In this document: one piece after another, positions 1 to 64,000 of the stretch
How positions within the stretch are numbered: position 1 is the stretch's first letter
Layout of the letters: each line of letters begins with the position of its first letter
Source: Rhytidiadelphus loreus
Lineage: Eukaryota; Streptophyta; Bryopsida; Hypnales; Hylocomiaceae
Direction: 5' to 3'
Assembly: GCA_947034895.1 (NCBI GenBank)
Contig: OX344763.1
Span: 62,825,093 to 62,889,092, forward strand
Length of the DNA: 64,000 bases
Made by a program: the position numbers and the translations under genes
The notes under the pieces: generated by a model
What the model was told of the DNA's origin: nothing
Databases searched by the model: none
What the model saw: only the letters and a program-made list of their open reading frames with translations

Positions 1-1954
1 ATACTTTACTCAAAAATACAACGTGCTTTTGAAAAAGAATTTGGTATACTTTTGAAAAAAAAACTAGTGTGATTTTGGAAAAAAATATAATGTGCTTTTT
101 CAAAAAAATAGTCTACTTCTAAAAAACAAGGTCACTGTACCAAATACAATAGTGAACTAGTGTGAAAAAACGCAGATCCAAATATAGTGTTATTTTGTGA
201 CACAAATGGTATAGAATACTATGGAAATGTGTAGGCTATTTATTGACCAATTTTGAGTGACCAATTATATGGTTTCAAGTTGGAAGAAAGAATAAATTCT
301 ATGTATTTATATGGTTTATATGAAACTCACTAGTCCTAAAGGAAATTGTCATTCTAAAGCACACAACACTATCTTTTCTAATGCCAAGAGCACAAAAAAC
401 CCTAAACTACAGTATAATTCCGTATTAGATATTCACTTGGTAAATTGGAACAAATATATTACCAATATGATCTATGCTTGCAGAATTTATTGTGTAAAGT
501 ATTAAATAATTATTGCCATAAATTTAATGTCACCATTGATATAGTATGAAATGTAGTATAAAATTAGGCAAAATATAAAGTGTAAACCTTGGTATAGTGT
601 AGAATATTTTATGTTTAGGATTGTTTCCACCATGAGATGCACTTGTGTAATTGAACTACCTATTTAGTAATGTTGATGGAGTATTGTATTCAGTTCATGG
701 ATAAGCTTTGATTGCACAATGATTACCATCATTTCAACGTTTCCACCATGAGATAACACCTAGTTCACTTAATGATTTGAGGCCCAGCAAGTGTTTCATT
801 TATTGTTGGTGTCGAGTGCACAAGGAAAACAATGCACTTACGCTAGCCATTCTAGTTCCATTTCCATGTCTTCATGTCATGTCCAATTTGAACCATTCTA
901 GCTTCATTTCCTTGTCTTCTTCCTCCTTTGATTTGGGCTTATCAGGCATTGTTCCAGAGTCTCAAACACACTTTTAGTTACCGATTCATCTACGGAGTTG
1001 CACATACAATATGGGGAGATATCCCAATCGTTCTTGCACTGCAAAGAAGGAAGGTCTGCTTGGAACATCCCCCACAAAGGTGGAGGACAATCCCACCGAT
1101 TTGGACAAGGAACAAACTAGCCTTGTTGCTTTCAACGCAATAGTGGACGATGAATTCTAAGACCCAATTCCGATGGTAGGAATTCCGGAAGAAGTCAAGC
1201 AGTGTATAGTATTTGTTGCCTCTGTACTTCAAGGTCGTGACGGTGTATACGATGCGCGCTTCTTCACTGTGATTGCTGGGCTAAGCGCCATTAGCGTTCA
1301 AGTCGACCAAATCTTGCAGCAGACACCGGTTACTGACAAGGGGATCCTACTGAAATGGAAGAAGCGGGCAGATCCCTACCACTTTCCAATGAACTTGTGT
1401 GTTGACAACGAACAAGTGGCACAGTTCTATGCACAACATAGGGTTGTATACAGAGGTCACCCTTGCAACGATGCCTTCTCTTTGAGGTTCTTACGTGTGT
1501 GCTTTGCCACATTTGTGCACAAGGTATAAGTTGACTGGGTATCAGAGGCGATCAAGAGGCGTTGTTGTACACCAAAATGAAGAATGTAGGTTTGTTAGGG
1601 AGAAAGTAGGAACAATTTGGGAGTATTAGCAAAAAAATTTGTTGATCAAATGGATAATTTAGGAATATTTCCACATTTAACATTTCATTACTATGAGGAT
1701 AATAGTAAGAAGATAAAAAGGTTAAGAATAGAAATTAAGTTTCCCAGTCATAACCGAAAATTGGAACCAGATCCAAATTTGTCAGACAAAGAAGTGGATT
1801 ACTAAACCAACCAGATATCGATTGAAGACTGCTACCGGAGGATAATGGAACCCTATCGGGTTTCTATTTGATAGACTAGAGTCTATGGGCCCTACCGGAG
1901 GAGTAGTGAGGCCGTTCAAACGTATCGGATCCTCCTCTATAATGACGAAAACAG
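1..1954. other. Decayed left margin, no recognised gene
   Basis: The first 170 bases are A/T-rich imperfect short repeats. From about 900 to 1530 on the + strand the base composition rises and open stretches occur; the longest, 1173-1529, is 118 codons. I do not recognise its protein and it has no clear start context. A second open stretch at 1617-1805 is short, Lys-rich and unrecognised. Nothing here shows element termini or a target-site duplication. It is probably old transposon debris. Confidence 0.4.
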
Positions 1955-3559
1955 TTGTCTTCCAACGACAGTAACTATTCCAAGTTTTCTTCCAACAACA
2001 ATAACTATCCAAACCCTAAAGATGGTTATGTAGTTGCACACTGCAAGGCAAGGAGAGATAGGAGATTGCTAGAGTTCATAACCCCAATTCTATATCTGGA
2101 ACGGCCAAACCGGATTACAGTGACTTGGACAAATATAATATTTGGAGCACTGAGTGGAGAGAGGAAAGTCTTCTGGGGAGGAATAGTGAAGGATCTAGTA
2201 GGGAAAATGGTTAGCACCCCAGGCAATACCAAGGGTACCTCTATTGGGCCTTTCGTTTTTCATTTGTATGATTATCTGGGGACACTCAGAAGTCAAGAGA
2301 GGAGTGTATATAAGGCGGCAGCCACTTTAGTAAAACCGAATATTTCTCCACCCTGAGAGCATGATAAAGAGGAGAGGAGGAAAGGACCGGATGAGGATTC
2401 CGAAAAGGCCTTGTCGGAGAAGAAGAAAGGGTCATCCGAGAGAAAAGAAAAGTCAGGGAGGATCCCAGCATCCACGAAGAAGAAAGGTCCCAAGAGGAAA
2501 TCGGCTGAGCCGGAAGTGCAAGGGGTCGACTCATTGGGCAGGATTATCTCAAATCTTGAGGTGATCCGAGAGGAAGTAGATACAGAAAGAGGAGCAATTA
2601 GGAATGTATGCAAATTGCTTGGTGGGATTTTCGTGTCTAAGTTAGCAGAAAAGATCAAGGATTTGATTCGGGATTCGGATACCTGGAAATCGGAAACCCG
2701 GATCTAGGAACAAGGATCTCCATCGGTAGTTAGAAAAGAGTTTGGAGAGGAGTAAGGAAGTGAAGAAACTTTCTATAGAATTTGAGGAAACCCTCAAGAG
2801 GGTTAGGAGCTTTGTTTCCCATTCCGGGGACATATTGAACAAAGCCAAGCTTTATGATGAGGAGATCCATAAGGTTGGTGATGAAGCAACAACAAAGGCA
2901 CTAATGGTGCTAGCAAAGTACTCAAAGCAGGTAGAGAAGTTTATGTACGAGATTTGGGACAGTCTTCAGTAAGCTATGTACTTTCTGGAATCCGACAAGG
3001 AGGAAGCAACACCAACACGACCAAAACTGGATATGCCTCCTTCCTCACCAGTGAAGCTAAAGGAGCGTTTAGATGTAGAGAAGACGCCCTCTAAGAGTTC
3101 CCCCTGGGTAAGAAGGAGATGAGATCGGGGTCTGTGCTCAGATCTGGTTCAAAGGAGCGAATCCGGAAGTTAGAGTCAGGACTAGGAACGCCTCAGAGTA
3201 AAGGTTCTAAGCCTTCATCCAATACTCCCAGCACTACCAAGAAGAAAAGCACTTCCAAGCGGCCTAGAGAGGAGTCACCAGAGAAGGTACAATCTGAAGA
3301 GGACAAATCACCAAAGGTCTCAGCGAAGGGGGAGAGTCAATCAGAATCTGAATTTGGGTTTGAGACCGGATCAAAATTCGATTCCGAAGGGAATTCAGAT
3401 GTAGTGACCATTTCTCTTTCTAGTTTTAAAGAAAAGTTTTAGACTCCCTCAAAAGGCAAAAGTGTAGCCAAGAAAAAGCCACCAACCAGCAAGAAGCAAC
3501 TACCAAGGAAAGGGGTCATGAAAACCGAGGAACCTTCTCCAAAGCGGGCAAAGAAGTAG
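1955..3559 (+). pseudogene. Copy A of the NTIF-motif gene family (truncated, frameshifted)
   Basis: This is a degraded member of the gene family carried by the elements at 3851-7339, 31603-35001, 39066-42741 and 52604-55989. Near 2030-2190 it keeps the family core: a KDGY-type start, then ITVTWTNIIFGALSGERK, the counterpart of VTITLGNTIFGTLTGQRK in copy C. An acidic/basic stretch follows (2360-2500), then a coiled coil with ILNKAKLYDEE near 2830, and a Lys/Ser-rich tail ending in KRAKK and a stop at 3557-3559. The first ~170 codons seen in the other copies are missing. At least two frame changes and several stops (for example at 2354 and 2705) break it. I found no TG...CA boundary or TSD, so this copy was truncated or recombined. 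The function is unknown to me. Confidence 0.6.
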
Positions 3560-3699
3560 TAGTTAGCTTTAGTCAGTCTGAGGTAGTTAGGGAAAGTTTC
3601 TTAGGTTAACCCTAGCTTGGTTAGACAAAAACTTAAGTTTTTTTTATAGAAAGTAAACAGTTAGTTCAGTGTTTTTAGAAACATGCATTTGTAACTGCA

Positions 3700-3835
3700 G
3701 TTACATCGGACACAAGCTTGACCTGAGTGCCCTCCTTGTCTAGGTTGATGCTGCCATATCGGATCATGACAACGTCCACAAATTCCTGCTCAAACGGATA
3801 TTCACGATATCAGCAAGCATCTTAGTGCACTCAAA
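3700..3835 (-). pseudogene. Coding-like fragment between copy A and element C
   Basis: About 45 codons on the minus strand stay open and read like protein, including EYPFEQEFVDVVMIRYGS and a following DKEGTQVKLVSD. A GTAACT that could be a splice donor follows. It lies directly beside the insertion point of element C, so it may belong to whatever C inserted into. I do not recognise it, and it is short enough to be chance. Confidence 0.2.
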
Positions 3836-5061
3836 AGATTTACAGATTATTGTCGCAACACAGGGCAAGCAATTTCCCCGTTATACTCCAAAAACCATTC
3901 TAAAGCATAACAAAAGTGACTCTAAAGATTGAACCCATGAGATTCTGTGAAGTATCTACCCTAGTTATGATTCTAAAATCAGTCAGTCTCCAAACTCCAC
4001 CTTTCCGGTCCTAATACTGCAACTGGAAATAATCCAACCAGTAGAAATTATGACCAAACTCTCTTCAACTTCCGGTCCAAGACGTGATCCGGTCCGTCAA
4101 ACTACAACAATACCAGAACCTTCTACTTTCCGGTCTAAGAATACTACCCTTAGATTGATCCGTTCCATTCCACCCTTGCTCACTCAAGTATCCTATCCGG
4201 TTTAGTTTTACCTATGTTTCACCATCAGAGGGTTTGCTGCTTGATTTTGAGAGTGGCAGGTCCGCTGCTCCTTCCGTGACTTATAGTGGCTGAAGACCCA
4301 CTATCCTATCCTCCAATCTTCTACTCTAATCCGGATCCAGTTTGATCCTTCACAGTAAGCCAGATGATAATCTAGTGTACAGGTCACACAAAGACCCCTT
4401 GTATGATCCGCTCATACTACAACAACTTTGATGCCAAGTTCCAACCGTACAAAGTTAGACGGTTGTAAGTGTACCCGTTCATTTCAACATCAACTAAGAT
4501 TCTTCCGTTCGCCACTACAACAGTGAGACCTCACAAGAGTTTAGGCACTCGACCGGATTACCCACCCAGGAGTTCTAGCACGACTAAGGAATCCCTCCCT
4601 ATTCGCCTAGTCTAACAACGGCTCTCTCACCCAGAATACTAAACCTTAGAAGCGCTGAGGCACTAGAGTACACTCCCAACTCTTACTACCCGCTCTCATG
4701 CACTTCGAATTAAAACAAGACCACCAAGGGGAGAAATCATTCATCAAAACTAAATGTGTGCTCCTAACTCCTCACTAAGCTATCCTGCCAAACACGAGAG
4801 AGATACAACACAAGGAGCAAATAGAATACACAAAAGAATTTCAACAAAAGGAATAACTCCCTTTCTCCTCCACAGAGAATGGTTTTTATATACACTTGAA
4901 GATCCCCAAAGTGAAAAGCGCCCCAAAAAGTCCGCACGGAACTTTCGGGCTAAACCTAATTGACAGACTAGATTTAATCTGTTCTGGCTCTTAACTAGCA
5001 GACCGGGTCCTAATCCGGTCCGGATTTTACTATCCGCTATTTACAAAAAGAAGAACTCAAA

Positions 5062-6710
5062 CTAAGCTTTCATGCCCACGTTCAGTGTGACACAAATGGT
5101 CTTGGGCGGAAGTTGGTCGAAAGTCTCTTGCAGGTTTCTGCTCCGCTCCCTAGCAACAGGATCTAGATGCTCTAGCAATGAATCCAACTCAATGTGCTCA
5201 GGAGATTCGGTCCGATCCGGCTTCCGTTTCTTCTTCGATTGGGGAGTAACATCTTTCTCCTCCTTCAGTTCCGTCCCGTCTGGAAACGACTCTGGCAAGG
5301 AGATATCCGAAAGACGGATATCCCTTGAGAGCATTGTTCCGGTCAACTTCTCGCTGCTCTTCTCCATCCGGTCAGCAGCTTTTCGGGCTCCTACCATTGC
5401 TACCTCCACCTGCTCAGTAAAGTCCGTCAGGATCCGAACCATCTGGGAACCGGATAGTTTCTTGTCCACCAGCCACCCCTCGTCAAACAGCTTTGCTTTG
5501 GCGACCGCCATTCCAGTTTCACCGAAAGCCTCCTTCACCAGCTTTGCTATCTTCTGAGTCGCATCCGCCATCTCCCTAGTGGCGGCCATATCTTCCTTGA
5601 TGGTGGCAATCTCCCCCTTCAACATGTCGACTTCCTCCTGAAGCCGATGGATCTCAACTTCTTGCTTCCAGTTCTCTTCCGGATTACTGATGTAGTCCGC
5701 TACTTTTCCGGGCAACAAACTGTCCGGTGGTGCTTCTATAAGCCTTCTGATCTACTCCAGGGTGATCTTTTGCACTTCCAATCTCCACGGATGTGAGAGA
5801 GGGTACCAATCAGATTGTTGAAGGGGTAATCCAGATCACTTTCTTTGGAGACTGGCTTCTTAGCTTCCGGTCGGTTTTCCGGTTTCGTCGTTTTCTCAGG
5901 AGGAGGTCCTCTTCCGTGTGGCGGTATCGTCTTCTGCCGCTTGAACCACTTCAAGGACTCCTCATCCTCGTCCGTCTCTTCCTCTTCTGAATCCGTTCCG
6001 AATCCTTCTTCTTCTTCATCCGTTTCCGATTCCCTGTACTTCAAAATGGTCTCTTGGGCCCACCAAGTCCTGTCTTCCTTGTCGGTGAGGACTTGGTGGT
6101 GATGATACAAGTGGAAGAGGTAGGGTGACAGAGGTGTGTCCCTACTCTTTCCTATCCGGGACACCAGATTGGACACCAGATCAGAGATGATCCGTGCCCA
6201 ATCTGTCTTCCGTTGTCCGGTCAAAGTGCCAAAGATGGTGTTGCCAAGGGTTATCGTCACCCTCATCGGTTTCTCCGGATGGAAGATCAGAATGAGGAAC
6301 TTGAGTAAGTTCCAGTTCCGGTCATCCTCACAATCTTCAACCGCGTATCCGTCCTTCGAGTTCACCGCTCCCCGAAACTTGTCATTGACGTACTCGTCCT
6401 TTTGGCTGGCCATTCCTAGACCTCCTAATCGGAAGTTATAAACTGACCTCCATGCTTCCTTCGTCCACTGGGACGGATTCCCTCTAACAGTATTATCAAA
6501 CTGATTTGATAATTTTCCCAATAACTTGCGGACTATCCGCTCCTCCTTAAACCTCCAAGGTTTCTCTGCCAAACCGGAACATCCCATGGTAGTGAGGTCC
6601 TCCATCAGCGCAGCCTTTTCCGGTTCGGTGGACAGAAGAACCGGAACCACCTTCCAAAGCTTTACTTTAGTTGCGGCAGAGCTGAATCTAGATCTTTGTA
6701 ACTACGGCAT
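5062..6710 (-). pseudogene. NTIF-motif gene of element C (one frameshift, TAG stops)
   Basis: The product would be about 550 residues and is not recognised. From the ATG at 6710 codon 3 is TAG, then the frame is open to 5736. The first part has a conserved block with GYAVEDCEDDRN, VTITLGNTIFGTLTGQRK and LFHLY, followed by an acidic stretch (ESETDEEEEG, TDEDEESLKW) and a basic/Pro region. A frameshift near 5800 moves reading to the frame of 5062-5718, where one TAG (near 5757) precedes a long predicted coiled coil (residues rich in E, K, L; FDEGWLVDKK), then a Lys-rich patch and the stop near 5062. No enzymatic motif is visible. The acidic, coiled-coil and basic order suggests a structural or DNA/chromatin-binding protein, but that is inference. 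The best-preserved relatives are the genes at 40326-42162 and 32707-34572. Confidence 0.65.
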
Positions 6711-6992
6711 GGGCACAGCTCAGAGGCACTCAAAATCTCCTCGAGACTACCTCACTTTCCCTTTTAGCCACACGTCCCGTTCCTCACTTTGCCTCCTCTA
6801 GTCTCGACCAAAAAGCAACAAAACCTACAACTGCGGAAGCCCAACCCCGCAGTGCCCAAAAATCCTCACTACTAACACTCTACTTTACAAACTCAAAGAA
6901 AAATCACAATGCGGAAGTATAACACAACGCAGGTGCGAGTACGAGTCTTAGCGAACAAGGATGCAAAGGGGGTACCAATTGGCGTGGCCATC

Positions 6993-7003
6993 CTTTATAT
7001 ATT
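6993..7003 (-). promoter_or_regulatory. Putative TATA box of element C gene
   Basis: On the minus strand the sequence reads AATATATAAAGG, a good plant TATA match, about 285 bp upstream of the ATG at 6710. Elements E and F have a TATA box at a fixed 107 bp from their ATG, so gene-oriented promoters are a shared feature of the family. Confidence 0.45.
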
Positions 7004-9379
7004 CCCAGGGTCCCAACTAGGTCATCATGACCTAATCCGGTTCAATCTAATCCACTCTCACCTAATCCATTCTGACTAAATCCGTTTTGACAGAACTAAT
7101 CCGGACAGAATTAATCCGCTCCGGACAAACCTAATCCAATACAACCAATTCCGATCCGGACAGATTCCATGTCTAGTTACTTCTGTTGGAACAGATTTGG
7201 ATCCAGTTAGTATCATATCTCCATTCCTCGTCTAATTTCTAGTTTTATCTTATCCCTAAACCAGATCCAAATTCCTTGTAAGGGCTTCAAATCCACTTTT
7301 TGAGATAACTTAACAAAACCAAAAATTCTCGTTGCAACAATTATTAGACAATTATCCTCGGCCCGAGGATAACTCTTACAGAGACCACATAATAATTATT
7401 CAGAAATAACAGTCTGGGTGAAAGGAATACATAAAGACAACTAGAGCATGGACATAAATTTTATCTTCGCCTTGAAGATAAGAGAGGGGTACCTTATACG
7501 TTGTGATGTTGTAGATGGCTTTATTCCCTCTCACCAGCCCCTCGTTGTTTGTGTTGGTAGACCGCTTGAGCGCTTTCCAAACTTGCCTACATGCGGATAT
7601 TTGATTTCCCCATGTTGGTTGACTATGAACGAGATGATTGGAGGCATTGTACCACTTTGAAATATCTGTGAGCTATGTTGGGTCTCTAGTCCAGACGATC
7701 ACAACCTCCCACGTCTGCAACTCGACCTTCCGAGTCTCGTAGCATCCTCCATGTTGAAGTAGCTTGGCAACAGTGACACTATGCTAGTCATCAATAATGT
7801 AGAAACCTCCGTCCTTGATAGAATCCAATCTTTAGGACACTCCTTCAAAAACTTTTTATTGGTGTCCATAGGGGTCAAGCAAAGTTTTTGTCTTTGTTGC
7901 TCTGAACCAAGATGAATGAGGGTCTCTTTCTGCTCATCCACCAATTTCATTTTAAGCTTTCGGATAATATATCTTTTTTTGGCCAAGAAGCATTGCTTAA
8001 TATTTACAGTGAATATCTGGAGATGAAAAATGAAGCACTTGCCATTTTTCTTCCAAAATTCCGATTGATATGCAACAGCAACTTCGTATTTTTCAATCAA
8101 CTGCTTATTGGCCGGCTTCTTGGGATTCACGTTTGTGAGTATTGACCCTAAACTACTAGCGGTTGTAGGACGACTATCTGTGACGGTGTCGTGTTATACA
8201 TTTGTACATAGTGTAAAAACATAATATAATATGTTTATTGAGTAGCTTCAAAGTGACGCCTTTCCGTCGAGTAGCTTTAAGGTAACGCTTTTCTATTACA
8301 ATGCATTGCATCTATATAAGAAGATGGTTTTGCCTTAGAGCTTCATCGAATTCCACTAGTGATATTTGATTTTTACTTTACATTTAGAATGTTGAATTGG
8401 AGGGGGGGTTTTGAGTCGCAAGATGAATAGCCTCAACCAGAGGCTGAATTTGAGCTTTCATTGTCACAACTACCGGATCAACCTCTTTTGCCGCGAGATT
8501 TAGCATTGCCACGTAGACATCCTCAAGATGAAGTTGAACCTTCTCGTCCACCAAAGCAACCTCGCATGGAACGGTGATGGCATGGTAATCTTGATATCGA
8601 TGCTCATGCTTTAGTGATCTTGCTTCAAGTCGGAAGTGTTGAGCCAGACACTCGTGAAGTGACATTCGAGGCAAGTTATGAGGGCAAAAACATTAATTAA
8701 TATTTTTGCATGGTTCGACCGGTGGAAGGTAGTTGTAGCCACCAACGTTGGTTGGAAAGTCCAGTCAACCCATTGGCGAAAGTCGATCGTGCAGATTTAT
8801 GTAGCTGCCACCATTAAACACATCCTCAAATTTCTACAGATTGAATGAAGTTTTGATTGGAACTTTAGTTTTTTACCTCTAATAGGCATTTGTTGAATGT
8901 TAGTTCCTATTCTTATACTTTGAATTACTTATCCACTTTGTTTTGATTTGTATTGGCCTCTGGAAGGCCTATGTAGTTTGTTTTTATTTACTAAATAAGA
9001 TAGCTAAGGGAGTTTGAAGTTAGGAAAGAGTGTGAATGGGAATGTTGTTAGAATATTAGGTGAGGTCTTTGGTAGGAGAATGGGCTGAAGTGCCCCATCC
9101 CTCACCTTAGAAGGGGGGAAAAAGTAGGAAAGATGCCTTAGCTTGAGAGTTGGAGAGAGAAGTGGTGTGGGAGTTTTGGAGTTGGAAGGCCGAACTTTGA
9201 TGTGATGTAACTCATGGAGCACGAATCTTTAAGTAATGAAAAGTTGGCATCAGATTTCTTGTGACGAGAGCTTTGCAAAGAGTGTTTGCATGTTGAATTT
9301 GGAGTTGTGAGTCAAAAGTTATAGAGGTTTGAAGTTGTGAGGACCCGAGGACCTCCATTGAGAGGTCAGAGGCTTCATC

Positions 9380-10100
9380 AAGCCTTAACTTTTGATTTTT
9401 TTTTTTTCTTGATTTGAAATTTGTAATGTTGATTTTTACTTGTTGATATCTTTCTAAAAGAATATCACACTAGTCATTTGGAGTTTGGAGTAAGAAGTTA
9501 TGGTGTGCTGAAGTTTGAAGTGAAGATTGGACTTAGAGGAGGAGGGCCATGACTTCGACGCCTATAATTTTCGGTCTGTTTCTTGATTGAGGTTGAAACT
9601 TTTGGAGGTGTTAGTTCATAATCTCATCTTTTTAAATTGAGTTTATTTGTGTAAAATGAAGGTGTGATGCAAAAGTTGTGTAGTACTAAAGTTTGGAGTG
9701 TTTCATACCTTTTTAATTGAGAAGGCCGAGACTCTACCTCTCACAACTTTTGGATAGTATCTTAGATTGTTGTGATATTTTCACAAGTTGTAGATAGTGT
9801 TGAGAGATTTCCAAATTGCTCTTACAATTGACATTTGGAGCTTATAATTAAAGGTTATTGAGAATTGAAGAAGCAGTGGTTGGATACTAAGGAAAAAGAA
9901 ACCTTCCACTTTGCTCTTCAATAACTTTTGGACAATATCTTAGAATAGGTTGAAATTTGGAGGGTGAATATATTGTACTGTAAGCTTTCTAAAATGCTAA
10001 AGCACTTAGAATTTGAGTTCACAAAACACTTGTGGCACTAAATTGGAGGCCGCAGCTAGGGTGAGACTTAATTTTCTTAAATCTTGAGGAGGTTTCTTCA
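9380..10100. repeat. About four degenerate 179-bp tandem repeats
   Basis: The phrase AACTTTTGG, or a close variant, recurs at about 9387, 9566, 9745 and 9923, spacings of 179, 179 and 178 bp, each time followed by a TT-rich ATCTTAGATTG-like stretch and preceded by a pyrimidine-rich CTTCA run. Copies are strongly diverged. No gene overlaps. Confidence 0.55.
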
Positions 10101-10788
10101 AGTTTGTGAGTAAAAGAAGATTTCAAGACTCAAGGTTGAAGATTTGAGATTCAAATGGTAAGAAGATTGAAGACTTGTATGTTGTGGCTTGTGGCTTGTT
10201 TGTCCTAGCCGGTTTTGGAGGCTAGTTGTTATTTCAATTCTGTATTGTATACTTTGTTGTGGCTATGTAGTCATTCATTATGATAGTTATTAGCTCGTTT
10301 TCTGTTTGTGGCAACGAAGTGGGATTGATCACCCACATGGTCGATCTTCTATATTGTTCCCACTGGTGAAAGGCACTTCCTGGTCACCATGGGTTTGAGG
10401 ATTAGGAGCCATTTTTTGGACGGCCAACTTGTGGATTGGCTGTCCTGTTTTACCCGTCCAAGGACTTGTTTCTTATTACACACCCTTACCCTAGCCTTTT
10501 AGAAACACCATAGGATAGGCCTACGGGGAGGATTTTGAAGATTGAAGATTGAAGACTAAAGACTAAAGGCTGAAGATTAGAAGATTCGACAAATTCCATA
10601 ACAAACTATTCCCAGTCGCAACCAGAATCCCCGTGATTTCCCAAAGCAAACTCTCTCAACACAACAACGGGTTTCCTACGTTTCTTACTGGGCTCACCGG
10701 TACTCGGGTTCAAGTTCTTTCTTTTTGGGGCCTATGCACGGGTCGTTCCTCTCCCACTTCTTCTACTCCGTATGCAACCACACACACC

Positions 10789-11400
10789 TTACGCTGACCT
10801 GGTTTCAACGGCAGTTTCCGGCCTTTGCTGACCACGACCTTGACTCGCTCGAGCAGGTCCTTTTTGGATATGTTTCTTAGCTTGCTCTGTCAACTTATGG
10901 AGCATGTATCCGACTTTCCTCGCAGTGACCCTGACATTTCTTTTAAGCCATGGGTGGTATCTTGAATGAAAGTCTTCTGCCAAGGCATCGAGGTTTGTCG
11001 AGTGCAAGTCAACGATGAGATTATCAAAGTCAAAAACTCCCATAGGGTCATCTTCATGGCAGACAATTGAATGGGTATGTTTTGTTTTGTTTCTTGCATT
11101 GTCAAGGCCTTGCAGAGTGATGACAATGTACTTGTCCTGATGGTTCTCTATGAGAGCGACCTTCTCACTAAAGTTCCAATTCACATACATCCCAATATCG
11201 TGCACTCGGTGACGCAAGTAGACATAGTCTTTGGATTGGTTGACACCAAATGTCCATGACTCAACGACGGCTTTGAATTGCTAGAGCTTGCCATAGAGCT
11301 CTGACATCTCCGATATGAAGGGCTCCTCTTCCACCCATTTGCTGAAAGGCTCAAGGAACGAGAGAGTAGCTGAATAGTCGTATTCAGACTCAACCGCCAT
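10789..11400 (-). pseudogene. Unrecognised 203-residue protein gene with one TAG stop
   Basis: From ATG at 11400 (MAVESEYDYSATL) one frame runs 204 codons to the stop at 10789, interrupted only by TAG at 11281-11283 (codon 40). The protein is soluble-looking, rich in His, Asp and Trp in the middle (HEDDPMGVFDFDNL, HSRYHPWLKRNVRV) and ends in a basic Gln/Arg tail. I do not recognise the family. It lies inside the palindrome-bounded region 7345-12440, so it may be part of an element-encoded protein whose other exons are lost. The single TAG fits the CAG-to-TAG decay seen elsewhere in the window. Confidence 0.4.
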
Positions 11401-11778
11401 GTTGATATGGATCTATGCATAGTAAACCATTAAGATCAGAATTGTAATTTGATTTTTATCTTCGAAGCGAAGATAATAGACTAGAGAAGTGTTGACTAAT
11501 GCATTTCGACTTAATCATTATCAATGCAGGCTACACATCATATCTAGGGCAGTGTACAATGTACAGACTATATTTGTAAATGATAACTACGGTTCATTAT
11601 CTTTGTTCTAAAGATAATACTTAACGATCTCTTCTTTTAATTTAACTATATTGTATTTGTATTTTATGTGGTTGTTTTAATCCTCAAGCTGAGGATATAT
11701 ATCATTGTTCTTATTTTCTGGTCTCTATATTGAACTATTGATTTAGTTAATCGGTATTTGTGTTTTTTCGTTTCTAAT

Positions 11779-12312
11779 TATCCTCAAGCCGAGGATAAAT
11801 GGTCCTTATTTAGTTTAGTTATATTGTATTTGTGTTATTTTTTTTTTTTTTTTATCCTCAAGCTGAGGATAAATGGTCCTTATTTAATTTAGTTATATTG
11901 TATTTGTGATTTTGTCGTCGCTATTTATCCTTGGGCCGAGGATACATGGTCCTTCTTTAGTTTAGTTATATTGTATTTGTATTATTTTCGTTGTTTTTTA
12001 TCCTTGAGCCGAGGATAAATGGTCATTATTTAATTTAGTTATATTGTATTTGTGATTTTTGTCGTCGCTATTTATGCTCGAGCCAAGGATAATTGATCCT
12101 TATTTAATTTAGTCATATTGTTTTCGTGATTTTTTTGTTGCTATTTATCCTTGGGTTGAGGATAATTGGTCCTTATTTAATTTAGTCATATTGTATTCGT
12201 GATTTTTTTGTTGCTATTTATCCTTAGGCCGAGGATAATTGGTCCTTATTTAATTTAGTTGTATTGTATCTTTGTTTTTTTCGTTGCTATTTATATTCGG
12301 CTCGAGGATAAT
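11779..12312. repeat. 73-bp minisatellite carrying a TATCCTC...GAGGATA palindrome
   Basis: Eight units start near 11779, 11853, 11926, 11999, 12072, 12146, 12219 and 12292, spacings 73-74 bp. A related palindrome stands alone at about 11679. Each unit holds a roughly 20-bp inverted repeat (TATCCTCAAGCCGAGGATA) followed by the conserved TTATTTAATTTAGTTATATTG. Paired changes in the two arms of some copies suggest that the palindrome itself matters. Confidence 0.8.
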
Positions 12313-12440
12313 TGTTAACCGTCAAGCTATGTGTTTCATTAGTTCTGTGGCTTCTTTGCTTTTATAGGGTGTACGTTATTCTTGACTTGAAGATAATCAT
12401 CTTTGACTCGAAGATAATTTTTGTTGTTCATAAAATAATA

Positions 12441-13663
12441 ACTAACGAAAATTTAGACAGAAATCCTACTTGTAGTACTAATCATCTACGCACATGCAGA
12501 ATATAGACATAGAATACAGTCCACATTGAATTAAAGCATGCATAGAAACAAAATTGAAATCACGCATTCAAACTAAGAGCAATGGTAGAATCAACAAAAT
12601 ACAACAACTGAAGACTTACTCACCTCTTGCACACTTCCTGCAACAGATTCTTCAATGCCTTAGAATTTCTCCACATTCCCAAATGTAGTGGATCCTACAC
12701 ACATCCTAAACCCTAATCCAAGAACAAATGAACAAAAATTTCAAACCCAAATTCTAGAACGCAGGCCACTGACACTTGCATGGAAATTGGAATAAGGTGA
12801 AGAATTCATAAACACAACAATAATCTAAAACAAGAACAAGAATAATTGCAAATTAAACATGCCCAAAGAACAAAAACAAGAACTGCATACACTAAATTTT
12901 TGAACCTTGCCACTACAAAACAATTTGCACTAGAAATAGAAAACAAAAATTGTCACAAAGTTGTAAACGAACTCCAACAACTTCAAAAATAGAGAACACA
13001 TTGTACAGAAGCTAAGAACAGAACATTTTGTACCAAAAATGAGAAAACTTGGTACATTCAAGTTTGGTCCACTTGCCAATCTCCGTCAAAGCCTCCAGAA
13101 ACTGAGAAAACAAAAGAAGAACATGAAATGGGAATCCGTATTCAGAATCCAAAAACAAAAATCAAGTATCCCCACACTCAGATCCGCGTGACTCCAAACA
13201 CCTATGACCTCCCTGTGGTGGCTTCTCACAAATTTGCACCCCAGCCACCTACCCGAGTCAATCAAGCTGGGAATGTGATGAGAATCAGAAAAGAAAAATG
13301 AAGAACCCTTGTGCAACTCCTGTGCAACCCCTATGCAGAAATTTAAAAAAAAACTGCGCGCTTGAAGCTCAAAAACTCCACGCCTCAAGCTGAAAACTTC
13401 GTGCCTCAAGGTCAAACCCCCCGTCCGCCTCAAGCTCGAAAACAACCGCGCCTGAAGCTCAAAAACAACCTTTGGCGCCTGAAGCTCAAAAACTGAAGAA
13501 CAACCGCTCGTAGAAGCTCAAAAACACCGCACCTCAAGCTAAAAACTCTACGCCTCAAGGTCCTAAACCCTGCGCACCTCAAGTTGCAAGACCACCCCGC
13601 GACTAAAGCTGGAAAAACACCCACGATTGAAGTTGGAAAATCACCCGCAACAGAATTACAAAA
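12441..13663. other. No gene seen; short minisatellite at 13350-13660
   Basis: AT-rich DNA without recognisable coding. From about 13350 to 13660 an irregular minisatellite repeats a core like GCCTCAAGCTCAAAAAC every 20-30 bp. The CACTA element at 13664 inserted at its right edge, and a similar phrase (AAGCTGGAAAAACACCC) resumes at 17586. Confidence 0.5.
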
Positions 13664-15802
13664 CACTATAAGAAACCCGTGTTTTTTTTTACAGTAGGTC
13701 CGCAACGTAGAGTGTCCGAGGTTGGACATACTATGTCCAAGGAGACATCTTCCTGTCTGGAAGATGGTTTGCCATTTCCAACAGATCTGAGTGGTTGTTG
13801 CAACGAACATGCCAAAATTTAGGTGATAACAGCTTCTTGTTTCCATTGACGTACCCCTTTCTTCTGACATTCTTGCGGACATGAGCATGTCCACAATAGT
13901 GTTCGTAAAAATCGGAATTGCCATGTCAGTATTGTTGACCTTTTTTCATCGGCTGTAATTTTAAGTTTTTGTTTTTGTTTAATTAAAATGTTTACCCGCC
14001 ATGAAAAAAGGGAGGGCCGGGCAGTGCCCGGTCTTGAAAAATTCTAGACATGCTGACGTGGCAGATGACATGGCGAGATTGAGGGAAATTTGCTGACGTG
14101 GCAATTTTTTTGACTGACGTGGCCCGGCTACGTCGGCATAGATTTTGAAGCATTGAGCTTAATGTCTTCCCTATTCCTCCTGACAATATTTGTTGAGATA
14201 TCGTGACGCTTGTTTAGATGTCTCAAAAGACATCTCAATGTCAGTCTAGATGTCAACTGCAATGTCTTCAAATTCTTGGAGACTTTTGTACAAGTACTAC
14301 AATGTTGACCTTCATGTTTTCAAAAACCCCAAACTGCCTACTGAAACGTCATGACATCTTTTTAGATGTCTCAGATGACATATGCGTGTTCGTATGGACG
14401 TCGCTTGAGATGTCTGACTTAACTAGGGACTTCTTAGCAAGCAATACAATGCTCATGTTGATGTTGACAGTAACATGTGAATGTCTTTAGATACGTTGGT
14501 TTCATTCTGACATTGTTGTCTTCTAGCACAACGATGTTCTGGAGGCGTTCATGTGTTCTACTAGTCTACTGAAGAGTGAGCAGCCTGAACAACGAAGTGA
14601 TCGAATAGGAGAGTACTTCCTAACAATGACATTATCCGTTTATATTATCTTATTAAGGCTACTTTGGAATGCTTAACCGTCTTCTTCGTTTCATTTCTAT
14701 CTAACACACGGTGAGCACTTCAAGCACTGTAGTATTGTACCTCTAGACTAAGTTCAAGCTAATTTAATGAACGACATGCACCATTCAATTCAAACAGACA
14801 AATAGAAATTGTTCATTTCAATATTCCACGTTAATGTATTAAGATGCGTGTACTTCCTACAAGATCATTGCGAGAAAACAAAAGAGTGCATGTGGTGCGC
14901 GAGGACTAAGAATGCAACAAATATTTTATTGGTTCTTTCATAATCTTTCATGTACTCTGTGCAAAAGATCCCTTAGCTATGCTACCTTTTGGGTGTGCGC
15001 AGATACAAATATAGTCCTTTAATGTCTTCATGTACAAACAATGCAGTGGATCACAAACAAATAACTACTTTATGAGATGCACCGGCAAATGTGTCATAAT
15101 GTTCAAGAAAGTCGTGCTTGGGAAACTCCTTCTCATGTAGACATTCTGCATGACAATGTCCTTCTCTATCTCCTTCACTTCCTTGTCACAAAGTCTTTGG
15201 AATACTCTCTTGATTTTTTTGATAGCCAACTACACATTGTCATCCAAAATGTTTCAAACCACCACCGGTAGAATCTAGAACAAAACAGATGCAAGAGCAT
15301 TAGTTAAGTATCCATCTTGATATTTACATAGACATTTCTAAATGCACCTAGACATTGACAAAGATATTTGTCACTGCGCAAATGGCATTGGCTGCCTCTG
15401 AAGGTTTTTCATAGGACACTCTTGTGTATGCCAAATCTTGGCAAATGATTGCACTGCCGCCAAAGAAGACGGTACTATCAAGTGCGGGCCAATGCAATGT
15501 CGTCACTAATGTCCTTGACAGCATGTCCCGTTTCTACGAGTACTTTTACAACAAACTATATATAATATACTTAGAAATCAGTAAATATTTGTGCTTTGAA
15601 GAAGGGTGTATGGTACACGCAATTGTAGGGAGACACTACATTTATTTTACAAGAAACAACAAAGGCGATGGAGACATACAAACATCGGAAGCACTACCTT
15701 TGCCATGGACCTGTACATTCTCTCAATTGTGGAATTTGCATGACCTAGTACTATTGGAAATAAAATAAACACTTCTAAGGCAATTGATTTTGGTGTATCT
15801 TA

Positions 15803-16150
15803 TTTGTTGCATGAGTACATGGTAGTCATGTGCTTACATGTTTTGTAGTTTGTCATCCCTATCGCGTTTGTGAATTGCATTGATATAGTTTGTGAGGGTG
15901 CGTAATTGCGTATATTGCACACTATGGCTATGAACTCAGCTTGTTCCTGCATGGTCAAGATGTAAGGTGCATGTGGCATGTGGAAATCATCATTGCATTG
16001 CCTTGGCGCCTGCAACTTGATTTCCTCACAAATTCCTAGATCCTCGGCATCCACACAATTGCTTAGCTATTGTTCATTGAAAGCAACATCTTCAAAATAT
16101 TTTCGCATAAATATTTCTCACAATGCAAGACATCCAACATGTATTGTTCT
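15803..16150 (-). pseudogene. TNP2 transposase fragment (3' exon)
   Basis: A likely splice acceptor (TCTCCTAG) near 16150 is followed by MLDVLHCEKYLCENILK, the counterpart of HLLDPMHCEKNLCENIMK in the TNP2 gene at 50714-56690. After a frameshift and a stop the second piece (16054-15803) continues with DLGICEEIKLQ, HMPHAPYILTMQEQAEF and a KHMTTMYSCNK end, matching the order of the 3' exon there. The catalytic part is absent. It is a relic inside the CACTA element 13664-17583. Confidence 0.75.
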
Positions 16151-16527
16151 AGGAGATCTTGCAAAAGGAAAGGTAAAACATGTTAGAAGTAGAAAAATCC
16201 ACGTGCATGCCTTACCTTATTAGATGTTGTATTAAACAAAAGAATGCCTACAAAGACATCGGCTACAGACGTCATGTCTAACAATAACATAAGCACCGAC
16301 GTCCAAACAAACATTAGCACCAATGTCAACATCGCCTCTTTTCATCCTCTATCATGACTGTATTTTTAATATCCCATACCGTTTGTTATTCTTCCCACCA
16401 CCTTTTTTGTATAAATATATTGGCTTCTTCCCTCCCTTTAATCATAATAAAGTGCATTTAAAGCCTTTATTTTGATCTAACTATCAAATATTGTGTATTA
16501 TGTATGGTAAACTATTTCTGTATTTAT

Positions 16528-16650
16528 GATGTATGTATGTATTTTATATTATGTATGATGTATGTATGTATTTTATATTATGCATGATGTATGTATGTAT
16601 TTTATATTATGTATCATGTATGTATGTATGTATTTTATGTTATGTATGGT
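16528..16650. repeat. Four 29-bp tandem repeats
   Basis: The unit GATGTATGTATGTATTTTAT with an ATTATGTAT tail starts at 16528, 16557, 16586 and about 16615. It lies inside the CACTA element and is simple-sequence in character. Confidence 0.75.
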
Positions 16651-17659
16651 GTATATAGTATGGTACAAGTATAGAATATTATGTACGAAATTTTATACAC
16701 TGTTTATATAGAGGGCATCATGATATGGACATGTACATTATGTAAGACATATGATTGTTTTTCTAGACATCATGTTGGATAATAAACTACTTTGCTTAAC
16801 ACATGAATGTCAAATTTGATATCATTTTGTACATCAACTATATTGTTTTGGACATTCTATGTTTTCTCTGATGTTGATGAAACAGTGTAGGAAATGCTCA
16901 TGGTGACATTGTTGTGTCTAGTTTACTTTGTAGGGATGCAGGCGGAAACGTCCAAAGTCAGTTGCAAGTGTTCTATATAGTACACACTATTGCTTTCAGA
17001 GCTATGCCCCATGTCACAAACAACATCCACAAGGACAACACAAAAGTCATGGACATGTCGCATTCGGTACAATGAAAATCAAAGTAGACGTCTCTCTTCA
17101 CAGTGTACGTGACGAGAACAACGTCTAGAATGACAACATGATGTCATTGTGGATATAGAATGTCTATTGAGATGTCTTCACAAACATCCTAGAAGACAAC
17201 ATAATGTCTGTGTGGTCATCATTTATGACATAGTAGCATTCCTTCTAGACCTATTTTCAGGCCCCAAAACAGTGCCACATCACACCCAAAAAATAAGCCA
17301 CGTCGACATGACACGTCACTCACGGGTAATGGATGAAAAAAAATCCGACTTGGCTTCCCGCGCTCACGTGGCATGACAGATGGCACAATTTCAGAACCCC
17401 ATTGACCAATGTTTTTTTTGACATCAAGCCTTGGACATGTGATGTCTGGGCAGATTTTCGATGTTTTTTGCATGTCTTAATGAACGCAAAAATTTGGATG
17501 TCTGATTGGACATGGACGGACATCACTCTAGATACGAGCATGCAGAATTTGCGTGTCAAAAGAAACACGGGTTTCTTCTAGTGAAAGCTGGAAAAACACC
17601 CGCACAGTACGTGGAAAAAATTTGTGAATTCCTGATTGGGGAGGGACGATGGACCAAGC

Positions 17660-17935
17660 TAGCTTCGGGGCCTCCCCAAGCCTCCTAACCCAGCTTCGAG
17701 CCTCCCCCGAACCTACTTCCCCAGCTTCGGGCCTCCCCCAAACCTACTTCTCTAGCTTCGGGCCTCATCCAAACCTACTTCTCCAACTTCAAGCCTTCCC
17801 GAACCTACTTTTTCAAACCTGCGGCCTCCCTGAACCTAGTTTCCTGACCTTCCGGCCTCCCCGAACCTACCTCGCCAAGCCTGCTAACTCTTCAGAATCT
17901 ACTTTGCCGAACTTGCCTCCCCAAAACCTATTTCT
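17660..17935. repeat. About 31-bp C-rich minisatellite
   Basis: A core like AGCTTCGGGCCTCCCC followed by AACCTACTT recurs about every 30-32 bp, with later copies diverged. It leaves a 108-codon frame open on the + strand, which I read as repeat-driven rather than a gene. Confidence 0.65.
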
Positions 17936-17974
17936 TCTAAGCTTCAAGTCCTATATAGTCACGTATGTGTCTTG

Positions 17975-19165
17975 AACCCTTGAACAATAGGTGGGTCATC
18001 GTGAAAATCATCTATTTTGTCACCGTGTGAATTGTTTGCTTAAAAAAATGATAATGTTCTCATTAGAAGACGAACTACTGTAGATGATCTTTCCTTTCCA
18101 CTAAAATTTAGGAGGATGAATAGTTTCATTTTTGTCCCTACACAGAGAGATTTTTGTCATTCATCAACCAGAAAATGGCCTTGGCATTATGTATGGTCTA
18201 AAGAATGTAAGAGAACTTCATCCAATTAAATTTTTGTAGGTCCCAATTTTTCAAAGAAGTAGCATTTGATTTCGAAGAATTGAAAATTCAACCACAAATT
18301 ATACTCCATGACATTTGGCTCTCTAAATGATGCTATTAAAAAAATTAACCCTTGAATGCCAAGCCAGTCATCATAGAAATCATTTGTTTTGTCACTGTAT
18401 GAATTCTTGGCTTATAAAAATGAAAAAATACTACTCCCTGCGTCCCAAAATGATCTTCCTGTTGGATAAAATGTTCCGGATTAAGGCTGAAAATAATGTT
18501 TTTTCAAAAAAAAATTGAGTTTTAAGTAGAGTTTGGTGCACTCCTAATATTCTGAAATTTTGAGTTTTTGAACTCTTTGCAAAATATAATTTTTGAGCAC
18601 TCAAAAATGAGATTTTTGAAGTGTTTTTGAGAAGCACCGGTGGCCATTGATCTGGTTAATTATTGTGGACCCGGAGCCAGATTTAATTGATCAAATTTCA
18701 ACAGTACATTATGGCCAACCTGTTTGTCCCCATGCGCCATAAGGATGGCACCATGTGGCCATTTAATTTGTCAGCTGTGATGTAATCCAACCCTGAAATT
18801 AGACATTGTTGCTTTCTGGAACTCATGTCAACAATACTTACTTGGTCGTGATTGGAGTTTCGTTTTAATAGTATGCTCTCAATGCTTGTGATTGGATTTT
18901 TGTTCCTTCTCTACAAGAAGTGCTTCTAGCCCCTTTTCCTTCTATATTAGTTCCATATTAGAATATGATTCAGGAAGATCATTTTGGGATAGAAAATGAA
19001 AGGCAATCGAAAGATCATTTTGGGACGGAGGGAGTAATTGAAAGATGAACTATTGTAGATGATCTTTCCTTTTCACCCTAAATTTTGGATGATGAATAGT
19101 TACATTTGTGTCCTATATGGGAAGATTTTTTGTCATTCATTGACCAGGAAATGGCTTAGGAGTTG
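17975..19165. repeat. 372-bp tandem duplication, second copy split by a MITE
   Basis: Unit 1 starts at 17975 (AACCCTTGAAC) and unit 2 at 18347 (AACCCTTGAATG), offset 372. Downstream of the Stowaway insertion GAACTACTGTAGATGATC at 18072 pairs with GAACTATTGTAGATGATC at 19047, offset 975; removing the 601-bp MITE and its 2-bp TSD gives 372 again. Unit 1 is therefore the empty site of the insertion. Confidence 0.85.
18434..19034. mobile_element. Stowaway-like (Tc1/mariner) MITE, 601 bp
   Basis: The tips are CTCCCTGCGTCCCAAAATGA and, reversed, CTCCCTCCGTCCCAAAATGA, the classic plant Stowaway signature, flanked by TA (18432-18433, 19035-19036). A second internal GATCATTTTGGGA lies near 18975. There is no coding capacity. 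Movement would need a mariner transposase in trans; none is in the window. Confidence 0.9.
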
Positions 19166-19169
19166 TTTA

Positions 19170-22100
19170 GGGATTAAGGAAGGTAAAGAGTCCACATGAT
19201 GGGACTAAGAGATGTTGAAGACATGTATGAAACAATTGTCCAAAGTGTGTTTGATATCTTCTCATCCCATAATTCATCTCTTTTAGACTTTTTCCTATAA
19301 TGTAGACTTTTCCTTACTATAATAATCTAGGAAAAAATTCCATATCCATTGGGATTTTGTATATTTTCTAATTTAAACAAATTTGAATAGAATTTAATCA
19401 ATGGTATTTCTAATTTGTAATGTATCTAACACTCTAAATAACCAACATTTTTTTTTAGCTTCTTGGAATTACTATAAGTTTCAAATGAATCGAGCAATTT
19501 TAGAACTTATATACCAAAACACAATTTCCAAATTCCATACCCTCTTCAAGGCTTACGTTACATTTTGGGCATTCCATATACTAAAATTTTATATGAAATA
19601 CAAAGTTTAGTAAATTTTGCTAAACTTCTAAAGTATTGTCATGAATAAAAGAATAATTAAATAATAAACAATTTCGTTTTTACCATTTGATTTTTTTTAA
19701 ATTATAAAGAACTTTTACTTTTTAGATGATTCTAACCCATGAAGGTCTAAACACCATTTTTTTAAGATTTAACATTTCAAAAGATATGGAATAACCATTA
19801 AACGGGACAAGAAATAAAATGTAGAAGTTGAAAATATTTTAAACTTCAATTTATGATTCTTGTGTGAATTAATTTGGTGCCATTTGTTTGGTACTTCACA
19901 ACAAAACATTAATATCAATTATTCATATTTTCTAGTTTAAAGAACTATTATTTCTGAATTCATGGAATAGGGTTTAGAGTGGAATGAAGAAAAAAATAAA
20001 ACTTCTACATTTTTTTCACTTGACCCTCTTCATTAAAATTCCATGATTGTTGTGCATTGAGTTTAGTTTTTAAAGTACAACGTATGCTTGGCTTGTTTTA
20101 CTTCTTCATTCCATGTTAAAATGATTAAAAATTAGTTCGATATAATATTTTGTTTATTGGAAAGTTATTATGACAAAATTATAAAAGTATAGCACTCAAA
20201 ATTGTTTATAGTAGTTAGAAGATAGGCCTTTCATTCATACATAACTTGCACTTTTTGAATAATTATGTGTTTTTAAGTACATAAGATGTAAAGAATTTCT
20301 AAAACTTGTAGAGTATAGTATTTTCATACAATTTAGGGACTAAGGAGTCATTGTATAGGATACATTATAATACATTCATTTCTAGGAGGTGAACCTCTCA
20401 TGATGATTATTTATGAGACATTGAAGTGGTTCAAGTCTCTAAACCATGATGGAGTTAATAATAATGATTGGTAGCAAATGAATGGAAAGTCCATCATTCA
20501 TTTCAATGTACTAACAAAGTAGTCCCATTTGAAGCCAATTATGCTTCAAATCATGCTTTGGGATGCCATGAAGGTGGACATGACGACCTCTTAGAACATG
20601 GGTCTTTGAATTTTGTACTCTTCACATAATTACTAAGCTTTTAAAAATATGGATCCTACTTTGTATAGCTCTGGTCTCATACTTTCTTTTTGAAATATTT
20701 GAAAGGTGTGCTTTTTGTTTCTTTCATCTTCATAAAAGTTTTTTTTGTTTTTTGTTTTTGTTTTTGTTTTTGTTTTTTGTCATTGTAGTTTTTTATAGTG
20801 TTGTGCAAACTTTATGTTTAGGCATCCAAATCATTCTAATTTAAAAAACAATTGAAGAAAATTATATACTATACTAAAGAATCATAATTTTTTCAAATTT
20901 TTACAACAATTTAACTAGTACATTATTTTATTGATCTCCTATAGTAATCCTCATTAAAATTTCATAGCTTTTGTGATTTTAATTCTATAAAAACAACATA
21001 AATACCTTCATTTTTTCTTTGGTTTCCAATGTATTCTACAAGACAAATTGCAAGAATTTAATGTGCTCATATATAAATGCAAATTCCTTAGAATGTGTTA
21101 AAACATCCATGGAAAATAAAATGTAATAAGTACCACATTTTATAGAATTGAATGTTAAAAAAATTCACAATTGTACATTGTTCTTTGTTTTGAAAAATGA
21201 AGCTCAAAGTTCTGTGTAATTTTTATGAAATTAAATTAGAGATTGAAAACTACCATGCAATATTTTGGATAATCTTGAACATGTACGGTCATTTAAAAGT
21301 CCACAACATTAAACATCATTTATTAACTGAAGCCAATAATATTCAAAATAAAAAGTATTATGTTTTATTGTCCGCTTTTATTTTTTTAAATTAGGGATCC
21401 CAATAAATTTTAAATAAGAAACATCCTTCAATTTTTGGATATTGGAATCTCAAAAATAAATATAAATTGTCAATATAATTTGCAAAATCAAAATGTTTAA
21501 GAACATTGAATTTGTGAATATATAATTTATATTTGTTGAAGACTTTGATGTTGCTCCTAAACCAATAAACCTTAAACCCTAAATCCTAAACCCTCCTTAC
21601 ATGTTCCATAATACGATAAAGTATGGGAATAGTCTTTTTCTTGCATAAACTAAAGTGCAACCTTGGATTTATGGTACAAAAAGGAAAAAGAAAAAGGAAA
21701 AAGGAAAATAAGATGAAGAAGGAAAAAAGAAGAAAGATAGCCCTCAAAATTAAAAATGTATATCCACTAAGGGAAGATTAGGGCCCCTTAGAGATAAGAA
21801 AATACTTGTAGACTTAGTAATTTGATCATGAACTGCTTAGTCACAAGTTGATGGGATATAAATATACCTTTTAGGTCCTTTTCCCACCCACCCTCCCTTA
21901 TTAGATTTGTCAATAAGTGATGGGATGGTCAAAATAGTTAGTTACAAAAAGCACACCAGCTAAGGTACCACTTAAGGCCAGATTAGTGACTCCACCTAGC
22001 ACTAACCCAGGTAATTAAAATTAGTAGTGGCTGCGGTTACATAAAAGTAAACATGATGGGGAGCCTATAACAAAAGTTCCCACATGATTTAACCATGCTA

Positions 22101-22393
22101 ATAAATAAGCATGCATTTGGTCCTCAGAACCAACTGAACAGTCAAGCACTCAACACTGTCTGCTCCCCTGTGTGCTTCATCGAAGTTACAGACGCGTTGA
22201 TGGCTATTCCACAAGTGTCGGATACTACTGACTGCTGCTTGGTTCCTTCGACCTTCACATTAATGCTGTTCTTTCTTTCAGCTTTTATTCCCTTCGACAT
22301 TAATGCATGCTTGCTTTCATTTACACATGATTGGTCGATTGCCTTCATATGCCACAGCTAGTTGTTCAAAATGCTCTGGATTATTCTAATTGC
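19170..22393. other. AT-rich DNA without a gene
   Basis: About 3.2 kb of AT-rich sequence with poly(T)/poly(A) and TTTTTG runs near 20740 and an A/G-rich stretch near 21670. Open frames are short and without codon bias. No element termini were recognised. The MULE target duplication begins at 22394. Confidence 0.5.
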
Positions 22394-22402
22394 TTGAATT
22401 AT

Positions 22403-22455
22403 GGGGAGCACTATTTTTCACCCTTCACATTGCATCTATTTATTATTCTAGCCCC
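22403..22455 (+). repeat. MULE left terminal inverted repeat
   Basis: The first 53 bases pair with 44393-44445 in reverse complement with about eight mismatches. The best-conserved block is CACCCTTCACATTGC followed by CTATTTAT. Confidence 0.88.
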
Positions 22456-23057
22456 CTACTGCCACAGCCTGCCATCTGTTGGTCCTACTGGCCCTTCTTC
22501 CACGTGCTGGTCGCTTTGAATGCCTGCCACAACACATCCACGCACTGCTTTTTCCTAACTGACAGGGTCTGCCCGGGAAAAACTGCAGTGTTTCGTCTGC
22601 TGTGTTCCGGCATACCTGTAGTGCTGAAACAGGTCTGATTTATCGCATGCATGGGCCATGCCACGCCGCATGCATCGACATGGGCCATGCCATGCTTGGC
22701 TCTGTGTTCTAGGCCAGTGTTTCGTGGTGGCGGTAGGTTTAAGGCCTTTGGCTGTAGGGGTTTAGTAAGTTCACAAGAATTCAAGGATCGAACAGATGTG
22801 ACATTTTCTTTGGGAGGACCATAATTTGGTACCGATGAAAAGAAATGATAGAGTGACCCCCCCCAAAAGGACATTCACTATGTTAAGAAAGGTAAAAAGA
22901 AATAAAAAATAAGAACTTCAAACAAAAAATAAGAAATTTAATGGAACAAACAAAAAAAAGGAAAATAACCAAATTTTATTACATGGTCAATCTAATGAAC
23001 AATATAGATCTGAATTAAAAAAACATAGAGCTTCATCAAAATTATAAGAAATTTAAA

Positions 23058-23880
23058 CCCATTCAACTCCAAACTCTTTTGGACAAATGGTTTTTGGGTT
23101 CAGGAATTGGCCCCCGATTATTAGGGATGCATCCGGTTAGGGAGTGATAAAACACTCCCTAACCCAAAAAAAATGTATAATTGTGTGTGGCGGACCCATT
23201 CTACTCCAAACTCTTTTGGGGAAATGGTTTTAGGGTTCTGGAATTGGCTCCTGATTACTAGGGGTGCATCCGGTTAGGGAGTGATAAAGCACTCCCTAAC
23301 CCAAAAAAAATGTATAATTGCGTGGCCCTAAACCCACTGTTCTCCAAACTCTTTTGGGGAAATGGTTTTAGGGTTGAGGGTTTGGCTCCCGTTTCTTAGG
23401 GGTGCATCCGGTTAGGGAGTGATGAAGCACTCCCTAATCCAAAAAAAATGTATAATTGCGTGTGGCGGACCCATTCTACTCCAATATTGACAGGGAAATG
23501 GTTTTAGGGTTCTGGAATTGACTCCCGATTACTAGGGGTGCATCCGGTTAGGGAGTAATAAAGCACTCCCTAACCCAAAAAAAATGTATAATTGCGTGGC
23601 CCTAAACCCACTGTTCTCCACACTCTTTTGGGGAAATGGTTTTAGGGTTGAGGGTTTGGCTCCCGATTATTAGGGGTGCATCTGGTTAGGAAGTGCTGCA
23701 GTACTCCCTAACCCAAAAAAAATGTATAATTGCGGTTTAGGACCCATTGTACTCCAAATTCATTTGGGGAAATGGTTTTAGGGAAGACCAACTCAGCCTC
23801 GATTGTTAGGGGTGCATCTGTTTAGGGAGTGCGAAAACACTCTCTAAACCCCCCCAAAAAGGTACATTGGGGGGGGGTGG
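23058..23880. repeat. Six 137-bp tandem repeats, each with a 12-bp-stem hairpin
   Basis: The ACTCC/TCTCC marker recurs at 23066, 23203, 23341, 23478, 23615 and 23751 (spacing 136-138). Each unit contains GGTTAGGGAGTG, a 6-base loop and CACTCCCTAACC, so the DNA can fold into a hairpin with a perfect 12-bp stem in the better copies. Most units also carry TTTTAGGG, like the plant telomere repeat. The array lies about 650 bp inside the left end of the MULE, where binding sites for the transposase would be expected. Confidence 0.85.
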
Positions 23881-25813
23881 AGTTCGGAGGACACTCCCGA
23901 TTTTTGGAGGAGATTCATCTACAAGGAACGGGGCACATAGGGTTGGGGGCTAATGATGATCCCCATTTCTGTGAGTAGACATATGGTCACTTTTGCATGT
24001 CCAGGGGGACCATTATGCTACCAATTCTTTTGGAGGAGAGTCACTTGCATAGAACTTGGCGCGCGCTGTGTAGGTGCTCGCAGTGCTCTCCATTTTTGGG
24101 GGGTTCCATTATGTAGAACTTTGAATGTGAACGGGTTTATTGTGTGCTCCCATTTCTTCTAGGACATTGAATACAAGATTTAGGGACATAGGGATGGATT
24201 TCATGATAGCTACCATTTTTGGGGGGTAACCATTGGCGGTTTAGGGTGCATACCGAATGTGAAGGACTGTGAGGTGGGGGTGCGGTGGGGTTTTCACTGA
24301 TGCTCCACATTTTTTTCATTGACAATGCATGTCATTTGCAAACTACAGATAAATTTCCTTTATGTAGTTGACTAGAAGTATGTGCGGGGTGGAGGGATAT
24401 TCGAGGGTAAATGGTGAAATCAAATTTGGTCCAAAAAGGAGTATATACATTATGTCTTTGGAATCCTAGATACACTAGACACACTAGATGTAGAGAGAAC
24501 CAATTTGTCAAATGAAAAGCAATCCTCGGGTTCGGTGCATGATAGTTTGTCTTTTTACGACCACCAAAAACAGTTTACCTTAGAGTTCAAGGAAGTCTTT
24601 CATTGTAGAGTCGAACATAAAAAAATTGATTGCCGAAAACGCAATGTTCAAGGTTTAGGAGAATTCTGTGTTCCAATGCGAGTCCGGTAGTGTTTTGTGC
24701 GCTAGCTCAGAAGCGGGGCGACTGTTTGTAGGGTTTAGGCGTGCATTTCGAAGATGGCTTTGTGCTCAGGCTTTTGGCGATTCAGAACTTTACACGTGAG
24801 TAACGCAATTATAGGGTGATGAGTGTAAGGTGATGTTCTAGTGGGTAGGGTTTGAGGGCTATGATTGCCAAGCCTCGGCTAAGCTGGGCGTACACTCACG
24901 CGACTGTAGGGTCATATTAGGGAGGAGGCGAAAGGCGACTCACTTATGGACGTTGGGAACTGGATGTCAAGTCCGCTGCGGTCGTGCTGCACAATCACAA
25001 CGGCGAGGGCGCAATTTTGCGAGGCTCCCACAGGTTTAGTGACCCTCCCCTTCAACTTGTCTTGTTTTGTTTTCTGTTGGCTTTTGGTTTCCGCACTAAG
25101 TCAGAGTCTACCTCGTGGCCCCTCTTGTGCAAAGAATTCTTGTCGAATTTTATGCGTTGTAGAGGAAATAGGACCTCGAAGAAAGGTAGAAATTTTGGGC
25201 TCTGCTGCTGTAGGGTCGGGGAGTGTAGGAGAGGATGGCCTGTAGTATAGTGTGGCTGGTCTTCTTAACGAGTTAGGGCTTCGAAACACTACCAATAATG
25301 GCGGAGAATGGCAGGTGATGAACTCCATTCTTATTTAGTTAAGCAACCAGGGGTTCTAGTTAGTGAAGTTTGCAAAATTTATTCAAGACGACACATTGCG
25401 AGCGCTGTAGGATACGTAGTTTGGTGGACACTAACGCGAAGCATGCAACTTTCGTTCCAGGGCTTCCTTTAGGTATCCCGATTTCTACTTCTACTACCGG
25501 CCAGTGTTTCGTTGGGGTGAGGTGATTGCATACCGCAACTGGTTCACTACAGCAAACTCTGGGCGAAAGGTGACTTTTTGTTGTGAAATGGGAAAGTCGA
25601 AAATGGATGCGCGCACACGCGAGGCAACGACTTTGGAAGGGACGGAACAGAGTGGCAGCGGCAGCGACGCTGATTTCAAGGTGTGTGAAAATCTTTCTTC
25701 CCGCCACACCTTCGCTCACTTCCGTTGCAATTTCAGTTCATTTTCTCTGCCGATTTTTGGGTTGCCACAATGGCCCACACTCGTACAAACACTGAAAACT
25801 GGCTTCGCGGTAG
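23881..25813. other. MULE leader region, no clear gene
   Basis: From 23881 to about 24320 a G-rich degenerate repeat recurs at irregular 60-125 bp spacing (CTCCCATTTTTGGGGGGT-like phrases near 23893, 24090, 24150, 24210). From 24500 to 25800 the composition becomes GC-richer and short frames open, but none shows a recognisable domain. The promoter and 5' exons of the Ulp1 gene may lie here. Confidence 0.4.
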
Positions 25814-26820
25814 GTGCTGGATCGCGGTTTCGGGGCCATAGCGGCTCCAGGGACTGCACGGTCGGGTTTCTTCAAGGAGGTGACGATCGACACTCGGCGG
25901 TTCAATGTCAATTACGGGAGTCGCCAAGAGTTCATGAGGTTGCTCGACGAGTGTTTGACAAGGGCATGGACCAACATTCGCATCTTGAATAACCCCAGTA
26001 GGAAGTTCTGGAGGTGCATCCATTGCTAGAATGAGAGCTTCAGAAACAAGATGCGGCTTAATAAACATTGCTGGGATTTAGAGTGTCCTACCGTGCGGGA
26101 TGAGACGGGCAACCGCCGTCGCATGCTGCCCTACCCGGACTAGAGAAAAGGCTAGGGAAGACATTGGAGGTGTACCGGACTGGGAAGGCAGACGAGGTCG
26201 AGGCGAAGATTTGTGGAGCCCCCACGCGAGGAAAAAAGGCCAGACAAATGGCAGTTGGGCCCGAAGGCAATGAGGACACAGAGGACACGGGACGATGAGA
26301 TAAGCGCTTAAAAAAGAGGGAAGACACTCCTGACACTGAGGAAGACAACAAGCGCTCGGAAGAGGAGGACGACAGCGAACCCGAAACAAGACGGCGGAAG
26401 GAGAAGAAGTGGGCCAAGGAAGACGCGGTGCAAGTAGATGACAATAACTTTAGAGTGGAGACAAGGCAAACGCGCACATCGGTGGCAAACGGGGCTGAAA
26501 CCCCTACGGGAATGAAAACTTGCACAAGCACGAGGGGGACCGTCCGCACACTTCCTGCGCCTGCCAATGTCGCCAGCAGTGTTGAAAAGGCACCACACGG
26601 TAGTGTTTTGGGCACACCCAGAGTGGATCCTATGTGGGAGAAACATGGAGACCGGCCGCCGATACTACCACAACTCCGAGACGTGTGCGGAAGTTCTTCG
26701 GATGCCAACCTCGACCGGCCCATGACATGTGCCTGAAGTGGGATTGTTTCACTGGCTAAATTTGTGCAAGAGAAGTTGGACCGGCTGAAGACGAATGCGG
26801 CTAGACTTGGTATAGCAAGG

Positions 26821-27060
26821 CCGAAGAAAGACTGGTCTTGAGTTGTTGGCGTCGCTCCTAAATCGGAGTCGAACACGGAACTGAAGAAAGACTGGTCCCG
26901 AGTTGTCGGCGCCGCTCCAATGTCAGAGAAGGGGCCGCAACCAAAGAAAGACTGGTCTCGAGTTGTTGGCGCCGCTCCAAATCCAGAGCCGTGGCCACAA
27001 CGGAAGAAAGACTGGTCCCGAGTTGTCGGTGCCACTCCAAATCTAGACCTGTGGCCGGAA
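26821..27060 (+). repeat. Four exact-period 60-bp repeats coding KKDWSRVVGAAP
   Basis: Units start at 26821, 26881, 26941 and 27001. Each encodes 20 residues: KKDWSRVVGAAP followed by a variable 8-residue spacer ending in Pro/Lys. The Trp and the Arg-Val-Val-Gly core are constant, apart from one CGA-to-TGA stop in unit 1 (26839). The repeats are in frame with the rest of the Ulp1 gene and look like a short protein-interaction or substrate-like motif; their role is unknown. Confidence 0.85.
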
Positions 27061-29769
27061 CCGAAGGGGTTCAGAACTCCTAGGTCACCTGCACTACGCC
27101 GAAACACTGTGTAGGTTGTTGCGTCCCCTAACAGCGTTGAAGACATGGTCGAAACAGAGTTGCACTTAGATGACGATTTCGAGACCACGGACCCGGGCGA
27201 GGTGCTGCAGACGTTGGGGGGAGTCTATTCAACGCCCCAACCAAGCCCGGATGAAGCCAACGACGGATACGCTGAACACCTTGACGCAATTCTCTCGTAG
27301 GAGCCACATCTTGAACCTGTGGCGACGAAGACACGAGACCGCCCCCCGAAACCAGTTCGGGCAGATACTACGACGCCACAAAGCACTCCGGCGAACAAGA
27401 AAGCAATTGGGGTATGCACGCTACCTAAAGGGAGAAAACAACTTTCTATGAACACAACAAGGGTCCCATCCATATAGACGCCGACGGATATAGTGACTTG
27501 GACTGGTAACTATGAAGGTAATGCTGCAATCCAGACTTATTGGATGTGTGGTCTAGGTGCACCAAAACACAGGGTGTATTACTTGGAGTTGGCGAATACA
27601 ACGTCAGGTCGAGTAGAACGACTTGACAGGGATGAGCGTGAAGTGAGGATGGCAGCTAGAGTCAAGGCCGACAAGATGGCTGCATCGTGGCCGAAAGTAC
27701 CTGCTCTAGTGTCTTGTGACTCCCCAGACTTCATCGAACTCCTGAAAGTAAGGCCGAACTTGCTCCCATTTGACTACTATGGCATGATGGGTCCGGATTT
27801 CAGTTGTGCCTTTTAAGCATCGTGGGATGACGGGAGTTTCGAAGACGCAACTCAAAAGTGCACGACTTGGTGGATGTGCGTGGCCAAGGTTAGAGCAACT
27901 TCATGTTGACCTACACGGCTTTTCTGTCGACAAGGCACTGTGTCTTCCTTGCGCGCTAAACACCGCAGTGCTCACTTTTAGGATGCATTGGTTTGTACTT
28001 TGTTGATTTGTACGCTGTGTAAGCTTCTAAGAACGAGGGCAACCTTTTTGGACAGGAAGAAGATTACCCTGGGGTCGGAAAGGCGATTGGGCGCGCCGTG
28101 TACTCGATATGCCATAGCATGAAGTACGGGAAAGAACCGCCGGATGTGGAATGACTTGCCAAATACTTGCAGTTCATAAGAGACAAGGAGACATATGAAG
28201 ACAGGTGCGCCAAGTCACTTGCAGAGCTTCGACACCGGTAGGAGTGACTTGAGTCGGAGTCCGTGCTCACGTTTGAACGGGACACAGCAATGCATCACGA
28301 AACGGTTACGTGGGATTGGTGCCCCCTATGGTGGGTAGTGTCGCAGCGCAATCTTCTCCAGAAGATGCCCCCACTGCCTTGGCGCCACGATAGTAAGCTC
28401 CATCGTCCTCTGAGTCCTGCGGTTAGTGTTTTAAGATGTTGGAGGGAGTCTCAGTGCATTGCAGTCAGTGCCTGTAGTGTGTCAATGTCTTAGGGTGGGA
28501 GTGCACTTGCATTGACAATACTGCTTGCCATGCAGTTGAAGAGGCTGATGAGGTCCGGCGCAAGCTGTTGGCTGAGAGAGTTCTACGTCAGAGGCCCCCC
28601 TACTTTGTCAGGGTGTTGCGGATAGCACTGAACAGCTCCTTCGGGAGATTTCGCCAGATGACGTGTCCCTTGTTTGGCGTGAGTAGGCAGTCAGTCCGGT
28701 TGATGTGCAAGACGAGCAGTGCCCTCATGCGCGCCCTATTTGTGTTCACGTTCGAGGCACCTTTCCGTTTCGCTGGGATGGAGGAGTGGGAGTCCGATGT
28801 CGTTCATGCCACCGTTGTAAAGGTCGCTCAACTCGTGTGCAAAGGGAAGGAGGAGCGCGTCCTTGACGGAATCATGGAGTAGGTGGAGAACGTCCGTGCG
28901 CGTGCTTTGCAGGACTTGGCGCTTCATCACCCTGACACATTTCGGACTTCCTGGATGACTTCCGTGCACGAACACTGGGGGGACCAATCAAAATAGTGGG
29001 GCAGGTGCCATTGTATGCGTGAGGACTTGGACATCGGGAGGGTGGCGGACGAGACAGTGCCGACATGGGTTGTGAAGGTGAAGGATACACGAGAAAAAAT
29101 CCTGGAACTTGTGCATTCGTTGGATGTGGCAATTGACGAGGATGACAGGGCGGCTTGGGTGGCGCAGTTGACTCACACTCAGACGTCCCACGCGGCACGC
29201 CGTGAGGAGCTATCTCCGGGCCCAGTTGTGACGCCTGTGACCTTGGAGGCCGAGATGGAACTCGTGTAGGACCCTGGATCCAACAGCAACAGCTTCAGTG
29301 TTTCGCAGTTGCGGAGATCTGTCATAGTGGACGACATTCAGATGTAGGACTTGCACCTAGACAGCCTTCAATCGTAGTTGACTCTGCCGACTCAAGTCGA
29401 AGTCCTGGGATTGCACCTGACTCTACAGAATCTCGTGGGGATTATTTGCACACAGAACGCAGAGTTGAAAGACATAGTGGACATGGTAAGGTCCACTCCA
29501 TGGAGCCTATCCGAGGCCTTTGACGATATTTTGAATACGCCCGAATCGTCGAGCGCAGGGCGTGATCGGGATAGCGATGGCGAGCCCATGGGCAAGGTGG
29601 CTGTCCTGCTAGACGATTCTGACACAGCTACTAGAATGTGTCATCGAAAGACCGTGACGTTCGCCCCCTCGCCCATTCCCCATGCGAAAGCAAAGTCTTG
29701 GTGTAAAATTTCTATCCCTGCGGCGTACGATCACTTCCGCGTGGACAAACTACTGGATGTGTTGCCAAG

Positions 29770-29852
29770 GTACGGCCTCTTGTTTTCACGTGCTCCTTTC
29801 TTTTGTGAGAACGTGCACTTTTCCTGAGTTGTGAAACCCAGATTGAGGTTAG
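29770..29852 (+). other. Predicted 83-nt intron in the Ulp1 gene
   Basis: The donor AAG|GTACGG and acceptor GGTTAG|TGC join the frame that runs through 29378-29769 to the frame of the protease domain (30043 onward). The splice splits an AGT serine codon. Without it the helical part would end 19 codons further on at a TGA. The alternative acceptor AACCCAG at 29840 does not connect to the protease frame. Confidence 0.6.
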
Positions 29853-30648
29853 TGCTCACTCGTGTGGAATTGCCACTGTACCTTACAAGAAGGGCACGGG
29901 CAATGCGGATATGGGGACGCTCAACTTCTACGCCAGTGAGTGGGACTCCCTACCTATTCCTATCAAACAGATTCAGCAGCTCAGAAAGATAAAGCGATTT
30001 CTGGGTCTCTAGTGGAGCCTGAACGAGGAGGGCTGTGGCCGAGTGTACGTGGCGTCATCTTTCATGCAAGGCCCTCTTCGTAAGGCGTGGGAGGCGCGCT
30101 CGAACGATGCACTCTTGAAGTGGGGCAGGGAGTATCTTGTGCCGTCACGAATTTATAGAGAGGGTACCCCGAAGGAGGTGTTGGTTCCATATGTGAGTGG
30201 TTTGCACTGGTCTTTATTAGTTTTCACAAAGGCGGTTGTCTTTCACCTAGATAGTACCGGCCAACACACTGAACCACACGACGTGGAGTATTTGAGTCGC
30301 GTGCATAAGGTGTGGGAGCTGCTACATGACCCTCCACTGACTTTGCCCTCTGTTGTGTCCTCGCCCAAGTGTTTCACACAGATTGGCAGCTACGAATGTG
30401 GCTTTATTGTTCTTCGTCACGTGGAGACCATCCTCCGAATCTTCCATGGCGACCACCCCGTTATGGACACCGCTCGGGCGAAAGCCATGTTTGAGCACCA
30501 GATTGCATCACCAGAACGCGGTCGGGAGTTGCACCTGAAAGTCCTCGCCGCAGTGGCAGACAAGTTGGCATCCACCTCGGATGCACATGAGCCTCTCCCC
30601 CGCACACTATACCAGCCGGAGTTGGAAGAGAGCCGTAGTGAATTTTGA

Positions 30649-31602
30649 AAGACGAGTAGGGTCGAAACAGTTGAGCTATAGAAGTATGAGTAATAGAATC
30701 CGCGGTTTAGGGATATTGGTGGGCCTTGTGATATTTTCTTTCGGTTGTTAACGCAGAGGTTGTAGGAAACATACAGAATACAATATTACCCTATGAACGA
30801 ACTATTTTATACGCTGCTCCCGTCCGCAGATGTATGTAAATTATGATGCCTAGTATTTGCGCAGAAACATACATATTTGCCTGTATGGAGTCTGGATTTT
30901 AAAGTTTCCACACACTGAACATTTTCATGCAGTTTTGGTCCTACCCAAGAAGTGCACGGTTGGCGTGATGTCTTGCGAGCTCGGCCAAACGTGTGAAGAT
31001 TAGAAAACAGTCGTAATTGGTGCCTATTCGACATTATTTCAAACATACACTCCGTCCGGAACAGTGGACCAAAAAAGAATCAATTGAACGGAACCAGTTC
31101 TTTAGAGTTGCAGCCATACATTACATGAACGATCGTGTCAGGAACTATAGGTGAATTTGATTTAGTCCAGCAGTCCTATATCCCTTGGGCATTGGGATAA
31201 AATGGCCAAAGACTCAACGCACGACAGTGAACTCGAAACATTGGTCCGCTTAACATGGGCATTGCCTTTGCGTGACAAGACGGACAATGCCGCACACATG
31301 GTAACCCCTATTGACATGAGCTGTTGCCTTTCATCAATGTAGGTATCACTATCGACACTAAGTGAGTCAAGAGGTCACAAGTTATCGGTATCGAAACATT
31401 GGAGGTCGTGTGCGAATACCGAGAAGTATAGTTTAGTGTTTTGTTTGAAACAACAAAGTGTGTGCATCATCTAAACTCAAACGTTAGCATGATCAAGAAG
31501 TCAGTTCTAAAACATTTTATTGCTAAAGAACCTGAACTTCCACACCCAATATCCTTAACTATGAGAATGAAAAGTTACTGGCCCCAACTTGTAGGGTACA
31601 GG
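30649..31602. other. 3' spacer of the Ulp1 gene, no gene
   Basis: No coding features. This is the region between the converging MULE genes; element E inserted at its right end (TSD 31598-31602). Confidence 0.6.
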
Positions 31603-32706
31603 TGTCATACCCGCAGTACTGTAGTAAGCGCTCTTAACCACAACAACGTGGTAAGATGACACGGAATATCGTCCCAGGGAACCCCAGAGGGTGTTCTAAA
31701 CTCTTTTTTATCCAGTTAATGTGAATAACTTCAAATATCACTCTCCACCCGGATTCTACAACTTTCCGGACTCTCTACCGGATCCAGATCTCACCCGTCA
31801 CCAAATCTGTAACTCCAAACACACGGGTTTTGTTACCTCTATTTTACCTTCAAAGGGTCCTCACTTACTTTTTGAGAGGGGTAGGGACACCACCACTCCT
31901 TGTATCTCACTTTAACTCTAACTTTCTAATGACACGGACCCAAAGAACTTTCCGTCACAACCAAGGTACAGACTAGCTAACCCTCACAACTTCGAATTTC
32001 TCCAGAAGCAAGTCACTCAGAATACAACCCGACCCCCCTTGCTACAACGACAGATACAGAACTTACCTGGAAATTGAGACGGGGTTCGGTACCAGAATTC
32101 CAACTTGTATTTGTAAACTGGCGGAGCTTTCCGGGTGAGTGGGGTTTTTCCACAAACGGTCGCTTATCTCCGCACAGAACCCTCCCTGGCCTTCCGGACT
32201 CGCACCCACACCACCAACACCGGACTCCGCACAACTTCCTTCACAACACTAAATCCCTTCCTTGGACAAACACACAGTTCACAGACTCGGGAAATCCTGA
32301 ATCCGGACTCCTCCTTACCACCTCTCTACTCTTAAGCCACAATTGTCAAGCATGCGCCCAAGCAACCTTAAAAACTCCCAAGGAAAAAGAAAGCAAGGAT
32401 CCACAAGAAAACTAAGGCAATGAGTGAAAAGACAATAAAATTGCAAACATATATTTACTGCTCAAAATAAGGAATAGCAAGAAAAGGAATGAGGGACCAC
32501 AAGCGGTCCCTTCCTTTTAAAAGAAAAACAGCATGCCGGAAAACCTGTGGAAAGTGCCGCTTCGCCCAATCCTAAACTGCCCTAAAAATCCGGGCGGATA
32601 AGTTAATTGAAACTTCACCCTGAAAATCCGGAATCCGGGTTCTGCATGAAGACCTGGAACTCCTAGTCTAACAAAATGGTAACTGGAAAATTACCAGTCT
32701 AACTAC

Positions 32707-34572
32707 CTACTTTCTCTTACGCGGTTTCTTCGAACTGCTGTTGAAACCTAACTGACTTTGAGTGTTGGTCTTGCCTTGGGGTGTCCGGAGTGATGCCCGG
32801 GTGATGATGGACGTTTTTCGGACAAAGGGACTATCAGAGTCCGTCTCATCCGTGTGGACTAAAGTCCAGTCCGCTTTCTCCAAAGAGTGCGGATCTTCCT
32901 CTACCTCTACCTCCTCCGAGATCTCAATGGGAACCGGATCTGGTGTACACATTGGGGCGAGCGGAGGGGGTTCGATGTCATCAAACTGCTCCGGATGTGT
33001 ATGCGCCAAATTCTACACAAGCTTGATCCGAGCGTCCAGACTACTCCGGACCGGCATCCCCGGATCCGGAAATACGGGACTCTGCCCTCCTACGCTGACA
33101 ATGTTCAGCAGAGACCCAAACTGACCTGTCCGTTTCGCGGGTGAGATGGGGGGTTGAGTTGACGAAGTGGCAATGACATCCGGGACTTCCGGAAATCCAC
33201 CGAAGTCGAGGGGCTTGTTCGGATCCAGGTTCGCTATCATGGAGTGGAACTCCTTCAACGACGCCTCCATTCTGCCTGACATTTCCACCATAATCCGGAC
33301 GATCTTTGTGTTGGTGAGGGCCGTGGACGTCTTCTGCATTTTGTCATAAAAGGCCGCCTTGTGGTAGAAGTCGGCCGGACTCACCATCCACTTCTGGAAG
33401 GTCTGGAATGCTTGGTAGGCCTTCTGCGTCACCTCCTGAGAGTGGTGCAGATCCCCTTCCGTCCAACTCAGCTTCCCCTTGAGCTCCTCCTGTTCCGTCT
33501 TGAGTTTCCGGATCTCCGTCCTCATCTTGTTCCATTCCGACTCGGGCGGCAGCATCTTCAGTACGTCCAGAAGGTTTTGTGGTTTGCAGTGCATCACGTC
33601 CGCGAACTGGAGTACGATCTCCGCGAGCCTGTCGTGGTACATCTTCGCGGTCCGGAGCCACTCTTCTCCGCACTCGAAGAAGTGTGGTCCTTCCCATTCT
33701 TTTGTATCATGTGCGAGGAAGGGACCCGGAAATTTACCTTTGGTTGCCGGATCCGTAGACTTCCGTCTCCAGCTTGCAGATGCCTCCTCCCGTTCCTCCT
33801 TCTCCCTTTGTGTCAGCTTCTATTTCAGCTCTACCTTCTCTTCCTTCACTTCCGGCTTGACGTCCTCGTCCTTGTTCTCAAACTCTTGCATCTCCGGCTC
33901 CTCGTCATCCGTGTAGTTGCATTGCAGCATGATCAATCCAGTCTCATAATCCATCGACTCGTCTTTCGTCAGCAGTTCCCGGTGCTGGTACAGGTGGAGG
34001 AGATACATGCTGAGCGGGTTCGGCTTATTCTTTGTCAGGTTTCCAATGCACCGCCCCACTACATTCGCCATGACCCGACCCTAGTGAACGACCCGGTTCT
34101 GGAATGCCCTGAATATCGTGTTGGCCATCGTGACCGTAACTCGGAAACTCTTGTCCGGATACAGAATTGGCAGGAGAAACCGGAGCAGTCGCTTGTGTCG
34201 CTCGTCCCGACAATCCTTGATGGCGTAGCCTTCCTTCAGGTGCGGCGGATTCATGAACTTGTGCTAGTGATACTGGTCCGTTCGGGCGGCGAATCCGTTT
34301 CCAGATTTTGGAAACCCGTAAACCTCCGCCCACAACTCCTCCGTCCATTGGTCCGGATGCCCTCGTACGGTCTGGTCGTATTGATTCGGTGCGCCCACCG
34401 CCAACTCTCGGAGGACCTGGTCACTCTAGACGTTCCAGGGTTTCTTCAGCAAACCTGTACACCCCAAGACCTTCAAATCGTCCTCTAACAGACAAAGGTG
34501 CAGCGTATCCGTCGAAATTACCGGACTAATTTTCCGGGCTGGGACTGTATACCACGTACTAACCCTTGCCAT
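32707..34572 (-). pseudogene. NTIF-motif gene of element E: one 622-codon frame, five TAG
   Basis: From ATG at 34572 (MARVSTWYTV) to TAG at 32707 a single frame of 622 codons has no frameshift. The only interruptions are five TAG codons at 34426, 34264, 34081, 33820 and 33013. Order of parts: N-terminal block with GYAIKDCRDERHKR and VTVTMANTIFRAF (about residues 115-165), LLHLYQHRELL, an acidic patch (TDDEEPEMQEFENKDED), a coiled coil (KMRTEIRKLKTEQEELKGKL, then HKAAFYDKMQ), a Pro-rich linker (TQPPISPAKR), and a Ser/Lys tail ending KKPRKRK that resembles a nuclear localisation signal. The family is unknown to me and has no visible active site. At three TAG sites the F copy has CAG (two) or TGG (one), so they are secondary. 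The TAG at 33820 is shared with F. Confidence 0.75.
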
Positions 34573-34678
34573 CCGTCTCACCTCTCCTAACGCCGTAACC
34601 CTAACTCACCACACTTTCTCTCACTATCAACTAGATGCGGAGCAACTGAAAGAGGGCGAGAAATGAGGAGGAGTTGGG

Positions 34679-34687
34679 TTTATATAC
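34679..34687 (-). promoter_or_regulatory. TATA box of element E gene
   Basis: The minus strand reads GTATATAAACCC, 107 bp upstream of the ATG at 34572. Element F has GTATATATAT at the same distance from its ATG, and the leader between (CTCCTCATTTCTCGCCCTCT) is conserved in both copies, so promoter and 5' leader appear to be kept as a unit. Confidence 0.55.
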
Positions 34688-35006
34688 TATTCCTGCGCCC
34701 AATGTTCAAAACAACGGGAACGCAGGCTACAGAACGTTGTAATGTATCCCTAGTCTATCGCTGCAAGCTACTGTATTTAATGACTGCATTCCGGGTTCCT
34801 GTGTTCCGGCTCCTGAATCCGTCCACCCGGATGTCAAGTTCCGTTATGCTCCCGTACTAGTTCCGGAATTAAGTCTAAAGTAGTTCTAAGGATTTATTTG
34901 TTTCCGTTAGTCTATGCCTAAACTAATTTTTTTCAAATTTGTATTATTTTAATTTCTTCTACTCTATTAGGATCCGTCCTAAGCTATTATGGATTTCGGC
35001 AACAGG

Positions 35007-35547
35007 TAGTGTCATATATGGACCCTGTAGTTTTCAATGCTCCGTAATGTCCCTCCCTAAAACCCTCTGCATATGAGATGACACTAGTTCTTTTAGACGT
35101 ACTTGGCAATTGTGCTAACCCTTGATTCATTCACATGTAAATGAGATCTAGCATGTAGGACACTAGCTGTTGGCTACCAACTTAGCATCGTGTCCAGAAA
35201 TGCTGAAAATTAACTTTTCCCAGACGAGTGTCTGAGAAAAGAGGGAAGAAAGTAAGATTAAAATCCCTTCAAATTCAGGGGGAACTTCATGTCCATCGAA
35301 ATTGGAGATAATTTAATCCTTCACTAAGGCTGTATGAACCTATTTGAAGTTCGGTCTTCTGCGCGAACATTGTTGCGTTGTGTCAGTTCCTAAAATCGCA
35401 TCCCGGACCCGTTTAGTTGTCTTAGTTGGCGTTCCTGACTACTGCAACATAGTGTCCGAATTCATTGTTACTGAACAAATGTCCCCTCGCCGAAACATTG
35501 GCCAGATAGAGAATTGTAACCCTACATCTTGTCCGTCCCTGCCTCGA
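35007..35547. other. MULE spacer after element E, no gene
   Basis: About 540 bp between the right TSD of E and the 3' end of the transposase gene. No coding signal is seen. Confidence 0.6.
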
Positions 35548-37153
35548 CTAAGCTGGAGATGGCCCCCCCAAACGTAACCTTCTGGAGACCAGTGGTCTTC
35601 CCCTTCTCTCAAGCATGTCTTTCATGCGTCCCAAGCCCATACCCAATCCATCTTGCACACGCTGAAACATTGGAAGTATCTTAGACGGATGTATAATTCC
35701 TGACTCCATTTCGTGTGCCAACTTCTTGATCTTGCCATGCAATTGGTAGAAATCAGCATGAAGGTGTTCCATTAGTGTAATGTTTCCAAATACTAAGTCC
35801 AGAAGATCTTGGGCCTGGACGATCAAAGTTGCTGGTAGGTCCTCTATCTTCCGCATGTAGTCCCCTACTGTTTCGTGCCGGCGTGAAGCCGTATTTAATC
35901 CTTCACTCGGCGTGGCCGTGGACGATGCCCTTGTGGTCTTTGCAGGCGTTAGGCACGGGTTGCTCCTTGCTGCAACCGTTCCTTTAAGTGCGCTGTAGTA
36001 CTTGGCAACAATCCCCTCTACTAGTTGCAGGTGGAGTAGCATGAGCACTTTCACCTTGTGTTTGCAGGTATTTCCTCTCTGCAAATGCACGCAGTTGCAA
36101 ATGGCCCACATGTCACTAGGATTGTACACAATGTATTGCAAATGTCTATGCGTGGCCGATGTAACATATGGAGGTCCCCCCTCACACAACAGCAATGTCA
36201 CGTCGCAATCTGGTATGTCTCGGGCGAGTATAAGTGCGGACACTACAATTCCACGCTCCTTTCGGTTTTCGCGGAAGCCGCCTTCCTTATGAAAGCGCTG
36301 GTACCAGTAGTGGATAAGCACATCCCCCGTAAGGACATGGACACACCAGTCCACATGCCGGCTAATCATTCGACTCCTTTCCACTTTGAGGACCGATTTC
36401 ATGTAGCTGTGGTAACTTTCAACTGCAGCGTTTGTATTCTGCCCTACATATGGCAGATTCCTATACCCAACCACCCACATGTGAACTTTGGGTAACCATT
36501 GTTCCCTGACGTAAGCCCAAAATTCATTAGCAACGGGGAAAGAACACTCCAGGTGTTCCAATTTCCGAATAGCCCACTCAGAGGCCGAGTGTCCCCCTGG
36601 TCCACTGCGGTCGTACATGATAGAAGATAGCCCTTTCAAAATTTCAGCTCACATGCTTCCGTTTGTTATCTTGATGCATGCTTGCTTTTGCCATGCTTTA
36701 TGCACGTGCAACAAGCAAAGAAAGACCGTTGTGTCCGGCTAGACAAAGCTGCACAAACCAGGCATATGAAATCAACGTTCTAGAGTGGGGCTGCCGCAGG
36801 CAATTCATCGTGTCCGGCTTAGGTAGCACAGACTCAAAGAGAGTAGTGCAAATTTGTCATGGGTCACATATATGCCCTGATAGAGTACCCCTACAAGCAA
36901 ACCTGTATATCAAGAGGGCATTACAGTGTTCTGATTGGCCGACAACCACATACCACAGACTGTTGATTTCACCCTGCGCGCAGTCCACAATGAAGGCAGA
37001 AGGTTTCCATCCAGGGCTGTCTCGTTTCAAGGTTGTATCTAACACCTTCATCCAAGGAGTAAGGTCCTCCTGAGCTGCATACGAAGTGAGAATGAAAGCG
37101 ACTGGGATTCCATTGTACCAGTCGTCAAATACCATGACAGTGTAGAGCGGGAA

Positions 37154-37254
37154 CTGCATAGTATGCCCATTTTGCGGAGTTAAGCCATAGCCAACGTTAG
37201 ATTCAATCCAATGCCTAACCCACTACAGATGCCTCCAATGACCGCTTGACTTAC
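37154..37254 (-). other. Predicted 101-nt intron in MULE transposase gene
   Basis: The donor AAG|GTAAGT and acceptor TATGCAG|TTC are near-ideal. Splicing joins GTNENK to FPLYTVMV in phase 0 and restores the unbroken family consensus, while the unspliced frame reaches a stop. It is the best-supported intron in the window. Confidence 0.8.
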
Positions 37255-38782
37255 CTTATTCTCATTAGTGCCGAAAGTGGCATCGATCGAAACACCCCCA
37301 ACGTGCCCAAACTGAATCATAACTTTCCGCTGCCATGGTGTCTAAATGCCAATAGTGAATGGCATTGTGGATGTTGTCAACTCTCCCGCTCTGACTACAC
37401 CAGTTTCTTGGTAGTAGAAAACACTTTCTCGGTTCGAATGCACCCACAGCTGGACACTCTTAGCATCATGAGTGTCCAGCATGTAGGTCTCCCGTGCGAC
37501 CTTAGTGGCCAAATTGTGCACATCTCTTTCATGAAGAAACATGTCTCTTGCAATGTTGTTCCCGTTCATGATGGACTCCTTCACAACTTTGATGTGTTTG
37601 ACCATTATCTGCGAAACACTATGCCCATCACGCAGTAACTTCAGCACAAACTCCTTGATTTCTGGAGACAAGTGCCATGAAAACGCACCTCGATCTCCAG
37701 TGTTCTGGAGGCCATGACACTAAACATCCACAGTGTTAATGTGCTGCCCTTGGTAGATGCAAATCTCCGTGACGTGCGGGAGGAGGTATAGGCTCTTCAG
37801 ACTAAAGGATGCAAGGCATCCACGCTTCAGTGACCCTCCCCATTGCTTTAGTGAATCTCTGGGTTTTTTTGGACAGCCGCTTTGAGTTGTAGTGCTTGTG
37901 TGTAGATCTCGTGGCGTCGCAGTTGTACCACCCGGAACAGAGGCTCCCTCTGGAGCACGACTCGGATTCGCTTTGGAGGACACTAGCAGAGTATTGATTG
38001 GATTGGAGGTAGCTAAACCGACAACATTAGGGTCCGCACTAAAACCGCAATCGCGAGCTGCATGAACCTCCTGTGGCACCATAGACTTTCTGATTGCTCC
38101 AACACTCACGTCGCTGGTGCCGTGCCGTGGTGCAACCATGTCATGATGTGTCTCAGTGTTGTTGACGAAAGCAACATTTTCCCGAGCAGTAGAAGAAGGC
38201 ACGCATGATCCCGTGCCAGAAACATTCTGGCCAGTTGACATGATCTGCATTGGGGAGTCCACAGGGAGTGCATTGAGGTCAAGTTTAAGAACACCTGCGC
38301 ACAATGTTCTGTCCAATTTTGTCAAAGGTTGAAGAGGCTTTGCTTGGATTGCCTTGTTGTACGTGTCCTCGTTTCCAGCATTGCTTGGGACAGCATTGTG
38401 GTCAAGTTCAATTAGGCCTACGGACAGTGTTCTTTTAGTTTTCCTGGCAACCTTCGTACACTTGCAAGGAACTAGTGCAGGATGTGTTCGGGGCTTGCCA
38501 GAACTGGAAGAGAAGGCATTTGCTTTTGGATTGTTGAGGCGAGGTCCCTGTCCGCTCTCTGCTTCAGGGTTCAGTTGTAGTCAATTTCGGTGAAGATTTT
38601 CAATTCTCCACGAACCAGGCCTCGAAGGGTTCTATACAGCGGTCCGCATCTCTGTGTAGACCGTGGCGTCTTCCACCAGCATGGCACTTTTAGCAGGTTC
38701 AATCACATGCACAGAGTTTTTGACCGTTCGGGAGCGCTTGGTTTCCAGAACTCCAATGTCAAGAGCATCCCCGGCGGTGGCA

Positions 38783-39050
38783 TTCTTCGGCCTACCCCTT
38801 GTCTTTTTTTCTTTGTTAGGCTGCAATTCACCTTTGCCTACAGCAAATTTCTTCGGCCTACCCCTTGTCTTTTTTTCTTTGGGAGGTTGCAATTTACCTT
38901 CAACTAGAGCAGATTTCTTCGGCCTGCCCCTTGCCTTCTTTTCTGTCGTAGGCTCACATTCACCCGGAAGTGCAGTGGTTTTCTTTGGCCTACCCCTTTT
39001 TTTTTTTTTTTCTGAGGTTCTAATTCACCTTCACCTAATACTGCCCCCTT
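38783..39050 (-). repeat. AT-hook array, 66-bp units
   Basis: Units recur at 38783, 38849, 38915 and 38981 with an exact 66-bp period (22 residues). Each codes a GRPKK/GRPKN AT-hook core within KKTRGRPKK, separated by an acidic/Gly spacer. AT-hooks bind the minor groove of AT-rich DNA. A fifth unit begins at about 39047 and is cut by element D. The array adjoins the catalytic half of the MULE transposase. Confidence 0.85.
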
Positions 39051-39065
39051 TTTTTTACAAGTACG

Positions 39066-42000
39066 TATCGTAGCACAAGAAAGTCGAAATGCTTCTCTAA
39101 GATCGGAAAAGGCCCTAAAGTGACTCGTTTATCGTTCCCACAGAGATTTGTCACTAATTTATAATAACCGGAAATACGGATAAGAATTACCACAACAACC
39201 CTAAGCAAAACCTACTCAAATCCGGTAGGGAAACTAAGCTAAACTATCCGGATTACCTCTAGATCTGAATCTAAGCTATTTCCTAACCCCTGCAATCTAC
39301 AATTTACCTAGACTAAAGACCGGAACTGGAAACCAGGTAGCTAACCCAGTTTCTGGACTTCCTGTCAACGTAACCGGATTCGAGTTTAACCTCTGGACTA
39401 AGAGGGGTCTGCGTATTGTGCTTTAGGAAGGAAGCTGATCACCTACCCTCTGCGTTTTATAGTGTCAAGAGTGCCACTTTTAAATAAACCAACAACACAC
39501 AAATATACTACTTAACTAACTTTCCTTCACAGCTAAACCGGAAGATTCCGGATCAACAGGTCACGCAAGAAAACCCAACTAACAACCTAACAAATACTAC
39601 AACGATAGCCTATTGGATTAGTCTAAGATCCGGATAGAATCCGAGACATACGGAATGGGGGAATATCACATCCCCTTCAGTTTCCGGTTAACCGAAGAAT
39701 CTATCAACCATTAAGCTAGAGAGTTCCGGTAATTCAACGGTTGCAACTCTAGTTTATTGGGACCGTATTCTACTAATGGAATCTGAACTGATCACGCCAT
39801 TGGGATCAGGAAAACGCCATCACACAAAAACTCATTTAAACTCCCAGAATCTGGATAAATCCAACATCCGGGCATACTTCCCCTCTACCTATTCCTGCAA
39901 TCCAAATGAATATACAATGACATAGTATGCCATCCAAGTACGCTCAGACACACAAGGTGAATCAGAAAGCTCTGACTTGTATTGCACGATGCTAGGGAAG
40001 CAAGATCCGAAAATGCACACTAAACAACTAAAAATCTGAGTCCTAAATAGTTTACAACCCAAGGGACTTTTACCGCCCAGGGAATCAAAAGTAAAAAACC
40101 AAGGGAATGACACGTGTCATTTTTCTTATCTGCCTCAAAGTTGACTTCCTAACAGCCAGCCCTTCTACAAAAAATGGATCTCAGATCCTAAAAATCCGGA
40201 TCTAGGCAATTTCAACAGAAATTCCCTACTCACCTAAAAAGCTACTTGAAAAACTACTTTTCTACCAAAAACTTAGGTTTCCAGCCGCCCATCTATTGTT
40301 CTACCTAACCCTAAAATCACTTCTTCTACCGCTTAGCTGGAGTCTTCACTGAAGTGGTAGCTCCCTTCCTCGCTAGCTGTTTCCGGGCAGAACCAGAAAC
40401 ACTCGAAGCCCTGCGTTTCTTCGTCTTCGACTTCTGTGCCTTCAACTTGGTCTTGGTTCGCTTTGGAGTTGCTAATTCTTGGTCTGGATCTGAGTATGGC
40501 TCAAACTCTTCCCCAATCCTAAAACCGGATTCTACCTCTTCTTCTTCCGATTCATCTTCTTCTTCTTCTTCGGATCCCAACTCAATGGGCTTTTTCTGTG
40601 ATTCCGACCTCCTCTTTGCTGCTTCGCTTGGGGATGGGGAAGCAGTAGATTTCTTACTCTGTGGTGTCTCCCGACTTCCTTCCTTGCCTTTGGTTTGACC
40701 TTGAGTCTGGGATCCGGGCGTAGATACACGTTCGCCACCGGATTCCTGCACAACGCTCCCCTTGGCAGGGGGCGGTGACATCCACACTTCCCAGAGACTT
40801 TCCGGTTTTATCCTGGCCCAATGGTGACATATGCCGGCTATCCGATCTTGGGGATCTGGCGGGAGTACCCTCCTTGCGTTCTGTGACTTCCGGTTTTGGT
40901 TTTGGAGGCTGACTGCTCTCTCCCACTACACTCCTCATCTGAACAAGTAACTCTTCTAGTTGTGAATGGAAGGTAACGAGGACATTAATGACCTTGTCCC
41001 CTAATCTTCCTTCCCCTTCTAAAACCTTCTCATCGAAGAGCTTGGCCTTGTTTAATATCTCCGCCGGATGTGTGATAAACTTTGCAATCCGGTCAAGCAT
41101 CTCTTTTGACCGGATAGAGTTTTTCCTCACTTGTTCACTTTCCTGACTTCTCTCACTCAACTCTTTTTTCAAGGCGATTACCTCATCCATCAGTACAGTG
41201 ATTTTCTCTTTTTCGGCCCTTCCCTCAGCATCCTGAATGAGATTCCGGATTTGTTCCTCACATTGACTCACGGGAATGTCGCCTAGCAACTTATACACCC
41301 GGACTATGGTACTTTGTTCTTTCTCATGACTCTCCCTGATCTGGTTTAGATCCTTAATGATCTTCTTAAGCGGATCACTCCCCCAGACTAGGTCTCATTC
41401 CTCTCTTTTTTATTGTTCCGGTTTATCCTTGCCGGAATCCCCGGAACTCTCTTCCTGTCTCTCCACATTCTCTTCCTCTGAGTCTGCTTTCATCCCGTGT
41501 GCTAGTCTTATTTCCTGAACCTTGTACTCACGCCTCTCTTCTACTCTCATGTAGTCATGCGCGTGGTAAAGGTGGTAAAAGAAAGGAGAAAGACTAGACG
41601 GCTTTGTTTTCCCTACTGCCTTACAAAGCTTTCCCACATGATCCCGCAAAACTACCCTCCAGTCGACTTTCTGGTCTCCGGACAGAGCACCAAAAATTGT
41701 ATTGCCTAGAGTAATAGTTAATTGAGTACCCTTGTCCGGACTGAGGATGGGGACCAGAAATTCTAGTACCCTTCTCTCCCGATCATTCTTGCACTCACTC
41801 ACGGTATACCCATCCTTAGGGTGAGGGGGGTTCATAAATTTACCCACCGCATACTTGTCCGTCCTTAAGGCGGGCCCTTCCCCTCCTCTTGTAAATCCGT
41901 AAACTTCCCGCCACACCGCTTGGGTCCATTTGTCCGGAACTGCCCGCATAGTTTTCTTCCACTCGTTTGATTGTGGATGCAGTACTTCCCTCACCATTAC

Positions 42001-42741
42001 TTTGTCCTTGAAATTCCAGGGTCGCTCCAGCAATCCGGTGCAGCCTAGCTAGCTCAAGTCCTCCACTAGATCCACTCGCAATACTGCATCCTCCAGAATC
42101 ACCGGACTGACATGCTTCAACGATACTTTCACAGTCTCCTCTTCCGATTCACTTCTGGTCATGGTTGTTTCCTTACTTCTCACTACTGCAACAGTTCCTC
42201 ACCACACTCATTGTTTCGACTAAGGGGTTGAAACGAATACTATGTTAGGAAACCCCGGAAACTACTATAGACAAGAGAAATAGCAAACACCAACGAAGGG
42301 AGCCGGAAATGTGTACAAGAACCCTAACTATACTGTCTTTAAACTTTCCGCTTGGGAATGCCCTAACTTCCTACCGTTTGATCGTGCCGTTCCCACTAAT
42401 TACCCGTTAATCCGATCGTTTCCCAATTACCGGGTACCGTTGGTGGTCCTAATTAGTTCCAACTGGCTCCCGATAGTCTATTTCCCTGATCCTATTCCTG
42501 GTTCCGGTTCCGAGCAAGTTTTCCTAACGACTTTGGTAGTTCCGGCCTGTCTAGGATGTAAGGATATTATTTTCCTACTTAACTACTTTATCAATTTATG
42601 ATTTTCCTATCTTCCGGTTTTGAATACTATGCTTTATATCCAGATAATTCTAGGGAAACTTAGGTTTCATAACGAAAAAAACAAAAAAACAAACTATGAT
42701 TATATAGTATCTAAGCTACAAGGGATATTTGGGTCACAACA
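39066..42741 (-). mobile_element. Element D: single-gene element nested in the MULE transposase gene
   Basis: The element is 3676 bp. Its ends align with those of element C: start TATCGTAGCACA against TGTCGCAACACA, end GGGTCACAACA against CGTTGCAACA. The flanking duplication is GTACG (39061-39065) and GTACA (42742-42746), one difference that is a CG-to-CA change. The first dinucleotide is TA where TG is expected, again a G-to-A change. It inserted at the edge of the AT-hook array. It carries one gene (40326-42162, minus) and no retroviral enzyme. Confidence 0.75.
40326..42162 (-). pseudogene. NTIF-motif gene of element D
   Basis: From ATG at 42162 (MTRSESEEETVKV) the frame runs to about 40800 with TAG near 42049 and TAA/TGA near 41410-41380. 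A shift near 40800 then leads into the frame that ends at 40326. The N-terminal block has PKDGYTVSECKNDRERR, LTITLGNTIFGALSGDQK and FFYHLYHAHDY; next come an acidic Glu-rich piece, a coiled coil (MDEVIALKKELSERSQESEQ, ILNKAKLFDEK, HSQLEELLVQM), a second acidic run (SEEEEEDESEEEEVE) and a strongly basic tail (KLKAQKSKTKKRRASS) ending in TPAKR. It is closest in layout to copies A and C. The protein is not recognised. Confidence 0.7.
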
Positions 42742-43428
42742 GTACATTTGGTCTTGACAGCTCCCGCGACTAACACCTTTGGTCTTTGTTTAGGCAGCAA
42801 CAACGAAGATGTTTTTTTCACGTTCCTAGTGTGGTCTTGTGGACCGTATTGGCAGTGGTAACTACAACACAAACGTCAGTCATTGCAATTGTGAGAAACA
42901 CAGAGAATTTGTAAAGCACAATGGAGCAGTGGAGCACTGATGGGAGACAACCAAAATGGACATAGGACTGGAATTTCCCGTACCTTGTGACCTCCTTCGG
43001 CGTACTTTCAGTAGCACAGAAGCTGCTGCGTTCGTTTTTTGGTTTCGTGTGGATCTTCACATATCTGCATGGAATAACCCTGTTGCCAACCTCCATACCG
43101 CATATGAAGTCCTCAACTCTGCTAGTGGGAATGAAACACTGCTCGACCACGACTGCATGCTTTTTCTGACTCCCGGGTACTTGGCGGATTCGTTGTAGCT
43201 CCCAGAGCAAGTCTGCTTTGCATATGAGCCTAGGGGGCGGACGCTGAACCTTGGCTTCGATATGTTCAAGGTTGACCTGGAATTGATCCTTGTATAATTC
43301 AGCCCAACACACTGGGCATGCGACAGTTCCAGTTGACGGCGTTTGAATGTCGACGGAGTGGTCAGAGGGTGTGCAGCTCCACCTCGACGCAGCCATGGCA
43401 AGGAAATAATTCCACTTCCTGAAAGCAA

Positions 43429-43600
43429 GAAGCGGAAGTGAACCTGAGAGGCGGTCCTACAACCTTAATTCTATTGATACATAATAGTGTACAATCCCTA
43501 AATCCTCCCTTCATAGTATGAAAAGCAAGGTTTAAGGCATTCGCTCCAAACCTCCGCAGTAGCAGGAAAAGAACAAAGTCGTAGCGTGGGAGCCTGAGAG
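43429..43600. other. MULE right-hand leader, no gene
   Basis: The sequence upstream of the transposase start shows no further domain. The tandem repeats that follow occupy the rest up to the right terminal inverted repeat. Confidence 0.4.
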
Positions 43601-43955
43601 CGTAGCCCGCAGTATTCACAAAATTCGTCGCCGCAACATTGTCAGAGCACTACGGAATACAACCCTATTTCTGTAATCCTTTGTCATAACATCGCCAAAA
43701 CAAAACGAAATAAAGCAATGCAGTAAAACAATGGAGATGCAGACTCTAAAACCTAAACCATGCTTGTGAGACTGAAGGCGTAGCATGCAGCATTCACAGA
43801 ATCCCTCCCCTCGACACTATCAAAGCACTATGGAATATAGCCATGTTCACCACAATCCTTCGCCGTAACATTGACAAAGCAATACAAAATACAACAATGC
43901 AGTAAAACAATGGAGATGCAGACCCTAAACCCTAAAGCACATGAATGACAAGGAG
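43601..43955. repeat. 178-bp tandem duplication near the MULE right end
   Basis: CGTAGCCCGCAGTATTCACA at 43601 recurs as CGTAGCATGCAGCATTCACA at 43779. Both units end with CAATGCAGTAAAACAATGGA and an AAACCCTAAA-like run. It is about 500-850 bp from the right tip, roughly mirroring the left hairpin array, but it is a different sequence. Confidence 0.75.
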
Positions 43956-44149
43956 GCTGAAACCCAAAAAACCCTAAACCCTAAAACGTCGTGGAACACT
44001 GAAATTGCGCAATGCACGAAAACAATGAGAAGCGGCACTGAAACCCTAAACTGCTTAAATTAGGACAGCTCCGGAACCCCCTGAGCCTAAACCCTAAAAT
44101 GGCCTAAAGAAACGCCGCCGGAACACTATCCTCAACCCTAAACCAAGGA

Positions 44150-44250
44150 CACAGCACATGCATGGGGCATGGGGCATGGGGCATGCATGGAGCTCGGGGC
44201 ATGCATCCATCGGGGCATGCATGGGGCTCGAGGCATGTATGGGGCGCAAG
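44150..44250. repeat. GGGGCATGCATG simple repeat
   Basis: Repeats of GGGGCATG and GCATGCATGG lie between the AAACCCTAAA-containing stretch and the right terminal inverted repeat. The left end has a similar GCATGCATGGGCCATGCC stretch near 22640-22690. Confidence 0.6.
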
Positions 44251-44392
44251 ACATTATTCAAAAACACTGTGAATATTTGGTGGGCAGTAACTGCCGAGCA
44301 AAAACGATGGTGTACCGGAATGTCAAACGGGGGGGAAAGACGAGGCTCGCGGGCCAGCTGGAAGCAGCACGGGGAACTAGCACGGGCCTATC

Positions 44393-44445
44393 GGAGTTAG
44401 AAAAATAAATAGCCGCAATGTGAAGGGTGAGAAATAGTGGTTCCC
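44393..44445 (-). repeat. MULE right terminal inverted repeat
   Basis: Reverse complement of 22403-22455 with about eight mismatches in 53. It is followed directly by the 9-bp duplication at 44446-44454. Confidence 0.88.
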
Positions 44446-44720
44446 TTGAATTATCCTGATGTAATTATATAAGTATTGTTTTTTGGCTTCATAGCATTTG
44501 TGACAGTGATAACAAGCTCCATGCAAACTGAAGACACCTTGTCTACAAAAGTACCTAACATTATTATGTGTGGGTGTTTCATGGGAACAGGTGAGGTTTG
44601 CAGCCTCTGTGACTATTTTTACCAAATACAATTCTCTCCAAATTACAATGACCAGAGAATGGGGTTATTCAATCATAATTTTCTTTTTCATGACTCATAA
44701 GATAACGATACAATAGAACT

Positions 44721-44766
44721 AATATATATATATATATATATATATATTTATTTATTTATTTATTTC
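44721..44766. repeat. (AT)n-(ATTT)n microsatellite
   Basis: About 13 AT units pass into five ATTT units. Confidence 0.95.
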
Positions 44767-44991
44767 AGCAGACTTCTTTAATGTATTGATGCACAAGGGT
44801 AATGAAATTATCAATATTGGAATGAATTAAATTGTATCTTGCAATGTATAAGTTATACCTTGCATGCTATGAAATACCATGAGTTGAGTGGATATGTATT
44901 TGGAAGAATTGATAGGAACTGCACTTGACAAGGATGTCCCACCCACCCTTCCGAGGGTTCCCTAAAGTCCCAACTTCATTCCCTATTGAAA

Positions 44992-45207
44992 CACTATAAA
45001 AAACCCATGTTTTAGGTGACGTTTTGTAATTTTTAAAACGGATTTTAGGTGACGTCCTTTGCAACAAACCCATGTTTTTATGTCAACAATATGTCCAACA
45101 TAACATCAATGTTGACATAAAAACATGTACTTGTTGCAATGGACGTCACCTAAAATCTGTTTAAAAAAATTACAAAACATCACCTAAAACGCGGGTTTCT
45201 TCTAGTG
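44992..45207. mobile_element. CACTA-type foldback MITE, 216 bp
   Basis: The tips CACTATAAAAAACCCATG and, reversed, CACTAGAAGAAACCCGCG match the tips of the CACTA element at 13664-17583. The TSD is AAA (44989-44991, 45208-45210). The arms, with GGTGACGTTTTGTAA and GTTGACATAAAAACATG, pair along almost the whole length, so the element can fold into one long hairpin. It is non-coding and likely a deletion derivative moved by TNP2-type transposase. Confidence 0.9.
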
Positions 45208-45210
45208 AAA

Positions 45211-46078
45211 GCTTACATTAGGTACAATTCTGTTTATAGCCAATGCACAGTGGACCCAACATGTGCCAAATTGGTGTGGTTACCTCCCCTAAACATTCAT
45301 CTAAATCGGACATTAGAATAAACTATTTAAAAAAAAGGTTGGTTGGTGGTTGGTGTGAGAGTTGCAAAATTTGCCAAATCCGAAATTCTGTTGTAATTTC
45401 AAAGAATATTTCCACATTTCCCAAAAAAAGGTGACTACCAAAAATTCCACAAACTATAAATCTCCCTATTAAAATCTTAAAAAGATTAGCTCCTTCAGAT
45501 CCCATTTCTATTCATGAAAAGCTCCTTCATATTCCACATCGTTGTCATTATTTGGGGGATGAGAATGTCAACAGCCCCCTAATTTGAGGAGGTACTTCTC
45601 CCCTACGTCTTAAAAATCATGAAGAATTCAAATGCCATTGTATTTCCTGCTCATTTTGTCCCGCTCGTGTGTGCATTGTCTCTCTTTGTCGAGCACCTCA
45701 TTTCCTTTCTCCTGTTTTCTAGTTTTCCCTCCTTCGCAGCTTGTTGCAGACATTGCTACCGCACGGCCTTTGAACTTATGTTTTGCATTTCATTTACATG
45801 TTTAAGTGACTAGGTGGCTTAGTTTCGCACGGGTTGTCGTAAGTTCCTTTATTTCCCTTCTTCCCTTCTCATTGAATGCTAGATTCCTACTCTTGCTCCG
45901 TAGTGTTAAGCAAAGGTGCATGCAGTATTACAAAGACCTCCGTTTCTTGGAGTATTGAGAATTCTGGTGTCACGTCTCAAATGTTGTCCTTCGTATGCTA
46001 GGTTCTATAAAGAACAACCGATTTTTATGCCGTAAATATCGGAACTATAAATCTAACTATCACAGACATGTATGGAGG
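45211..46078. other. No gene seen
   Basis: Mixed sequence with short open frames only. Nothing is recognised up to the palindromic repeats at 46079. Confidence 0.5.
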
Positions 46079-46180
46079 TTATCCTTGGGTCGAGGATAAT
46101 CATAGACATGCATGGAGGTTATCCTTGGCTCGAGGATGATCACAGACATGCATGGAGGTTATCCTCGACCCGAGGATAAT
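46079..46180. repeat. Three 40-bp repeats with TTATCCTCG...CGAGGATAAT palindrome
   Basis: Units at 46079, 46119 and 46159 contain TTATCCTTGGGTCGAGGATA-like palindromes separated by CATAGACATGCATGGAGG. The core is the same as in the 73-bp minisatellite at 11779-12312. Further palindromes lie near 46328, 46605 and 49495, so they surround the DUF7869-type gene. Confidence 0.8.
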
Positions 46181-46663
46181 CACTGACTTGCATGGAATGT
46201 GAATGATAATTATAGACAAACAAAGACATTCATTGACATTTGAGATGATATACAAAGTTGATATACATAATCACTGTGACACTCTAATGCCATGTATGGG
46301 AATGCATAATCTCTCAATCTTTGCCCTCTCGTATCTTCAAATTGAAGATACCTTTGTGTTTTTTACTCCTAGGTAAGAATGTTTGATAGATGAAGTAATA
46401 AAATTCTTAATTATTCTTCTAGGGAATGCAAAGATATTAAATTGAATTATGTTTTATGGCTTTGTGGTGCTAATTCTTTGCATTTCCACTACTTTAGTCT
46501 AGGTGGATGAATTATTATACATGATCACAAAATGGTTTACAATTTTACCCTCCAGTCGAGGGTACTTGCTCTTGATTTTGTCAATGTGTCCTACTTAATT
46601 ATTTTCCTCACCTTGAGGATACTCACAATAATATAAATTAATTAGTGTTCTTTTACGCGTAGA

Positions 46664-49457
46664 ATGGATACTTTAGATGCCAATGAGTTTACAATTTGAG
46701 TGCCAACTTTGCCGCCGGATGTTGTAGCTTGCGAGGAATTTCCTCGAGCTTTTTGGTATACTAAATGTGTCACACTCTAAAATGAAGAGGGGGTAGAGGT
46801 GGCAAAAGGAATTTCTCATAGTGTTGATGCAGATCTCGTCATTGATATGGACGGAAAGCCACTCGATGATGATGGGATTGCAATTCAAATTGTAGTCTTT
46901 GTGTGAGGCAGATGTTTCGTCAAAGTAGATGTGATCCATGCACTCCTGGCACATTTCCAGGGTCTACCTTAATGGTGCTAGCTTATATGACCACGAGCAA
47001 ACTCATCTCTTCAATACTGCAGTCTCTTCAAACGGTTCGAGGTGGCGTGTACGGACTGGAGTTCGTTCCTATGAAAGCTCACGTGAGAGGACTGAGCCTA
47101 CTAGTCTCCCGAAGAAAGAAGCACTCTTCACAAAGCAAGCAATTGCTGATGTTTCTAGTATGAAATGTTGCTAGAAGAATTGCTTCAACCATTTCCACGT
47201 GGTCAGATTCAAGCCGTTCGGTCTCTACTTCGTATTGATGGTGGAGTGTTCTGGCGCAAGTCACGTCTACTTGACGTGCACAAACAAATCCACAGTGATT
47301 CCAATGGAAGGGACATGATCACCTTGGCAAACCATGAAATTTGTTCGGTTACTTGGTGCGCCATCCATGGAGTATCAAAGGCTACCTTTTATAGATACAA
47401 GAAGATGGCAAAAGATGACCAAAAACCGAAGCATCATGGCAACCTTGGAATGAAAAAGCCTCGGACACACACTTTGCAAGCCATAGCAACTCTTCGATTA
47501 TTAGTAGAGAATGAAGCGGACACGATGCCCCACAAATTAAGGACCCTTGAGTCTGGGGAGAAAGTCCCCTCCATGGTCCTACCGTCTGCATTTCGTTGGA
47601 AGGACAAGTTGCCACAGATCAACAATGTCAATTCTTCACTTTAATTGTAACATATTTTAGCTAGTAGATTGAGCAACATTCGTCGTCAATCTTTTCCAGA
47701 GTATGCTCCCAAGGCTAGAGGAGATAGTTTTGCTCGTTGTGGAACCTGCGATAGATATAGACAACTCAAGAGTGCTTGCACTCCACTTTCGCAAGCGCAA
47801 GACGTGTGGTCTAACAAATCGAGAGTGTACCTATCAGGACAGAAGGCGCATAGGGACTTATATTGTGAAAACCGCTCAATGTTTGAGATGTATCCTGACA
47901 AGGTTCTGACTATAATCCATAACAAGATGGATCACTCCAAGACTGCTTCCCTCCATTACTCTCATAAGAGTAAAGGAAATGATTATTTCATAAAGATGCT
48001 TGCTATTGTTACAAGCATGATTGCTCATGGTCATGGAGATGTACAATATGCACACTACGGCTTGGACATCTTCCCAACAGACTCCAACCATACTATTAGG
48101 TCCATTGCAAAATTATTGCGAGATCTAGAGTCACAACCGAAGCATTCATCTTATCAATTGTTTGTAAGAGAAGACCGTTCTGAATTAACAGAGGCTTTGT
48201 TAATAGGCTCAGAGATTTGTACGGACTCCCTTAGGTCCCCCCCCTGAAGAGTTGGCGGAAGCTCAACCTCGTCCTCCAACATTGACTCTTCAGCTTGACA
48301 ATGCTTCTGGCGACAATAAGAATCGGTGGGTTTTTGCATTTTGTTCTCTCCTTGTCCATAGAGCTATTTTTCGAGAGATATACATCAATTTCCTCATTGT
48401 TGAACACACTTATGAGGACATTGATGCTCTATTTGGTCGTTGGAGCACCAAATTGAAGATGAATGACTACCCCACGCTTCCAAGGTTGATGAAGTCTTTC
48501 ATGGATTGCGAAACACAACCCGTAATTCCTCATCTCATTGAGGAGGTTCCTAATTTTAAGCGATTTGTGGAAGGGTACTTGCATACATGCGATGATTCTC
48601 TACAGGGCCATTTTCAAGTGCAGCAGTTCAAGTTTTATAAGGATTCCAATGGGTGGCCATTGATGCAGTACAAGATCCTTTGTACCGATGTTGATTGGTT
48701 GCCGAAAGAGGGTGGGGGGATTCGCTTGTGGAAGGAGACAATAGATGGGCACCCTAAAGTATCGAGGGGTAGTTATCTACCTTTGGCACCGCAACAAATG
48801 CATTGCTTTGATGAGATTTGCAAGGGTTTAGATGGGTACATTGCATTGTAGGGGGCAATGGGAAATTAAGACTTATCTGGCGAGTTTAAGAGGAAGAATG
48901 AGCCGGTGCGGAAATATTGGGAAGGTGTGAGAAATGCTCTCAATGCTCCACTTGTGGTGCATGAGACATTGAAGGATGGATTTTGGCCAAATTCTCGAAT
49001 TGCTGATGAGTTGGAACACCAATACCTAGATGATGGCACGATGCGTGAGGAGTTTGCGGAAGATGCACCTTTTGTTGGTCGTAGGCATGATCGTCTACCT
49101 CTTTCATTTTATGTTGGCCATGATGTATATGCAGGTTACTTAGTTGTTGTGCAACCCGTTGACGGTGACCTCCATCCATTTTGGCTTGCTTGGGCTCTAA
49201 CAAATCCTAATCCAGATCTAGAGCATGTCAATTCTATTCAACTTCAATATTGGACACCTACGTCTTTTCATCACACCAATGAAAAAACATATGCTAGATG
49301 GGACACAAAACAAAGGAATTCTTGGTGCGAGGATAAGGCTATCTCTCCGAGTTGGACGCATACAAACTACATTATGACTGCTTGGAAGCCACGTTTCAAA
49401 GAAGGCACTTCTGATCCAAGAGTTAGAATTCCCAAAATACAAATTGCTATCATCTAG
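46664..49457 (+). pseudogene. DUF7869-type putative transposase gene, broken
   Basis: The protein begins MDTLDANEFT at 46664 and ends at TAG 49455-49457. A KCC*KNCFNHF phrase at 47164-47195 and SVTWCAIHGVSKATFYRYKK near 47345 open the conserved part. CGTCDRYRQLKSAC (47737) is a zinc-knuckle-like Cys pair. Three acidic residues are placed like a DDE set: Asp in IIHNKMDHSK (47930), Asp in QLDNASGDNKNRW (48297) and Glu in EHTYEDIDALFG (48414). I recall this order from the DUF7869 family, found with mobile elements; calling it a transposase is inference. Breaks are stops at 46697 and nearby, TAG at 47173, a frame change near 47195, a stop near 47642, a frame change at the C-run near 48240, and TAG at 48849. 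The C-terminal piece 48906-49457 is open. It is flanked by palindromic repeats. Confidence 0.65.
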
Positions 49458-50713
49458 ACATCGGTGGATGTATATGTATCTAGTGAAAGCAATAATGTAT
49501 CTTCGGAGTGAAGATGAATTGTTTGTAGGCATAGGAAGTCATTAGGAGTTTTTTTAATTTGTAGATTATTTTCTTAACTTTAAGAAGGGTGAAAAAAAAT
49601 ATGGAAAAAAAAGATTGTAAGGAGTTGTAGAAGTTGATAGTTCTTTTTAGATATGTCTAAAAAAAATATAATAAAAAATTGTTAGAATAAAATAGGTGGA
49701 GAAGATTAAATAGATTTAGATGTTTTATTCTTTTAGTTCATTTGATCTTTTTATATTATTTTAGAATTTGATGTTATAGATGTTGTACAATATAATATAT
49801 TTTTTGTTTTTGTTTTTGTATTGTATTGTGTATTTTGTAAGTTCTTCATTGTAATTCTATTGTCAATGACATTTGTTTTGGAACACTAGGAGTACTAATG
49901 TTTTCTATACAAAGTAATTCTAAACTTCTCTATCTAAGTATATGTCAAATTCTTTACTGACATTGTAGTTTTTGGTAAGACTAGGTGTACAGATGTATTC
50001 TATCATGGATGATTTCAAAATTCTCTACCTCACTATATGTCAAACTATTTACTTAGATATTTTAGTTAAGTACTTATTATAAATGGTTCAAGTTCAAGTC
50101 CAAAATATCTCCTTTCAACGTCCTTCACTACTATTTTTTCCCTCCAATTTCTTATACTTGTAGAAATTCTTCATTCTTCTAGCATTTTATCGTCTCAATT
50201 TATTGAATTGTCTCAATTTAATGAACTCTTCTATATACTAAATTTAGGAAGATGATTAAAATGAGAATCTACATTGTTTCAATTTAATGAATATGGCCTT
50301 GAATGCCAAACTTCTTTCTCACATAGTTTTTGGAACACTCGAGATATTTGAATTATAGTGCTCCTTATGTTTTCGGGAAGTACGTTTCGTACTGCGAAGG
50401 GAAGAATCTATAGTACACGGAATAAAACACTTGTAAAGCACTATACACACTTCTAAAGCCATGCATTACAACATTTTTGCATGCCATTGCATTAGTGAAA
50501 CTATCCAGATTTGACAACTATGGTCCTAACATTTGCAGTTATTACATGGATTGATAAACAAGTGAAATATTCTTAGCAAATGTGTGATGCACACACAATA
50601 TGTTAGAAAATTACCTATTGCAAACAAGGTCTTCAGTACATACAAATGATGCAAGGAAAATAATATATCAGAAAAGCATTTGAATTTACTTGCATATGTA
50701 TTGCTTACACAAA
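49458..50713. other. AT-rich spacer, no gene
   Basis: Contains A-rich and TTTTTG runs (49560-49830). No termini of the neighbouring elements could be placed here, although the left end of the TNP2-carrying CACTA element should lie in or near this stretch. Confidence 0.45.
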
Positions 50714-51091
50714 CTACTTCTGCATGTTCTCTAAAGTTTTGGTTATATATAATATCTGTTGCATGAGAACATGGTAGTCATGTGTTTTCATGTACTGTAG
50801 TTTACCGTCCATGAATCTCTTGTGAATGGAGCCAACATAGTTTGAAGGCGTGCGAATGTTTGTGATAATGTCTAGAAACTCTTTGCATTCCTTTGGTTTC
50901 ATTACATACGGCGCACGTGGCATGTAGTATTCTTGATGCTCTTGTGCTCCAAGTTGCAACCAAATTTCTTCTCGAATTTGTAAATCTTGAGTATCTTGGC
51001 GACTGCTTGTACTGTCTTGAAGACCCATAATGGTCTTCATAATATTCTCACACAAATTCTTCTCGCAATGCATAGGATCCAAAAGATGTCG

Positions 51092-51469
51092 CTCCAATAA
51101 ATGTTGTAAACAATGACATCAGTATTTTTTAATGCATTAGGAGATTTTGTACACCATCAACAAACATCATATGCCACATACAAATTAGCACGTGCTATGC
51201 AACACTAAGTCCTTGCATGCACTTATTGTATACTTACTATGAAAGTGAAACGTACAATACCCTCAGGTTTAGGCTATACTTCACAACTATGATTCATACA
51301 CTTTTGGAATACATTCTTATTTCTGTATTAGAGAGGTCATAAAGTGCATAAACCAAAAATTGGCAAACACACGGTGTACAATGAAGAACTCAGAGAATGG
51401 ATGATGAATAATTTTTATCTTCCATAAGAATAACATAGCACTGCAATGAAATGTAAAGGACACACAAAC
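51092..51469 (-). other. Predicted 378-nt intron in TNP2 gene
   Basis: The exon ends LPYWQ with donor CAA|GTTTGTGTG, and the acceptor TTGGAG|CGACATC opens RHLLDPMHCEK. The join is in phase 0 and gives the family order. The CACTA relic at 15803-16150 starts at the equivalent acceptor, which supports an old shared intron position. Confidence 0.7.
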
Positions 51470-53700
51470 TTGCCAATAAGGAAGTTCGTAGAATTCACTC
51501 AATCATTTGACACCGGTGCAATGCACAGGGTCTGCTTTAGTATTTTCTTTTCCGCCTAGATCAAGGTATGACAGTCGCTATGCTGCATACTTGATGATGT
51601 CTGTAGCAGGCATGATTTGTGGTGTACAACGTTGCACCACTTCACCATTGAACCTTCTATTGCGTCTATACGGATGATGTCGACTGAGATACCTTCTCAT
51701 TCCACCATAAACAATCTTTGAACCATGAATGCGTCCATTCAATAGAATGTCCCCTGTTTTAGCCATTCTCAAGTTTGTTTCTGGCCCACAATTGGGACAC
51801 CCCCTGTAACTCTTACAACATAGCCCTGATATTAGCCCATATGCTGAATAATCTGAGATGGTCCACATGAGCAAACCACGGACTGTAAATCCCCGTGACC
51901 CTTCTGGTTGTGAGAAATCTATTGATGGGACACCTTTCCATAGTTCTTGCAACTCTTTCAATAATGGACGTACATAGACGTCAATGTTTTTTGACGTTGG
52001 AGAGTTCTTCCCTGATATGAGAATGAAATGAAAAACTTCCTCGTAACAAACCACGGTTCAAAAATTATATATCAATATAAGCACATGCTATGTAGACCAT
52101 TTTGTATTACTTAGTTTGAATGGATTCACTCCATCCAACGCTAATGCCAGGCGTATGTTTCTTTTCTCCAATCCAAAGTTGTTGAAAGCTAGATGTGAGT
52201 CCACATGCTTCCACACTAGACTATCTACCACAGAGCGCATGATGCCATCGTCACTAACATGTTTAGTATACCCAGTCAACATGCGTGCTATCTCCATTGA
52301 CCTCCACATTCTCTTCAACCTTGGAATGAAGGGAAAATGTTGTACAATCTTCATTGGGATTGCATTAGTGCCGTCCACCCAAAGCGATTTCAAACACTTA
52401 GGACAGTTGTTCAAGTCTGCATACTCATTGTCAAATAGCACACATCCACTAGGGCAGGCGTGGATGTTCTTATAATTGAGTCCCAACCTTCGAATGTTTT
52501 TTCGAGCTATATAGTGCGTAGCCGATAGTTTGTTTTCCGCTAGCAACAAATCCTGAGATAAATACCGTAGTAGCTCATCCGTAAATCTATTGCTCACGCG
52601 GAATGTCGTACGCGTAGTACGGTAGTAAGCACTCTTAGCCACAACTACGTGGTAAGATGACATGGAATATTGTCCCAGGGAACCCTAGAGGGTGTTCTAA
52701 ACTTCTTCTAATCCGATTTTAACATAAATCACTCCAAATCTCACTCCTCACCCGGATTCCACTACTTTCCAGACTCACTACCGGATCCGGATCTCACTCG
52801 TCACCAGACCCGTAACTTCAAATTGGTTTGTTATACCTTTGTTTTACCCTCAGAGTGTCCTCACTTGCTCTTTTACGAGGGGTAGGGACATCACCACTCC
52901 TTGTTGTCTCACAAACTCTAACTTCCTAATGACACAGACCCAAAATACTTTCCGTCATAAACAAGGTACGGACTGGTTCATCCTCACAACTCCCGGATTA
53001 CTCCAAAAGCAGGTCACTCAGAATACAACCCGTCCCTCCTTACTACAACGATAGATACAGAACTATCTGGAAACTGAGACGGGGTCTGGTACCAGAACTT
53101 CAACTTGATCCGTAAGTCGGCAGACCTTCCGGGTGAGCAGAGGTTTTCCACAAGCGGTTGCTTATCTCTGTACGAAACCCTCCCTAGCCTTCCAGATTCG
53201 CACCCACACCACTAACTCCAGATTTCGCACAGCTCCTTCACAATTCTAAATCCCTTCCCTAGACACACATACAATTCACAGACCCGAGAAAGCCCTGAAT
53301 CCGGATTCCTCCTTACCACCTCTCTACCCTTTAGCCAAAAACTTCAAACACACCCCTAACAACCTTAAACACACAAGGAAAAGGAAAGCAAGGACCTACA
53401 TGAAAAACTAAGGCAATGAATAAAAAGACAGAAAATGCAAAAGTATATTTACTGCTCAAAACAAGGAATAGCAAGAAAAGGAATGAGGGACCACATGCAG
53501 GCCCTCCCTTTTAAAAGAAAACTATATGCTAGAAATCTTGCGGAAAGCACTACTCCCTCCAATCCTAAACTGCCCTGAAAATCCGGGAGGATAAGATAAC
53601 TGAATACAAAGCCTATAAATCCAGGATCCGGGTTCTGTATGAAGACCCGAAACTCCAATCTAACAAAATGAACAACTGCCAAAACAGCTAGACTAACTAC

Positions 53701-55564
53701 CTACTTTCCCTTCCGTTGTTTCTTCGAACTGCTATCGAATCCTAACTATCCCCGGGTGTTGGCCTTTCCTTGTGGTGTCCGGAGAGATGCCTGGGTAATG
53801 ATCGAGGTCTTCCGAACAAGGGGACTGTTTGACTTTGTATCGTCCATATGGACCAGAGATCGATCCGCTTTTTCCAAGGACTGCGGATCCTCCTCTATCT
53901 CCACCTCCTTCGAGATCTCTATGTGAATAGGATCCGATGTAGGCATTGGCTCGGTCGGAGGAGGCTCGATGTTCGCGAACTGCTCCAGATGCGTGCGTGT
54001 CGGATTCTGCACGAGTTCGATCCAGGCGTCCAAGCTACTCAAGACCGGAATCCCCGTATCCGGAAATGTGGGATTCTGTCCTCCTCCGGTCACGATATTG
54101 ATCAGTGATCCAAACTGACCTGAACGTTTTGCTGGTGAGATTGGCGGTTGCGTGGATGGAGTTCCAATGACATCCGAGACTTCCGGAAAACCACCAAAAT
54201 CGAGGGGCTTGTTTGGATCCATGTTCGCCATCATGGACCGGAACTTCTTTAGCGATGCTTCTATCCATCCCGCCATCTCTACCATAACCCGGATGATCTT
54301 AGTGTTGGTGACGGCTGTGGAATTTTTCTGCATTTCGTCATACAAGGCTGCCTTGTTGTAAAGGTCAACCGGGCTCACCATCCACTTCTGGAACGTTTGA
54401 AATGCTTGGTGGGCCTTCTGTGTTGCCTACTGGGATTGGTGTAGCTCCCCTTCCGTCTAGTTGAGTTTGGCCGTCAACTCCTCCCGTTCCGTCTGGAGTT
54501 TCCGGATTTCCGTCCTCATCTCGTCCCACTCTTTCTCCGGAGGCAACGTCTTCAGCACATACACCAGCTTTTCCGGATCGCATTGCATCACATCTGCCAA
54601 CTGCAACACGATGTCTGCGAGCCGGTCGTGGTATAGTTTGGCGGTCCGGATCCACTCTTCTCCACAGTCGAAGAATCGCGGTCCTTCCCAAGTCTTCACA
54701 TCCTGCGTGAGGAAGGTACCTGGAAATTTACCTCTGGCTTCCAGATCCGTAGACTTCCATCTCCAGCTTGTAGATGTCTCCTCTTGGTCTTCCTTCTCCT
54801 TCTATGGCACCTTCTCTTCCAGCTCCATCGGCTTATTCTTTCCTTCCGGTTTGACGTCCTCTTCCTCGTTTTTTGACTCCTACGTCTCCGGATCCTCGTC
54901 ATCTGAGCAGTTGCACTATAGCATCACTAGCCGGGTTTCGTAATCCGTCGCCTCATCTTCCGTCAGTAGCTCCCGGTGTTGGTACATGTGGAGCACGTAG
55001 GTGCTGAGCGGATTCGGCTTGTTCTTCGCCAGGTTTCCGGTACACCTCTCTACCACGCTTGCCATGATCCGTCCCCAGTGAACAATCCGGTCCTGGAACG
55101 CCCCGAAGATGGTGTTGGCCATCGTGACCGTCACCCGGGAACTCTTGTCCGAGTACAGAATGGGGAGCAGGAACCGGAGCAGCCACTTGTGTCGCTCGTC
55201 CCGGCAGTCCTTGATGGCGTACCCCTCCTTTGCGTGTGGCGGATTGACGAACTTGTGCTGGTGAAACTGGTCCGTCCGGGTGGTGAATCCGTCTCCGGTT
55301 TGCGGGAAGCCGTAAACTTCCGCCCAAAGCTGCTCCGTCCACTAATCCAGATGCTCGCGCATAGTCTGATCGTACTGGTTTGGTGGCCCACTGCCAACTC
55401 CCGGAGGACCTTATCACTTTAGACGCTCTAGGGTTTCTTCAGGAAACCTGCACAGCCCAAGACCTTCAAATCGTCCTCTAACTAGTGCAGATGGACCAGA
55501 TCCGTCAGGATGACCGGACTGAGTTTCCGGCCGGTACAATATACCACGTACTAATCCCTGCCAT
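53701..55564 (-). pseudogene. NTIF-motif gene of element F
   Basis: The ATG is at 55564 in the same context as in E. There is a 1-nt deletion near 55530 and another near 55385. From about 55134 down to 53701 one frame is kept with TAG stops at 54916, 54802, 54457-54430 and 53746 and others near. Conserved parts are VTVTMANTIFGAFQDRIVHW, LHMYQHRELLTED, MRTEIRKLQTEREELTAKLN, NKAALYDEMQ, TQPPISPAKRSGQFGSL and the tail SSSKKQRKGK. It is more damaged than E. Where E has CAG at 32752, F has TAG (53746); where E has TAG at 33013, F has CAG (54007). Confidence 0.7.
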
Positions 55565-55670
55565 CCATCTCACCTCTCTTAACGTTGTAACCCTAACTCA
55601 CCACACTTTCTCTCACTATCAACCAAATGCGGAGCAATTGAAAGAGGGCGAGAAATGAGGAGGAGAGCGA

Positions 55671-55681
55671 TATATATACCC
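55671..55681 (-). promoter_or_regulatory. TATA box of element F gene
   Basis: GTATATATATCG on the minus strand, 107 bp before the ATG at 55564, the same spacing as in E. Confidence 0.5.
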
Positions 55682-56690
55682 TTCCAGCGCCCAACGTTCA
55701 CTCCATCGGGAACGCAGGCTACGGAACGCCGTAACGGATCCCTAGTCTAGCGCCGCAAGCTACTATCTTAATGACTGCGTTCCGGTGGCTTTCCGGCTCC
55801 TGAATCTATCCCTCCCGGATGTCAAATTCCGTCATGTTCCCGTACTGACTCCGGAATTAGGTCTAAACTAATTTTAGGTATTTATTTGTTTTTGTTTCTC
55901 TATGCCTAAACTAATTTTTTTCAAATTTGTACTACTTTAATTTCTTCTAGTCTATTTTGATCCGTCTTGAACTATTACGGATTCCGACACGGAACACTGT
56001 ATTTATATTCATGATGATGATAGTCGTTGACACCACACTTGTCTTGGATCCCGCATATAGTGGCGTCGTGGCTTGCTCATACAACTCTTCCAATCTATCC
56101 AATGTATCTCCAGAGTTGTCCTCATTGTCTTCAACGTCTACAACTCCAACAGCGTCACGGTGTAATGTGTCACTTCTGTCCAACGCAGTAATGACTTGCC
56201 TTTGAACCTCATGTAATTCATCCAATGCAAGGTTGGTCTGATCCATTGCTTCTTCTTGCACCATGTTAGGTACATCCATGTTGGCTATGTCATCATCATC
56301 ATTAGACATTCTTTGAACCTCTACATCAACTTATACGAGGTCATCATAAAAAATGTCATCTTCTATCCACAGTCCTCGACGTGGGTATCCATTTGGAGGA
56401 TCTCCTCCAATCATTGACTTCATTAGAAAGGTATCTCGACCCACAGTTGCATGGTGCTTTCTAATGATGTCTATACTCTTACACCGTCTGCCGTGACAAT
56501 CCCTACAAGGACATCGATATGCTCTAATATTTTGCTCCGTTGCTACTCGTAACTCCGTTTCCAATATCAAGTCCCCCACTAGAATGTGCCTTAGTGTATG
56601 TCCATTGGTAGAAATGCGAACAGTTGCGGGTTGCAATATCGACTGTATCGGCATGATGAAATTCTTTCTTACACGTACTATGAACATCAA

Positions 56691-59600
56691 ACATCTATAT
56701 GATTGCTATCCTTCAACAAGTACTACAGGAAGATAGTCCAGTCATGCATTTTTGGATATTTCCCTTCGGATTTGTGCACTGCACGCATTTCTACCCCCCA
56801 AAAAAAACACCCTCTTAGAAAATTTCACAATTACTGCATTATGTGTCTTGTTTTAATTAACGCTGAAAACGAGCGTGCTACAATTGACATATGCGATAAT
56901 AATATAGAGTGTTGAAGTACATTTACATCTATATATACTACTAAAAATGTCATAAAAAACAAGTGTAGCGTACTGTAATGTGCGCTACCATTTTTTTCCA
57001 TGTACTGCTCTTCAAAGCTAATGTCTTCATGATAATTTGTTGTATCATATTTTAGTAGTAGTGGAAATCATGTGAAGCCTCATAATTTTAAACAAATGAA
57101 AATATGAAGGAAGAGTTCCTATAGTTCCAATTCAAGTGTACATATGAAATTCAAAACTTTTGAAAGGCTACTGAAGGGGTGTAATTTGAACTTAATATAA
57201 GTGTCATTGAATCGAATAAAAAAAATTCTATACAAAATTCAATGTTCCAATGAAACAAGTTGGGCAATGGTCTCATTGGGGTACCCCTTCTAGGATTCTT
57301 TGAAATGAATAAAAAGTTCCATCCAATAATGAAAAGAAATTGTGAAAATTTTAAAAAGATCATGGTGTTCTGAACATTATGTTGGTGTACAAAAATTATG
57401 TGTTATATAGGTGAAATCCAAAAATTGAATTTCATCTAATTCATCATATTCGATAGTCGATCACATTGAAGTCCTAAAATTACATTGTGTTTTACATTGA
57501 CCATCCAAAACAATTGTTATGTACCTTATAAAATTTGCATTTCTATTGATCATTAGTTTTCTAGACAAACATGTAGTGAAATCATAGTCTTTTGAAATTC
57601 TGTAAAAATTAGTAAATTTTGAAGGTTCTTGACTTCTTCTACATAAAGAAATTTATTAATTCATGAAATAAAAAGTTCCACTTAAATATGGATATGATTT
57701 AAACATTTTTTTCACTACATATCATATTTACAAATTGCTTTTCTATAAATTGGTAATTATTTCAAATTGCTCCTTTATTCTCAAAAGTGCACCGACAACA
57801 TAATTCATTTTAAGGTATCAAGGTATAAATAGGAATTCTGAAATTGTTGAAATTCTCTTGTTCAATAGTCTTCAGGAGGGAATATTCAAATATTTTCATG
57901 AACTTGGCATTGCATTCCTAGAAAGTGAAGATCCTTTCTATTTTAAAACACAATATATGAGTTCTAAAATTCTAGTGTTTCAGTTAGATAGTCCTTTTGC
58001 ATACACCTATTTGAAACTTACCCAATTTCAACCTACAATTTCAATACTTTTCCATTCACTATAATATTTCTTAGAAATTATATGCGCTATGTACTACTTT
58101 TAAAAAAGAATAAACATGGATATGTTCAATGTGTTAGAATAGAGAAGTTACGTATTATTCCCTTCAAGCATCCTATGTAAACTTTTCTAGGGATTTACAC
58201 TTTCAATTTCCAAATAATTAAGCAATAATTAGTCATAATTTCTTAATTTATTTAGAAATCTCCACTGTTATGTGTCGGAGATATCATTATGACACATCGT
58301 TTTTCATTGTTTTTTGCTTCAAAAATATCAATAACTCCTCCAAGAAATGAATAGAAACTCATACATTGTAATACGCATATAGAAATTACAGTTGCAATTG
58401 TTCATTCACATCCTTCTCAGGATGTTTCCTTTGAGACTGTGCCTCCAATTTCTGAGAGGGACGTACTACAACACTACTCATCCATGCATGTATGAAAAAA
58501 ACGACAACATGAAGGCAACCATATGAACGCTTCAAAAGTTCATAAGAGGACTGCAAACCTAGTTGTAGCAAAATTGGTCACATGTTCTCTGTGTTTTCAA
58601 GCTACTGCAATTAACAATGGGGAAGCACTTCCTTTCTATCCATGCTGAAGCTTTGTAGCACTTCCTCAATGTACATGATACCTATCTACTTGAATTTTGG
58701 ATTTTCTGAACTCATGATTGAAGCACCATCTGTAGAGCATACTAGACACATTGTACTCAAAATCCATCAACATATATTAACTAATGCAACGTTTCCAAAC
58801 AAGTATACATTCCATAAATTCTTCTATTAGCTAACCAATGCAAGTAGCATATGAAGTAACTGTAAGTAACAGTGATATATATACATATATTTTTATTTTA
58901 TTTTTTTTTTTTTTTTTTATTTTTTATTTTTTATTTTTTTTTTCTAAATTACTTTTTCAAGTACTTGTTATAAGATATACAAAAAAATTTATCTAGGATA
59001 TATAGCAATATAAATGTGAAAATGGGAGTCTTATATCCCTAAGCAACCTTTTAATATTAATTTTGATTATACAAAATAAATCAAATGTGTCCACAATTGC
59101 CCTTTTTGATGAAGTTCTTGGGAATTTTTTATCACTTCTGAAGGTTGGAAAAAATTAATCTGATTCAAAGAATCAAATCAGTTTTGCAGTAGCTTGTGTA
59201 TACCATAATAAAGCATGGCAGACAAGGGATGCTTCATGATGCATGAACTAAGCCGGATTTCCAAACTAGCTGGCTAATCAAACAAGACAATTCACATTCC
59301 AAGGAAAGCATTAAGGCAAGTTAGCAAGTTTATGAAAGCTCTAAATTTGGTGTTAACTGAAATTAGCATCTGATAGACTTGTAATTATAATTTTGCCATA
59401 TGACTAATTGGAGTTAATGGCACTATTCCTACCTAACGACTAGTTAGAGAGATGCTAAACATAATTAAAGATCTCCCCTGCACTTACATTTACAGGTCAT
59501 ATTCAAAGTATGGGTAGTACAAACACTTCACTGACTTACCTGGAGAATACCCTATGCAAAGTAACTGAACCTGCATATTTATGGGTATACATTTGTCATA

Positions 59601-62149
59601 TAACCGGATATAACACTACCAAATTATGACGGGTTTGCCAGCTAATTTCACACCAGGGAATTTAATTTCCTTTTGGTCTCAGATGAGGGGCTTGTGAGCT
59701 AGATAAACAGTCCACGGACTGTTTGTTTTACATTATCAGTGGTGTGCTGTGTTATTCAAGACAAGACAAGTTGCTATTGCTTGAATTTTGTAGTTTTTTC
59801 TGCTAAGTTACTTGCTGCCTAGTTTTTCACTGTGGAGCCACTGTGCTACTAACATGGCGTCATCACAATCCAATTTGACACATGTTCTTTTGATGGTTAA
59901 ACTTTTTAGAGGTGCTGTTTATTTGAGGTTATAGTTGTCTCTTTTTTCTCTTTGTAAAGGCTATAGCATGTGTTTGTGGGCTTAAGACACCTGGTGTAAC
60001 CTCACTAATTCTACATTTTTTGTGTGGTTTTTTGGGACGGGCACAAGTGAGGCCCCAAACTTCTTGGAGAAAATGGATTCAAGACAAGATACTATATTCC
60101 TCAAAACACAACTCTCTTCTCTATGCTTTAGATGCTTGACAATTTTTGATTGTGAAGTAGTCTAAGGCAGGTATAAATGATTTATGATACACTTATATAT
60201 AGAGATTTAGAGATATATATCTTTCTTATATATGTTTTATAGTCTATGGATTTGCATCTATGTGTTGAATGACTATGGTAACTTGGTATATGAGCAAATA
60301 ATGGAGCAATACTCTTTATGCATATTATCTTATGTGAAGGTTGTGTTGAATAGAATTTTTTGCAGTGACATGGATAGAGCTGACTTAGCATGAGATACGA
60401 CTATATAACTCACAATATAAAATAGTGAGACACACTAGAAAACAACTATTAGGTAGTTCCAGTTTGGGAGAAAAAAGAAAACTAGTTACTACAAAAGCGC
60501 TTAGCTGTGGAAAAAATTCGAATAAGTGCTTAGGAAATTGGGATGTTCCAGATAAAAACCTCCTTTTTATTTTGGATTGAAAGACATTCAAGATACATGT
60601 GCTCAATAATATACAAACATCATATTCATTAAAATGGGAGTTTTCCACTGAAATGAGAGTTTTAAGAAACACTACAAACCAAAAATTGAAGAGAAATTTG
60701 TCGCTGTAAATACAAAATAAGCAATGTCATATGAAGCATGCATATAATAACAGTATGACCAAATATCATGCATATAATAACAATATGACCAAATATCATG
60801 CATTTATTACATTTTAAATATCCATTTATTGAAAGGAGCCAATGAATGTACATATTTGTAATCTATAAATGTACAATCACAATGAAATGCAACTTTGTAT
60901 TAGAAAATGTACCATTAAGGTGTTCCAATTTACGAGTACGCAACAAATTGGCAACCACCATTTTCAATCAATTGCTAGTGAAGTGGTAGCCTTTGTGTTT
61001 GAACTACAAAATATCTCTATACCATTATTATCTGTCTATGTAAATCCAGTGAATTATATGAACAAGTATCATGTGTCAGATTTATTCTTTAGCTTCTCCA
61101 GTGCCTTCAAAATTTCCAGTCCTCGATTGTATCCATTTTCCATCTTTCGGTATTCACGACTGAATTGTCGTCGTTGCAATTTTAATGACTTCCACTCCCA
61201 TGCATTCCATGTTGAAGTGGAGTTACAACTACGGGAGACTTTGCCATGTGAACGCTTCATTTGAATCCCTTTAGACAATGCTCGTTGACGTGGAAGCAAT
61301 GGTGCAATAGGAGGGAGTGTCAGGCATGTTTGCACTCGTACCTCTGACTTCAATGTAGTGGGATGGAATGAACATTCAACATCCCCGTAAAGCATCCTTT
61401 GAGGCACTCTATCAGATAGTAACGAAGAAGAAGGATGACTTGAGTGGAGATGGGGAGCAAGAAAGTGGCGGACGCAACCTCCCACTCGTGGGACTGTCCA
61501 CCACATTATCATCGATGGGCTTTGTTGAGAAGTCCATTGTGGAATTTGTGGTAGCCACTGAGCAAAGAAAGTTTCTAGTGCTGAGTATTATGTACTGTCC
61601 ATAGTCCATAATAGAATCGATGGACGTTGTATAAGCAAGGCCACCTTCTACAGCATGGATCGTTTGGGTGTTCATGATCTGAAAAAAAATTCATATTGAC
61701 AAGAAAGGTCATTGAGTGCAAACATGGAAAAAACACAATGTACTTGATCCAAATTGAATCTGGAGGCTACTTGCAACTCACTTCATATTATTGTAAGAAA
61801 TATAGTCTCTATTGACTTGTGTAAATAATTCATTGTGATATACATATTTTGTATTTGTAACTAATAAATTATAAATGTCATTGAAAGGAATGACATTCCT
61901 TCTTATATATTCCCTCTCCAATATAATTGTTTTTTGTATATCTTTAAAATCATATGTATTTGTTTTTAACTACATGAAATCTTTTATTCAATTGTTAAAT
62001 CATTTTAATGTATGATTGCAAATATGCTTAGGTATCCTACAACCGTTGTATGATTTGTTCAATTCATAGTTCAAAATACATATCAATAAAAAAATGACTA
62101 CTTGGAGTCACAAAATGATTATAATAATTTCCAAAAAATGACTAGGTGC
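56691..62149. other. Long AT-rich region, no confirmed gene
   Basis: No domain is recognised. A 31-bp duplication (CATGCATATAATAACA...) occurs at about 60735-60800. On the minus strand 61675-61069 holds two overlapping open stretches of 87 and 147 codons that end in a basic helical piece (LEILKALEKLKNKSD). It could be a second CACTA gene upstream of TNP2, but I cannot recognise it and confidence is low. Plant Spm-type elements often have such a second gene. Confidence 0.4.
58877..58945. repeat. T-rich low-complexity tract
   Basis: Runs of T broken by single A, preceded by TATATATACATATAT. Confidence 0.9.
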
Positions 62150-62530
62150 TCTCAATATGACTGAAAAATATGACTAAGAAGAGTCGTTTTACAAATCATC
62201 AAAAAATATGACTCATCGCAATCATATTTTACATGACTGCAAAATATGACTCATCGTAGTCATATTACATATGATTGCAAAATATGACTCACCGCAGTCA
62301 TATTCCACATGACTACAAAATATGACTCACCGCAATCATATTCCACATGACTACAAAATATGACTCACCGCAGTCATATTCCACATGACTGCAAAATATG
62401 ACTGACCATAGTCATATTTCACGTCATTAAAAAATATGACTCAACACAGTTATATTCCACAAAATACGACTGACCAATCATATTCCACGTCATCAAAAAA
62501 TATGATTCAACGCAGTCATATTCCACGTAG
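62150..62530. repeat. About nine 38-bp repeats with TATGACT...AGTCATA hairpins
   Basis: The unit CACATGACTACAAAATATGAC plus TCACCGCAGTCATATTC repeats with a 38-bp period in the central copies (62240-62400) and looser spacing outside. Each has an inverted repeat ATGACT...AGTCAT around CACCGC. Isolated GCAGTCATAT motifs continue to 62785. This looks like a subterminal repeat block of a DNA transposon; its matching end was not found. Confidence 0.75.
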
Positions 62531-62786
62531 GATTTTTTCATTTACCTGGGCAGCTCAATAAAAAGTCAAAGAAAGTCAAAATATACGCCTTGTTGGCATA
62601 TTGTGGCTAATTATGGGTATTTATACCGCTCAACTTATATGATTGCCAATATGACTGATGTCTGAAACGACTACTTCTAAATGACTACTGCAGTCATATT
62701 CCGAGTCATCTACAGTGATTTCTATGCCAGTCATATTTTTTGATTTTACGACTGACTGCAGTTGTTTTTTGCAGTCATAAAACACT

Positions 62787-62983
62787 CACTAGAAGAAAAC
62801 TGTGTTAGAATCCCTGAAAACATGTCACCTTGTTTTTGTTAAGTTCCCATTTCAAAACGCAGTCAAAACGCAGACAAATGCTTTTTCTATGTTTTTCTAC
62901 GTTTTGACTGCGTTTTGAAACGAGAACTTAACGAAAACAAGGTGACATGTTTTCAAGAATTGTAACACAATTTTCTTCTAGTG
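62787..62983. mobile_element. CACTA-type foldback MITE, 197 bp
   Basis: The tips CACTAGAAGAAAACTGTG and, reversed, CACTAGAAGAAAATTGTG are flanked by ACT (62784-62786, 62984-62986). Arms of about 85 bp (ACATGTCACCTTGTTTT, AAAACGCAGTCAAAACG) pair around a short centre. It is non-coding and inserted into the hairpin-repeat region. Confidence 0.88.
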
Positions 62984-62986
62984 ACT

Positions 62987-64000
62987 GCTTTTGTTGTATT
63001 GACAGGTCGTTAACACATATGTTCTTAGTTATTGTTGTCCCATATTAGTTGCACATCGTTGATTTGCCGAACTTCACTAACAATCTTTTTGTTCTATACA
63101 AGTGCATACATAATTGAGGTCCTGTTAGCTACAAAGTGGTACTTCCGTTATCCAAAAATGATGTCGACGTTGAAGGCTTCATTTCAACTGAAGTGCTTGC
63201 ACGCCTACTAGGCTGTCTTTTTGTTCAATGTAGACCATGCGCATGCACATCCAATGTTTTTGGGACACCTACGACTGATAACAGAAGCTGTTAGAACATA
63301 TAGTAATATAAGCACTATGAAGGTGTGGTCGTGCACAATCAAAACAATGTACGAACTGCACACTCTATATACGTCCATTAGCAGGAATGACTTCAAGCGG
63401 TGGGCATACAACAAGGTGCGCCATGTTGGGCTCAGTGACAGGTCATGCATCTTACAACTTCATTGTTCATCATTATACCGACAATTATAATGTCTGTACC
63501 TACAACATATTCTTATATGTTTTTCTCATAGTTGGATTTCTATTGCCTTCACAAAGTCATTTCATGAAGAACATGAAATTAGTATACAAGCAAAGTGCTC
63601 GTGCCACTGACGTTTACAGAAATCTAAAGACTTGCAAACTAAATATTGCAAGGTGCAAGAATTGATGCCATTTCTACTGTATTCAAACATGATGATCCTC
63701 TGTTCTGCTCATCACAGGTGCGCAGAACCTGTCAATGCGACAATTCTGTGTGTTCAAAAAATAGATTTCAAATGGTTTTCAGAAGGGCCACTCATTCTTA
63801 GTACATACACAGAGGGTTTTTTCCTATTATTGGAAGAGAAATATGTATGCGTATCTTGTGTAGAAGTCCATCCATGCATACTGTTGCTTCTTGCTGCGCA
63901 CATGAATTTCTCTCCAGAACTATTCGTCGACTGAATGTGTGTTCCGAATGCTTCTATATGTGCAACCTGTGTACATGATCCACACAATTCCAAACAAAAG
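62987..64000. other. Right margin, no recognised gene
   Basis: Several overlapping frames of 80-100 codons are open between 63200 and 63993 on both strands, but none has a domain I know. The window ends without a feature boundary. Confidence 0.4.

Follow-up and report, generated by a model that had tools for sequence, protein, structure and literature searches.

The 64-kb window (the whole stretch of DNA that was analysed) contains units with LTR-like tips that each carry one gene, which raises the question whether they are giant solo LTRs or single units that move as DNA. Four elements of 3.4-3.7 kb had been proposed in an earlier note, and their boundaries were recovered as given. The fifth copy proposed there, relic A, encodes the same protein family on the plus strand.

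Four elements and a relic in the window

3851..7339, minus strand: element E1 (3489 bp), TGT tips, ATTAT flanks at 3846-3850 and 7340-7344
31603..35001, minus strand: element E2 (3399 bp), ACAGG flanks at 31598-31602 and 35002-35006
39066..42741, minus strand: element E3 (3676 bp), left tip TA and not TG, flanks GTACG/GTACA
52604..55989, minus strand: element E4 (3386 bp), CGGAA flanks at 52599-52603 and 55990-55994
~2018..2575, plus strand: relic A, fifth gene copy, located by tblastn with homologues and delimited for the gene part only
52088..52603, minus strand: downstream part of a tnp2 gene (PF02992) that is interrupted by E4
55995..56678, minus strand: upstream part of the tnp2 gene, the frame of which continues into 52603 once E4 and one CGGAA are removed

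The TG...CA tips and 5-bp duplications ascribed to all four elements were found for E1, E2 and E4, where the duplications are exact (the chance of an exact 5-mer pair is ~0.0011 per site), and not for E3, which has the TA tip and one mismatch between its flanks. Over their full length, tip to tip, E2 and E4 share 80.1% identity, and E1 shares ~74%, measured likewise, with young E1-type copies from the genome. A comparison of E1, E2/E4 and E3 revealed no repeat between them in the window, and a paired unit was looked for there and not found, in agreement with the claim that the units are unpaired. When E4 plus 5 bp was omitted, the reading frame of the tnp2 transposase gene was rejoined; the upstream part of this gene contains one in-frame stop (56331-56333) and a weak match to PF13963 (E 0.0055, below the cut-off).

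The gene and its predicted protein

5062..6720, minus strand: decayed gene of E1 in two frames, open stretches 5736-6701 and 5062-5751, located by tblastn with homologues
6995..7001, minus strand: TATATAA box of E1 before the gene (element position 339)
4886..4892, minus strand: second TATATAA box of E1, after the gene (element position 2448)
32720..34600, minus strand: decayed gene of E2 with four in-frame stops, TATATAA at 34680-34686
40320..42190, minus strand: decayed gene of E3, split between frames, open stretch 41410-42048 (used as search query)
53700..55600, minus strand: decayed gene of E4 with ten stops in the frame of E2, TATATAT at 55672-55678

E1 to E4 all encode one protein family on the minus strand, as had been suggested. 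A TATA box for each gene could be identified in three of the four elements (E1, E2 and E4, 312-339 bp from the tip) and was not present at that place in E3. In E1, as in the three young E1-type copies that were scanned (S9, S6 and S2R), a TATATAA box lies on either side of the gene, and in the E1 type the second box, after the gene, is followed by ~1 kb without a long frame. This arrangement resembles the U3-R-U5 structure of an LTR. The unit could accordingly be a giant solo LTR with the gene in a U3-like part, in which the second TATA box would start the genomic RNA and of which the full-length elements would nearly all have collapsed by LTR recombination, an explanation that is given a serious chance, somewhat below even. 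Since a DNA transposon has no obvious use for the second box, the box counts against movement as a single DNA unit.

In young copies the gene is an intronless frame of ~550 aa, and in E1-type copies it is the sole sense-strand ORF of more than 150 aa. The gene is under purifying selection, with a dN/dS of 0.17 for the E2/E4 pair and a pN/pS of 0.25 among seven young copies. When the proteins of the family were compared with Pfam, no match past the cut-off was obtained, integrase included, which bears out the description of the family as unrecognised. Two database searches yielded 260 and 182 proteins past their thresholds, so the family is large; the homologues include metagenome clusters with as many as 188 members, and no Pfam domain appears in any of the 240 homologue rows listed. 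After a predicted N-terminal globular domain, the sequence of the protein shows a linker rich in acidic residues, then a probable coiled coil and finally a charged tail. Residues 21-230 gave a confident, mostly helical structure model, for which searches of PDB and BFVD gave no match at E <= 0.001.

That the protein is a new recombinase, which would make the unit autonomous, is improbable. The lack of any other long sense-strand ORF in the E1 type, the wide distribution of the gene and the selection on it, and the confident model without a structural counterpart would all fit such an enzyme; however, the model is mostly helical and no acidic triad was found to be conserved in all members, some of which have N, S or H in place of the D of a VDW motif. 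The motif TCCGG, which was chosen post hoc after inspection, occurs at 9-16 per kb in parts of E1-E4 and at 4.4 per kb in relic A, compared to 0.84 per kb in the rest of the window.

Copies in the genome and the search for pairs

In the species' own genome (407 Mb), 1316 first-look candidates were obtained, of which the best 150 were scored, in line with the claim that the family is abundant; a second list comprised the best 40 of 456 candidates. The ends recur as boundaries elsewhere in the genome, as the earlier note required of a true element, with exact 5-bp duplications in 16 of 18 tallied insertions. The duplications of S7 and S8 were read by eye, the alignment ending two bases before the tip. 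The tally excludes the two copies each of S1, where only the whole palindrome has a duplication and the single copies have none of their own, and S2, where the duplications are swapped (GCCGC, and TCTTC, which reads GAAGA on the opposite strand). The count of sites excludes S10, whose element is truncated and lies at the margin of its stretch, as well as a broken E2-like copy in S3. A host gene family of the ordinary kind, captured and duplicated by chance near TG...CA sequences, would likewise be conserved and intronless, but the recurrence of the tips with exact duplications and the restored tnp2 frame at the E4 site speak against it; the boundaries already contradict this explanation, which is regarded as extremely unlikely.

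Identity among the young copies is 96-97%. All nine start with TGTCG, and the tail of S5 is TGTCA. In 13 elements, 4-8 of the first 8 bases match between the inverted tips, with little similarity beyond. A 2.3-kb derivative that lacks element positions 619-1825 was found at seven sites, six of them with exact duplications; derivatives without the N-terminal domain were amplified.

Several properties of the copies fit giant LTRs. Their TG...CA ends are of the TGTNR type that is stated for Gypsy LTRs in a passage of PMC2836005, 5-bp duplications like theirs were seen at two LTR retrotransposons in this genome, and the whole copies that were fetched are uniform in length, besides the double TATATAA box described above. 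The near-identical inverted copies of S2 with their swapped duplications indicate that recombination between copies does occur. High homologous recombination is known for a moss and would favour the collapse of LTR pairs.

Full-length elements would contain two units in direct orientation. At all nine fetched sites (flanks of 2.8-9.3 kb) no second unit in direct orientation was found. The check proposed by the earlier note, for pairs 5-15 kb apart with gag-pol in between, was thus negative in the sample; of the two readings offered there, this result, the two lists of candidates described next and the recurring ends lean towards a single-gene element moved in trans and away from the giant solo LTR. 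No same-subfamily pair on the same strand within 15 kb was present in the best 150 of 1316 or the best 40 of 456 candidates, despite the 96-97% identity of the young copies. As a control, self-comparison of two integrase loci picked for long open frames gave LTR pairs with 5-bp duplications at both. Within 50 kb, the best 150 of 1316 candidates included ten same-strand pairs, three of which consist of copies with comparable identity (84/91% for the pair 30 kb apart, 90/90% at 44 kb and 79/83% at 49 kb).

An integrase match lay within 30 kb of one of 173 copies, compared to 3.2 expected by chance, and thus the copies are not enriched near the integrase matches listed. This comparison used 148 matches, i.e., the best 150 of 890 minus two on small contigs with ~61% GC, and a length of C5 set to 52 Mb by guess. 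The one exception, the copy at C3:42813675, lies 3.5 kb downstream of its integrase match and on the same strand, the position expected of a 3' LTR, and would fit a giant LTR.

A unit of 13.3 kb, at C2:64408388-64421723, ends in a head tip on either side, with ATCTT flanking both. It consists of two inverted copies with other DNA between them and one exact 5-bp duplication outside. The 2.6 kb beside the internal tail encode an unrelated conserved ORF that is cut at the tail junction, and both homologues found of this ORF continue past that position, which indicates that the DNA between the two copies is foreign. Foreign DNA between head tips would be hard to produce by reverse transcription, which argues against giant LTRs, although the unit is a single case that in-place rearrangement could imitate.

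Possible mode of movement and known systems

The elements have exact boundaries and duplications, recur in the genome and lack pairs in the sample. They are tentatively interpreted, with a chance only slightly short of even, as single-unit mobile elements of ~3.4-3.7 kb with one ~550-aa gene each that move as DNA. Movement as a single DNA unit is favoured by the lack of direct pairs at the sites and in the lists when LTR pairs were recovered in the controls, by the 13.3-kb unit, by the exact duplications, the 2.3-kb derivative and the lack of integrase enrichment, and by the selection on the gene. It is weakened by the short tip inversion (at most ~8 bp, far below that of Ginger), by the LTR-like layout around the second TATA box, by the copy at C3:42813675 and the wider same-strand pairs, and by the scoring of only part of the family. 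Also, no transposase or integrase belonging to the family was found, and the protein has no known catalytic domain. Giant LTRs that have collapsed completely are a close rival.

In the favoured single-unit interpretation, the ends of the unit would be the TGTCG-type tips, nearly inverted over ~8 bp in young copies, both of which would be cut by a DDE integrase-like enzyme encoded elsewhere, and insertion would generate a 5-bp duplication like that of retroviral-type integrases. The protein would act in trans as an accessory factor and may recognise the TCCGG/ATCCGG motifs that are scattered along the element, with assembly of the transposition complex or a counter to silencing as candidate roles.

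Solo LTRs share with the units the TG...CA ends, the 5-bp duplication, the single terminal unit and internal promoter-like TATA boxes; however, the units described here are 3.4-3.7 kb long, carry a protein gene under selection and have no full-length parent in the sampled copies. TRIM and LARD elements are non-autonomous and have LTR-type ends, duplications and two terminal repeats, whereas two terminal direct repeats were not found in the fetched copies. The sag gene of MMTV is a protein gene within an LTR and is likened by description only to the gene inside the LTR-like unit; MMTV itself is a full retrovirus with paired LTRs. VANC proteins are anti-silencing proteins of the Arabidopsis VANDAL transposons, the ends and duplications of which differ from those of the units; they may serve as a candidate model by analogy, as an element-encoded non-catalytic protein is combined with a short motif enriched over the element. 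According to passages of PMC2836005, Ginger/TDD elements are single units with TGTNR tips as in Gypsy and 4-bp duplications, or 5-bp duplications in TDD-4/5, and Ginger encodes a Gypsy-like integrase and has terminal inverted repeats of ~40-270 bp. As far as these passages describe Ginger, the units resemble it in their TGTNR termini, short duplications and single-unit structure, and differ from it in their ~8-bp inverted tips and in having no integrase gene in the unit.

Both explanations would be unusual. LTRs of this kind would mean that a protein gene under selection is maintained within the LTR of a retrotransposon and that almost every full-length copy has been erased from the genome. 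Few retroviruses are known with a protein gene inside the LTR. Single DNA units would mean that a DNA route, in need of explanation, exists for elements with LTR-type ends, together with a protein family that has no recognised fold. In standard annotation such units would probably be listed as solo LTRs. They could possibly, though not probably, constitute a new eukaryotic group of mobile elements, in which single DNA units with LTR-type ends, 5-bp duplications and no terminal repeats would encode one protein with no known relative in fold, would be cut and inserted as DNA by a trans-acting enzyme or an undescribed kind of recombinase, and may carry foreign DNA when two head tips serve as their ends.

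Elements in the window and their motifs

All four elements described in the earlier note were found where it had placed them:

E1, 3851-7339, exact 5-bp target duplication
E2, 31603-35001, exact 5-bp target duplication
E3, 39066-42741, flanks GTACG/GTACA, one TA tip
E4, 52604-55989, exact 5-bp target duplication (CGGAA), inside a tnp2-like gene

The fifth gene copy (relic A) was also identified, near 2018-2575 on the plus strand; the gene copies inside the window are decayed. E2 and E4 are 80.1% identical in an alignment spanning their whole length, and no DNA similarity among E1, E2/E4 and E3 was detected at E ≤ 1e-8.

When E4 and one CGGAA were removed from the tnp2-like gene, its frame was free of stops over roughly 110 upstream residues and on into the PF02992 part. 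Among right-flank removals of 0-9 bp, the frame was kept by 5 bp, as well as by 2 and 8 bp, which give the same frame, and was broken by all others. Further upstream, beyond one in-frame stop, lies a weak PF13963 match (E 0.0055, below the cut-off). Arrays of minisatellites, whose units range from 38 to 274 bp, occupy 11741-12314, 23057-23847, 26821-27066 and 62155-62526.

The TATA box proposed for each gene is present in E1, E2 and E4. TATATAA precedes the gene, 316-339 bp from the head tip (the tip on the upstream side of the gene), in E1, E2 and three young E1-type genome copies, and E4 has TATATAT. In E3 and in S7, one of the fetched genome copies, the boxes are instead TATATAA at 36-37 and TATAAAA near 3280. 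The motif TCCGG, chosen post hoc after inspection of the sequence, occurs 9-16 times per kb in coding and non-coding parts of E1-E4, 4.4 times per kb in relic A and 0.84 times per kb in the remaining window; it may be a candidate binding site or a base-composition effect.

Genome copies and the encoded protein

The genome assembly containing the window (407 Mb, 489 contigs) was searched with the protein (1316 first-look candidates, best 150 scored) and with the DNA of a young copy (456 candidates, best 40 scored). The latter 40 comprised 28 near full-length copies, seven with a common internal deletion and five partial or split ones. Ten places were fetched, and whole elements of 3508-3682 bp were present at nine. 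Duplications at S3-S9 were, in order, CGCAG, AGTAT, CTTAC, CTACT, GAGAG, TGTCG and CATGT. Six of the seven deletion derivatives have exact duplications (GAAGG, CTACT, GTGAG, CAAGT, CAAGA, GTAAC), and the seventh an imperfect one (CACAG/CATAG). Leaving out S1 and S2, 16 of 18 tallied insertions carry exact 5-bp duplications. S2 (C2:13980575-13992184, L012-L013) holds two inverted copies, 99.9% identical, with swapped duplications, as expected if recombination had inverted the DNA between them.

E1-type copies (best 40 of 456) are scattered across all five large contigs. Contig C3 holds 101 of the 173 tabulated copies of all types, and E3-type copies crowd there, mainly at 46-84 Mb; our guess is a large non-recombining or sex-linked region.

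In seven E1-type copies, picked from the protein search partly for long open frames, the gene is an intronless single frame, of 541 or 550 aa in six and of 528 aa, with a stop, in the seventh. An antisense open frame of 320-329 aa, about positions 1260-2258, overlaps the gene in all seven and is probably a by-product of codon usage. Of 342 candidates in a first homology search, 260 proteins reached E ≤ 0.01; a second search, with a 541-aa frame, scored 7995 candidates and yielded at least 182 proteins at E ≤ 0.001. Most of the 120 matches listed in the second search are metagenome clusters (up to 188 members each), and no match listed in either carries a precomputed Pfam domain. The identities suggest that the homologues stem from several species.

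Single DNA units or giant LTRs

The earlier note had proposed looking for paired units in direct orientation, as expected of giant solo LTRs. Self-comparison of the nine whole-element places, with flanks of 2.8-9.3 kb per side, revealed no second unit in direct orientation. Among the best 150 of 1316 protein candidates, two same-strand pairs lie less than 15 kb apart, and their members belong to different subfamilies (identity to the query 66 and 46%, and 46 and 67%). Six further pairs at this spacing are on opposite strands. In the best 40 of 456 DNA candidates, same-strand pairs are absent up to 30 kb; the nearest such pair, a full copy and a derivative, is 48 kb apart. Among the best 150 there are, however, 10 same-strand pairs within 50 kb, which may count against single DNA units; in three of these the two identities are similar (84/91%, 30 kb apart; 90/90%, 44 kb; 79/83%, 49 kb).

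As controls, two integrase loci were selected for long open frames, presumably Copia. Both yielded LTR pairs, 172 bp long at the first and 193 bp at the second, as well as 5-bp duplications (GATTT, AGAAC), and at the second TGGTATCAGAGC, resembling a primer-binding site, immediately follows the LTR. This validates the method and, because both LTRs are short, does not inform on how fast long LTRs collapse. Many integrase domain matches (best 150 of 890 scored) fall in open frames about 1400 aa long, which cluster at one place per chromosome:

C1, 48.1-48.35 Mb
C2, 53.15-53.3 Mb
C3, 42.8-43.0 Mb
C4, 48.8-48.9 Mb
C5, 49.66-49.87 Mb

These are probably centromeres; centromeric Copia is known in mosses. 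The best integrase matches, on small contigs C327 and C318 (L038, L039; about 61% GC vs 42% in the window), are probably bacterial contamination. Only one of 173 element copies has an integrase match at most 30 kb away, compared to 3.2 expected (148 matches, from the best 150 of 890). This copy, C3:42813675, lies 3.5 kb downstream of the match at C3:42817159 on the same strand, the position expected of a 3' LTR. It is tentatively regarded as having inserted in the cluster by chance, given that no listed copy lies near the other matches of this cluster type.

One further locus bears on the choice:

C2:64408388-64421723 (L009-L011), 13.3-kb palindromic unit, two inverted copies flanking 2.6-kb arms and a 1-kb loop

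Head tips form both outer ends, with ATCTT on each flank, and neither copy has an individual duplication. The arm beside the tail contains a truncated, unrelated ORF on the opposite strand; its two relatives found are P0240 (52% identity) and P0241 (34%). It ends at the tail junction, and both relatives continue past the last shared residue; therefore the arm looks like DNA interrupted by an element and not like a retrotransposon interior. On the simplest reading of this single case, the 13.3 kb would have inserted as one DNA piece bounded by two head tips; formation in place, by a template switch using tip similarity, is possible.

Because close pairs are absent from the copies covered and this unit exists, single DNA units with LTR-type ends are favored, tentatively and at just under an even chance. 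That the elements are fully collapsed giant LTRs, against which the same two observations count, is a serious though somewhat doubtful possibility, and the former is slightly more likely. On neither view are the elements assigned to a known family. For giant LTRs speak the short tips, the commonness of solo LTRs and a second TATATAA after the gene, at 2448-2489, in E1 and the same three young copies (none by this pattern in E2 and E4). Beyond this box, about 1 kb contains no long frame, which is the expected appearance of an LTR.

Selection on the protein and possible constraint on the ends

Between E2 and E4, divergence in the non-coding ends is about 15-17% of the positions compared, below that at synonymous sites of the gene (50%). 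The ends may therefore be constrained as well as the gene; such constraint, or exchange, may underlie this low divergence. For the E2 and E4 genes, pS is 0.50, pN 0.13 and dN/dS 0.17, with about four changes at third codon positions for every one at second positions. Across the seven young copies (377 synonymous and 1273 nonsynonymous sites), pooled pN/pS is 0.25, shared changes are synonymous in 20 cases and not in 6, and singletons in 52 and 61, respectively. Hence purifying selection acted on the protein as the elements were proliferating.
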